Source: Sulfurovum sp. FS08-3 (GTDB lineage Bacteria > Campylobacterota > Campylobacteria > Campylobacterales > Sulfurovaceae). From it: a stretch of 42,757 bases of DNA. The stretch is taken from assembly GCA_000830175.1 (NCBI GenBank), contig JQIS01000004.1:1-42757 (forward strand). The letters are read 5' to 3'. Each line of letters starts with the position of its first letter. The first letter of the stretch is position 1. Shown here one piece after another: positions 1 to 42,757 of the stretch. The translations under genes and the position numbers were made by a program. The notes beneath the pieces were generated by a model that was not told where the DNA came from, ran no database searches, and was given only the letters and a program-made list of their open reading frames with translations.

Positions 1-52
1 TCCTACTAATATGTTTAAAAAGTGATAAATCTGTCATTTTTAGACTTTTTTG

Positions 53-124
53 GCGGGACTAAAGTCTCGCTTCCGAAGTTTTCCCATGTTATTTCACACT
101 CTCGGGAGAGGTGGAACGAGAAAG
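53..124 (+). repeat. Dispersed hairpin repeat, copy A
   Basis: The copy starts with a small hairpin (arms 53-60 and 63-70, loop AA, one G-T wobble), then CTTCC, a short spacer, TTATTTCACACTCTC at about 89-103, and a second G+C-rich stem GGGAGAGGTGGAACGAG at about 104-120. The same module order recurs in inverted orientation at the far end of the window (42676-42757), and the second stem alone recurs at 1193-1230, 1363-1400 and 9350-9389. It lies upstream of the first gene's promoter. Function is unknown; it could be a terminator of a gene to the left or a non-autonomous mobile repeat. Confidence 0.7.
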
Positions 125-152
125 CTTTGCTTTGTTGCAATGTAAAATTTGT

Positions 153-158
153 TATAAT
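153..158 (+). promoter_or_regulatory. Putative -10 box of the first gene
   Basis: A perfect TATAAT preceded by TTTG lies 27 bases before the ATG at 185, followed by an AAAAGGA ribosome binding site at 172-178. No convincing -35 box is seen, which is normal for sigma-70 promoters of Campylobacterota. Confidence 0.6.
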
Positions 159-184
159 ATTTAAAACAATTAAAAGGATTTACC

Positions 185-1153
185 ATGAGAATATTTATAA
201 GTTTACTCCTTTCGTTTGCTATACTTCATGCTTATGATTTTAATACCTCACGACTTGCAACATCGAGTGTCTCAAAATGGCAAGATGCAGATAGTCAGAT
301 ACAACACTTTATCATCCAAAACGACAAGGTTTTCAAGGAGAAGTTTTTTCCTCTATTCAATCAACCTTTTAGCATTGTGAGCGAAGAGGAGAAAGCAAAG
401 TTCCAAATCCCAAAACTCAACTACACACGTGAGGATATAAGGGTAGTGATGACCTATACAAAATATTTGATTGATCAAAACAGAACAGAGGAGATACCTG
501 AAATCTATGTGAACGTTATCGATGGCATCAACCGTGCCAATAGTGGCAATTCGGTCATAACCCTTGTTTTTAAAATTGTAATCAATAATCTTACACTTAA
601 GTCACTTGAATACGACATAGCCTATCTTAAGCAAGAAGAAAAAGCTAAACTTTTATCCAAAACACCAAGGCTTTTTGAGCTAAGCTTAGCAGAGTTTGAT
701 GCAACTTTGGAACGCAGTATAAAAGCTCTTGTTGGAGAGTATCAATCTATCTTGTTAATTGATATGTTTCCCAAAGAGAGGGCTGAAAAAATTGGTACCG
801 CACTCGAACAAAAGATGTTGAATGTTTATCATAAGTCCATTGAATTAAAAGAGGCTAAAGAACGAGAAGGGTTTGTACAAAAATATAAAAGTGATGCAAA
901 AAGCTTTTTGGAAAAATATACAGCTGAGGTAAACTACCTCAAACGAACGATAGCCCAATATTATAACGATACGGAATCACTCAAAGAGTTAAATCAAACG
1001 CAAATAACTACTCTAGGAAACGTAAGCAATGAGGTTATTGTTGATATGTTTTTTTATACTCAATTTTGGATAAATTTTATGGAAACACGAGAAGATTGTG
1101 CAAAGGTTATTGAACTTAATCAAAAAATGATTAAAGCATTGAGGCATCAATAG
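185..1153 (+). CDS. Exported protein of unknown function
   Basis: I do not recognise this 322-residue protein. It begins with a short classical signal peptide (MRIF followed by the hydrophobic run ISLLLSFAILHA, likely cut near residue 16), so it is probably periplasmic or a surface protein. The mature part is hydrophilic, mostly helical in character and rich in Lys/Glu, with a probable coiled-coil stretch at about residues 210-270. It has no lipobox cysteine, no further membrane segment and no catalytic motif that I can name. The ATG at 185 has an AAAAGGA ribosome binding site and a TATAAT at 153-158, so it looks like a single-gene unit. It converges on comEC, and hairpins at 1178-1226 probably end transcription. 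The coding call is firm from length and translation signals; the role is open. Confidence 0.8.
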   Translation: MRIFISLLLSFAILHAYDFNTSRLATSSVSKWQDADSQIQHFIIQNDKVFKEKFFPLFNQPFSIVSEEEKAKFQIPKLNYTREDIRVVMTYTKYLIDQNRTEEIPEIYVNVIDGINRANSGNSVITLVFKIVINNLTLKSLEYDIAYLKQEEKAKLLSKTPRLFELSLAEFDATLERSIKALVGEYQSILLIDMFPKERAEKIGTALEQKMLNVYHKSIELKEAKEREGFVQKYKSDAKSFLEKYTAEVNYLKRTIAQYYNDTESLKELNQTQITTLGNVSNEVIVDMFFYTQFWINFMETREDCAKVIELNQKMIKALRHQ

Positions 1154-1177
1154 CAGTGCAAAAATAAGCGTTTCATT

Positions 1178-1201
1178 GAGAGAAAATTGGATATTTCTCT
1201 C
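1178..1201 (+). terminator. Hairpin after the first gene
   Basis: Perfect 8-bp arms GAGAGAAA (1178-1185) and TTTCTCTC (1194-1201) lie 25 bases after the stop codon at 1151-1153. The tail is not a clean T-run, so this is a probable rather than certain terminator. It abuts the stronger hairpin of repeat copy B. Confidence 0.5.
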
Positions 1202-1230
1202 GTTTCACCTCTCCCGAGGTGGAACGCATA
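1193..1230 (-). repeat. Dispersed hairpin repeat, copy B
   Basis: Bases 1201-1226 form an 11-bp stem (CGTTTCACCTC with GAGGTGGAACG, one T-G pair) around a TCCC loop. The reverse complement of the copy matches copy C (1363-1400) at roughly nine of ten positions, so B and C form a 37-bp inverted repeat around about 130 bp. It sits between two convergent genes, a place that suits a two-way terminator. Confidence 0.7.
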
Positions 1231-1362
1231 CATAAACCAATCTTACTAAAATATCCAAATAGGAAAAGCAATATATAAAATATACGAACCCAATACATTT
1301 ACCTCTCCAAAGGTGAAAATAAGCTATATTCATCATAGAGGTTTTGGTAGGTTGTTTTAGTT

Positions 1363-1400
1363 TCGTATGCATTCCACCCTGGGAGAGGTGAAATGAGAAA
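1363..1400 (+). repeat. Dispersed hairpin repeat, copy C
   Basis: This is the inverted partner of copy B. Its own stem pairs CATTCCACC (1370-1378) with GGTGAAATG (1387-1395), with one mismatch. It lies just beyond the comEC stop codon and probably acts in ending comEC transcription. Whether 1193-1400 is one mobile unit cannot be settled from a single locus. Confidence 0.65.
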
Positions 1401-1408
1401 AAAACAGC

Positions 1409-2680
1409 CTAAAGAGGTACATAGAGACTCAAAGCATACACAATCGAAACACCCACTAGAGCATAAAAGCTCAATCGACTCCAAATGGATGCAATGCTAA
1501 GCGTAATGTAGAGAACAAAGCTTTGAATATCCAAACCCATAGTGTAATTTTGTGCCTCTCCGAGCTTAAAAAAACCCAAAAGATACTCATCGAGTAGCCC
1601 ACCTATGCCTACAAGATGCAACGCAATCGACAAGGGGTAAAAAAAGGTAAAAAGGGTGCTGCTCAGAGGTGAACTCAACTGATAGAGCGATGTAGCATCA
1701 AAAAAGAGATGCGTAATAGGCAACATAAAAAGATAGATAGCGATAGGAAAAAGCACAAAGAGCAACATTTTAGGGTGAATCGTTTGAGTATGGTAGCTTA
1801 ACAAATAGATATAAAAAACGCCACTAATGGATAGCCACAAAGCCAAAGAGACGATAAGTTTGGGAAAGAGTGCCACAAGCATAAGCGTCACCGTCGCCAA
1901 AAACGCAAAGCTAAGTAGCTCAAATCCTAGTACCAACGATATCCAACCCACCACAAGCATCGCATAGGAACGTAGCAAAGAGGGTGGCATATCGACAAAG
2001 TAGGTATAGACTCCCAAAGCTATCAAAACTCCCAAACCAATATCAACAAAGGCGTTGCGATAGGGAAAATAGCGTCGATGCAACGGATGGTAGGGCAACC
2101 ACAAGACAAAAAAGAGTACTGCCGATAAAATGGAGAGATGCAAACCGCTTAGGGCGATGAGATGGCTAATGCCTAGTGTGGCAACTTGAGTGCGAAACTC
2201 TTTGGATAGCGGTGTGGCTAAAAAGATGGCGTTGTAAAACTCCGCCAAGGTAGGATGAGTGTGTTGTGCTTCAATCGCCTTTTGAATTGATTGTTTGGTG
2301 CGATTGGGAGGTTTACTTAGCCTCTCTTTTACAAATCCTTCGACATAAAAACTCCCTAAATAGTGAGCAAAAGTGATGGTGCTATTGGGAAAAATTTGAA
2401 TACGCACCCGTTTGTCTTTGAAATCGTAATCGTGGGCGTTCAAAAAAAGTGTAAGATTCTCTTGCGTGTGCAATTTCAAAATCTTGTAGTAACCACTTTG
2501 CGACTCCTTGGGAAACTCTTGCACTACATCGGCGTAGGTGTAATAAAAGGGTTTGGCAATAAAGGCTCGATACTCCTGATAATAAAACCCCAAACGCACC
2601 CCAATAATCACCAAAAACACCCCCACAAACACCAAAAACTCCCGATAATCCAAAAAAAGAGGCGGTTTTTCGAGTTTCAT
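1409..2680 (-). CDS. comEC: ComEC/Rec2-family DNA uptake channel protein
   Basis: This is an inner-membrane protein for carrying single-stranded DNA into the cytoplasm during natural transformation. The 423 residues hold an N-terminal membrane segment (about 14-33), a soluble region to about 160, then the ComEC competence domain with the signature HLIALSGLHLS at 173-183 and many hydrophobic helices to the end. The C-terminal metallo-beta-lactamase nuclease domain of Gram-positive ComEC is absent, as is usual in Campylobacterota. The start ATG at 2680 has only a weak ribosome binding site and lies 9 bases after the stop of the HNH gene, so the gene is probably read through from the genes upstream. 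In Helicobacter pylori comEC directly follows dnaB; here two defence-like genes lie between them. The ComEA-like protein at 27963 may serve the same uptake system. Confidence 0.88.
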   Translation of the reverse strand: MKLEKPPLFLDYREFLVFVGVFLVIIGVRLGFYYQEYRAFIAKPFYYTYADVVQEFPKESQSGYYKILKLHTQENLTLFLNAHDYDFKDKRVRIQIFPNSTITFAHYLGSFYVEGFVKERLSKPPNRTKQSIQKAIEAQHTHPTLAEFYNAIFLATPLSKEFRTQVATLGISHLIALSGLHLSILSAVLFFVLWLPYHPLHRRYFPYRNAFVDIGLGVLIALGVYTYFVDMPPSLLRSYAMLVVGWISLVLGFELLSFAFLATVTLMLVALFPKLIVSLALWLSISGVFYIYLLSYHTQTIHPKMLLFVLFPIAIYLFMLPITHLFFDATSLYQLSSPLSSTLFTFFYPLSIALHLVGIGGLLDEYLLGFFKLGEAQNYTMGLDIQSFVLYITLSIASIWSRLSFYALVGVSIVYALSLYVPL

Positions 2681-2689
2681 CGGTACAAT

Positions 2690-3379
2690 CTACTGCTTGT
2701 TGGCTACTTGAAGTTGTGTTAGAGTCATATTCCATGCGGTTATATATTGATGAGGCTTTACTTCAAAACCCATTTCATACCTATCACTCCACTCATTTAG
2801 TTGTCTTTGTCTTAGACTATCTATACAATTTAACCCTAAAATATCTATCATTTTTTGAATCTTTTTTTGTTTATCAATAGATAAGTTTTTATTTGGACTG
2901 AAAATATAAATATCCATATCTTTATTTGTGTCATCTTTTATCCAAGATAAACATTTATAAGGGTCATAATCATTACTATCAGGTTTTAATATACCTTCAA
3001 TAATTTCTTGTCTACCTTTTATCCTACAATTTACATGGGTTGCAACAACAAAGAGATTATCCCATAAAAACGCATTTTTAGACTTTAGACTCTTATTAAA
3101 GTGATCAATATCACCTTGAATCTTATCTTTTTCTAATCTTTCTAAATTTTTATACTTTTCATTGTCCCAATTGTTTTCGGCAATAAAGATTGGTTCACAA
3201 AGCATCTGTTCAGTATATGCGCATAGACCTTTTTGACAATATAAAAGACTCATTTTCATATCTGTATAATAGTCTCTTTTATATTTACTCTCATAGGGTT
3301 CATGTTCATCTTTTTTGAATTTTTGAACTGAATGTTTATAATTTTGAGAGAGTATGGTACTCTTATCTATTTTTCTCAT
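2690..3379 (-). CDS. HNH endonuclease-like protein, PtuB-like partner of an AAA ATPase
   Basis: This 229-residue protein resembles the HNH proteins (TIGR02646/PtuB type) that pair with ABC/AAA ATPases in Septu defence and some retron systems. Visible elements are a cysteine pair in YCQKGLCAYTE (Cys48, Cys53), the Asp-His step GDIDHFNKS (Asp92, His93), WDN at 106-108 and HVNC at 115-118 followed by KG, in the order of an HNH fold. The family's role is nucleic-acid cleavage controlled by the ATPase; target and trigger here are unknown. Its ATG at 3379 overlaps the ATPase stop by four bases, so the two are translationally coupled. The coding sequence is very A+T rich (20% G+C in the line 2881-2940), unlike dnaB and comEC. 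No reverse transcriptase or retron RNA is seen, which favours a stand-alone Septu-like pair. Confidence 0.75.
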   Translation of the reverse strand: MRKIDKSTILSQNYKHSVQKFKKDEHEPYESKYKRDYYTDMKMSLLYCQKGLCAYTEQMLCEPIFIAENNWDNEKYKNLERLEKDKIQGDIDHFNKSLKSKNAFLWDNLFVVATHVNCRIKGRQEIIEGILKPDSNDYDPYKCLSWIKDDTNKDMDIYIFSPNKNLSIDKQKKIQKMIDILGLNCIDSLRQRQLNEWSDRYEMGFEVKPHQYITAWNMTLTQLQVANKQ

Positions 3380-4764
3380 TGATTATAGATTCCCAATTTT
3401 TTACCCAAATTTTGTAACTTTTTAAATAATTCTTCTTTTTTTTCTATATCCTCTATATTTTTTATCTCTTCTTTTAAAATATTAAATTCTATTAGTGCAT
3501 TTTCTCTAAAGTCTGAATTTGAACTACTCTTTATATCAAAAATATCGGTCAAAATCCCCGTCCATGTAAGCATACGAGGGTCTAGCGTGTAATTATCTAT
3601 ATGGTCAATATCCCCTTCAAAATATTTCTCTCTATAGACTTGATTATTTTTATCAAACTTTAGCTCCACAACTTCCCACGGCTCAAAACTGGATGCGATA
3701 AGTGGAGAATGGGTGGCAAAAATCACCTGATTATTCTCCCCTACTTCCATATAAAGCTCTGTAAGTTTGCGTTGAATATCGGGATAAAAAGAGTTTTCAG
3801 GTTCATCAATGAGGATAATAGAGTCTTTTGGATTGTGGATTTTGAGGGGGATAAAGGTAGCGATTAAGTTTTTTGTGCCTGTACTTAGATTTTCATATTT
3901 TATAATGTTTTCATTGGATAAGTCTTTGATGGTTAAATCGTTGTAGCTTTTTTGATTAGGGTCAATTTTAGCAAGTTCTAGGTTAAATTTATTCAAAATA
4001 GGGTTTAGTTTATCTGATATTTGTTCAACAACATTCTCATTTTTACTTTCCCACTCTTGCATCTCTTGTTTAAACTCATCTTTACCGTAGTCAGCAATAT
4101 TCAAAAGTTTATTGGATAACCTATCCATATACTTTAAGCGTTCATTATCGTAATTTGCAATTTTTTCTTCTAATAAAAACCAAGCATTTTCATTTAGTAT
4201 AACAAAATTTTCTGATTTTTGAATAAGGTTATATTTATCTTCTATCTTTTTAATTTCCCATTTTAAATGCTTTCTTATGTTTTCATTATCTACCTTTTCC
4301 CATTCTAACTGCTTTCTTTTTTCTTTAATCTTTTCCCATCCTAACTGTGTTTTGCGAGTTTGTTCATCCACTTCTTCTAATAAGAGTTCAGTTCTTTTAT
4401 TCTCAAGTTTTGATAAGAGTTCAGTTCTTTTATTCTCAAGTTTTTCAATTAAATTTTTGTCATTTGGAGAGATTTCAAGGTTTTTAATCTCATTAGAGTT
4501 CTTACAGTTTCTATTGGCATCGGCAAAATACATTTTTTCATTTTTGGTATCATTTTCTTCAATAAAAGTCGTTTTTACTTCCGTTTGAAAGAGTTTATCC
4601 CTAATAACCTCCAACAAATTCGTCTTCCCCGTACCACTCTGCCCAATAATACAGATTTTATCCAATGGCTCACCTGCTTTTTCATGCCCCTCAGGATAGA
4701 TTAAATCAAGTGTTAAATCTTTGAATTGCTTATAATTTTTGAGTTCTATTTTTTTGATTTTCAT
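3376..4764 (-). CDS. ABC/AAA ATPase with coiled-coil insert, PtuA-like
   Basis: This 462-residue SMC/RecF-like ATPase starts with the typical KIELKNYKQF strand, then Walker A GQSGTGKT (41-48), a long charged helical insert (about 100-270), an ABC signature LSTGTK (293-298), Walker B IILIDEPEN (316-324, catalytic Glu321) and a switch histidine in ATHS (His352). The arrangement fits PtuA of Septu and related overcoming-lysogenisation-type ATPases that sense infection and license the partner HNH nuclease. The ATG at 4764 has a GAGGAG ribosome binding site about 9 bases upstream. The coiled coil carries a near-perfect 33-bp tandem duplication (residues 110-131) and three looser repeats centred on Trp143, Trp155 and Trp169. 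The gene is A+T rich and probably acquired. The exact subfamily needs a profile search. Confidence 0.78.
   Translation of the reverse strand: MKIKKIELKNYKQFKDLTLDLIYPEGHEKAGEPLDKICIIGQSGTGKTNLLEVIRDKLFQTEVKTTFIEENDTKNEKMYFADANRNCKNSNEIKNLEISPNDKNLIEKLENKRTELLSKLENKRTELLLEEVDEQTRKTQLGWEKIKEKRKQLEWEKVDNENIRKHLKWEIKKIEDKYNLIQKSENFVILNENAWFLLEEKIANYDNERLKYMDRLSNKLLNIADYGKDEFKQEMQEWESKNENVVEQISDKLNPILNKFNLELAKIDPNQKSYNDLTIKDLSNENIIKYENLSTGTKNLIATFIPLKIHNPKDSIILIDEPENSFYPDIQRKLTELYMEVGENNQVIFATHSPLIASSFEPWEVVELKFDKNNQVYREKYFEGDIDHIDNYTLDPRMLTWTGILTDIFDIKSSSNSDFRENALIEFNILKEEIKNIEDIEKKEELFKKLQNLGKKLGIYNQ
4381..4446 (-). repeat. 33-bp in-frame tandem duplication in the PtuA-like ATPase
   Basis: Units 4381-4413 and 4414-4446 are identical over their first 31 of 33 bases. 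They encode two copies of ENKRTELL plus a linker (residues 110-120 and 121-131) in the coiled-coil insert. The unit length is a multiple of three and equals about three helical turns, so copy-number change would alter arm length without breaking the frame. Confidence 0.9.
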
Positions 4765-4795
4765 AGCGGTTCACTCCTCTTTCAAATTCACTTTA

Positions 4796-4801
4796 ATTGT
4801 A
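4796..4801 (-). promoter_or_regulatory. Possible -10 box for the ATPase/HNH pair
   Basis: TACAAT on the minus strand lies about 31 bases before the ATG at 4764, in the short gap after the dnaB stop codon. It could give the defence pair (and comEC) a promoter separate from dnaB. No -35 box is obvious. Confidence 0.35.
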
Positions 4802-4823
4802 CCTCAATAACCATTACTTAGGG

Positions 4824-6260
4824 TTAAATTGGTGGCATGCTAATCGTCCCTTCACGCATATCGATGCTGTTTTCATCGAAGACAATCTCGTGAGGGGTTG
4901 AGCCGTACATCTTATCGACAAAACGGGTGAAGCGTTTTTGGAAGAGCAAATCAACCGTACCCGTAGGACCGTTTCGCTGTTTGCCGATAATGAGTTCGGT
5001 CTCCTCCTCCTCTTTTCGCTGATACTCGCTCTTGTACTCTTTGCCATCGGCTTTGGCTTTCATCTCTTTCTCTTTCTCTTTGGCTTCACGGTAAACATCG
5101 TCACGGTAAACAAACAAAATAATATCGGCATCTTGCTCAATCGCTCCCGACTCCCTAAGGTCGCTTAGCATGGGGCGTTTGTTGTCACGCGCTTCAAGCC
5201 CACGGTTGAGCTGCGAAAGGGCGATGATGGGCATCTCAAGCTCACGTGCCAACTGTTTAAGCCCCCGTGAAATCTCAGAAATCTCTTGTTGTCTCGACTC
5301 TCGATTGTCACTGCTCATAAGTTGCAAGTAGTCGATAATCGCCATACTAATTTGCGGATTTTGCGATTTGAGCTTTCGCAATTTGCTGCGTACATGGTGG
5401 ATTGTAGCATACCCTCCATCATCGACAAAGAGCCTCTTTTTGCTGATAGAATCCGTTGCATTGGCTAGGCGACTCCACTCATCATCATTGAGATCCCCCA
5501 CACGCAAATTTTGCAACGCAATAGAGGTTTTAGCAGAGAGCATCCGTAGCATCAGTTGTTCTGCGGGCATTTCAAGCGAGAAGATAGCCACTCCCTCATC
5601 ACGCTCAATCGCTTTGAGTGCCATGTTGAGAACTAGGGCTGTTTTGCCCATCGCTGGTCTAGCGGCGACAATGACCAAATCCCCTTTGCCAAATCCGCTG
5701 GTTTTGTCGTTGAGGTTTTTAAATCCCGTATCGACACCGATAAGTTTGGAGTTGCCCAAAGCTTTGAGGCGATTAATATCATCAAGCATTGAGAGGGTAA
5801 TCTCTTGAGCGGCACGAAAATCGTTATTGGTAGAGTTTTGGGTTATCTCGTAGAGCTTTTTTTCCACCAAATTCATCACATCAAGAGCGGGTAAATCATC
5901 CTCCAAAGTGACTTTTTTGATCTCTGTTGCGAGAGTGGCTAGGAGTCTTTTGGTCGATTTGGCTTTGATTTCATCGATGTAAGCGGCGGTATTGGTAATG
6001 GGATTGGAGGAGAGAATATCAAGCATGGCTCTCTCATCAAAGTGCTTCTCTTTTAGGAGTCGCTGACGCAAAAACTCATCATCAATAGGCTTATCTTCGA
6101 TGGAGAGTTGCTCCATGGCTCTAAAAATATGTTGGTGAAAAGGGAGATAAAAATCCTCACTGTTGAGTTTGGCGGCTACCTCTTCGTAGGTGTTGGGGTC
6201 AAAAAGTACCGAAGAGAGTACGGCTCTTTCGATATTGAGATTGTAGAGATTATCTTGCAA
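4824..6260 (-). CDS. dnaB: Replicative DNA helicase DnaB
   Basis: DnaB is the hexameric helicase that unwinds the chromosome at the replication fork in the 5' to 3' direction. The 478-residue length is normal. The N-terminal helical domain (to about 105) and linker are followed by the RecA-like ATPase domain with Walker A ARPAMGKTA (200-208, Lys206), the segment VAIFSLEMP (224-232), Walker B AIIDYLQLM and the downstream SQLNRGLEAR motif. The open reading frame begins with TTG at 6260, preceded by AGGAAA, and the translation MQDNLYNLNIERAVL fits the family start. G+C content is clearly higher than in the genes on either side (58% in the line 5161-5220), marking it as native DNA between two acquired-looking segments. 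A TATGAT on the minus strand near 6308-6313 is a plausible -10 box. Confidence 0.97.
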   Translation of the reverse strand: MQDNLYNLNIERAVLSSVLFDPNTYEEVAAKLNSEDFYLPFHQHIFRAMEQLSIEDKPIDDEFLRQRLLKEKHFDERAMLDILSSNPITNTAAYIDEIKAKSTKRLLATLATEIKKVTLEDDLPALDVMNLVEKKLYEITQNSTNNDFRAAQEITLSMLDDINRLKALGNSKLIGVDTGFKNLNDKTSGFGKGDLVIVAARPAMGKTALVLNMALKAIERDEGVAIFSLEMPAEQLMLRMLSAKTSIALQNLRVGDLNDDEWSRLANATDSISKKRLFVDDGGYATIHHVRSKLRKLKSQNPQISMAIIDYLQLMSSDNRESRQQEISEISRGLKQLARELEMPIIALSQLNRGLEARDNKRPMLSDLRESGAIEQDADIILFVYRDDVYREAKEKEKEMKAKADGKEYKSEYQRKEEEETELIIGKQRNGPTGTVDLLFQKRFTRFVDKMYGSTPHEIVFDENSIDMREGTISMPPI

Positions 6261-6307
6261 AGTATTTCCTAATGTGGGAGTCTATCGTTACATTTTATTC
6301 AAATGGT

Positions 6308-6313
6308 ATCATA
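6308..6313 (-). promoter_or_regulatory. Possible -10 box for dnaB
   Basis: TATGAT on the minus strand, in the gap between the DUF1016 stop codon and the dnaB start, about 48 bases upstream of the TTG. It would give dnaB a promoter independent of the A+T-rich gene before it. No clear -35 box. Confidence 0.35.
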
Positions 6314-6327
6314 TCCAATCTTCTATT

Positions 6328-7344
6328 TTATTCCCCCTCTTCCAATAACTTTCTAAACTCTTCTTTATTTGGCAATACAGTTAAATATTTACTTGCATAG
6401 ATTTGATTATTATCTTTTGGAAGTGTTAATTCAACTAAAGTTTTACTTTTATCTTTACAAAGAATTATCCCTATAGTTTGGTTTTCATCTTCTGTTTTTT
6501 CAAATCTATCAAAATAATTTACATACATCATCATTTGACCTATATCTTGATGTTTGAGTTCCCCTATTTTCAAATCAATTACTACAAATGATTTTAAAAA
6601 TCTATTATAAAAAACCAAATCTACTTTAAAATGTTTTTCATCGATAGTTAATCTTTTTTGTCGTGCGACAAAAGTAAATCCTTTGCCAAGTTCAAGTAAA
6701 AAATGTTCTAGTTTATCGATAAGTTTGTGTTCCAAGTCACTTTCGCTATAACTTGATAACTCTGGAAGTCCTACAAACTCTAAGATATATGGGTCTTTTA
6801 TAATATCCTCAACTTTTTGGATGATTTGCCCTTTTGTTGAGAGTTCTATTACTTTTGATTTATCACTACTGAGTCTTAGCCTTTCAAAGAGTCCCGTGTC
6901 AAATTGTCTTTTGAGTTCTCGTAAACTCCAGTTATTCTCATTTGATTCTATCTCATAAAAATTTCGTTCATCTATATTTTCAATTCGTGTTAAAAATATA
7001 TAGTGTGACCAACTTAAATTAAATTTCCGAGACACTGTCTCGGAAATTGGAAATGCCATATAAAATTTTCTCATATTTTCTAAGTTATCAACCGAAAAGC
7101 CCTTACCAAATTCTTTGCATAACTCTATTGATAAGCTTTTCAATAAAGCAGTTCCATACTCTGCTCTAGTTTCCCCACCTTGTTCCTCTTCTACTATTCT
7201 TTTTCCTATTTCATAATAGGTTTGTGTCATTGTGGTGTTTATAGTTTGATAAACTTTGTTTCTAGCACTTTGAAGTAACTCTTTTATATCTTGGTAAAAA
7301 TTATTTTTGATTAAATGCATCTTGTTTCCATCGCCTATTGCCAT
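6328..7344 (-). CDS. DUF1016 / YhcG-like PD-(D/E)XK nuclease family protein
   Basis: This is a member of the family with an N-terminal DUF1016 helical domain (about 15-145, including the conserved LSWSHY stretch) and a C-terminal PD-(D/E)XK nuclease fold. In the 338-residue version starting at 7344, the nuclease motif is visible as Glu205, Asp242 in KVDLVFY, Asp257-Leu-Lys259 in VVIDLK, and Gln270 in DIGQMM. Members often occur near restriction-modification or other defence loci; their target is not well defined. The ATG at 7344 is chosen because AAGGAGA lies 9 bases upstream; a longer frame to 7374 lacks such a site. The chosen start overlaps the end of ovoA by 10 bases. The sequence is A+T rich (23% G+C in the line 6541-6600). 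It contains a perfect 13-bp inverted repeat (7022-7048). Confidence 0.88.
   Translation of the reverse strand: MAIGDGNKMHLIKNNFYQDIKELLQSARNKVYQTINTTMTQTYYEIGKRIVEEEQGGETRAEYGTALLKSLSIELCKEFGKGFSVDNLENMRKFYMAFPISETVSRKFNLSWSHYIFLTRIENIDERNFYEIESNENNWSLRELKRQFDTGLFERLRLSSDKSKVIELSTKGQIIQKVEDIIKDPYILEFVGLPELSSYSESDLEHKLIDKLEHFLLELGKGFTFVARQKRLTIDEKHFKVDLVFYNRFLKSFVVIDLKIGELKHQDIGQMMMYVNYFDRFEKTEDENQTIGIILCKDKSKTLVELTLPKDNNQIYASKYLTVLPNKEEFRKLLEEGE
7022..7048. repeat. Perfect 13-bp inverted repeat inside the DUF1016 gene
   Basis: AATTTCCGAGACA (7022-7034) and TGTCTCGGAAATT (7036-7048) are exact inverted copies around a single C. They encode the residues SETVSRKF just before the conserved LSWSHY stretch. 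A palindrome of this length in coding sequence is unusual and may be a small inserted element or a protein-binding site. Confidence 0.9.
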
Positions 7345-9242
7345 ATACTTATCTCTCCTTGGTGGGCTTTGCATTGAAAATCTTTGGATAAAATCTCCTC
7401 TACTAAGGCTTGATGTTTGTGAGTTTTAATCACTACGATACCTTGCGGGTTGAGTCTCTTTTGACTATCTTCCAAAAATCCTTTGGGATTGTAGAGTTTA
7501 TCTATTTCAAGTGCCACAATGGCATCGTAGCTTTTGAAATTGGGCTTTAGGTTGGAGGCATCGCCTTGCCAGAATTGACACTTATGCGTATCCCAATCAA
7601 AGTTTTTGGCTTCAACTGTGTAAACTTTATCGTTGTAGAGATACTCAATAGCTCCTTGTTCTTGCATTTGCGTGGCTACCAAAATAAACCGAGCCGAAAA
7701 ATCAATCCCTGTAATATGTTTGGCATGGCGTGAGAGTTCAAAAGTGCTTCGCCCTGTGGAACAACCGATGTTTAAAATGTTGGCATCTTTGGGGATGAAG
7801 GTTTGGATATATTCATTGTCGCTTGTGTCATAGGCTTGATAGTTGATTTGGCAACTTTTGGCTACGCTTTTGTCGATAATGATACGCTCTTTTGTGGAGT
7901 GTTGATTGTGCGTCGTTACAATGTAGCGAAATCCTGCGTGTTGGTAAAAATGTCTTCTAAAGGCGTAGCGTGAGTGCTTCATTAGCTCATTGCCACTACT
8001 TGCCCATGAGCCTCCCTTGATAAGGTTGTGTTTGGTATCAAACGTAGGTGTTGAGAAATCATCATAGATAGGATGCACCTCAAATCCCTCAAAAGCATCA
8101 ATATAACTGCTGCTCCACTGCCATACATTGCCCACTATATCGTAGAGATTTTTAAATTTAAAACGATTTACGGGAGTCGATGAGAAGTAGTGAGCAAAGT
8201 TGATATTGGCTTTTGTATCATCAAAGTGGGGAACATCTTCAATTGCTTGGGCTTCAAGCATGACTCGATAGTGTGCCTCAGAAGGCAAAGAGTAGGGAGT
8301 TTTATCTTTTTGGCTTTTCCATCGACAAAAGGCTTGTGCCTCCAAAGCGTTCACCTCTACGGGAAAAGAGAGAGGCATAGCAATGTGCGATACAAAAGCA
8401 CGATAAGCGTAACCGTTGGGCGTAGAGACCCAAAAGGGGGGATGGGTAGCGTGTGTAATCTCTAAAAATTTTTGCCCCTCATCGTCCCAATAGGCTTTTT
8501 GGTGGTATCCGCCGTCTATTACAAACTCCATAAACTCCGCATTGGAGACGAGATAAGCCCCTGCTTGAAAATCCTCTACCGTTTCGATTTGTGTGCCGTA
8601 TTCGTTGTCCCAGCCGTAGAGATGATGGGTTGTTTCTTTGCCTAGTTTGACCTCTTTGCCCTTAATATCAACCAGATAGTTTTGGGGTGCTTGGGTATCT
8701 TGAGCGATGGGAAATTGACTTAGGTTGGGTTTGATATACTCTAGTGGCATTTGGCGATGGAGTACGCTTGAGGTTTCGATATGGATACGTTCATGCTCAA
8801 TTCCCATAAGTATAATCCACCATGGGGAGTCCATCGTGATAGGGGAGGATAGGGGTAGGGCGGTAATGAGTTCATCGACTCTTTGGCGTACGCTATGGCG
8901 ATAGGCTCTTACGCTTTCAACGGCAATATCTCCAAAACGACTAGCATTCATATCATCCCAACTCATCTCATCGACCCCAATAGCAAAGAGCGATTCAAAC
9001 TTAGGATTGATACGCTCCTCAATGAAGCCTCCCAAAAGCAATTTGTTGATATAAAAAGTAGCGGTATGCCCAAAATAAAAAATCATCGGATGGCGAGTCG
9101 GTTCCGATTTGCGATAAAAGACGCTATCATCGACAAAAACAGTAAAAAGCGACTCAAAGAGATCGTAGCTGTTGTGGAAATAGGCTCTAATCTCCTCTTT
9201 GGTAGCATCGAGCGTCACAGGCAATTGACTAATAGGCTTCAT
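7335..9242 (-). CDS. ovoA: 5-histidylcysteine sulfoxide synthase / mercaptohistidine methyltransferase OvoA
   Basis: OvoA is the cytosolic non-haem iron enzyme that joins cysteine and histidine with oxygen to form 5-histidylcysteine sulfoxide, the first step to the antioxidant ovothiol, and later methylates the imidazole. The 635 residues show the three expected parts: a DinB-like iron domain with FGH (His59) and the HxxxHxE motif HERIHIE (150-156); an FGE-sulfatase-like domain (about 190-445) ending with KGGSWAS and FRRHFYQHAGFRY; and a SAM methyltransferase domain with NIGCSTGRS (491-499). The ATG at 9242 has a very strong AGGAGGAG site, and TATAAT lies at 9269-9274. Its stop overlaps the DUF1016 start. 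The partner lyase OvoB is not in the window. An EgtB-type ergothioneine enzyme is less likely because of the fused C-terminal methyltransferase. Confidence 0.92.
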   Translation of the reverse strand: MKPISQLPVTLDATKEEIRAYFHNSYDLFESLFTVFVDDSVFYRKSEPTRHPMIFYFGHTATFYINKLLLGGFIEERINPKFESLFAIGVDEMSWDDMNASRFGDIAVESVRAYRHSVRQRVDELITALPLSSPITMDSPWWIILMGIEHERIHIETSSVLHRQMPLEYIKPNLSQFPIAQDTQAPQNYLVDIKGKEVKLGKETTHHLYGWDNEYGTQIETVEDFQAGAYLVSNAEFMEFVIDGGYHQKAYWDDEGQKFLEITHATHPPFWVSTPNGYAYRAFVSHIAMPLSFPVEVNALEAQAFCRWKSQKDKTPYSLPSEAHYRVMLEAQAIEDVPHFDDTKANINFAHYFSSTPVNRFKFKNLYDIVGNVWQWSSSYIDAFEGFEVHPIYDDFSTPTFDTKHNLIKGGSWASSGNELMKHSRYAFRRHFYQHAGFRYIVTTHNQHSTKERIIIDKSVAKSCQINYQAYDTSDNEYIQTFIPKDANILNIGCSTGRSTFELSRHAKHITGIDFSARFILVATQMQEQGAIEYLYNDKVYTVEAKNFDWDTHKCQFWQGDASNLKPNFKSYDAIVALEIDKLYNPKGFLEDSQKRLNPQGIVVIKTHKHQALVEEILSKDFQCKAHQGEISIWQ

Positions 9243-9268
9243 AAACTCCTCCTAAAGCATGATGATTC

Positions 9269-9274
9269 ATTATA
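9269..9274 (-). promoter_or_regulatory. Putative -10 box of ovoA
   Basis: A perfect TATAAT on the minus strand, about 27 bases before the ovoA ATG and just ahead of its AGGAGGAG ribosome binding site. Confidence 0.6.
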
Positions 9275-9349
9275 TCTATCCAAAATATAATTTAGCTTTA
9301 ACAACAGGCTTTACGCACTTAAAAATTATCACATTAATATTGCAAAAGT

Positions 9350-9389
9350 TTTCTCGTTTCATGGTCTTGGGAGAGGTGGAACGAGAGAA
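9350..9389 (-). repeat. Dispersed hairpin repeat, copy D; probable panC terminator
   Basis: TTCTCGTTTCA (9351-9361) pairs with TGGAACGAGAG (9377-9387) with two G-T pairs. The core matches the other copies of the repeat. It lies about 75 bases after the panC stop codon and upstream of the ovoA promoter, so it probably insulates the two genes. On the minus strand the tail contains AAAACTTTT rather than a pure T-run. Confidence 0.65.
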
Positions 9390-9462
9390 AGAGGGCATTA
9401 GGTATCTTTGGTGGTGATCTCTTTTTTCATGGGTTATTGTAGCACCAAAAGGATAAGTTTGG

Positions 9463-10287
9463 CTAAACCCATAGATTATCAATCAATCGGGTTGTGCCGA
9501 GATAGGCGGCGACTAGAATAATCGTGTTGTTTTTGTCGATGGTTTGGATTACTTCAAAGTTGCGATTGACAATCTCTGCATAATCGACCCTATCAACACC
9601 TTGCAAAACCTCTAGTATCTGCTCTTTGAGGATAGCACAATCGAGCTGGTTTTGCTCTATCAAAGAAGAGGCACGATGGAGCGATTGAGAGAGGGCTAGG
9701 GCTTGAACTTTTTGCGTTGTGCTAAGATAGGCATTGCGACTGCTAAGTGCTAAACCGCTCTCATCTCGCACAATCTCACAGGGTACAATTTTGACATTCA
9801 TAAAGTACTCCTTGACCATTTTGATGATAAGGGCGAGTTGTTGGGCATCTTTTTTGCCAAAATAGGCACGGGTGGGGCGGGTGAGGTTGAGCAGTTTCAT
9901 TACGATTTGTAGCATTCCGCCAAAATGCCCTGGGCGTGTAGCCCCCTCCAAAACATATCCTGCCTTGCAAGGTGCCATGATTGCAAGTTCGTCGCTCCCA
10001 TACATCGCCTCAATAGTAGGCATAAAAACAATATCAACGCCCAAAGATTGACACATAGCCAAATCGTGCATCTCTTGACGAGGATAAGCATCCCAATCCT
10101 CCCCCTCCAAAAACTGCGTAGGATTGACAAAGATAGAGACGATTGTCGCCTCATTATGGGCTTTGGCTTGTTGTATGAGGGAGCTATGCCCTGCGTGTAA
10201 TGCCCCCATCGTAGGGACAAAACCGACACTTGCACCCAGTAAGGCTCTAGCACGTTGAAACTCTGAAATATCTCTAGCTACTATCAT
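9463..10287 (-). CDS. panC: Pantothenate synthetase
   Basis: PanC condenses pantoate with beta-alanine, using ATP through a pantoyl-adenylate, to make pantothenate for coenzyme A. The 274-residue length is normal for this cytosolic homodimer. Signatures are PTMGALHAGH near the N-terminus (HIGH-type motif, His31 and His34), IVSIFVNPTQF, the stretch GYVLEGATRPGHFGGM, YFGKKDAQQ, and the KMSKS-type region with DESGLALSSRNAYLS. The ATG at 10287 has an AAGAGAG ribosome binding site, and a TATAAT occurs on the same strand at 10327-10332. It is transcribed on its own, divergently from the nuo operon, and repeat copy D probably ends it. No panB or panD is next to it. Confidence 0.97.
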   Translation of the reverse strand: MIVARDISEFQRARALLGASVGFVPTMGALHAGHSSLIQQAKAHNEATIVSIFVNPTQFLEGEDWDAYPRQEMHDLAMCQSLGVDIVFMPTIEAMYGSDELAIMAPCKAGYVLEGATRPGHFGGMLQIVMKLLNLTRPTRAYFGKKDAQQLALIIKMVKEYFMNVKIVPCEIVRDESGLALSSRNAYLSTTQKVQALALSQSLHRASSLIEQNQLDCAILKEQILEVLQGVDRVDYAEIVNRNFEVIQTIDKNNTIILVAAYLGTTRLIDNLWV

Positions 10288-10326
10288 AATCGACTCTCTT
10301 GCATCATAAACTCTCGTGTTTTAGAA

Positions 10327-10332
10327 ATTATA
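10327..10332 (-). promoter_or_regulatory. Putative -10 box of panC
   Basis: A TATAAT in the context TATGCTATAAT on the minus strand, about 40 bases before the panC ATG. The TATGC-type extension is the same as in the promoter at 39612-39617. Confidence 0.55.
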
Positions 10333-10455
10333 GCATAATGGAGCGGGAGTTGAGAAGCCACCAAAAGAGATGAAATTTTTTGTTTCACATGGTTACAAAT
10401 CCAAAAGTTATGTTTGAATGCAAATTTACTCAAAACACTTTAACAAGCTTTTTGA

Positions 10456-10461
10456 TATGAT
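10456..10461 (+). promoter_or_regulatory. Candidate -10 box of the nuo operon
   Basis: TATGAT in the context TTTTTGATATGATAG, 62 bases before the chosen nuoA start. It would leave a leader of roughly 55 bases. No -35 box is convincing. This is the best candidate I see in the 235-base panC-nuoA gap. Confidence 0.4.
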
Positions 10462-10522
10462 AGTAGCAAACTATTCTCACGAGTATCTCGCAAGAGCATC
10501 TCAAATTAAAAAGGGGTTACTG

Positions 10523-10930
10523 ATGACTCAAGAAGTAATGATGACGCATATTGTTACCGATCATCCATATTTTGGTGTCTTTGTTCTATTTGCAATGACG
10601 GTTGTTGCTTTTCCTGCGACACTGTTTTTGGCACGATTTGTAAGTAGAAAGTTAGCAAGACTTGATACAGAGAAGCTCAAGCTTAGTATCTACGAGTGTG
10701 GTCCAGAGGTTACCAAGCAACCAAACACTATTTCGGTTCAGTTTTATCTGATAGCACTTTTGTTTATTCTCTTTGATGTGGAGATTATCTTTATGTTCCC
10801 ATGGGCGATAGACTTTAAATTGTTGGGTTGGTTTGGTTTTGTTGAGATGATTTTATTTATATTCTTACTAGCAGTAGGATTTATTTACGCATGGAGAAAA
10901 GGAGCACTTGAATGGCACAGCATAAAGTAA
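10523..10930 (+). CDS. nuoA: NADH-quinone oxidoreductase subunit A
   Basis: NuoA is a small membrane subunit of complex I at the junction between the hydrophilic and membrane arms. I choose the ATG at 10523 (135 residues) because AAAGGGG lies about 8 bases upstream and the protein then starts just ahead of the first membrane helix; the open frame extends back to 10418 but that adds a hydrophilic leader untypical of NuoA. Three hydrophobic helices are visible ([18 protein letters not shown], the [19 protein letters not shown] region, and the [15 protein letters not shown] region), and YECGPE and [12 protein letters not shown] are the family signatures. The 3' end overlaps nuoB by 19 bases, and this gene opens the operon. 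Confidence 0.93.
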
Positions 10931-11430
10931 ATTACGCATCAAACGGAGGTTTGCCCGTCGCACTCACCTCGGTGGACAAATTGCTCAACTGGGGACGTTC
11001 TAACTCCCTTTGGCCTTTGACTTACGGTTTGGCTTGTTGTGCTATTGAGATGATGGCAAGTGGTGGTTCACGGTTTGACTTTGACCGATTAGGAACCATC
11101 TTTAGAGCCTCTCCAAGACAATCGGATTTGATGATTTTGGCAGGTACACTCTCCAAAAAACACGCCGAGTTTGCACGCAGACTCTACGACCAAATGCCCG
11201 AACCCAAATGGGTAATCTCTATGGGTTCGTGTGCCAATACAGGCGGGATGTTCAATACCTACGCAACGGTGCAAGGAGTCGATAGAATTGTACCCGTCGA
11301 TATCTATCTACCAGGATGCGCACCTCGTCCAGAGACACTGCAATATGCCGTGATGATGCTCCAAAAAAAGATCCGCAAAGAGTCGGCAAATATGAAGAAA
11401 AATAAAAAACAAGATCTAAGGTTGGTCTAA
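10912..11430 (+). CDS. nuoB: NADH-quinone oxidoreductase subunit B
   Basis: NuoB (172 residues) binds the terminal [4Fe-4S] cluster N2, which passes electrons to quinone. The four cluster cysteines are all visible: the adjacent pair in LACCAIEMM (Cys42, Cys43), Cys107 in [10 protein letters not shown] and Cys136 in LPGCAPRPE. The start at 10912 lies inside the end of nuoA, with GGAG about 8 bases upstream, and the stop TAA shares bases with the nuoC ATG (TAATG), so all three are translationally coupled. The basic, Lys-rich C-terminal tail after residue 150 is longer than in minimal NuoB proteins but not unusual. Confidence 0.97.
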
Positions 11431-12209
11431 TGAGAAAATATACACCAAAAGATAATGTACAAGCAAAAGCCTACTATACGGATAGATTTTGGGTTGCTCC
11501 ACGAGTCCCACGCCAAGCCGTTGAAGATGAGCATTTCAAAGCGGTAGTAGAGGCACTAGGAGAGAGAGTCAAAGAGGCTTATGTAGAGATTAACAACCTC
11601 GTTTTGCATATCGATGCTACCCAAAACTACGCCGTACTTGAAACGCTCAAAGATACCTGCGGATACAAAATTTGTAGCGAAATCAGTGCGGTTGATTATT
11701 TGGCAAAAGAGGGTGAGTTTGAGATATTCTATCAAATGCTCAATCTTGACAAAGCCAAAAGAGTGCGTGTGGTATGCCGTCTCAAAAAGGGATTGGCGAT
11801 TGAGTCCGTCGTGCCGCTCTTCAAAAGTGCCAATTTTGCCGAGCGTGAGATGTACGATATGTTTGGTATCAAAGCCAACAACCACCCATTCCTTAAGCGT
11901 ATTTTAATGCCCGATGATTGGGAAGGGCATCCGCTTCTTAAGACCTATCCGCTTCAAGGGGATGAGTTTGCTTCATGGTATGAGGTAGATAAGATTTTTG
12001 GCAAAGAGTATCGAGATATTATCGGACCCGAAAACAGAGACCCTGCACGTATTGATAGATACGATACGAAGCGATTTTCAAGGGTTGGCTATGAAGTACC
12101 CTTTGATGCAGACATCTCTAGCGGTGAGACCAAAACGCCCATCGAGTACAGTACCACATTCCTAACCGATTACAATACGGGTACGAAGCAATTAGATAAG
12201 AGAAAGTAG
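11430..12209 (+). CDS. nuoC: NADH-quinone oxidoreductase subunit C
   Basis: NuoC (30-kDa subunit, 259 residues) is a peripheral-arm subunit that packs against NuoD and NuoB. Family motifs are ISAVDYL, the FEIFYQML strand, [23 protein letters not shown] and the C-terminal [21 protein letters not shown]. It is a separate gene, not fused to nuoD as in Escherichia coli. The ATG overlaps the nuoB stop by one base. It ends 8 bases before nuoD. The start region (residues 1-30) carries an RVPRQAVED stretch, and an extra tail follows the usual end, neither of which affects the call. Confidence 0.96.
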
Positions 12210-12217
12210 GAGAGAGT

Positions 12218-13444
12218 ATGCAAGTCACCAATAAATTAACACCTTTTTTTGAGAATCTTAACTTTGAACGAGATGACAATACGATGGTTATCAACTTTGG
12301 TCCCCAGCACCCCTCGGCTCACGGTCAATTGCGACTCGTACTAGAACTTGATGGAGAGTTGGTTACCAAGGCCTATCCCGATATTGGCTACCTCCACCGT
12401 GGTATCGAGAAGATGGCAGAGAATATGACCTATAATGAGTTTTTGCCCACAACCGATAGATTGGACTATATTGCTTCAACTTCCAATAATTATGCTTATG
12501 CTTTGGCAGTAGAGAAGCTTATTGGACTCGAAGTACCTAGACGAGCACAAGTGATACGAACCATGCTTTTGGAGCTAAACCGCATCATTTCACACCTCTT
12601 CTTCCTTGCTACCCATGCACTTGATGTAGGGGCTATGTCGGTATTTCTCTACGCATTTAGAGAACGAGAGTTTGCAATGGATTTGATGGAGGATTATTGC
12701 GGAGCGAGATTGACGCATTCAGCGGTAAGAATCGGGGGCGTTCCTCTTGATTTGCCCAAAGGATGGCTAGAGAATCTCACAATCTATTTGGATAAATTGC
12801 CCCAAAATATCAAAATGTATGAGGATCTCTTAACCGAAAACAGAATTTGGAAGATGAGACTTGAAGATGTGGGAACGCTTAGCCCCGAAGATGCGATGAG
12901 CTGGGGATGCAGTGGTGTTATGTTGCGTGGTAGCGGTATCCCATACGATATTCGCAAAGAAGAGCCTTATGAGCTTTACGGTGAGCTTGATTTTGATATT
13001 CCCATTAGCCAAAGTTGTGACTCTTTGGGGCGATACAAGCTCTACATGGAAGAGATGCGACAATCTAAACGCATTTTGGAGCAACTCATTGAGATGTATC
13101 CTCAAACAGAGCAAAAGCTTATGGCACACGCACCCCAATACATTTCAGCTCCCAAAGAGGAGATAATGACCCAAAACTACGCTTTGATGCAACACTTTGT
13201 ATTGGTGACACAAGGGATGCGACCACCCAAAGGGGAGGTTTATGTGCCTACTGAGTCACCCAAAGGTGAGCTTGGGTTTTATATCAAATCCGAAGGCGAA
13301 CCCTATGCCTATCGACTCAAGTGTAGAGCTCCTAGCTTCTATCATACAGGATTGTTGCAAGAGATTTTGGTAGGTACTTACATTGCCGATGTCGTTACCA
13401 TCATTGGCAGTACCAATATAGTATTTGGAGAGGTGGATAGATAA
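12218..13444 (+). CDS. nuoD: NADH-quinone oxidoreductase subunit D
   Basis: NuoD (49-kDa subunit, 408 residues) forms the quinone-reduction pocket with NuoB and is evolutionarily related to the large subunit of NiFe hydrogenases. The family signatures [34 protein letters not shown] and the C-terminal [10 protein letters not shown]...DVVTIIGS with a final GEVDR are present and full length. The hydrogenase cysteines are absent, as expected. A GGAGAG ribosome binding site precedes the ATG at 12218, and the stop codon TAATG overlaps the next start, keeping the operon coupled. Confidence 0.97.
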
Positions 13445-13677
13445 TGAAACGATACGATTTGAGAAATCTAAAAGATAACTTTTACGATCGCATGATAGAG
13501 CTTATGAAGAGTGATTTAAAAGTGGGCGAAGTGGGGATTTTTCTCTTTGAGATAGGGGATTTTTCTCCCATTCAAAAGAGTGCTGATGTTGTCAAAGAAC
13601 AAGGACATGAACTCATGAATTCGTTAAAGTTCAATGAAGTGGATTGGACCATTGTAGTAAAGAAAAAAGGCTCATAG
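13444..13677 (+). CDS. Small protein in the nuoE position (NuoE stand-in)
   Basis: This 77-residue protein occupies the place of nuoE but is not homologous to it: it has no cysteine, so it cannot hold the [2Fe-2S] cluster N1a, and it is half the usual length. A protein in this position is typical of Campylobacterota complex I (Campylobacter jejuni has unrelated proteins in place of NuoE and NuoF and uses flavodoxin as donor). The stretch KVGEVGIFLFEIGD followed by EQGHELMNSLKF and WTIVVKKK resembles the second half of a TusA/SirA-like fold, which is my inference and weakly supported. The ATG overlaps the nuoD stop by one base and the stop directly abuts the next gene, so it is made in step with complex I. 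It probably acts as a structural adaptor for the FAD subunit that follows. Confidence 0.85.
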   Translation: MKRYDLRNLKDNFYDRMIELMKSDLKVGEVGIFLFEIGDFSPIQKSADVVKEQGHELMNSLKFNEVDWTIVVKKKGS

Positions 13678-15687
13678 ATGTCAGCTGTAATTTTCTCAAC
13701 TTGGAGGGGTGAGTTTATCGACAACCGTGGTAAATCGCCCGATGAGTCGAGTGAATCAGGATTTAAACTACCGCAAAATTACCACGGAGATGTAACCTCT
13801 AAGGCATTTATCGGATGGGATGGTGTTGCAATCTTTCAAGAAGATGTGGATGCTTTGCGTTTAGCTACCGAGTATGCCGCACAATATCAAGTCTATTCCG
13901 AGGCGTGCGGACGTTGTGCTCCTGGGCGATGGGGCGGTAGGATACTCTACGATTTACTTGACAAGATAGCCAGAGGTGAGGGTTCTTATGCCGATACGGA
14001 TCATCTCAAAGAGGTAAGCCAAACGATGATGCTTACTTCCAAATGCGAGATTGGTCGCACCGTGCCTAAGCCTATTTTGGATCTTATGGAGCATTATTGG
14101 GAGCAATTTCGTGATGCTATAGAGCATCAAAAGCCCTCTAAGCACTATCATGATGATATTAAATACATTGCCAAAGTCACCGCACCTTGTACCGATATGT
14201 GTCCTGCGTTGGTGGATATTCCCGCTTACATCGAAGGGGTAAGGGATATGCAATTTGGTGACTCATTGGTAGCGACACGCCAAACCATGCCACTAGCCCA
14301 TACGTGCGGACGTGTTTGTCCTCATCCTTGTGAAGATGCGTGTCGTCGTGCCAATTTGGACGAGCCTATCTCTATTATGGAGCTTAAGCGTTTGGGTGCT
14401 GATTATGAAACCGACCACGCTTTGCCATGGCAACATCCTCATCCCCCTAAGCCTTTACGCAACGATGGCAAAAAAGTAGCTATTATCGGTGCGGGTCCTG
14501 CGGGTCTTAGCGCGGCGTACTATTTGGCGTTGGAGGGTATCAAGGTAGATATTTTTGAAGAGTTGCCTGTAAATGGTGGTGAAGTAGCCGTGGGTGTACC
14601 GCAATATCGTATGCCCATAGAGAAGTACCAAAAAGATATTGATTTGGTATTGGAACTTGAAGCGGTTGATATTTACAACAACCATCGTGTCGATGCTGAG
14701 CGTCTCAAAGAGATAGAAGAGGAGTACGATGCTACGCTTTTGGCGTTTGGTGCAAGACTCTCCAAAGCGGTTCGAGCCAAAAATGAACGAGCCGATATGC
14801 AGGGCTATTGGGGTGCTATTGCCATGCTTGATAAGGTGAACTTATGGAGCAAATACGGCATTGGCTCACCTGCGAGTAATGAACTCAAAGATAAAACCGT
14901 TGTGTGCGTCGGGGGAGGATTTACCTCTATGGACGTGGTGCGATGTTCGGTTCGAGAGGGAGCCAAAAAGGTGATTATGCTCTATCGACGTGATGAGAAG
15001 ACGATTATTCAAAACACGACCTATGAAGAGTATCATGAGGCGGTTGAAGAGGGTGTTGAGTTTATTTTTCACTCGGCTATCGAAGAGATTTTTGATGAAA
15101 ACAATCAACTCAAAAAGCTTTTGGTTAATAGATTTGAGCTTATGCCTGACCCCGAAGGTGGACGACCTCAATTGGTTAAAGTTGAAGGGGGAGATTTTGA
15201 GATAGAGTGCGATTATCTTATTCCTGCCGTTTCACAAGCCCTCGATACGCATATACTGCCCAAAGAGTGGGGGTTGGCAATGACCTCATGGGACTCTATC
15301 CAAACCAACGGCAAAGATTATATGACTTCACGTCCAGGATTGTTTGCAGCGGGGGATTGTGAGTATGGACCCATGACTATTGTCAATGCGGTAGGTCAAG
15401 CCAAACGAGCAGCATCGGTCATTAGTCGATACATCTATGATGGCAAAGTAACGCTTCTTGACGATGAGATTATGGAAGATCATCTCGCACGACTCAAAGT
15501 CTATAACAAAGATGAAAAAGTAACGGGTTGGATGCCAGGGTTGCCTAGAATGGTGAGTGAAAAGCTAAGCGTCCAAGAGCGAATCGACAACAATCGAGAG
15601 GTGAATTTGGGCTTCACGGGAGAAGAGGCGTTGAGCGAAGCCCAACGGTGTATGCGATGTTATTATATCTCAATGGTGGCGGTGTAG
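13678..15687 (+). CDS. NuoF-type Fe-S domain fused to a GltD-like FAD/NAD(P) oxidoreductase
   Basis: This 669-residue protein replaces NuoF. Residues about 55-150 match the C-terminal Fe-S domain of NuoF (SEACGRCAPGRWGG and later SKCEIGRTVPKP), but the third cluster cysteine is Gly83, leaving Cys77, Cys80 and Cys123. The FMN/NADH-binding Rossmann part of NuoF is missing. From residue 165 it is a GltD/NfnB-like protein: cysteine motifs CTDMCP (171-175) and HTCGRVCPHPCEDAC (209-222), FAD site IIGAGPAGLSAA (269-280), NAD(P) site VGGGFTSMD (411-419) followed by YRR (436-438), and a final FAD motif LFAAGDCEYGP. A C-terminal AQRCMRC adds two cysteines. It is likely the electron-input subunit, taking electrons from NAD(P)H or another carrier into the NuoG proteins. 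It abuts its neighbours within one base. Confidence 0.88.
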   Translation: MSAVIFSTWRGEFIDNRGKSPDESSESGFKLPQNYHGDVTSKAFIGWDGVAIFQEDVDALRLATEYAAQYQVYSEACGRCAPGRWGGRILYDLLDKIARGEGSYADTDHLKEVSQTMMLTSKCEIGRTVPKPILDLMEHYWEQFRDAIEHQKPSKHYHDDIKYIAKVTAPCTDMCPALVDIPAYIEGVRDMQFGDSLVATRQTMPLAHTCGRVCPHPCEDACRRANLDEPISIMELKRLGADYETDHALPWQHPHPPKPLRNDGKKVAIIGAGPAGLSAAYYLALEGIKVDIFEELPVNGGEVAVGVPQYRMPIEKYQKDIDLVLELEAVDIYNNHRVDAERLKEIEEEYDATLLAFGARLSKAVRAKNERADMQGYWGAIAMLDKVNLWSKYGIGSPASNELKDKTVVCVGGGFTSMDVVRCSVREGAKKVIMLYRRDEKTIIQNTTYEEYHEAVEEGVEFIFHSAIEEIFDENNQLKKLLVNRFELMPDPEGGRPQLVKVEGGDFEIECDYLIPAVSQALDTHILPKEWGLAMTSWDSIQTNGKDYMTSRPGLFAAGDCEYGPMTIVNAVGQAKRAASVISRYIYDGKVTLLDDEIMEDHLARLKVYNKDEKVTGWMPGLPRMVSEKLSVQERIDNNREVNLGFTGEEALSEAQRCMRCYYISMVAV

Positions 15688-15688
15688 T

Positions 15689-17938
15689 ATGAGCAAAGAT
15701 AAAGAGATTAAAATGATTACAGTGACCATTGATGGCAAAGTGTGTCAAGCTCCTTATGGGAAAACAATTTTGCAAATAGCACGAGAGAACGGTATCTATA
15801 TCCCTACGATGTGCTATTTGACCAAAGTTAAGCCTATTGCTTCGTGTCGTATGTGCGTAGTAGAGATTGAAGGAGTCGAGGGGATGATACTCTCGTGTCA
15901 AGAGGTAGCAACTGAAGGTATTCATGTCACAACCAACACCCCACAACTCTATACACAACGTCAAAACATCATGAAACTCTACGATGTCAATCATCCTTTG
16001 GAGTGCGGTGTATGCGACAAAAGCGGCGAGTGCGATTTGCAAAACAAAACATTAGAGTTTAACGTCGCTACGCAAAACTTCACCACACGAGAACCCCATC
16101 GAACCGTAGAGAATTGGGGCTTTATCTCCTATGACCCTGCTTTGTGCATTATGTGCGAGAAGTGTGTGCATGTTTGCAATGAGATAGTAGGCGATGAGAG
16201 CTTAGCCATTTCGGTGGGTGGATACAAATCGACGATTGTAAACAAAAACCTTGAAGATGGATGTCATGAGTGCGGTGAGTGTATGTCGGTGTGTCCTGTA
16301 GGAGCATTGGTAAGTACGCACTTTAAATACAGCTCCAACGCATGGGAACTTACCAAGATTCCAGCTGCTTGTTCGCATTGCAGCAGCGGTTGCGAACTTA
16401 GCTACGAAGTCAAGCAAGATAAGATTTATCGTGTAACCAACAACTATGAGTTTAGTTCACTCTGTGGGGCAGGGCGTTTTGGTTACGATTTTGAAAATCG
16501 CACCAATGGCAAAGATGAGATTGATTTTAATAATGCATTGGATGCCTTTGCAAAAGCCGATACGATTCGATTTAGTGCTACGATTAGCAACGAAGAGGCT
16601 TTAATTTTGCAAAGATTAAAAGAAGCCAAAGGTTACAAGCTAGTGTGCGATGAAGCCAAAGGGTATCAAGATTTTCTTAAAGCCTATTCAAGCATCAGTG
16701 GCAAATCGCTCTACAGCGGAGATTTGGCAACCATCAAAAGCTCCAAGGTGATTGTAGTCTTTGGAAGTATGGTTGATAGCGATAACCCGATGGTGAAGTA
16801 CGCTATCTCAACGGCTAGTAAACAACATCGTGCGCGTGTGATCTATGTGCACCCTATTGAAGATGCAAACCTCTCCAATATTGTGACGCAATACATCAAA
16901 TACGAAGTGGGTAGCGAAGAGGGAGTAGCGGCACTGTTGGCTCATGCTTTGGTTGATAGAGACAATCTTGATGAAGATACCAAAGCATTTTTGGACAATT
17001 TGGATATAGGCAATCTAAGTGCTGAGAGCAATGTGGGCGAGGAGGAGATTGATGCGTTGGTTCAATCTCTAGGCAAAAGAAAAGATTTTACTTTGGTGGT
17101 GGGTGCAGACCTCTATAGCCATCCAAGGGTAGAAAATATTGCAAAACTTATTGCATTGATTGAGAAATACACCTCTTTTGATACAGTAGCTATTCCACCT
17201 GCGACCAATGCTTTGGGTGTTGCACTGATTTGCGAACTCGACAATCAAGTAGGCGAATATACGATAGGATACAATAGCCGTGGTGATTTTACGTTGAGTG
17301 CTTTGGGGGAGGGGGATTTGGATATGCCCTCACTCAATCAACAAGAGGGAACCTTTACAACCATTAATAAACAAGTCGTTCCTACAAACGTAGCATTGGA
17401 GTACAAGGGTTATATTCTCAATGATATAGCTTCGGCGTTGGGCGTAAAGAAACAATATACCATTGATTATACGCAAGAGTTACCTATTGACAAAGGGTAT
17501 CAAGGCGTTGCTTTTGATGATTTGAAGATAGATTTTGGTATCAACGGTGAAGATTTGCGAGGCTATAGACTCCAAACACACGGTGTAGATAGCAACAGTA
17601 TGCTAGAAGAGATTGCTCCCTTGCCAACCTATGATGGATTGGTACTCTATCGAGCCAATTCAATCAATCAATTTTCGCCTTTTACCCACAAAGCAAAAGA
17701 GCTTCAATCGCAAGAGTTTCTTAAAGGCTCCAATCAATTTGCACTTGCAGCAAAGATAAGCGATGGAGATGAGGTGAAATTTGAGCTTGATGGCATAAAA
17801 TACACAAGAGTGTTTAAGATTGATACATCAATGAAAGGTACAGTAGCAATTAATCCAACAAATGATAAAGGATTAAGTAGTACTTTGGTATCCTCTTATA
17901 GATACGCTAAATTAATCCTTGATGTTCAAAACAAATAA
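15689..17938 (+). CDS. nuoG: NADH-quinone oxidoreductase subunit G, first copy
   Basis: NuoG carries the Fe-S chain of the peripheral arm. This 749-residue copy has a ferredoxin-like [2Fe-2S] site (Cys42, Cys53, Cys56, Cys70), the His/Cys cluster N5 motif (His102, Cys106, Cys109, Cys115), two full CxxCxxCxxxC motifs (Cys153-163 and Cys192-202), and an N7-type site (Cys228, Cys231, Cys235, Cys259). Ordinary NuoG has only four cysteines in the double-motif region, so here two [4Fe-4S] clusters are likely, as in hydrogenase-type ferredoxin domains. The rest is a degenerate molybdopterin-oxidoreductase-like domain shorter than in Escherichia coli. The start is 1 base past the previous stop. The next gene is a paralogue, presumably arisen by tandem duplication, and both may sit in one complex. 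Confidence 0.94.
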   Translation: MSKDKEIKMITVTIDGKVCQAPYGKTILQIARENGIYIPTMCYLTKVKPIASCRMCVVEIEGVEGMILSCQEVATEGIHVTTNTPQLYTQRQNIMKLYDVNHPLECGVCDKSGECDLQNKTLEFNVATQNFTTREPHRTVENWGFISYDPALCIMCEKCVHVCNEIVGDESLAISVGGYKSTIVNKNLEDGCHECGECMSVCPVGALVSTHFKYSSNAWELTKIPAACSHCSSGCELSYEVKQDKIYRVTNNYEFSSLCGAGRFGYDFENRTNGKDEIDFNNALDAFAKADTIRFSATISNEEALILQRLKEAKGYKLVCDEAKGYQDFLKAYSSISGKSLYSGDLATIKSSKVIVVFGSMVDSDNPMVKYAISTASKQHRARVIYVHPIEDANLSNIVTQYIKYEVGSEEGVAALLAHALVDRDNLDEDTKAFLDNLDIGNLSAESNVGEEEIDALVQSLGKRKDFTLVVGADLYSHPRVENIAKLIALIEKYTSFDTVAIPPATNALGVALICELDNQVGEYTIGYNSRGDFTLSALGEGDLDMPSLNQQEGTFTTINKQVVPTNVALEYKGYILNDIASALGVKKQYTIDYTQELPIDKGYQGVAFDDLKIDFGINGEDLRGYRLQTHGVDSNSMLEEIAPLPTYDGLVLYRANSINQFSPFTHKAKELQSQEFLKGSNQFALAAKISDGDEVKFELDGIKYTRVFKIDTSMKGTVAINPTNDKGLSSTLVSSYRYAKLILDVQNK

Positions 17939-17952
17939 GATGAGTGGTAAAT

Positions 17953-20418
17953 ATGAGTAGCAATGAAATTACAGTAAAAATTGACGGTAAAGAGTGCAAG
18001 AGCGTAGAGGGAGAGTATATCCTCAATGTCGCTCGTGCAAATGATATATTTATACCTGCGATTTGTTATTTAACACGATGTTCTCCGACTCTTGCTTGTC
18101 GCATCTGCCTTGTCGAAGCAGACGGTAAACGAGTCTATGCATGCAATGCAAAAGTCAAAGATGGCATGGAGGTCACAGTAACAAACGAAGAGATACTTCA
18201 AGAACGACGAGCTATTATGGAGGTTTATGATGTCAATCACCCTCTACAATGCGGTGTTTGTGATCAAAGCGGTGAGTGTGAGTTGCAAAACTACACGCTT
18301 GAATTAGCCGTCGATTCACAAAGCTATGCCATTCCCGACACCATTCGTCAAAACAAAAACTGGAGCGATGTGCTTCACTACGATGCGGGGCTTTGTATTG
18401 TATGCGAACGTTGCGTGACAGTTTGCAAAGATATGATTGGTGATAGCGCTATCAAAACAGGACCTCGTGGAGGCGAAGCGCTTCCCAAAGATCTCAAAGA
18501 TACCATGCCAAAAGATGCTTATGCGATGTGGAACAAGTTGCAAAAATCCATCATTGTACCGAGCAATGGAACGGATTTTACCGATTGCAGCGATTGCGGA
18601 GAGTGTACAGCCGTTTGTCCTGTGGGTGCTTTGGTAAGTCGAGACTTTGTCTATAAATCCAATGCGTGGGAGCTTAAGCGTATTCCTGCTACGTGTGCAC
18701 ATTGCAGTAGCGGTTGCCAGATTTATTATGAGACCAAACACACCTCCATCTCAGACCCAACGGAAAAAATCTATCGTGTTACCAATGAGTGGAACTATGT
18801 ATCGCTTTGTGGAGCAGGGCGTTTTGGATACGATTTTGAAAACAGAGTCCAAGGCAAAGATGAAGAGGCATTTGCACTAGCCATTAAGGCATTTGAAACA
18901 GCCCAAAGCATCAAATTCAACTCCGCAATTACCAACGAAGAGGCATTTATGCTCCAACGTCTTAAGGAGAAGTTGGGTGTTAAGCTTATCAATCATGATG
19001 CTAAAGCTTTCAAAGATTTCCTCACTTCCTACGCCAAAGCAAGTGGAAAAGGACTCTATGGTGGCGATCTCAAAGAGGTCATGAAGAGCGATTTTGTTAT
19101 TAGCGTAGGGGCATCTTTGCGAAACGACAACCCCAATGCAAGGTACGCTTTTAACCACGTCCAAAAGATGAACAAAGGAGCAGGACTCTACTTTCATCCC
19201 GTTGGTGATACGTTGGTTTCTACTTTTGGGAAGAGCGTTGAGATTTTTACGCACCAAGTAGGTCAAGAGGAGTTGGCACTCTATTTGATACTTGATCTTT
19301 TTGCAGACAAAGAGAGACTTGATGATGAAATCAAAGAGTATCTAGCCTCTTTCCACCGACATGAAAAACGTATCATCAAAGAGAAAATCATGGAAGAGGT
19401 AAGCCAAAGCGTCACCGACAAAGAGACAGGTGAGACCAAAGAGGTAATCAAAAAAGTCCCTAAAACAATCGAAAAAGAGATTGAAGTTGAAGTCAATGGA
19501 TTGGTTGAGATGCTAGGTGGCAACGATGCATTCTATGAAAACTTTGAAAAGATGAAAAGCAAAAAAGAGAGTTTCTCACTTATCATTGGAGAAGATCTCT
19601 ACTACCATCCTCATTTACACAACCTTTCACGATTGGTAGCTCTCATAGAAGAGGTTTGTGGTATGACCCTTGTGATGATACCGCCACGAACCAACTCACT
19701 AGGCGTTGCTATGATTTGTGATTTGGATGAAGAGGAGAGCGGATACGTCATTGGTTACAACGAACACGGACACTTCCGTTTGGGTTCACGAGGATTTAGT
19801 AAGCTTGATATTCCCGCACTCAATCAACAAGAGGGAACGTTTACCAATATCAACAAGCGAGTCGTACCCACCAACGCAGCACTTGATTATCATGGATATG
19901 AACTCAATGATATATTGAATGCTTTGGGTATCGGAATGCGTCAAACGATTGATTTTACTCCCCAATTGGGTAGGATTGAGGGATTCAAAAGTCAAAATTT
20001 CGACGATTTACCCAATGGCTATACCAATGCAGGAGAGGAGCTACGAGGCTACGCTCTTGAAGTGGTTGAGGTAAACAAAGAGGAGATAAAAGTCGTTAAG
20101 TTTAATGAGAGCATTGTGATAAACGAGGGCGAAATTGCTTATCGATGCAATCCTCAGCGACAATTTAATGATTTTACAGATCGTTCATCGCAAATCAATG
20201 AGGAGTTTGGGGCTTATGTAAGTCCAAACAAAGCCAAAGAGTTGGGTGAAGAGATTGAGGTGATTTTTGAGCAAGGGCAATCTTTCAAACTCAAGGTGAT
20301 TGTGGATGATAGAATGCAAGGGGATATTATCGCTATTCCAGATTATAAGAGCTATCAAAATGTCTATGGTGTCTTTGGTAGAGATCGATACAAAAAAGTA
20401 ACAATTAAAAAGGTGTAA
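17953..20418 (+). CDS. nuoG: NADH-quinone oxidoreductase subunit G, second copy
   Basis: This is a second, divergent NuoG of 821 residues from the ATG at 17953; an in-frame GTG at 17944 would add three residues and neither has a strong ribosome binding site. It keeps every metal site of the first copy: Cys38, Cys49, Cys52, Cys64; His96, Cys100, Cys103, Cys109; Cys148-158 and Cys212-222; and Cys248, Cys251, Cys255, Cys286. Shared segments such as SNAWEL, CAHCSSGC/CSHCSSGC, LCGAGRFGYDFENR and LNQQEGTFT show common ancestry. It differs by an insertion near residue 172-208 between the two cluster motifs and by a strongly charged Lys/Glu insertion (encoded at about 19359-19500). Two nuoG genes in one operon are known in some Campylobacterota; how the copies share the electron path is not known to me. 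Confidence 0.94.
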   Translation: MSSNEITVKIDGKECKSVEGEYILNVARANDIFIPAICYLTRCSPTLACRICLVEADGKRVYACNAKVKDGMEVTVTNEEILQERRAIMEVYDVNHPLQCGVCDQSGECELQNYTLELAVDSQSYAIPDTIRQNKNWSDVLHYDAGLCIVCERCVTVCKDMIGDSAIKTGPRGGEALPKDLKDTMPKDAYAMWNKLQKSIIVPSNGTDFTDCSDCGECTAVCPVGALVSRDFVYKSNAWELKRIPATCAHCSSGCQIYYETKHTSISDPTEKIYRVTNEWNYVSLCGAGRFGYDFENRVQGKDEEAFALAIKAFETAQSIKFNSAITNEEAFMLQRLKEKLGVKLINHDAKAFKDFLTSYAKASGKGLYGGDLKEVMKSDFVISVGASLRNDNPNARYAFNHVQKMNKGAGLYFHPVGDTLVSTFGKSVEIFTHQVGQEELALYLILDLFADKERLDDEIKEYLASFHRHEKRIIKEKIMEEVSQSVTDKETGETKEVIKKVPKTIEKEIEVEVNGLVEMLGGNDAFYENFEKMKSKKESFSLIIGEDLYYHPHLHNLSRLVALIEEVCGMTLVMIPPRTNSLGVAMICDLDEEESGYVIGYNEHGHFRLGSRGFSKLDIPALNQQEGTFTNINKRVVPTNAALDYHGYELNDILNALGIGMRQTIDFTPQLGRIEGFKSQNFDDLPNGYTNAGEELRGYALEVVEVNKEEIKVVKFNESIVINEGEIAYRCNPQRQFNDFTDRSSQINEEFGAYVSPNKAKELGEEIEVIFEQGQSFKLKVIVDDRMQGDIIAIPDYKSYQNVYGVFGRDRYKKVTIKKV

Positions 20419-20421
20419 GAT

Positions 20422-21408
20422 ATGGATGCATTGATTATAGAAACCGTTGTCAAAGCGATAGTGGTACTCCTTGTGATTTCGGCACTTGCGGGGTTTGGTA
20501 CCTACTTGGAGAGAAAAGTACTTGCATTTATGCAACGACGATTAGGACCTATGCACGTAGGTCCTTTTGGATTATTACAGATTTTGGCCGATGGTATCAA
20601 GCTCTTTACCAAAGAGGATATTGTCCCTCAGCACGCCAATCGATTAATTTTTATGGTAGCTCCTGCTATTACGGCAGCAACAGCATTTATTGCTCTTGCA
20701 GCAATCCCACTCTTCCCTGAGTTTACAATTTTTGGATACACGATTCGTCCCATTATTGCCGATTTGAATGTGGGTATTTTGTTTGTATTGGGTGCTATGG
20801 CTTCAGGACTCTACGGACCGCTTCTTGCGGGTATGGCACAAGCCAACAAATGGGGAATTATTGGTTCGGCTCGTACGGCTATTCTCTTTTTGAGTTATGA
20901 GGTGGTAACGGGACTTTCCATTTTGGCTCCTATTATGATAGTAGGTTCGCTTTCGCTTATTGATTTTAACAATGCTCAAGCAGGAGGAGTAAGCGATTGG
21001 ATGGTGTGGAAACAACCTGTTGCGTTTGTACTCTTTTTAATTGCAGGATTTGCAGAGACTAACCGAACGCCGTTTGACTTACTAGAACATGAAGCCGAAG
21101 TTATCTCAGGATACGCTACGGAATACAGCGGTATGCGATGGGGTATGTTCTTCATTGGAGAGTATGCCAACATGATTACAGTCGCCTTTTTAGCCTCTTT
21201 GGTTTTCTTTGGTGGATTTAACCCTATTGGATTTATCCCTGGATTTTTGGCAATTATTTTGAAAGTATCATTTTTCTTCTTTTTGATGCTATGGGTTAGA
21301 GCTTCGTGGCCACACGTTAGACCCGATCAGTTGATGTGGCTATGTTGGAAAGTGCTTATGCCTATCGCAATATTAAACATCTTAATTACGGGCATAGTAC
21401 TGCTATAG
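20422..21408 (+). CDS. nuoH: NADH-quinone oxidoreductase subunit H
   Basis: NuoH (328 residues) is the membrane subunit at the foot of complex I that lines the quinone entry tunnel and links redox chemistry to proton pumping. About eight hydrophobic helices are visible. Family signatures are TYLERKVLAFMQRRLGPMHVG near the N-terminus (residues 27-47 approximately), the loop LLQILADGIKLFTKE, AETNRTPFDLLEHEAEVISGY and the C-terminal RASWPHVRPDQLMWLCWK. The ATG follows the nuoG stop by 3 bases with AAGG just upstream. Nothing odd is seen, so the membrane arm is of ordinary type although the input end is not. Confidence 0.97.
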   Translation: MDALIIETVVKAIVVLLVISALAGFGTYLERKVLAFMQRRLGPMHVGPFGLLQILADGIKLFTKEDIVPQHANRLIFMVAPAITAATAFIALAAIPLFPEFTIFGYTIRPIIADLNVGILFVLGAMASGLYGPLLAGMAQANKWGIIGSARTAILFLSYEVVTGLSILAPIMIVGSLSLIDFNNAQAGGVSDWMVWKQPVAFVLFLIAGFAETNRTPFDLLEHEAEVISGYATEYSGMRWGMFFIGEYANMITVAFLASLVFFGGFNPIGFIPGFLAIILKVSFFFFLMLWVRASWPHVRPDQLMWLCWKVLMPIAILNILITGIVLL

Positions 21409-21417
21409 GAGGGATAG

Positions 21418-22041
21418 ATGAGTTTAGAAAAATATAAAGATAGAAATATAGGAAATCAAAATTACAAATTGATTGGACATGAAGCTTTTCCTCAAACAAA
21501 TGGAGAGAAGTTTGAGCGAGTCATGAAGCGAATGGTTAAGGGTGAGCTTTTTGTGGGACTTTGGGTGACTGTGCGTACTATGTTTGAAGCACTCTTCAAG
21601 GGTCAAATGCACACCACAAAATACCCCTTTGAGAAGTTGCCTATCTCACCACGCTATCGTGCCATTCATGAGATGCTAAGACTTCTTGAGAGCGGTCACT
21701 ATCGATGCATTGGTTGCGGATTGTGTGAACAAATTTGTATTTCAGATTGTATCAGAATGGATACACGCTACGATGAAAATCAACGCAAAGAGGTGAGTGA
21801 ATACACCATCAACTTTGGTCGATGTATCTTTTGCGGTTATTGTGCCGAAGTGTGTCCAGAGTTGGCTATCGTACATGGTCCACGATACGAGACCTCTTCA
21901 GAGCAAAGAGCAAGTTTCTCGCTTTTTGAGGATATGCTTACTCCTATTGATGCACTTAAGCACCAAAAAGAGTATCCTGGCTTTGGTGCGGTAAGTCCCA
22001 ATGCCGATGAGAATATCAAAAAAACGCCATTAGCGTATTAA
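21418..22041 (+). CDS. nuoI: NADH-quinone oxidoreductase subunit I
   Basis: NuoI (207 residues) is the 2x[4Fe-4S] ferredoxin-like subunit holding clusters N6a and N6b, which relay electrons to N2 in NuoB. Both motifs are complete: Cys97, Cys100, Cys103, Cys107 in RCIGCGLCEQIC, and Cys136, Cys139, Cys142, Cys146 in RCIFCGYCAEVCP. The first motif has Ile instead of the usual Pro after the fourth cysteine, and an additional Cys111 follows. The N-terminal amphipathic region (about 30-62) should lie on the membrane. A GGAGGG ribosome binding site precedes the ATG at 21418. Confidence 0.97.
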   Translation: MSLEKYKDRNIGNQNYKLIGHEAFPQTNGEKFERVMKRMVKGELFVGLWVTVRTMFEALFKGQMHTTKYPFEKLPISPRYRAIHEMLRLLESGHYRCIGCGLCEQICISDCIRMDTRYDENQRKEVSEYTINFGRCIFCGYCAEVCPELAIVHGPRYETSSEQRASFSLFEDMLTPIDALKHQKEYPGFGAVSPNADENIKKTPLAY

Positions 22042-22055
22042 GAGGAGGATTTTTA

Positions 22056-22622
22056 ATGGAACAATTTGCATTTTATCTCTTTTCAGTCCTAACCATAGGA
22101 CTCTTTTTGGTAACGGTTCTAAGCAACAATGTCCTCTATGCGATGACATCATTGGCTGCTGGAATGGTTATCATTTCAGGTTTTTTCTTTATTTTAGGTG
22201 CGGACTTCTTGGGCGTTGTTCAGTTGATAGTCTATGTGGGTGCAGTCATGGCACTCTACTCTTTTGGTATGATGTTTTTCGATGCGACACGTGAAATCAA
22301 AGAGAAAAACAGCAACGCCTATTTGGTATTTTTTCTAGGCGGTATGATTGCATTGCTTTTGGTAGTGATGTTTAGCGCTCCTATTATGGGAGAGGGAATT
22401 GTGGCAATGTATCCATCGCCTGAAGGTGCCAATAATCCACAAGCCGTTGGTTTGGTACTCTTTACCAAATACCTTGTACCCTTTGAGGTTGCTGCTGTCA
22501 TGCTTTTAGTCGCTATGATTGCGGGGATTATTTTGGCAGGTAAAAAGATGGATGATAGCTTAACGACCAAAGATGAAAATCATGAAGAGGAAATGACCTT
22601 TTCATTAAAGGATGTAAGATGA
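22056..22622 (+). CDS. nuoJ: NADH-quinone oxidoreductase subunit J
   Basis: NuoJ (188 residues) is a membrane-arm subunit with five predicted helices, linking NuoH to the antiporter-like subunits. The third helix shows the typical VVQLIVYVGAVMALYSFGMMFF stretch, where the conserved Tyr and Val-Gly-Ala form the flexible pi-bulge helix of complex I. The ATG at 22056 has an AGAGGAGGA ribosome binding site. The stop overlaps the nuoK start by four bases (ATGA), showing coupled translation. The acidic and polar C-terminal tail after residue 165 is cytoplasmic. Confidence 0.95.
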   Translation: MEQFAFYLFSVLTIGLFLVTVLSNNVLYAMTSLAAGMVIISGFFFILGADFLGVVQLIVYVGAVMALYSFGMMFFDATREIKEKNSNAYLVFFLGGMIALLLVVMFSAPIMGEGIVAMYPSPEGANNPQAVGLVLFTKYLVPFEVAAVMLLVAMIAGIILAGKKMDDSLTTKDENHEEEMTFSLKDVR

Positions 22623-22921
22623 TAGAACTGAGTCATTACCTTGTAGTATCGGGCATACTCTTTTCGATAGGAGTGGTGGGTGTATTAAGAAGAAAGAATC
22701 TATTGATGCTTTTCTTTGCGACGGAGATTATGTTAAATGCCGCCAATATTGCGTTTGCGGCAGTATCATCCTATTACGGCGACCTATCGGGTCAAATGTT
22801 TGCCTTTTTTATTATCGCTGTAGCAGCGAGTGAAGTGGCAGTAGGATTGGGTCTCTTGATAGTACTCTACAAGAAACAAGGCACTCTTGACCTTGATGAT
22901 CTTGCGGTGATGAAAGGATAG
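22619..22921 (+). CDS. nuoK: NADH-quinone oxidoreductase subunit K
   Basis: NuoK (100 residues) is the smallest antiporter-related subunit, with three helices. The sequence includes the family signature LLMLFFATEIMLNAANIAFAA, with the membrane glutamate (in ATEIMLN) needed for proton transfer, and a second acidic residue in AASEVAVGLG. Length is exactly that of the family. It overlaps nuoJ by four bases and ends 2 bases before nuoL, so it is embedded in the translationally coupled run. Confidence 0.96.
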   Translation: MIELSHYLVVSGILFSIGVVGVLRRKNLLMLFFATEIMLNAANIAFAAVSSYYGDLSGQMFAFFIIAVAASEVAVGLGLLIVLYKKQGTLDLDDLAVMKG

Positions 22922-22923
22922 AT

Positions 22924-24825
22924 ATGGAAAGTTTAGTATATGTAGCACTTTTTGCACCACTAGTGGGGTCACTCTTTGCCGCACTCTTTGGTATGAGTCC
23001 AAAAAATTTGATAACAGGCATAGCAACATCGGCACTACTCTTTATCTCATGGGTAGCTTCGGTATTGCTTTTGATTCATGTTGTAGGAAATGGAGCGGTT
23101 TCGACAACGTTGATGGATTGGATTGGAGCGGGTGATTTGCTCATTCAATTTGGTTTTCAAGTCGATGCTGTGACGGCGGTTATGATGGTGGTTGTGACGA
23201 CGGTTTCAACTGTAGTACATGTTTACTCCATCGGATACATGGATCACGACAAAGGATTTAACCGCTTCTTCTCCTATCTATCGGCGTTTGTTTTCTCTAT
23301 GCTTGTTTTGGTTATGAGTGACAACTTTGCGGGACTCTTTATCGGCTGGGAAGGCGTTGGGGTTTGTTCGTGGTTGTTAATTGGTTTTTGGTATCACAAA
23401 GAGGATGTTTCAACCGACATCAATCCCTCTATTTCACCCTCATGGGCAGCCAACGAAGCTTTCATTATGAACCGTATTGCTGACCTTGGAATGCTTATTG
23501 GCATCTTCTTAATTTACTGGAATACAGGATCACTTACTTATGATACATTCTTTGCTTCGATTCCTACTATGGATGCTCAATTGTTGGTAGCTATTGCTGT
23601 GGCACTCTTCATTGGTGCTATGGGTAAATCGGCACAATTTCCACTCCATACATGGCTTGCTGATGCGATGGAGGGTCCAACACCTGTTTCGGCACTTATT
23701 CACGCTGCGACCATGGTAACGGCAGGGGTCTATTTGGTTATTCGAGCCAATCCACTCTACTCTCATGAAGCCGTAGAAGGGGTAAGCCTCTTTATTGCTT
23801 ATTTGGGTACTTTTGTAGCGATGTTTGCAGCTACGATGGCTTTGGTTAATCGAGATCTCAAAAGAATTATCGCCTACTCTACACTCTCACAATTGGGATA
23901 TATGTTTGCAGCGGCAGGATTGGGTGCTTATTGGGTAGCACTTTTTCATCTTGCAGCACACGCATTTTTCAAAGCGTTACTCTTCTTGGGTGCGGGTAAC
24001 GTCATGCACGCAATGCACGATGAGCTTGATATTTTCAAAATGGGGGGATTGAGCAAAGTGATGAAATGGACTTACATCTATATGGGTCTTGCTTCATTGG
24101 CACTTGCAGGTATCTTTCCGTTGGCAGGTTTCTACTCCAAAGATACGATATTAGAGGTTGCTATTAATGAAGATACCTACTTGATATGGTTTGCTCTTTG
24201 GGTGACGGCAGGTCTTACAGCGTTTTATAGCTTCAGACAAGTCTTCCTTACCTTTAGTGGAAATGAGCGATACAAAGAACTCGGTCATCGCCCTCATGAG
24301 ATGCCCAATTATGTATTGATTGCTATGGCACCTTTGGCTATTTTGGCAGTTATTTTTGGTTTTGTCTTTATGGATTCGTTTCAAGCATTCACCTCGACGG
24401 TACTTCCTGCTTACGAGATGAGCCACGCTACACATGAAATAGCATGGGTATTTATTATTTTGACAACGCTTATTGCTTTAAGTGGTATTTTTTATGCTTA
24501 CAAAAAATACGGTGCAGGACTTATTCGTGATGAGAAAGTAGAAAGTAGCTTTGTCTATAAGTTGCTCTCCAATCAATACTATATACCAAAATTTTACGAT
24601 TCAATGTTTACAAAACCCTATAGAGAAATCTCTGATATGCTATGGAAAAGAGTGGATCTTAAAATTGTTGATGCGATTGTTGATGCGATTGCCAAATTTA
24701 TCTACTTTAGCGGGGATAAATCCAGAGCAATGCAAACAGGTAACTTGTCACACTACCTCAACTGGATGGCAGCAGGGGTCTTGTTGGTTGCCGTGATTGT
24801 GTCACTTTCAGCGGTATTAGGTTAA
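22924..24825 (+). CDS. nuoL: NADH-quinone oxidoreductase subunit L
   Basis: NuoL (633 residues) is the distal antiporter-like proton-pumping subunit of complex I. It shows the usual 14-16 hydrophobic helices, the N-terminal YMDHDKGFNRFFSYLSAFVFSM region, GWEGVGVCSWLLIGFWY with the key membrane glutamate, GKSAQFPLHTWLADAMEGPTPVSALIHAATMVTAGVYL with the essential lysine, and the C-terminal extension that supplies the long lateral helix. It starts 2 bases after nuoK. Nothing unusual was seen in the catalytic residues. NuoL, NuoM and NuoN together indicate a full proton-pumping membrane arm. Confidence 0.97.
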   Translation: MESLVYVALFAPLVGSLFAALFGMSPKNLITGIATSALLFISWVASVLLLIHVVGNGAVSTTLMDWIGAGDLLIQFGFQVDAVTAVMMVVVTTVSTVVHVYSIGYMDHDKGFNRFFSYLSAFVFSMLVLVMSDNFAGLFIGWEGVGVCSWLLIGFWYHKEDVSTDINPSISPSWAANEAFIMNRIADLGMLIGIFLIYWNTGSLTYDTFFASIPTMDAQLLVAIAVALFIGAMGKSAQFPLHTWLADAMEGPTPVSALIHAATMVTAGVYLVIRANPLYSHEAVEGVSLFIAYLGTFVAMFAATMALVNRDLKRIIAYSTLSQLGYMFAAAGLGAYWVALFHLAAHAFFKALLFLGAGNVMHAMHDELDIFKMGGLSKVMKWTYIYMGLASLALAGIFPLAGFYSKDTILEVAINEDTYLIWFALWVTAGLTAFYSFRQVFLTFSGNERYKELGHRPHEMPNYVLIAMAPLAILAVIFGFVFMDSFQAFTSTVLPAYEMSHATHEIAWVFIILTTLIALSGIFYAYKKYGAGLIRDEKVESSFVYKLLSNQYYIPKFYDSMFTKPYREISDMLWKRVDLKIVDAIVDAIAKFIYFSGDKSRAMQTGNLSHYLNWMAAGVLLVAVIVSLSAVLG

Positions 24826-24835
24826 GGAGCGTTTG

Positions 24836-26359
24836 ATGGATCATATTTTAACTATTTTGGTATTTTTTCCAGCATTTGCTGGATTGCTTGGTTTTGTTGT
24901 CGATAAAGGGAGTGCAAGGGCTTACGGTATTGCCGTTGCCACTATTGAACTCTTTATCGCACTTTGGTTATGGATGAGTTTTGATGGCTCTAATGGAGGT
25001 ATGCAGTTTGTAGAGATGTTGCCTCTTGTACCCGATTTTGGTATTAGTTACTATTTGGGAGTGGATGGAATTTCTCTTTTTATTGTTATTATGGCTGCTT
25101 TAATGACATTGGTGGGGATGATTAGTATGAGCATTGAGAAAGATGTTAAAAACATGATTATCTCTTTGCTCTTTCTTGAAATGACAATGGTGGGTGTCTT
25201 TGTGGCACTTGATGCGATTGTATTTTATCTTTTTTGGGAACTCTCATTGGTACCAATGCTCTATATTATTGGAGCTTGGGGAGGACCTCGAAGAGTCTAT
25301 GCGGCGGTTAAGTTCTTTCTCTACACCTTTTTAGGTTCACTTATTATGCTTGTGGGTATGCTCTTCTTGGCATATCTCTATCATGATGTAACAGGCACAT
25401 GGAGTTTTGCTATTACCGATTGGTATGCATTGGTGCTTCCTATGGAGTATCAAGTGTGGCTCTTTATTGCCTTTTTTATGGGTTTTGCTATCAAAGTCCC
25501 TATGTTCCCATTCCATACATGGTTGCCTTACGCTCACGGACAAGCTCCAACAATTGGTTCAGTTATCCTTGCGGCGGTACTTCTTAAGATGGGAACGTAC
25601 GGATTTGTACGCTTTTCATTGCCCATATTCCCCGATGCTTCGGTAATGATGATTACGCCTATAGCCATCTTGTCGCTTATCATGGTGGTCTATACCGCAA
25701 TGGTGGCTTACGCTCAAAAAGATATTAAACAAGTGATTGCCTACTCATCGGTTTCGCACATGGGTATTATTATGCTAGGTGTTTTTGCAATGAACGCCGA
25801 GGGTATTAGCGGTTCTATCTTCTTGATGCTCTCACACGGTATCGTTTCGGGTGCACTGTTCATGCTTGTTGGTGTTATTTACGATAGATTGCACACCAAA
25901 GAGCTTGATAACTTTGGCGGATTGGCTGCGGTAATGCCAAAGTATGCTACTATTTTTGGTATTATGCTCATGGCATCGGTAGGACTTCCTCTCACGATTG
26001 GCTTTGTAGGGGAGTTTTTGGTACTTTTGGGCTTTTATAAAGTTTCACCCATGATGACAATCGTTGCGGGTTTGACAATTATTATTGGTGCGATTTATAT
26101 GCTTAGTATCTATAAGCGAACTTTTTTTGGTCCTATTACGCATGATGAAAATAAAAAACTCAAAGATTTAAACAGCAAAGAGATTGTTTCGTTGGTGCCT
26201 TTGGTAATGATTGTCATTTGGTTGGGTATCTATCCAAAGCCAGTATTAGAACCTATAGATAACAGTGTCAAAGCTTTGGTATCTTTTATGGAGAAAAAAG
26301 CACAAACGCAAGAGGCTAAGGATATTATTGTTAGCACAAATGCTGGGGAGGATAAATAA
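24836..26359 (+). CDS. nuoM: NADH-quinone oxidoreductase subunit M
   Basis: NuoM (507 residues) is the second antiporter-like proton-pumping subunit. I choose the ATG at 24836, with AAGGAG ending 6 bases upstream; a TTG at 24833 is too close to that site. Signatures are FWELSLVPMLYIIGAWGG with the membrane glutamate, GFAIKVPMFPFHTWLPYAHGQAPTIGSV with the functional lysine, and the discontinuous helix around YSSVSHMGIIMLG. The C-terminal tail (KAQTQEAKD) is charged and cytoplasmic. Its stop and the nuoN start share a base (TAATG). Confidence 0.97.
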   Translation: MDHILTILVFFPAFAGLLGFVVDKGSARAYGIAVATIELFIALWLWMSFDGSNGGMQFVEMLPLVPDFGISYYLGVDGISLFIVIMAALMTLVGMISMSIEKDVKNMIISLLFLEMTMVGVFVALDAIVFYLFWELSLVPMLYIIGAWGGPRRVYAAVKFFLYTFLGSLIMLVGMLFLAYLYHDVTGTWSFAITDWYALVLPMEYQVWLFIAFFMGFAIKVPMFPFHTWLPYAHGQAPTIGSVILAAVLLKMGTYGFVRFSLPIFPDASVMMITPIAILSLIMVVYTAMVAYAQKDIKQVIAYSSVSHMGIIMLGVFAMNAEGISGSIFLMLSHGIVSGALFMLVGVIYDRLHTKELDNFGGLAAVMPKYATIFGIMLMASVGLPLTIGFVGEFLVLLGFYKVSPMMTIVAGLTIIIGAIYMLSIYKRTFFGPITHDENKKLKDLNSKEIVSLVPLVMIVIWLGIYPKPVLEPIDNSVKALVSFMEKKAQTQEAKDIIVSTNAGEDK

Positions 26360-27849
26360 TGTTAGAAGCTATTAGTGTAAGTTTGGAAGATCTAAAATTA
26401 GCGACGCTAACGCCAATGCTTGTAGCCATTGGTGGTGCGTTGGCTATATTGATTATAGATTTGTTTAAAGATGGATTGCACAAATCACTCTATGTGATGC
26501 TTACTCTTCTTGTGTTATTGGTTGATTTGGGTGCTGTTTTGGGGTTGAGCGTCAATCAGCGAGGTTTTTTTAATTTGATGCTTATTGATGGTATTTCAAT
26601 TATCTCACAAGCTCTTATTTTATTAGGTTCGATGCTCTTTATTCCTTTGGCACTTACATCCAAGCGTTTTCATGAGTACTCCTATCCCGAATATTTTGCT
26701 CTCTTTCTCTTTATGATTGCAGGGTATCAATTTATGGTTTCGAGTGATAATCTTATTTTGATTTTTGTAGGACTTGAGACTGCCTCTTTGGCTCTCTACA
26801 CACTCATTGCTATGCACAATCGACCCAACTCTTATGAGGCAGCTGTGAAGTACTTTACTATGGGTGCAATGGCTGCTGGTTTTTTTGCAATGGGAGCCGC
26901 TACGGTTTATGCTACGACGGGGTCAGTCGAGCTTTATAAGATTGCCGAAGTGATGCAATCACGCATGGATGAAGCGGGATTGATGATAGCATTGATTGGT
27001 GGAGGTTCATTGTTGTTGGTTGCTTTTGCCTTTAAAATGTCACTCTTCCCTTTTCATACATGGGGACCCGATGCCTATGAAGGTGCTTCAGCACCACTAG
27101 CGGGGTATATGTCTATTATTCCAAAACTTGCTGCATTGGTAGTGGCTATGAGAATTTTTGGTATGTATATTGATATCGGTATCGAAGCAATTCGTGACGC
27201 TATTTTGGTGCTTTCGGTTCTTACAATGACGTTGGCAAACATTATGGCTTTGGTTCAAGGCGATGTGAAAAGAATGTTGGCGTATAGCTCCATTTCGCAC
27301 GCAGGTTTTGTAATGGCTGCTATTGCACTCGATACCACCAAAGGAAACACAGGTATATTCCTCTATTATACGTTGTTTCTCTTTACCAATTTGGGTGCTT
27401 TTGCGATGCTTTGGATAAGCCGACACAAAAACAATACCTACCATAACCGATTTGATCACCCCTATGAGAAGTTTGCAGGACTCATTCACGTTATGCCTAT
27501 GGGTGCAGTTGTTATGGCACTTTTTATGCTCTCGTTGGCGGGTGTACCTCCCTTTTCAGTTTTTTGGGGCAAAATCTTTATTATGGGTGCAGCCGTCGAT
27601 GCGGGGTATGTGTGGTTGGCTATCGTAATGGGTATCAACTCCGCTATATCAGCCTATTATTACCTTAAGCTTATAGTCTATATGTTCCTAAAAGACCCAG
27701 CCAGTAACGACGGAACGATTTACTACAATCTTGCAAAGCCATTAATGACCATTATTGGTATAGCGGTTGTGGTAACAGCGACCTCTATTTTCTACGTTCA
27801 GCCTCTTATTAACTACATCTCCTATATGGTTGGAGCTAGTGGATACTAA
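26359..27849 (+). CDS. nuoN: NADH-quinone oxidoreductase subunit N
   Basis: NuoN (496 residues) is the third antiporter-like proton-pumping subunit and ends the operon. Typical segments are FVGLETASLALYTLIAM with the membrane glutamate, FKMSLFPFHTWGPDAYEGA with the functional lysine, and YSSISHAGFVM; the C-terminus has the SAYYYLKLIVYMF signature. It overlaps nuoM by one base. The last codons and the stop codon lie inside a perfect 11-bp inverted repeat (27834-27859), so the terminator-like hairpin has fixed the C-terminal residues VGASGY. Confidence 0.97.
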   Translation: MLEAISVSLEDLKLATLTPMLVAIGGALAILIIDLFKDGLHKSLYVMLTLLVLLVDLGAVLGLSVNQRGFFNLMLIDGISIISQALILLGSMLFIPLALTSKRFHEYSYPEYFALFLFMIAGYQFMVSSDNLILIFVGLETASLALYTLIAMHNRPNSYEAAVKYFTMGAMAAGFFAMGAATVYATTGSVELYKIAEVMQSRMDEAGLMIALIGGGSLLLVAFAFKMSLFPFHTWGPDAYEGASAPLAGYMSIIPKLAALVVAMRIFGMYIDIGIEAIRDAILVLSVLTMTLANIMALVQGDVKRMLAYSSISHAGFVMAAIALDTTKGNTGIFLYYTLFLFTNLGAFAMLWISRHKNNTYHNRFDHPYEKFAGLIHVMPMGAVVMALFMLSLAGVPPFSVFWGKIFIMGAAVDAGYVWLAIVMGINSAISAYYYLKLIVYMFLKDPASNDGTIYYNLAKPLMTIIGIAVVVTATSIFYVQPLINYISYMVGASGY

Positions 27850-27859
27850 TCCACTAGCT
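27834..27859 (+). terminator. Terminator-like hairpin at the end of the nuo operon
   Basis: AGCTAGTGGAT (27834-27844) pairs perfectly with ATCCACTAGCT (27849-27859) around an ACTA loop that includes part of the nuoN stop codon. The hairpin is followed by A+T-rich sequence but no uninterrupted T-run, so it may also protect the 3' end of the long nuo transcript. Confidence 0.6.
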
Positions 27860-27938
27860 TAACAAAATATTAATAAATATTTTTAATACTATTTTAGATT
27901 TTTACGAGAATCTATAAGTATTTATTTGTTACAATTAT

Positions 27939-27944
27939 TATATT
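27939..27944 (+). promoter_or_regulatory. Possible -10 region of the ComEA-like gene
   Basis: TATATT at 27939-27944, with an alternative TACAAT at 27930-27935, lies about 20-30 bases before the ATG at 27963 and after the nuo hairpin, so the small gene probably has its own promoter. The two overlapping candidates cannot be separated by eye. Confidence 0.35.
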
Positions 27945-27962
27945 TTATCAAAAAGGATTTTT

Positions 27963-28223
27963 ATGTTAAGAACTCTATTGTCTGCGTTTTTGCTATCGGT
28001 CTCGCTTGTGTATGGGATGAGTGTAAGTGAACTTAACAGTGCCTCCAAAGAGGAACTGATGAAAATTAAAGGAATTGGTGAGTCTAAAGCAGAGGCTATT
28101 ATTGAGTACCGAAAGAAAAATGAATTTACAAAGATTGATGATGTCACCAATGTCAAAGGTATAGGTGAAGGACTATTGAAAGTGATTAAAGAGTATAAAT
28201 CAGACTCAAACAGCACAAAATAG
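27963..28223 (+). CDS. Secreted ComEA-like helix-hairpin-helix DNA-binding protein
   Basis: This 86-residue protein has a signal peptide (residues 1-18, LRTLLSAFLLSVSLVYG) and then a tandem helix-hairpin-helix domain: ELNSASKEELMKIKGIGESKAEAII and DVTNVKGIGEGLLKVI, with both GIG hairpins that contact the DNA backbone. This is the architecture of ComEA, the periplasmic DNA receptor that pulls incoming DNA through the outer membrane and hands it to ComEC. ComEC is encoded 25 kb away in the window. The ATG at 27963 has an AAAAGGA ribosome binding site. Short secreted HhH proteins occur in several families, so the competence role is likely but inferred. Confidence 0.87.
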   Translation: MLRTLLSAFLLSVSLVYGMSVSELNSASKEELMKIKGIGESKAEAIIEYRKKNEFTKIDDVTNVKGIGEGLLKVIKEYKSDSNSTK

Positions 28224-28298
28224 CCTATTGTTGCCTCTTTATACCTATTTTAAACAAAAATAAGATAAAATTGTTTAAATTATGGTGTGGAGAGTCTA

Positions 28299-28874
28299 TT
28301 GAAGAGCAATCAATATTCAATTAAGGTCTTTGAGACAACGATTGAAGATGAAGATAAGTTTTTGGCGTTTATAGATGCCAATTATGAACTTTTTAAACAT
28401 CACCTGCTTTGTCTTCAGGGTGATATTCCTCAAAGGGTACAACAGTATCTTGAAAAAAAATCACTAAAATATATTAACAATTTTGATTTTCCCAAAGCAA
28501 AAAAAATCAAAGATAATTTTGTAATGCCTCACTATGAGGAGCAAAAGTGCAAAGAGAGTTGCAAAGTTATTTCAGAGCCTTTGCGAAGCGGTCAATATGT
28601 AGAACACGAGGGGGACATTGTAATAGCAGAGCGTATCAACAGCGGTGCAAAAGTTGTAGCAAAAGGCAATGTAATAGCACTTAATGTTGTTAATGGTGAT
28701 ATAAGCTCAACGGGAGATTTTATTCTCGTGGGTGATACACAAAAGTCCAATATACTCTTTCACGGAGTCAAGATAGACAATACATTATTGGAAAATAGAT
28801 TAAATAAGATAGAGTTTGTTGATAATGAAATCGTTATCAAAGCAATCTCAAAAAAGGAGCTAACGTGGGTATGA
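28299..28874 (+). CDS. minC: Septum site-determining protein MinC
   Basis: MinC blocks FtsZ assembly away from mid-cell. I place the start at the TTG at 28299 (191 residues), preceded by GGAGAG; a GTG at 28287 is in frame but has no ribosome binding site. The N-terminal domain (to about 95) would bind FtsZ. The C-terminal beta-helix begins at RSGQYVEHEGDIVIAE and continues with GAKVVAKGNVIALN and NGDISSTGDF, a recognisable but divergent MinC_C pattern with fewer glycines than usual. It overlaps minD by 10 bases, so minC, minD and minE form a coupled set. A wrong start would move only the first four residues. Confidence 0.88.
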   Translation: MKSNQYSIKVFETTIEDEDKFLAFIDANYELFKHHLLCLQGDIPQRVQQYLEKKSLKYINNFDFPKAKKIKDNFVMPHYEEQKCKESCKVISEPLRSGQYVEHEGDIVIAERINSGAKVVAKGNVIALNVVNGDISSTGDFILVGDTQKSNILFHGVKIDNTLLENRLNKIEFVDNEIVIKAISKKELTWV

Positions 28875-29677
28875 TAATTGCAGTTATTAGTGGAAAAGGT
28901 GGCGTTGGGAAAACAACAGCTACGGCTAATATCGGATTGGGCATTGCAATGCATGGGCGTAAATGCGTGGTTGTCGATTTTGATATAGGTCAGCGAAATC
29001 TTGATATGATATTGGGACTGGAAAATCGTGTGGTTTATGACTTAGTACAGGTAATGGACGGTGAAGCGTCACTAAAACAAGCATTGATTAAAAGCAAATC
29101 GAACGAAAATCTCTATTTTTTGGCCGCTTCACAAACCAAAGACAAAAGCGTACTTGTCTCTTCAAAGATTAAAAAATTGGTTGATGAACTTAGTCTCCAG
29201 TTTGAATATGTGATTTTGGATGCTCCAGCAGGCATTGAGAGCGGCTACGAACACACCATTGAGTTTGCCGATAGTGCAATTGTTATTGTCAATCCAGAGG
29301 TCTCTTCGATTCGTGATTCCGATCGTGCTATTGGGATACTTGATTCCAAATCCCAAAAAGTCAAAGATGGTGAAGAGGTTGATAAGTATCTCATTATCAA
29401 CCGAATTATCCCCGAGATGGTGCAAAGCGGTGATATGCTTAGCAGCGAAGATATTTTGGAGATTCTTAATATTAAGCTTTTGGGTAAGGTTGCCGAAGAC
29501 AAAGGGGTCATTGAGGCTTCCAATCAAGGCACACCTATCATCCTTGACCCCAAATCGGTAGCGGGAGCAGCCTACAAAAGAATTGCAGCGAGGCTTTGTG
29601 GAGACAATATCCCAATCCAAGAGCCTACTGTAAACAATAAGGGATTGGTAGGCAAGCTCAAAGGATTGTTTTCATGA
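28865..29677 (+). CDS. minD: Septum site-determining ATPase MinD
   Basis: MinD (270 residues) is the membrane-binding ATPase that recruits MinC and is driven off the membrane by MinE. The deviant Walker A SGKGGVGKTTATAN lies near residue 9-22, and the partner motifs VVDFDIGQRNLDMILG, ILDAPAGIESG and IVNPEVSSIRDSDR follow. The C-terminal GLVGKLKGLFS is the amphipathic membrane-targeting helix. The GTG start at 28865 is preferred because AAGGAGC ends 4 bases upstream; an ATG two codons later is too far from it. It overlaps minC by 10 bases and minE by four bases. Confidence 0.96.
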   Translation: MGMIIAVISGKGGVGKTTATANIGLGIAMHGRKCVVVDFDIGQRNLDMILGLENRVVYDLVQVMDGEASLKQALIKSKSNENLYFLAASQTKDKSVLVSSKIKKLVDELSLQFEYVILDAPAGIESGYEHTIEFADSAIVIVNPEVSSIRDSDRAIGILDSKSQKVKDGEEVDKYLIINRIIPEMVQSGDMLSSEDILEILNIKLLGKVAEDKGVIEASNQGTPIILDPKSVAGAAYKRIAARLCGDNIPIQEPTVNNKGLVGKLKGLFS

Positions 29678-29907
29678 ATTTTCCTTGGAACAAAAAGAGA
29701 AAAAGTGCCGAAGTTGCAAAAGATCGTTTGCGTATCGCCATTATGACCGATAAGCAAAATGATAATTATCCTTTCATGGAAGATTTAAAAAAAGATATAA
29801 TTGATGTTGTGAGAAAATATATTGAAGTACAAGATATTGATATCAAAAAAGAGTGCCACGGTGAGTTTGAAGCACTCTCTATTGATGTACAAGTAAAAGA
29901 GAAGTAA
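29674..29907 (+). CDS. minE: Cell division topological specificity factor MinE
   Basis: MinE (77 residues) stimulates the MinD ATPase and sets up pole-to-pole Min dynamics so that division occurs at mid-cell. The sequence has the short amphipathic N-terminus (MNFPWNKKRK), the MinD-contact stretch AKDRLRIAIMTDKQ and the dimerisation domain ending in EALSIDVQVKEK, all as in the family. The ATG overlaps the minD stop by four bases. It is the last Min gene; plsY follows after 2 bases. Confidence 0.95.
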   Translation: MNFPWNKKRKSAEVAKDRLRIAIMTDKQNDNYPFMEDLKKDIIDVVRKYIEVQDIDIKKECHGEFEALSIDVQVKEK

Positions 29908-29909
29908 CC

Positions 29910-30527
29910 ATGGAACTTAATATGAATATTGCGTTTTATATCGCCGTCTATCTTGTGGCTAGTATTCCTTTTGGTTATCTTCTAGCTATGAAATTTGCTC
30001 ACGTGGATATCAAAAAAGAGGGGAGTGGCAATATCGGTGCTACCAATGTATTGCGTGTCGTCAAACAAAAAGACCCCGCTTTGGCAAAAAAGCTAGGGGC
30101 TATTACACTCTTTTTGGATGCTATCAAGGGAGTAGTTGTTATGCTTGTTGCCATGGCGTTTGGTGTGGGCGAAGATACGCTTTGGACGCTGGCGGTATTG
30201 GCAGTTGTGGGGCATTGTTTTTCGGTTTTTTTGGCTTTTGAGGGAGGCAAAGGCGTTGCGACGGCTATTGGAGTACTCACACTCATGATGCCGTTTGCTT
30301 CGCTTGTGGCGATTGCTTTTTGGGCGTTTGGTGCAAAGGTACTCAAAATATCTTCACTTTCGTCATTGATTGGCTTGGCAGGTTTTGTTGTGGCAAGTTA
30401 TGGTATCTATCCCGATGTTGAGGGGATTGGTTCACACTCTCCTGTATGGGTAATAGCCATTATTGTCTTTTACAAGCATATTCCCAATCTTGTACGACTC
30501 TTCAACAAAGAAGAAAAGGCGATATGA
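29910..30527 (+). CDS. plsY: Glycerol-3-phosphate acyltransferase PlsY
   Basis: PlsY is an integral membrane enzyme that transfers the acyl group from acyl phosphate to glycerol-3-phosphate, the first step of phospholipid synthesis in bacteria that use the PlsX/PlsY route. The 205 residues contain about seven hydrophobic helices and the three family loops: GSGNIGATNVLR (38-49), FEGGKGVATAIG (109-120) and the C-terminal HIPNLVRLF. The ATG at 29910 lies 2 bases after minE. The stop overlaps the folB start by four bases, joining cell division, membrane lipid and folate genes in a single run. No plsX is in the window. Confidence 0.95.
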   Translation: MELNMNIAFYIAVYLVASIPFGYLLAMKFAHVDIKKEGSGNIGATNVLRVVKQKDPALAKKLGAITLFLDAIKGVVVMLVAMAFGVGEDTLWTLAVLAVVGHCFSVFLAFEGGKGVATAIGVLTLMMPFASLVAIAFWAFGAKVLKISSLSSLIGLAGFVVASYGIYPDVEGIGSHSPVWVIAIIVFYKHIPNLVRLFNKEEKAI

Positions 30528-30853
30528 CGATTCGTATCAAGCAACTCACCTTTGAGACGATTATAGGCATTTTGGAACATGAACGCCATACGCCTCAAAG
30601 GGTTGTGGTTGATGTTGCAATGGAGTATGAGTATAGTAAGGGAGTTTTTATTGATTACGCTAAGGTTGCACAAGAGATAGAGGAGTTGGTGATAAAGCAA
30701 CGCTTCAAACTTCTCGAAGAGGCGATAGAGGCTATTGAAATTTTGCTCACTCATCGATACTCCAAACTCCTCAAAAGCCTTAGCATTGAGATGCAAAAAC
30801 CCGATATTTTGGAGCATTGTATTGTTTCGCTTTCAAAATCTGTGAAATTTTAA
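30524..30853 (+). CDS. folB: Dihydroneopterin aldolase
   Basis: FolB cleaves dihydroneopterin to 6-hydroxymethyl-dihydropterin and glycolaldehyde in folate synthesis. I start it at the ATG at 30524 (109 residues), which overlaps the plsY stop in the pattern ATGA; a longer frame back to 30446 only reads plsY sequence in another frame. The pterin fold signatures are seen: ETIIGILEHER near the N-terminus with the substrate glutamate, YAKVAQEIEELV, and the catalytic lysine in MQKPDIL (Lys92). It is slightly shorter than the Escherichia coli enzyme. No other folate gene is nearby, so its place here reflects operon assembly rather than pathway clustering. Confidence 0.88.
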   Translation: MTIRIKQLTFETIIGILEHERHTPQRVVVDVAMEYEYSKGVFIDYAKVAQEIEELVIKQRFKLLEEAIEAIEILLTHRYSKLLKSLSIEMQKPDILEHCIVSLSKSVKF

Positions 30854-30883
30854 TTTTTTTTTAAAAAAAAGCAATTTTTATGG

Positions 30884-30889
30884 TATAAT
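30884..30889 (+). promoter_or_regulatory. Putative -10 box of the two-component system
   Basis: TATAAT in the context TGGTATAAT (extended -10) lies 36 bases before the response regulator ATG. It is flanked by a T9/A8 tract (30854-30870) upstream and an A9 run (30893-30901) downstream, which would curve the DNA around the promoter. Confidence 0.6.
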
Positions 30890-30924
30890 TATAAAAAAAA
30901 ACTTAAATAGGTTGGTATTATAAA

Positions 30925-31596
30925 ATGAGAATATTAATTATTGAAGATGAAGTATCTTTAAGTAAAACCCTATCCGATGGACTCAAAGAGTTTGATTATC
31001 AAAACGATGTGGCTGAAAATTTAGCCGATGGACGATACTATTTGGGGATTAGAAATTACGATTTGGTCTTATTGGATTGGATGTTGCCCGATGGAAGTGG
31101 GATTGATTTGATTGAAGAGATTAAGTCGCATACGCCTAAAACCTCTATTATTGTTCTTTCGGCTCGTGATGATAAAGAGAGCGAAATTGAAGCTCTTAGA
31201 GGCGGAGCCGATGATTATATCAAAAAACCTTTTGATTTTGAGATTTTGTTGGTGCGTATCGAAGCAAAACTGCGATTTGGCGGTAGCAATATCATCGAAA
31301 TCGAAAATTTGATTATCAATCCCGAAGAGGAAAAAATCATCTACAACAACAAAGAGATTGAACTCAAAGGCAAACCTTTTGAAGTACTCACTCACCTAGC
31401 TATGCACAAAGATCAAATCGTATCCAAAGAGCAACTCCTTGATGCCATTTGGGAAGAACCCGAATTGGTTACGCCCAATGTTATTGAAGTCGCCATCAAC
31501 CAAATCCGACAAAAAATGGATAAACCCCTTAATATCACGACGATTGAAACCGTTCGTCGAAGAGGTTACCGCTTTTGCTTTCCCAAAAAAGCATAA
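30925..31596 (+). CDS. OmpR-family response regulator
   Basis: This 223-residue transcription factor has a receiver domain with acidic residues Glu7/Asp8, phospho-acceptor Asp51 in VLLDWMLPDGSG, Ser79 and Lys101 in IKKPFD, followed by an OmpR/PhoB winged-helix DNA-binding domain (about 125-220, with NVIEVAINQIRQKM and the final TVRRRGYRF). Because Asp51 is present, it is not of the atypical HsrA/HP1043 type that lacks it. The ATG at 30925 has only a weak GG-rich site upstream. The stop lies inside the start region of the kinase gene, so the pair is co-expressed. The signal and targets cannot be told from the sequence. Confidence 0.94.
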   Translation: MRILIIEDEVSLSKTLSDGLKEFDYQNDVAENLADGRYYLGIRNYDLVLLDWMLPDGSGIDLIEEIKSHTPKTSIIVLSARDDKESEIEALRGGADDYIKKPFDFEILLVRIEAKLRFGGSNIIEIENLIINPEEEKIIYNNKEIELKGKPFEVLTHLAMHKDQIVSKEQLLDAIWEEPELVTPNVIEVAINQIRQKMDKPLNITTIETVRRRGYRFCFPKKA

Positions 31597-32879
31597 GAAA
31601 AACCTTTCTTGTTAAACTCTCCTTTTCAATGGTGAGTTTGACGATAGTTTTTTCGTTTATACTCTACAATCATATCAGCTACAGTGTTGATAAGGCTATT
31701 GAAAAATCACTCTCTCAAAACGCTCACTATATTTTGGCTACCTACAAAAATATCCCTCAAGATATTGAACTCCAACATGACATCGTGCAAAAAACCCTTG
31801 AGATTGATGTTCGTATCGTGCAAGTAGTAGGCAATATCAAAAATCACCACAAACGCCTCAATCGATACAGCGAAAAGGATCGTTACTATTATGAGCTGCT
31901 TATCCCTCACGATAAGGAGACGAGTCGCTACATTAGTATCAAAAAAGATGTAACAGCCCAAAAGCAAATGCAATACTCCATCTACAAATCAATGGCTATT
32001 AGCAATATTTTGATTATCTTTTTCATCGCTCTTTACGCTATTATTCTTTCCAAAATGCTTATTGCACCCATTGAGAAGCTCAATGAGAGTCTTTCGCAGA
32101 TGAATGAAAACATGATAAAATCGATTGATGTAGCCCATTTGCCTATTGAGTTTAAGCGATTGGGGGAGTCGCTCAATGGATTGCTTAAGCGTATCGAAAA
32201 CTTTTTGCGTTACAAAAAAGAGCTTTTTATTGGCAGTGCCCATGAACTCAAAACGCCATTGGCGGTGATGAAGACCAAAAATCAAGTCACGCTTATGAAA
32301 AAAGATATTACACCGCAAAAACTCAAAGAGGCAGTAGAGCAAAACATCCTCTCTATTGATGAACTCAACAAAATCGTCAGTTCCATTTTGGAGTTTGGAC
32401 GTGCAGAGGGAGCTCAATTTGAGATACCCCAAACCCTTGATGTGATTGAGTATTTGCATAAAAAGTGCAACGATTTCAAATTTTATGCCGCTTCAAAAGA
32501 TAAAAAGTTTGAGTACAATCTCACTCCACGTCACTATTTTATGAAAATCCAACCGCTTTTATTGACACAAATTTTGCAAAACTTTGTCCAAAATGCTTTG
32601 CGTTTTACGCCAGAGGGTAGGGCGGTGGTACTCAAAAGCTACGCCAATGAGGAGCAATTTATCATCGAAGTTTTGGATGAGGGGGAGGGGATTAATGAAG
32701 CCATTGATATTTTTGCCCCCTTTGTACGCAGTGACAAATCCAAAGGCACAGGATTGGGACTCTTTTTGGCAAAAAGTGCTGCCGATGCTTTGGGGGCGAG
32801 GTTGGAGATTAAAAATAGAGAAGATAGCGTAGGTGCCGTGGCTCGTGTGATACTTACCAATGTTCAAGAAAAGGAGTAG
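31575..32879 (+). CDS. Sensor histidine kinase
   Basis: This 434-residue membrane kinase is the partner of the OmpR-type regulator just upstream. It has membrane segments at about 11-31 and 140-162 enclosing a periplasmic sensor domain of about 105 residues, then the H-box FIGSAHELKTPLAVMK with the phosphorylated His223, N-box LQNFVQNALRF, the G1 region VLDEGEGI and the G2 region KGTGLGLFLAKS. The frame overlaps the regulator by 22 bases; its first possible start is a TTG at 31575, with AGAGG about 10 bases upstream, while an ATG at 31629 would cut into the first membrane helix. The sensor domain has no motif I recognise, so its stimulus is unknown. Confidence 0.93.
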   Translation: MLSQKSIRKTFLVKLSFSMVSLTIVFSFILYNHISYSVDKAIEKSLSQNAHYILATYKNIPQDIELQHDIVQKTLEIDVRIVQVVGNIKNHHKRLNRYSEKDRYYYELLIPHDKETSRYISIKKDVTAQKQMQYSIYKSMAISNILIIFFIALYAIILSKMLIAPIEKLNESLSQMNENMIKSIDVAHLPIEFKRLGESLNGLLKRIENFLRYKKELFIGSAHELKTPLAVMKTKNQVTLMKKDITPQKLKEAVEQNILSIDELNKIVSSILEFGRAEGAQFEIPQTLDVIEYLHKKCNDFKFYAASKDKKFEYNLTPRHYFMKIQPLLLTQILQNFVQNALRFTPEGRAVVLKSYANEEQFIIEVLDEGEGINEAIDIFAPFVRSDKSKGTGLGLFLAKSAADALGARLEIKNREDSVGAVARVILTNVQEKE

Positions 32880-32881
32880 TC

Positions 32882-33796
32882 TTGAACGCTCTTTTGGCGG
32901 TAGCCTCTATCTATGTTTTTATTGTGATAGGTTTTGTTGCCAAAAAAGTATTCGATGATCGCCTTGATGATAAGAGTTTTGTGCTTATTTCGCTCTACTT
33001 CTTGCAACCTTTTTTTGTATTTTGGGGATTGACACGAAGCCCTATTGATTTTACGCTTCTCTATACCCCTTTTTTATATTTTGTTATCATTACGGCGATG
33101 CTTATTGTTTTAATCATCGCAGCGCCTTTTATCTTTGCCGATACCCACGATCGTTCTATTTTTATCGCTTCATCGCTTATTGGCAATACGGGCAATTTGG
33201 GTATTCCTTTGGGTATCGCACTTTTTGGCGAGGAGAGTGTGGCGTATATGAGCATTATCAATATCGCCAATATCTTTTTTATCTACACGGTGGGTATCTA
33301 TTTTTATGCCAAAAGTCGCAACGGTATCCAACAATCCTTGATGGAGATGGTGAAGATTCCTATTTTGTGGAGTGCCATGGTTGCACTTGCTTACAACTAC
33401 AGCGGATGGGGGATTCATCCTCAAATTGAGCTTATTTTGCAAATGGCGGCCTATGCTACGATTGTTTTGCAACTTATTATCTTTGGAATCTATCTTGCCA
33501 AAACTCCCATCAAAAGCCAAAACTTTCGCCTAACGCTTAGTGTCAGTTTGGTCAAGCTTGTCCTTTTGCCTCTTTTGGGCGTTGCGATTGTGAGTTTCAC
33601 CACTTTTCCTACGCATCTAAGTGCTATACTCATTGTCTCACTTATCGTCCCTTTGGCGGTCAATAATGTCAATATGGCAGCACTCTACCACTGCAAACCC
33701 TACGATGTCACCGCCACGGTATTGGTCTCAACGCTCCTCTTTGTAGCGTTGTCTTATTTTGATTTGATACTTATTGAGAGGCTTTTTGGAGGCTAA
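32882..33796 (+). CDS. AEC-family (auxin efflux carrier-like) permease
   Basis: This 304-residue protein is almost wholly made of hydrophobic helices (about ten) and shows AEC-family features: the N-terminal IGFVAKKVFDDR, then ASSLIGNTGNLGIPLGIALFGEESV with the conserved Asn-x-Gly-x-x-Gly element, and a C-terminal VPLAVNNVNMAALY repeat-like element. Members export or import organic acids and similar solutes with protons; the substrate here cannot be inferred. The TTG start at 32882 follows a GGAG site and comes 2 bases after the kinase stop, so it is probably co-transcribed with the two-component genes, which may regulate it. Its 3' end overlaps the convergent FAH-family gene by four bases. 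Confidence 0.88.
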   Translation: MNALLAVASIYVFIVIGFVAKKVFDDRLDDKSFVLISLYFLQPFFVFWGLTRSPIDFTLLYTPFLYFVIITAMLIVLIIAAPFIFADTHDRSIFIASSLIGNTGNLGIPLGIALFGEESVAYMSIINIANIFFIYTVGIYFYAKSRNGIQQSLMEMVKIPILWSAMVALAYNYSGWGIHPQIELILQMAAYATIVLQLIIFGIYLAKTPIKSQNFRLTLSVSLVKLVLLPLLGVAIVSFTTFPTHLSAILIVSLIVPLAVNNVNMAALYHCKPYDVTATVLVSTLLFVALSYFDLILIERLFGG

Positions 33797-34401
33797 TGGA
33801 CTTCCCATTGCGATTGCACCAATAGCCTATCTTTGCAGAGTATTTTCCCTACAAATCTATCATGTTTACGGTAACCACCTACTCCTTTGGGTGTGCCACT
33901 CATAACAATATCACCATCTTCAAGGTGCATAAAGGTGCTAATCTCTTGGATAATCTCAAGGGGTTTGTAGATCATGAGTTCATAATGGGCGTATTGGATA
34001 AGCGAGTCATTAATCCACAACTCCATGCTTAGATCGCTAAAATCTCCATCAAAAGCGACAAACTCTCCAAAGAGTGCTGAACCATCGAAGCTTTTGGCTC
34101 TCTCCCACGGTAATCCTTTGGCTTTGAGTTGGTTTTGAATATCGGCATGGGTCAAATCAAGCCCAAAACCCACTCCTTTGATTTGGTTATCAAAAATCAA
34201 AAAAGCCATCTCTCCTTCAAATCGGGTATCCTCACCAAAGTAGCGTAATGTATCGCTAATAGCCGAGCTGGGTTTATTGAAAAGCACCATATTTTGGGGT
34301 ATTTCATTGTTGAGTTCATGGATGTGTTCGACGTAGTTGCGTCCAATACAGACAATCTTTGAAGGGGTAATGGGTTGATGGTTAAATAGGATAGATTGCA
34401 T
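33793..34401 (-). CDS. Fumarylacetoacetate hydrolase (FAH) family protein
   Basis: This 202-residue protein belongs to the small FAH/FAHD1-like group, whose members hydrolyse or decarboxylate oxo-acids such as acylpyruvates and oxaloacetate with a divalent metal. The metal site is visible as Glu62 and Glu64 in FEGEMAFL and Asp82 in GLDLTH. Other signatures are CIGRNYVEHIHE at the N-terminus and SGTPKGVG near the end. It lies 9 bases after the nitrilase-family gene and probably belongs to the nrdB operon. Its 3' end overlaps the AEC permease gene coming from the other strand by four bases. The substrate is not known; FAHD1-type oxaloacetate decarboxylase is possible. Confidence 0.88.
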   Translation of the reverse strand: MQSILFNHQPITPSKIVCIGRNYVEHIHELNNEIPQNMVLFNKPSSAISDTLRYFGEDTRFEGEMAFLIFDNQIKGVGFGLDLTHADIQNQLKAKGLPWERAKSFDGSALFGEFVAFDGDFSDLSMELWINDSLIQYAHYELMIYKPLEIIQEISTFMHLEDGDIVMSGTPKGVGGYRKHDRFVGKILCKDRLLVQSQWEVH

Positions 34402-34410
34402 CGTCTCTCC

Positions 34411-35124
34411 TTATCGAATATCAATGTAGCGTCGCATTGTTTTGATTTCGTGCAAATCAATTGTGGTGCTAATGGCTTGAAGTCTATCGTTCATTAGGGT
34501 ATCTCCATTGGGCGAAATAATTGCACTTGAACGTGCCATATCGTCGTTGGCTGCGTTGGCTACTACGACGAAACATTGATTGATAATCGCCAAAGCACGA
34601 CTAAGGGTTTCCAAATGGGCTTTTCGGGGTTTGCCCCATTGGGCAGGGATGAAGATAATATCGCACCCTTCTAATTTTTGCCACAGCTCTTTGAAACGCA
34701 ACTCAAAGCAAATAAGGATACCAAAGGTAAGTGTTCCTAGTTGAAATTTGGTAATGTGTTGCGTGCTGCCTTCCAAAAAATAGCGATGTTCATCGCCCAA
34801 TCTAAAAAGTTTGGCTTTGTTTTGCGAGTAGATAAGCTGGTGGTTGTGCATGGCAATAGCGCAATTGACTATCCCATCGGGAGTAGCTTTGACAAGGCTC
34901 ATAATAAGCAACCGTTCCCCCACAAAAGCCCTTAGGGTATTGATAGCCTCATCATAAAAAGCGGCTGCTTCTTCAAAACGCTCATAATCAAAGCCCGTGA
35001 GCGCTACCTCGGGAGCTACGATAATATCGCTTTGGTCATGCGATTGAATCAAAGCAATAAGGCGGTTGAGGTTTGCTTGATAGTCGTTGGGAGTCGTCGT
35101 AAACTGCAAAGCGGTAATGGTCAT
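34411..35124 (-). CDS. Carbon-nitrogen hydrolase (nitrilase) family protein
   Basis: This 237-residue enzyme has the nitrilase-superfamily catalytic triad: Glu39 in APEVALTG, Lys103 in QNKAKLF and Cys139 in ILICFELRF. Such enzymes hydrolyse amides, for instance omega-amidase on alpha-ketoglutaramate or deaminated glutathione, and the length fits the small Nit-like group. I start it at the ATG at 35124 because GGAGG lies 8 bases upstream; a TTG at 35130 is too close to that site. It is 12 bases downstream of nrdB and 9 bases upstream of the FAH-family gene. A metabolite-repair role is a reasonable guess but not shown. Confidence 0.9.
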   Translation of the reverse strand: MTITALQFTTTPNDYQANLNRLIALIQSHDQSDIIVAPEVALTGFDYERFEEAAAFYDEAINTLRAFVGERLLIMSLVKATPDGIVNCAIAMHNHQLIYSQNKAKLFRLGDEHRYFLEGSTQHITKFQLGTLTFGILICFELRFKELWQKLEGCDIIFIPAQWGKPRKAHLETLSRALAIINQCFVVVANAANDDMARSSAIISPNGDTLMNDRLQAISTTIDLHEIKTMRRYIDIR

Positions 35125-35136
35125 GAGCAAAGCCTC

Positions 35137-36156
35137 CTAAAAGTCATCAAAATCCAAACTCCCCTTGGAGTAGTTGGTGACATTTCCCTCAAAAAAGTTG
35201 GTCTTTTGATCGTTAAACTTTGAAAAATCATCGACCCATTTGATAGGGTGCGATACATTGTAGAGCTTTTCGAGTCCTACCGCCCTTAGACGTTCATCGG
35301 CTAGGTATTGAATGTATTGTTCTATAATGTTGTCGGTGAGTCCCAAAATTTGCCCTTGGGTGATGTATTTGCCCCATGCACTCTCCAATCGTACGGCATC
35401 TTTGAACATCGCATAGACCTCATCGAGCAAATCTTGCGTAAAGAGTTCGGGGCGTTCCCGTTTGGTGACATTAATCATATTTTGAAAAAGCAAGAGGTGC
35501 GTCACCTCATCTCGTTGAATGAAGCGAATCATTTGTGCAGAACCCAGCATCTTGCCGCTTCGTGCTAAGGTGTACATATAGGTAAAACCGCTGTAGAAGT
35601 AAATCCCTTCCAATATTTGATTGGCAAACATCGCTTTGACGATATTGCGGTCATTTGGGTTGCTACTAAGTTCATTATAGACTTTGGCAATGGCATCGTT
35701 TTTGCTTTTGAGCATCATATCACGCCGCCACAACTCATAAATCTCATCGCTATTAGTAGAGATAGAATCGACCATAACGGCGTAGCTTTGGGAGTGCAAG
35801 GCCTCTTCAAAGGATTGACGAACGAGTACCAAATTGATCTCGGGCGAGGTAATAAAAGGATTGATGTTGTCGATAATGTTGTTGGTTTGGAGCGAATCCA
35901 TAAAGATAAGTTGTGCCAAAACCTTGTCGTAGGCTACCTTTTCGGCATCGGTGAGGTGCTTGTAGTCTTGCACATCGGGAGTCATATCGACCTCTTTGGG
36001 AAACCATGTGTTGTTGAGCATCATCTCCCATAGGTTGTATGCCCATTGGTATTTGATGTTGTTGAGTTCAAAAATCCCTGTAGGATCGCCCCCAAATATT
36101 TTTCTATCGCGTGTCTTTTCGGTAGAGTCTGGATTGTAAATCTTTTTTCGTTGCAT
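35137..36156 (-). CDS. nrdB: Ribonucleoside-diphosphate reductase beta subunit, class Ia-like
   Basis: NrdB carries the di-iron tyrosyl radical that drives reduction of ribonucleotides to deoxyribonucleotides by NrdA. With the ATG at 36156 (339 residues, AAGAGG ribosome binding site), the iron ligands are Asp87 in MDSLQ, Glu118 and His121 in EEALHSQSY, Glu183, and Glu217 and His220 in RDEVTHL, and the radical tyrosine is Tyr125, exactly spaced as in Escherichia coli. A longer frame to 36240 adds 28 residues unlike the family. The C-terminus SLDFDDF is the tail that docks on NrdA. nrdA is not in the window, which is common in Campylobacterota. Confidence 0.95.
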
Positions 36157-36240
36157 GATTGCCTCTTGAAACCTATTGAAACGTTGTAAGTTTGTTTGGA
36201 TCGGTTTTGTTTCAATAGTCTTAATTGTAAGTTTTGGCAC

Positions 36241-36252
36241 AATATACTATAT
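36241..36252. promoter_or_regulatory. Symmetric -10-like sequence between nrdB and a divergent gene
   Basis: The stretch AATATACTATAT reads as a -10-like TATACT on the plus strand and TATAGT on the minus strand, centred in the 130-base divergent gap. It could serve both promoters. It is not a good match to a full NrdR box. Confidence 0.35.
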
Positions 36253-36286
36253 AGAAGATTACAAAACCATAAAATAGGAGTAAATT

Positions 36287-36814
36287 GTGAAAAAATTAAA
36301 CGATAAAACCCTAGCCGATATTGTCAATATCATACTCCCCTATCCCGCCACAAGAGTGATGCAGATAAGCGATGGGCAAGTGCAATTTGACGATGAGATT
36401 AAGCTCACCCAAAGGTTATTTGAACACACCCAAAGGTGCGATTACGATTTTCAACTCAATCTTTTGCATAGCGACCAACTCGAAGAGTACAAATCCCGCT
36501 TTTCATCCTCTAGTTCAAGCGTACGTTTGCTCCATCTCAAACAACCCCGCTACGGAATGCAAGGCAAATTTTACGACTATCTCTATGTGAGTGCCACCAT
36601 TGAAGAGGAGATGCTTGGGGAGTTTATCCAAAAAGTCTATACCGTTATCAAAAGCGGAGGCATTATTCTAGCCTTCACCGATAAAAACCCCCAAACCTAC
36701 GAACGGTGGTTTCATGCGCTTCAAGACAACTACTTCGTAGCCATCAACCCCATCGACATCAGCGACGATTTTCACATCATCAGCGCACGAAAAATGCACG
36801 GCTGGGGAGGGTAA
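36287..36814 (+). CDS. Conserved-looking hypothetical protein with a methyltransferase-like C-terminal half
   Basis: I do not recognise this 175-residue soluble protein with certainty. The second half (DYLYVSATIEEEMLGEF, then a helix, IKSGGIILAFTDK and a final strand HIISARKMHGWG) resembles the last strands of a class I SAM methyltransferase, but the glycine-rich SAM loop that should come near the N-terminus is not visible. It may therefore be a non-catalytic relative or something else. The GTG start at 36287 has AGGAG 6 bases upstream. It is transcribed away from nrdB and ends some 50 bases before the toxin-antitoxin pair. Base composition is like the native genes. Confidence 0.75.
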   Translation: MKKLNDKTLADIVNIILPYPATRVMQISDGQVQFDDEIKLTQRLFEHTQRCDYDFQLNLLHSDQLEEYKSRFSSSSSSVRLLHLKQPRYGMQGKFYDYLYVSATIEEEMLGEFIQKVYTVIKSGGIILAFTDKNPQTYERWFHALQDNYFVAINPIDISDDFHIISARKMHGWGG

Positions 36815-36831
36815 ATATACGGGCTTTGTGT

Positions 36832-36837
36832 TATAAT
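36832..36837 (+). promoter_or_regulatory. Putative -10 box of the toxin-antitoxin pair
   Basis: TATAAT in the context TTTGTGTTATAATGG lies 29 bases before the GTG start of the antitoxin gene, which has AGGAG at 36855-36859. Confidence 0.6.
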
Positions 36838-36866
36838 GGTTTTATATCTTTTATAGGAGCAAAAGA

Positions 36867-37091
36867 GTGACAATGCAAAGAGTACACCTTGATATTAGCA
36901 GTGATATTTTTGATAAGGTGATGTTTATATTGGAAAATTTACCTCCCAATAAAATAAAATACACCATTGAGAAACGACCTCAAAATATTGAAGAGGTTTC
37001 AAACGAAGAACAACTCTACTACGAAAAATTATTGTCTAACATGAGTATAGAGGATAAAGAGGTGGCTTCCAAAGAGAGTTTTGAGCTATGA
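36867..37091 (+). CDS. Putative antitoxin of a RelE/ParE-type module
   Basis: This 74-residue acidic protein precedes and overlaps (four bases, ATGA) a RelE/ParE-like toxin gene, the usual order for type II antitoxins. The N-terminus RVHLDISSDIFDKVMFILENLP looks like a short strand and helix that could form a DNA-binding dimer, and the acidic C-terminal half (EEVSNEEQLYYEKLL...EDKEVASKESFEL) could wrap the toxin. I cannot assign it to a named antitoxin family. The GTG at 36867 is chosen for its AGGAG site 7 bases upstream; an ATG two codons later is less well placed. Transcription probably starts at the TATAAT at 36832-36837. Confidence 0.75.
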   Translation: MTMQRVHLDISSDIFDKVMFILENLPPNKIKYTIEKRPQNIEEVSNEEQLYYEKLLSNMSIEDKEVASKESFEL

Positions 37092-37372
37092 AAATAGAGA
37101 TAGAGTATCTCAAAAAGCCTCATAAATTTTTTGCCAAAAACTCTCATATACTCACCAAAGCACAAAGCAACCAACTCATTATCAAAGCGATTAAAAAAAT
37201 CCTTCTTATTGAAGATATAAATGTAGATGTCAAAAATTTAAAAGGGAATCTAAAAGATTACTACCGAGTACGACAAGGTAAAGTTAGAATACTTTTTGAA
37301 TTTCAAAATAATACAATCATCATCAAAGCCATTGTAAATGATATTGATTTTCGAGGGGATGTCTATAAGTAG
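37088..37372 (+). CDS. RelE/ParE-family toxin
   Basis: This 94-residue basic protein has the RelE/ParE pattern: an N-terminal strand (KIEIEYLKKPHKFF), two helices, then NVKNLKGNLKDYYRVRQGKVRILFEFQNNTIIIKAIVNDIDFRGDVYK with the family's LKG...YRVRxGKxRILFE core and final strand. RelE members cut mRNA on the ribosome and ParE members poison gyrase; the sequence does not decide between them, though the Arg and Lys in YRVRQGKVR fit either. It overlaps the antitoxin gene by four bases. The pair is A+T rich (23% G+C in the line 37201-37260), suggesting recent acquisition. The RBS lies inside the antitoxin gene. Confidence 0.85.
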   Translation: MKIEIEYLKKPHKFFAKNSHILTKAQSNQLIIKAIKKILLIEDINVDVKNLKGNLKDYYRVRQGKVRILFEFQNNTIIIKAIVNDIDFRGDVYK

Positions 37373-37436
37373 TTTTGATATTTTCCAATCTTATTAAGTG
37401 CTACTATTCACTCTATATCATAAGAAAAACGCACGG

Positions 37437-37475
37437 GATTGCAATATGTCATTGCGAACGAAGTGAAGCAATCTC
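37437..37475 (-). repeat. REP-like palindromic repeat overlapping the DUF309 gene end
   Basis: On the plus strand the core GTCATTGCGAACGAAGTGAAG (split here only by reading) is bracketed by GATTGC (37437-37442) and GCAATC (37468-37473). It matches the widely spread repeat type TCATTGCGAGC...GAAGCAATC known from many unrelated genomes. The minus-strand reading supplies the last codons of the DUF309 gene (IASLRSQ and the stop TGA). Only one copy is seen in the window. Confidence 0.65.
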
Positions 37476-37808
37476 AAAGATGATACGCCAGTAGGGGTGT
37501 TGTTCAATCCTGTCGCACACTTTTTTATAATTCAAATAGTTGTTGCTCTCTAGGTGAAGATGCTCTTTGTAGCGTAAGTAGGCTTGGATGGTGATACGGC
37601 TGGATGTGAGAGCGTTGCTGCGGTTGCGTTTGAGGTGTTCAAAGGCAACGGCGGCGTTAATCAACCCTTTGAGTAGAAGCGTTTGAGGATGGTTGTGCTT
37701 TTTGGCTTCTATCCATACCGCCTCTAAGATTTCGTGCGCCTCAAAGTAGCATTGAGTGTCAATGAGTCGTGTAAACTCTTCGAGGGCATGGGCTATTGTA
37801 TCGGTCAT
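37449..37808 (-). CDS. DUF309 domain-containing protein
   Basis: This 119-residue, all-helical protein matches DUF309, with the core YFEAHEILEAVW near residue 21-32, then LLKGLINAAVAFEHLKRNRSNAL. The conserved His, Glu and Trp suggest a small binding or metal site, but the family's function is unknown to me. It starts at the ATG at 37808, directly after the stop of the coiled-coil gene, so it belongs to the ddl operon. The C-terminal residues IASLRSQ and the stop codon come from a REP-like repeat, so the original C-terminus has probably been replaced. It converges on the toxin gene. Confidence 0.85.
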   Translation of the reverse strand: MTDTIAHALEEFTRLIDTQCYFEAHEILEAVWIEAKKHNHPQTLLLKGLINAAVAFEHLKRNRSNALTSSRITIQAYLRYKEHLHLESNNYLNYKKVCDRIEQHPYWRIIFEIASLRSQ

Positions 37809-38075
37809 TTAGGATTCAATGTCGTCGCTTTTGGCTTCCATTAAGGCCTCCAAAATCTCATGAATCTCCTCTTCTTCAAGCTCATTGTTGTGAAGCTCTC
37901 TAAGTATCTCTTTGAACTCATCTTTCATTTGATGGAGTTCATCAAGGTCGCCTCGTTGCTCTTTGGTGACATCTTTTGCCTTTTCTATCTCGCTAAAAAG
38001 CTCATCTATGGCACTCTCCAAATCGGGAATGATCTCGTTTTCTAAAAGGAGTTTTAATTTTTCACTGTTTTTCAT
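37809..38075 (-). CDS. Acidic coiled-coil hypothetical protein
   Basis: I do not recognise this 88-residue protein. It is strongly acidic (many Glu and Asp) and consists of heptad-like helical sequence throughout, from KLKLLLENEIIPDLE to EEEEIHEILEALMEAK, with no signal peptide, cysteine or membrane segment. It is likely a small cytosolic coiled-coil protein, perhaps an oligomeric adaptor. Its ATG overlaps the ddl stop (TAATG) and its stop directly precedes the DUF309 start, so the three genes are translated as one unit. Coupled translation supports a real gene despite the unknown role. Confidence 0.78.
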   Translation of the reverse strand: MKNSEKLKLLLENEIIPDLESAIDELFSEIEKAKDVTKEQRGDLDELHQMKDEFKEILRELHNNELEEEEIHEILEALMEAKSDDIES

Positions 38076-39115
38076 TATGCTTTACCTTTGGCTTGTTGGA
38101 TGGAATGGATGTATTGGTAGCTAATCGCAATGGGTTTTTCTTTGGGGAGATTGTGGGCAAGTCGTTCGACCATCATTTCAAAATCATCAAAGAGATAATT
38201 TGCCATAGACCCTGGAATGGGGTTGATTTCATTGAGATAGACTTTTTCATCGACGACAAAAAAATCGCATCGGATGATAGAACCCAAAAAGAGCGGGTCA
38301 TAGATACGTTTGAAGCTCTCTTGCAATTTAAATTTAAGCGACTCATCGATAGAGGCTTGTAGCACTTGTGTATCACGTGCAAAGTCCATGTATTTTTTTT
38401 CAAAATCCAAAAAAGCCTCTTTTTGTGGCTCTTCGACAATGGAGAGTTCCCATCTATCGGTTTTGGTTCCTGCTAGATTGTACTCTTTGATACCCTCAAT
38501 AAAAGGTTCAATAATGACATCGCTATCAAGCTCAAAAGCCACATCAAGGGCATAATCCAACGCCTCTTGTGTTTTGACAATGGATACTCCAATGCTACTT
38601 CCAAGGCGTGAAGGTTTGACAATCACAGGAAAATCAAGCTTAAGTTCTCGTTTGTCGTTTTTGTGAAGGTGTTGATACTCTAGTGTCATAACCCCTACTT
38701 CAAGAGCAAAGTGTTTGGTGTAGAGTTTGTTGTAGCTCATAACGGAGGCTTCGATACGAGGAGAGATATAAGGAAGCCCGTAAAACTCCATGAGTGAAGC
38801 GATTTTGGCATCTTCGCCATCTCTTCCGTGTATGAGGTTGAGAAACACATCGCAATCAAAGATTTTGCTACCCAAAAGAGTAGCGAAGCTAAAGCCTTTT
38901 GAATCCAATGAAAGCTTTTTGGCTTTTGTGTACTCGCCACTAGCGAAGTATTTGGATTTCATGTTGTTTGAGTCGATAGCGTAAAAGGCTCTGTTGCTAT
39001 CGACAAATATAAATTTAAGTTGGCTGTGTTTGAATACTTTTTTCATCGTAATGGCACTCACGATACTAATCTCGTGTTCGTAGCTTGAGCCACCAAATAA
39101 AACGGCAATGGTCAT
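38075..39115 (-). CDS. ddl: D-alanine--D-alanine ligase
   Basis: Ddl joins two D-alanines with ATP to make the dipeptide end of the peptidoglycan stem. The 346-residue length fits the longer Campylobacterota form. Visible signatures are LFGGSSYEHEISIVSA at residues 6-21, the HGRDGEDAKIASLMEFYGLPYI region, the ATP-grasp loop VIVKPSRLGSSIGVS, and the metal site near the C-terminus in LNEINPIPGSM. TACAAT on the minus strand at 39140-39145 is a possible -10 box, and the ribosome binding site before the ATG at 39115 is weak. It leads a three-gene unit with the coiled-coil and DUF309 genes. Confidence 0.95.
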   Translation of the reverse strand: MTIAVLFGGSSYEHEISIVSAITMKKVFKHSQLKFIFVDSNRAFYAIDSNNMKSKYFASGEYTKAKKLSLDSKGFSFATLLGSKIFDCDVFLNLIHGRDGEDAKIASLMEFYGLPYISPRIEASVMSYNKLYTKHFALEVGVMTLEYQHLHKNDKRELKLDFPVIVKPSRLGSSIGVSIVKTQEALDYALDVAFELDSDVIIEPFIEGIKEYNLAGTKTDRWELSIVEEPQKEAFLDFEKKYMDFARDTQVLQASIDESLKFKLQESFKRIYDPLFLGSIIRCDFFVVDEKVYLNEINPIPGSMANYLFDDFEMMVERLAHNLPKEKPIAISYQYIHSIQQAKGKA

Positions 39116-39139
39116 TGATACCCCAATTATTTTTTTGTA

Positions 39140-39145
39140 ATTGTA
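39140..39145 (-). promoter_or_regulatory. Possible -10 box of the ddl unit
   Basis: TACAAT on the minus strand, 25 bases before the ddl ATG, in the 66-base gap after the repeat-protein stop codon. No -35 box is clear. Confidence 0.4.
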
Positions 39146-39181
39146 GCCAACTAAACTAAAAAGCGTCTATAGATTGAACCA

Positions 39182-39583
39182 TTAATCGCCTCGATACTCA
39201 TCACTAACAACCTCTTCGTAGGAGCTTGTGGTGTTGCGACTCTTGTCTCTTTTGATATTGTGCATCTTTTCCCAATCGGCTCTTGTCATTCTAATATCGC
39301 TTGAGTAGTGAATCGAATTGCCTCGATACTCATCATTGACGACGTTTCCGTAGGATTTGCGGTATTTTTTGTAATCTCTTTTGGTCTCTCGTTTGTTGTA
39401 TTTTCGGTAATTTCTTTTGGTGTCTTGTTTTTTGGTCTCCTCCTCCTCTTTTTCCCAATACTCTACCGTTGTTTGATTGTAGGACTCTTTGGAGTAGATA
39501 ATGGTATTGCCTCTATACTCATCATCAACTACTCTAGCTTCCAAAAATCCTATCATTGTGATTATCAAAACAAAAAAACGCAT
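39182..39583 (-). CDS. Small exported protein with DEYRG repeats
   Basis: I do not recognise this 133-residue protein. It has a signal peptide (MRFFVLIITMIGFLEA) and three copies of a V-x-DEYRG(N/D) motif at about residues 18-26, 81-90 and 126-133. The first two are followed by a similar tail (NTIIYSKES and NSIHYSSDI), each leading to a (Y)WEK stretch; the third ends at the stop codon right after DEYRGD, so it may be truncated. Between repeats 1 and 2 lies a very basic Lys/Arg/Tyr region. The ATG at 39583 has AAGGAG upstream, and TATAAT lies at 39612-39617. It is unrelated to truB before it or ddl after it. A periplasmic or envelope role is likely; nothing more can be said. Confidence 0.8.
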   Translation of the reverse strand: MRFFVLIITMIGFLEARVVDDEYRGNTIIYSKESYNQTTVEYWEKEEEETKKQDTKRNYRKYNKRETKRDYKKYRKSYGNVVNDEYRGNSIHYSSDIRMTRADWEKMHNIKRDKSRNTTSSYEEVVSDEYRGD

Positions 39584-39611
39584 CGTGTACTCCTTGTAAA
39601 AATATTTGTTA

Positions 39612-39617
39612 ATTATA
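39612..39617 (-). promoter_or_regulatory. Putative -10 box of the DEYRG-repeat gene
   Basis: TATAAT in the context TATGCTATAAT on the minus strand, about 29 bases before the ATG at 39583. The same TATGCTATAAT occurs before panC. Confidence 0.6.
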
Positions 39618-39624
39618 GCATAAG

Positions 39625-39647
39625 TAGCTAAGGGAATCTCCTTGCTA
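39625..39647 (-). terminator. Weak stem-loop after truB
   Basis: TAGC (39625-39628) pairs with GCTA (39644-39647), and after one bulged base AAGG pairs with CCTT, with a six-base loop. It lies between the truB stop codon and the next promoter on the same strand. No T-run follows, so the assignment as a terminator is tentative. Confidence 0.3.
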
Positions 39648-39661
39648 AAAGTCGTTTTGTA

Positions 39662-40498
39662 TCACAACGGAGCGGTTGCAAATTTCTCTAAGCGGTTGAG
39701 ACGATAGATGACGCTCTCATGGGTGATTTCGATAATAGCAAAAAAATTGCTTGTCTCTACTAGATAGATGCCCTCGTTTTGATTTTCCAAGTAGCTTGTG
39801 TCTATCTTTTTGCCCAGTTCCATATCCTTTTCATCTTTGATGCAACGATTACGGGGAATGGCTAGATACTCAAAGGGATTGAGTGCTTTTTCCTCTTCAA
39901 ACCTAAACGCCCCCTCATGGAGACGGTGGAGACTCGAAAGCGTACCCTCAACTCCTAACTTTTGGGCGATGAGTTGTCCCAGTGAGCGAATGTACGTCCC
40001 CTCGCTTACGGTAGCTTCAAAGTGAAGAAAAGGGTGGGAGTAGTTGAGGAGTTTGATGCTATAGAGGGTTGATTGGATGCTTTTGAGCGTCACCTCTTTG
40101 CCTTGTCTTGCCAAATCGTAAGCCCTCTCTCCTGCTATTTTTTTGGCACTGTATTTGGGCGGGAGATACTCGATGTCTCCTACAAAGCTTTGCAAAACCT
40201 CATCCAAATAGGCGTGAGGAAAAGGGGAAACTTCGGCAATATGGGCGATATGTTCGATATCGAGTGTATCGGAACTTGCCCCTAGCCAAAGGGTGGCTCG
40301 ATAGCTTTTGGGTGTTTTGTTGAGGTATTGGAAGAGTTTGGTGTATTGTCCTGTCGCCACTATCAAGCATCCCGTAGCAAAAGGATCAAGCGTACCTGAA
40401 AAGCCTACCTTTTTGGTAGCGTATTTGCGTTTGACATAGCTCATATAGCCATTTGAGGAGCGAAAGATGGGCTTATTGACGACAAAGAGGCGATTCAT
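39662..40498 (-). CDS. truB: tRNA pseudouridine(55) synthase
   Basis: TruB converts uridine 55 of the T-loop of tRNAs to pseudouridine. The 278-residue protein shows the catalytic motif GFSGTLDPFATG with Asp38, then ATGQYTKLFQYL, the ARQGKEVTL stretch and SEGTYIRSLGQLIAQ with its conserved arginine. Length is in the normal range, with a short C-terminal part. It starts 3 bases after the uvrD-family stop, a helicase-truB pairing also found in Campylobacter. There truB is followed by csrA; here an unrelated exported protein comes next. Confidence 0.95.
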   Translation of the reverse strand: MNRLFVVNKPIFRSSNGYMSYVKRKYATKKVGFSGTLDPFATGCLIVATGQYTKLFQYLNKTPKSYRATLWLGASSDTLDIEHIAHIAEVSPFPHAYLDEVLQSFVGDIEYLPPKYSAKKIAGERAYDLARQGKEVTLKSIQSTLYSIKLLNYSHPFLHFEATVSEGTYIRSLGQLIAQKLGVEGTLSSLHRLHEGAFRFEEEKALNPFEYLAIPRNRCIKDEKDMELGKKIDTSYLENQNEGIYLVETSNFFAIIEITHESVIYRLNRLEKFATAPL

Positions 40499-40501
40499 GT
40501 T

Positions 40502-42568
40502 TCAAATAGGTTGCACAAAAGAGCTTAAAATCTCTCGTTTGTTGCCGCCAAAGTTGATTTTGAGTTTGTATTCATTGCCCACTTTTGCCACAGCCTCTAT
40601 GCGTCCCATGCCAAAGATTTTGTGCTGGATGAGGTCACCTTTTTTGTATTGAGCCGATTTGGTCACTTTGAGCGACGTGTTTTTGATAATGCCGCACTCC
40701 CCCAAAAAGCGACTCTTTTTTATCATCGCTCTTTGTCCTTTGTAGAAGCGACTATCGACGTAGCATAGTGTGAGGTGGGTTTTGGCTCGTGTGATTGCCA
40801 CATAGCCCAAACGACGCTCCTCTTCGATGTTGGTACTCTCTCCTAGCAGTGGAAAAAACTCCTCTTCGAGTCCTATGACATAAACGTGTTCAAACTCCAA
40901 TCCTTTGGCTGCGTGGATGCTCATAATGTTGATTTGTTCATGGACCAATTGGTCTTGGTCGCTTTGGAGCGAGATGTCGTTGAGAAACTCCTCCAAACTC
41001 ATCTGCGGAAATTTCTCAAAAGCATCACGGAAGTAGCCGTAAAACTCCTCAATGTTTTTGACTTTGTCCTCTCCATCAACCGTTTTGGCATAAAAGGCTT
41101 TGAGTCCAATGGTATGCTCAAACTCATCCATCATTGCCAAAGGGGAGATTTGAGAGCTTGATGAGAGCTTCTCTATGTTTGCAACAAAGGCTTTGAGCGT
41201 TGCGGAGAGTTTTTTGCTTGTGGCGTGCATTAACGTCTCGTAGGGTGTAGAAGCAAGGTACTCATAGATGGAGAGATTGCTTTGATAGGCTTCGTGGGTG
41301 AGTTTGTCAAGCGACACCTTTCCTACGCCTCGTTTGGGTTTATTGATGATACGCAAGAGCGAAAAATCATCGTTGGGATTAAGAACCATACGCAAATAGG
41401 ATATTATATCTTTGATTTCGGCTCGTTCATAAAAACGCATACCCCCCACAAGCTTAAAAGGCAACTTCTCTTTATTGAAACCATCCTCTAGTGAGCGTGA
41501 GAGGGCGTTGATACGGTAGAGTACGGCTATCTCATCGGGATGCGTACCTTTTTGGATAAACTCTTTGATTTCACGCGCGATAGAACGAGCCTCATGGGTC
41601 TCATCAAGGCAGTGCAGCAACTTCACGCTATTGCCCTCACCTCGATAAGATACCAGCTCTTTTTTGAGACGATTGCGATTGTGTTCGATAAGATGATTGG
41701 CGGCTTCCAAAATAGGCGTTGTGGAGCGGTAGTTGGTTTGAAGCTTGACGACTTTGGTGTTTTGAAACTGTTGATCAAACTCTAAAATATTGCGGATATT
41801 CGCCCCACGCCATCCGTAAATGCTCTGGTCATCGTCTCCTACTACACAAAGATTGCCGTGTTCACTCGCCAAAAGCTCCAATATACGAAGTTGCAACTCA
41901 TTGGTATCTTGATACTCATCGACCATAATGTATTGATACTTTTGACTGGTAGCAACCCTAATATCGTCGTGTTCGCTTAGTATCTTGTGGGTAAGCATCA
42001 ACAAATCATCAAAATCGACCAAATTGTTATCAAAAATCTCCTCTTGATACTTCTCATAGACAAGAGCCGCCTTTTTGTAATCCTCAAGCTGCGCACTCTC
42101 TTTGGCGATTTGAGGCTCAACGCACGAGTTTTTGCATTTGCTAATCTCGCTTAGAATAAAAGGCGTGTTGGTATCTATTTTGAGATCTTTGGCGATTTGT
42201 TTGACAAGGCGTTTTCTATCGTCGCTATCGATAATGACAAAGTTGTTTTTGCGTCCGAGTTTATCGATGTGAAATTTCAAAAAGAGCAATCCAAACTTAT
42301 GAAACGTAAGAAGTTGAGGAGGATAGGTGTAGTTTCCCTCTAGCATCGAGAGCGCACGATTACGCATCTCCAAAGCGGCTTTGTTGGTAAAAGTAAGCGT
42401 CAAAGTTGAGCGAGGGTCTATCCCCACTTCGCCAATGAGATAGGCTAGGCGTGAGGTAATCGTCTTGGTTTTACCACTCCCTGCTCCTGCCAAAATGAGC
42501 AGTGTGCCATCAATATACTGCGCTGCTTCTCGTTGTGAGGGATTTAAATCATCTAAAATCGCTTCCAT
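40502..42568 (-). CDS. uvrD: UvrD/Rep/PcrA-family DNA helicase
   Basis: This 688-residue superfamily 1A helicase unwinds DNA 3' to 5' in repair and in removing obstacles before the fork. Motifs are in order: the Q-like LNPSQREA, Walker A AGAGSGKT (28-35), LTFTNKAALEMRNRA, Walker B VDEYQDTN, DDDQSIYGWRGA, TNYRST, then the 2A and 2B domains, SIHAAKGLEFEHVYVIG and YVAITRAKTHL. The C-terminal region ends with the KVGNEYKLKINFGG type beta-domain seen in PcrA. The ATG at 42568 has AAGGCGG upstream, and a TATAAT lies at 42598-42603. It is the first gene of a unit with truB. Confidence 0.95.
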   Translation of the reverse strand: MEAILDDLNPSQREAAQYIDGTLLILAGAGSGKTKTITSRLAYLIGEVGIDPRSTLTLTFTNKAALEMRNRALSMLEGNYTYPPQLLTFHKFGLLFLKFHIDKLGRKNNFVIIDSDDRKRLVKQIAKDLKIDTNTPFILSEISKCKNSCVEPQIAKESAQLEDYKKAALVYEKYQEEIFDNNLVDFDDLLMLTHKILSEHDDIRVATSQKYQYIMVDEYQDTNELQLRILELLASEHGNLCVVGDDDQSIYGWRGANIRNILEFDQQFQNTKVVKLQTNYRSTTPILEAANHLIEHNRNRLKKELVSYRGEGNSVKLLHCLDETHEARSIAREIKEFIQKGTHPDEIAVLYRINALSRSLEDGFNKEKLPFKLVGGMRFYERAEIKDIISYLRMVLNPNDDFSLLRIINKPKRGVGKVSLDKLTHEAYQSNLSIYEYLASTPYETLMHATSKKLSATLKAFVANIEKLSSSSQISPLAMMDEFEHTIGLKAFYAKTVDGEDKVKNIEEFYGYFRDAFEKFPQMSLEEFLNDISLQSDQDQLVHEQINIMSIHAAKGLEFEHVYVIGLEEEFFPLLGESTNIEEERRLGYVAITRAKTHLTLCYVDSRFYKGQRAMIKKSRFLGECGIIKNTSLKVTKSAQYKKGDLIQHKIFGMGRIEAVAKVGNEYKLKINFGGNKREILSSFVQPI

Positions 42569-42597
42569 ATCCGCCTTAAAATTTCAATATTGTATAG

Positions 42598-42603
42598 ATT
42601 ATA
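42598..42603 (-). promoter_or_regulatory. Putative -10 box of the uvrD-truB unit
   Basis: TATAAT in the context TCGCTATAATC on the minus strand, 29 bases before the ATG at 42568. No -35 box is obvious. Confidence 0.55.
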
Positions 42604-42675
42604 GCGACAAAATGGTTAATTATCTCTAAAGTATAGCTCTTCTACGTCCTTAAATCCGTGGGGATTAGGATAACT

Positions 42676-42757
42676 CTTCCCGCTCCACCTCGGGAGAGAG
42701 TGTGAAATAACTATCTAAATCAAAGCTTAAGCCACTGGAAGTAGGACTTTAGTCCTA
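42676..42757 (-). repeat. Dispersed hairpin repeat, copy E, at the window end
   Basis: Read on the minus strand, this copy has a hairpin (TAGGACT and AGTCCTA arms, 42742-42757), then CTTCC, a spacer of about 32 bases, TTATTTCACACTCTC, and a CCCGAGGTGGAG segment ending near 42680. This is the same order as copy A at the left end, in opposite orientation. The first hairpin differs from that of copy A at several stem positions yet still pairs. The window ends inside it. Confidence 0.7.

Follow-up and report, generated by a model that had tools for sequence, protein, structure and literature searches.

The stretch of DNA analysed here (the window) comprises 42,757 nucleotides of Sulfurovum sp. 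FS08-3, from a genome of 2.54 Mb in 68 contigs. A reading of open reading frames and family models revealed a complete nuoA-N operon on the forward strand (Table 1). Four genes, in the order E', F', G1 and G2, occupy the space between nuoD and nuoH; they are separated by 0 (E'-F'), 1 (F'-G1) and 5 (G1-G2) bases and are followed after 3 bases by nuoH. The corresponding median gaps in relatives were 6 bases for F'-G1 and -1 base for G1-G2; values of -1 were also obtained for E'-X and X-G2, where X is a shorter, G1-derived protein. Inspection of the open reading frames found no further nuoF within the operon.

Table 1. Features of the nuo operon and of the proteins encoded between nuoD and nuoH (positions in the window)
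Feature	Position	Strand	Basis
nuoA	10541..10930	+	NF006303 residues 42-170; ORF opens at 10418, family model starts at residue 42
nuoB	10912..11430	+	NF005012 and TIGR01957 above cut-off
nuoC	11430..12209	+	NF006304 above cut-off
nuoD	12218..13444	+	TIGR01962 above cut-off
E', NuoE-position protein, 77 aa ("nuoX" of epsilon-type complex I)	13444..13677	+	PF16514
F', chimeric subunit, 669 aa	13678..15687	+	PF10589, PF14691 and PF07992 above cut-off
N3-domain part of F' (aa 73-145)	13894..14112	+	PF10589
G1, second NuoG, 749 aa, partner of F'	15689..17938	+	NF006305, ligands, predicted fold
G1 Fe-S part, aa 1-270 (N1b, N5, N4, extra [4Fe-4S], N7)	15689..16498	+	
G1 aa 346-500, first stretch retained as X in single-NuoG relatives	16724..17188	+	
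G1/X signature D439-x-G441-x4-E446-x6-E453	17003..17047	+	Alignment of G1, X and G2
G1 aa 636-749, second stretch retained as X	17594..17935	+	
G2, core NuoG, 824 aa from GTG (821 from ATG 17953)	17944..20418	+	NF006305 full length
nuoH	20422..21408	+	Position and sequence
nuoI, two [4Fe-4S]	21418..22041	+	NF004542 and TIGR01971 above cut-off
nuoJ	22056..22622	+	Order, sequence
nuoK	22619..22921	+	Order, sequence
nuoL	22924..24825	+	Order, sequence
nuoM	24833..26359	+	Order, sequence
nuoN	26359..27849	+	Order, sequence; NF004444 above cut-off

The preliminary description of this DNA had reported a tandem pair of nuoG genes at 15689-20418, encoding proteins of 749 and 821 residues that differ by insertions and retain full sets of Fe-S ligands. 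Both open reading frames were found at these positions and both encode full-length NuoG proteins, the figure of 821 counting from the ATG at 17953, whereas initiation at the GTG at 17944 gives 824 residues. Scores against NF006305, the model for Campylobacterota NuoG (cut-off 591), were 865 bits for G1 and 1093 bits for G2, full length and both above cut-off, and two such full-length matches cannot have arisen by chance. The general NuoG equivalog TIGR01973 (cut-off 470) was not reached (235 bits with G1 and 176.5 bits with G2), a shortfall that reflects the divergent Campylobacterota type and concerns the general model rather than NuoG identity as such. G1 and G2 are 40% identical over 802 columns (581 bits). 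In their alignment, two insertions are seen in G2, one within the ferredoxin-like domain and a second, charged and helical, near residues 480-520.

Each protein contains the [2Fe-2S], NADH-G and molybdopterin Fe4S4 domains of Pfam, and ligands for N1b, N5, N4, the extra [4Fe-4S] cluster and N7 were found in both. Those of N1b are C42, C53, C56 and C70 in G1 and C41, C52, C55 and C67 in G2, and those of N5 are H102, C106, C109 and C115 in G1 and H99, C103, C106 and C112 in G2; the assignment of motifs to clusters is presumed to follow that of the Thermus and Escherichia coli subunits. In G1, none of the ligands of N1b, N5 (including the His) and N4 varies among 94 relatives, of which six have lost the extra [4Fe-4S] cluster and one has lost N7. 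The same three sets in G2 are invariant in 91/91 two-NuoG loci and 53/53 single-NuoG loci. Comparison of the window with its nearest relative gave dN/dS values of 0.12 for G1 and 0.077 for G2, and both genes are under purifying selection. Ligand conservation across relatives, together with the low dN/dS, supports the original suggestion that both copies are probably active.

Solved structures matched by G1 and by G2 were NuoG, formate dehydrogenase and [FeFe] hydrogenase subunits. The fold of G1 was predicted with a pLDDT of 82.0 and a pTM of 0.83, the Fe-S part being the weakest. The model could be superimposed on Nqo3 (4hea_3) with a Z score of 25.6 over 647 residues, a result with which Foldseek concurred, and on formate dehydrogenases with Z scores of up to 27.2. 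As modelled, G1 has the Nqo3/NuoG fold along its whole chain, including the C-terminal molybdopterin-type part.

The F' protein begins with the C-terminal N3 domain of NuoF (PF10589), followed by a GltD-like [4Fe-4S] domain and by FAD and NAD(P) domains. Of the 410 positions of the NuoF model TIGR01959, the match covers 297-409 alone, and the NuoF FMN/NADH domain sought with this model is absent from F'. Scores of 99.8 bits with PF07992 and 77.2 bits with PF14691 were above the respective cut-offs, and the score with NF009410 (371 bits) was below the cut-off of 516. Apart from the third position of N3, all cluster cysteines of F' are conserved without exception across the 93 proteins compared; the FAD glycines and the NAD(P) motif are retained in at least 92 of the 93, with minor substitutions at two positions of the FAD motif. 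Judged by its sequence, F' is a putative GltD-like NAD(P)H flavoprotein, with a Pyr_redox_2 domain, a DPD-type [4Fe-4S] domain and FAD and NAD(P) motifs. A YRRDE motif follows the second nucleotide fold, which we take, by analogy to GltD, to denote NADPH, and it suggests that NADPH is the donor to F'. The third N3 cysteine is replaced by Gly83 in all 93 proteins, also when aligned to NfnB, and because this ligand is missing throughout, transfer from F' to G1 may proceed through something other than a normal N3. The preceding gene product, E', scored 139 bits with the NADH-UOR_E family PF16514 (cut-off 25) and matched PDB 2lxr, an HP1264-like structure entitled "NADH dehydrogenase I subunit E," with an E-value of 9.7e-26.

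The distribution of these genes was assessed in 298 Campylobacterota genomes. NF006305 matched in 284 of them at the default E-value and in 240 above the cut-off; none of 14 control genomes gave a match above the cut-off. F' was present in 80 of the 298, a count made up of 79 genomes identified by an N3-domain search at E <= 1e-25 and one further genome (L206) in which F' is cut by a contig end. Long G1 matches with at least 46% identity and distinct from the genome's own G2 were obtained in 62 genomes, which include 61 of the 79 with F'. In 13 of the remaining 18 genomes with F', the locus either carries G1 within the operon or breaks off at a contig end with a fragment of G1; the other five genomes (G155, G166, G189, G196 and G295) have G1-type matches of their own in the G1 search.

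Locus organization was examined in 160 stretches, 80 from coded genomes and 80 from named contigs, the latter from Sulfurospirillum, Sulfurimonas, Sulfuricurvum, Hydrogenimonas, Nitratiruptor and related metagenome-assembled genomes (MAGs), with none titled Campylobacter or Helicobacter. E' and G2 lie on one stretch in 142 of these. F', full G1 and G2 occur together in 89, and both F' and full G1 are missing from the other 53, where the labels were assigned by HMMs built from the first locus set and are not independent of that set. Among the 142 loci, not one has F' without full G1 or full G1 without F'. The same division, into 33 and 26 genomes, had emerged from an earlier count that relied on blast and covered 60 stretches of 59 genomes. 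Of the 18 uncounted stretches, 17 are truncated by a contig end or spread over more than one contig, and in the last (L094) E' is fused to X. In every complete locus the genes lie between nuoD and nuoG, and G2 is present in every two-NuoG and single-NuoG locus examined that extends to it.

A shorter, G1-derived protein was found in each of the 53 loci that lack F' and full G1: typical X in 47, an X-sized protein closer to G1 in four, and single cases of 483 and 88 residues. Family names of groups were inferred in part from neighbouring named loci in the tree and from the literature; on this basis, the X state extends throughout the Campylobacteraceae and Sulfurospirillaceae and most of the Arcobacteraceae and Helicobacteraceae sampled. 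The preliminary description had named the loss of one copy without effect across relatives as an observation that would speak against its proposal. Loss does occur, in company with F' and with a remnant of G1 left in place; loss of G1 alone was never seen. The spread through the phylum, the strict tie to F' and the G1 relic in single-NuoG relatives are features that the earlier description had missed.

The relationship of X to G1 was apparent from searches and alignments. With G1 as the query, blastp matched X at G1 residues 344-510 and 616-743, the Fe-S part being unmatched for typical X; with G2 as the query, only three X proteins were found, and weakly. In the joint alignment X occupies residues 346-500 and 636-749 and little else. 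D439, E446 and E453 are 100% conserved in 54 G1 and 44 X proteins, and G441 in 98% and 100%, respectively; E406 and others are also invariant across both sets. The resulting signature was looked for in the G2 rows and is absent there, and X is devoid of the Fe-S ligands found in G1. NF006305 matched below its cut-off in four of five X proteins scanned, and Pfam matches were weak. On these alignments, X is the cofactor-free C-terminal fold of G1, corresponding to approximately residues 346-500 and 636-749. The traditional name NuoF could not be supported for X, which had no NuoF-family match in the libraries used.

Structure prediction for the X protein of Sulfurospirillum diekertiae, from an input alignment of 37 sequences (15 X and 22 G1), gave a pLDDT of 93.8 and a pTM of 0.91. 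The model has a molybdopterin-oxidoreductase fold and matched formate dehydrogenase H with a Z score of 24.0 (275 residues aligned, 3.0 Å) across chain range 138-693, a large middle piece being skipped; Foldseek matches included Nqo3 and NuoG. Values of dN/dS for X were 0.10-0.20 in six pairs, with 0.10 for the young pair L162/L187, and X is under purifying selection. In L094 the E' sequence (97 bits) is fused in frame to X (277 bits), and because of this fusion, the C-terminal part of G1 probably contacts E', a protein that is present in both locus states.

Given its size, its family and its place in the operon, flanked by the PF16514 gene and nuoG, we infer that X is the protein known as Cj1574c in Campylobacter jejuni and HP1265 in Helicobacter pylori. 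In C. jejuni, cj1574c and cj1575c stand in for nuoEF, and complex I receives electrons from flavodoxin via Cj1574c, according to the summary in PMC4178425. The pair is called nuoXY in the review PMC6682613, and HP1265 appears as "chain F (NuoF)" in PMC3561388. What the presence of X beside G2 locates is the C-terminal fold within the G2 complex, and not full-length G1 in the same place.

The history of the two states was examined on several trees. A FastTree phylogeny of NuoD, G2, NuoH and NuoI (98 rows) required 12 state changes, with 11 independent pairs on starred branches; omission of G2 (NuoD, NuoH and NuoI; IQ-TREE quick mode) gave 11 changes, nine of them forced by starred branches, and a tree of the C-terminal columns common to G1 and X gave 10 changes, seven of them so forced. 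At least 9-11 independent switches between the states are needed. In the C-terminal column tree X is nested within the G1 proteins, with four long X rows placed unreliably. Recent cases of X occur within two-NuoG genera, namely L162/L187 in Sulfuricurvum and L188, L194 and L161 in Sulfurimonas, and within the family of the window itself L205 is reduced and its genus-mate G096 has two NuoG proteins. Young X proteins lie nearest to the G1 of their neighbours. The 483-residue protein of L161 is an intermediate in which F' and the Fe-S part are gone and the middle is retained. In L181, a MAG, 88 residues of G1 are left and the conserved core is missing, so that the scaffold may be dispensable there or the assembly may be faulty. 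Parsimony alone gives no direction for these changes; the L161 intermediate, the homology of G1 and G2 over their full length and the nesting of X point to reduction of G1 to X.

These observations are best accounted for by a single complex I that holds both G1 and G2, with G1 linking F' to the G2 core, a reading to which we assign a probability of roughly 0.7. Because X lies beside G2 in a complex whose Cj1574c-type subunit is reportedly functional, the C-terminal part of G1 would belong to the G2 complex, and because repeated loss of F' leaves a remnant of G1, G1 is unlikely to be a mere alternative to G2. The persistence of X next to G2, and the one case in which E' and X are fused, suggest that G1 and G2 reside in the same particle, where they would act in series. 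Here, G2 would be the core NuoG, supplying NuoI and the membrane arm, and G1 a second, input-side NuoG belonging to F'. Electrons from NAD(P)H, the presumed donor, would be taken up by the GltD-like flavin, travel along the [4Fe-4S] clusters and N3-like site of F', and pass through the clusters of G1 and then of G2 to NuoI and quinone; in autotrophs the flow would be reversed, driven by the proton motive force. The C-terminal molybdopterin-type fold of G1, with no cofactor bound, would serve as scaffolding for the arm and also keep E' in place. Where entry through F' was abandoned in favor of flavodoxin or ferredoxin, F' and the Fe-S wire of G1 would have been deleted, and the scaffold would have stayed as NuoY or "NuoF" (Cj1574c, HP1265). 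A more elaborate version, rather unlikely as it stands, has two NuoG relays in series, an arm longer by approximately one NuoG than any known and two points of entry, one for NAD(P)H via F'-G1 and one for flavodoxin or ferredoxin at E', the G1 C-terminal part and the G2 core, with con- or bifurcation among NAD(P)H, ferredoxin and quinone. If so, such a complex could supply reduced ferredoxin to the reductive TCA cycle.

The preliminary description had offered either a complex with two NuoG proteins or two alternative complexes on one membrane arm, and the retention of a G1-derived protein beside G2 in 53/53 loci favors the first and disfavors the second. It is unlikely that a NAD(P)H form containing F'-G1 and a flavodoxin/ferredoxin form containing G2 compete for the same site on one membrane arm, although the strict tie of F' to full G1, the sufficiency of G2 alone in single-NuoG lineages, and the complete ligand sets and whole NuoG folds of both proteins (that of G1 modelled) could be understood in this way. 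Under such an arrangement the loss of F' should remove G1 entirely, but its C-terminal part stays by G2 after repeated losses, evolves under purifying selection and has once become fused to E'.

A further explanation is that F' and G1 form a soluble NAD(P)H:acceptor enzyme of the NfnABC or HydABC type, encoded in the nuo operon but acting outside complex I. NfnABC is a soluble enzyme. For the N3 domain of F', the top match is NfnB (9n5u_B, E 6e-15), ahead of HydB, and G1 matches NfnA (9n5u_A) and subunits of bifurcating hydrogenases. This explanation is nevertheless very improbable: all complete loci have F' and G1 placed between nuoD and nuoG, the operon offers no separate acceptor subunit for E', F' and G1, E' has been fused to X, and the C-terminal part of G1 is kept under purifying selection in species without F'. 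That G1 is a redundant, decaying duplicate heading to loss, with X as the end stage, is scarcely tenable, for although X arose many times, an intermediate (L161) and a near-complete relic (L181) exist and G1 evolves somewhat faster than G2, all 94 relatives keep the N1b, N5 and N4 ligands of G1 unchanged, X persists across whole families, folds confidently and is under purifying selection, F' goes at the same time in each case, and a role of Cj1574c in flavodoxin oxidation in C. jejuni has already been reported, as outlined in PMC4178425.

Comparison with known systems places the single complex with both NuoG proteins among variants of complex I. It has in common with the canonical 14-subunit enzyme of E. 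coli, Thermus and mitochondria the membrane arm and NuoB, NuoC, NuoD and NuoI, and both G1 and G2 are NuoG by family model, G1 also by predicted fold. It differs in having F' for NuoF, two NuoG proteins, no canonical NuoE and an N3 that is one cysteine short, and in the window neither the FMN/NADH domain of NuoF nor a four-cysteine N3, as expected of a canonical NADH-oxidising complex I, was found. The earlier view that the enzyme is unlike standard complex I is supported. With the epsilon-type complex I of Campylobacter and Helicobacter, in which nuoXY replace nuoEF, the window shares operon order, E' (a PF16514 gene after nuoD) and the type of G2. The epsilon-type operon has a short nuoY between E' and nuoG and no flavoprotein, whereas F' and full-length G1 occupy this place in the window.

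NUO-2 of Nitrospina gracilis and Kuenenia, as presented in PMC3578206, is likewise a variant complex I with an extra [4Fe-4S] in NuoG, has a rebuilt NuoF with extra [4Fe-4S] clusters, and is proposed to serve in ferredoxin reduction. By contrast with the window, which has one operon with two NuoG proteins, NUO-2 is a second complex, and its NuoF chimera carries ferredoxin-like clusters where F' is a GltD-like flavoprotein (same source for NUO-2). The NfnABC structures (PDB 9n5u and 9n5v) also mix NuoF, NuoG and flavoprotein modules, F' resembling NfnB and G1 resembling NfnA, but NfnABC is without the complex I membrane arm and without tandem NuoG; the apparent kinship of F' and G1 to bifurcating NfnABC and HydABC enzymes is one of sequence similarity. 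Nautilia, of the same phylum, is described in PMC2628731 as having a partial complex I without NuoE, NuoF and NuoG; it too is without the canonical NADH module, but it has neither NuoG nor F'. In the group taken to be Nautilia-like, a NuoG-type match at the default E-value is absent in most members. The arrangement is best read as a variant form of complex I that is widespread in the phylum and not peculiar to this genome.

The gain and loss of electron-entry modules in complex I is a long-standing question, and the loci form a natural series from the full F'-G1-G2 state through an intermediate without the Fe-S domain to a minimal X-G2 state, reached repeatedly. A search of the open-licence literature found no paper on such a two-NuoG complex I series or on the Cj1574c/HP1265-type protein as a remnant of a second NuoG. 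In C. jejuni and H. pylori, the stand-in for NuoF would be what remains of a second NuoG, namely its C-terminal part, an identity that predicts its location, the lack of a cofactor and contact with E'. If the more elaborate version with two relays in series is correct, Campylobacter and Helicobacter, whose complex I uses flavodoxin only, would have a stripped form of it, and their "NuoF" would be a relic of the second NuoG.

Two further associations were assessed. The N7 ligands of G2 are kept in 86/91 two-NuoG loci versus 14/53 single-NuoG loci, five two-NuoG loci lacking them. A role for N7 as a bridge between G1 and G2 was rejected, since the tree shows three changes and none of 11 independent pairs changes with G1 state, as expected of shared ancestry. 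ATP-citrate lyase (PF16114) was found in 75 of the 298 genomes and F' in 80, with both in 62, F' only in 18 and the lyase only in 13. On the tree, six independent pairs were available for F' and the lyase, a small number, of which about two changed in the same way and none in the opposite way; a link between F' and reductive TCA autotrophy is suggestive.

Retention of the N7 Fe-S cluster ligands differed between the two NuoG proteins and among lineages. The second NuoG (G1) retained N7 in 93 of 94 cases. In the core NuoG (G2), comparison across loci revealed substituted N7 cysteines in the sampled Campylobacter-, Sulfurospirillum- and Arcobacter-like groups, and retained cysteines in the Helicobacter-like groups sampled. 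The third cysteine of the N3 site in F', the chimera of a NuoF C-terminal domain and a GltD-like flavoprotein, was replaced by glycine in all 93 aligned sequences; the N3 cluster of F' may be absent or of a different type. A further NuoG-like Fe-S region was observed elsewhere in the window's genome, within a 470-aa frame, with 28% identity to G1 over residues 7-266.

Fused, split and remnant genes were also encountered in relatives (see table). The G2 gene of L092 was split over two overlapping frames in a single-contig genome with intact F' and G1, and this reading is a frameshift or sequencing error.

Features located in the window and in related nuo loci
Feature	Location	Detail
N3 site of F'	window 13894-14112	third cysteine position is glycine
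E'-X (NuoE-position protein and G1 remnant)	L094 4211-5263	single 351-aa protein; genome G231
G1 remnant, 88 aa	L181 6184-6447	several short in-frame pieces; flanked by intact E' and G2
Split G2	L092 8681-9607; 9438-11048	309 aa; 537 aa
NuoG-like region	G000:C20:702-1520	outside window
DinB, FGE-sulfatase and methyltransferase domains	window 7335-9242 (-)	635 aa

F', G1 and G2 were all much longer, and carried insertions, in genus f2g44 (L213, L214, L215, L216 and L124), where F' spanned 732-962 aa, G1 812-1046 aa and G2 921-1012 aa. Sulfurospirillum sp. isolate 355-202 (L136) carried a two-G operon within an otherwise one-G group. Its G1 clustered with the one from G096, in the window's family; a mixed bin could account for this, as could movement of part of the operon from one lineage to another.

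Several f6g12 and f3g16 genomes contained a NuoF-type frame of canonical length (407-435 aa) and matched Campylobacterota NuoG only distantly. This combination agrees with the canonical nuoEF reported for Arcobacter butzleri (PMC6682613).

The window also encodes, on the reverse strand, a three-domain protein with the layout of ovothiol/ergothioneine-type synthases.
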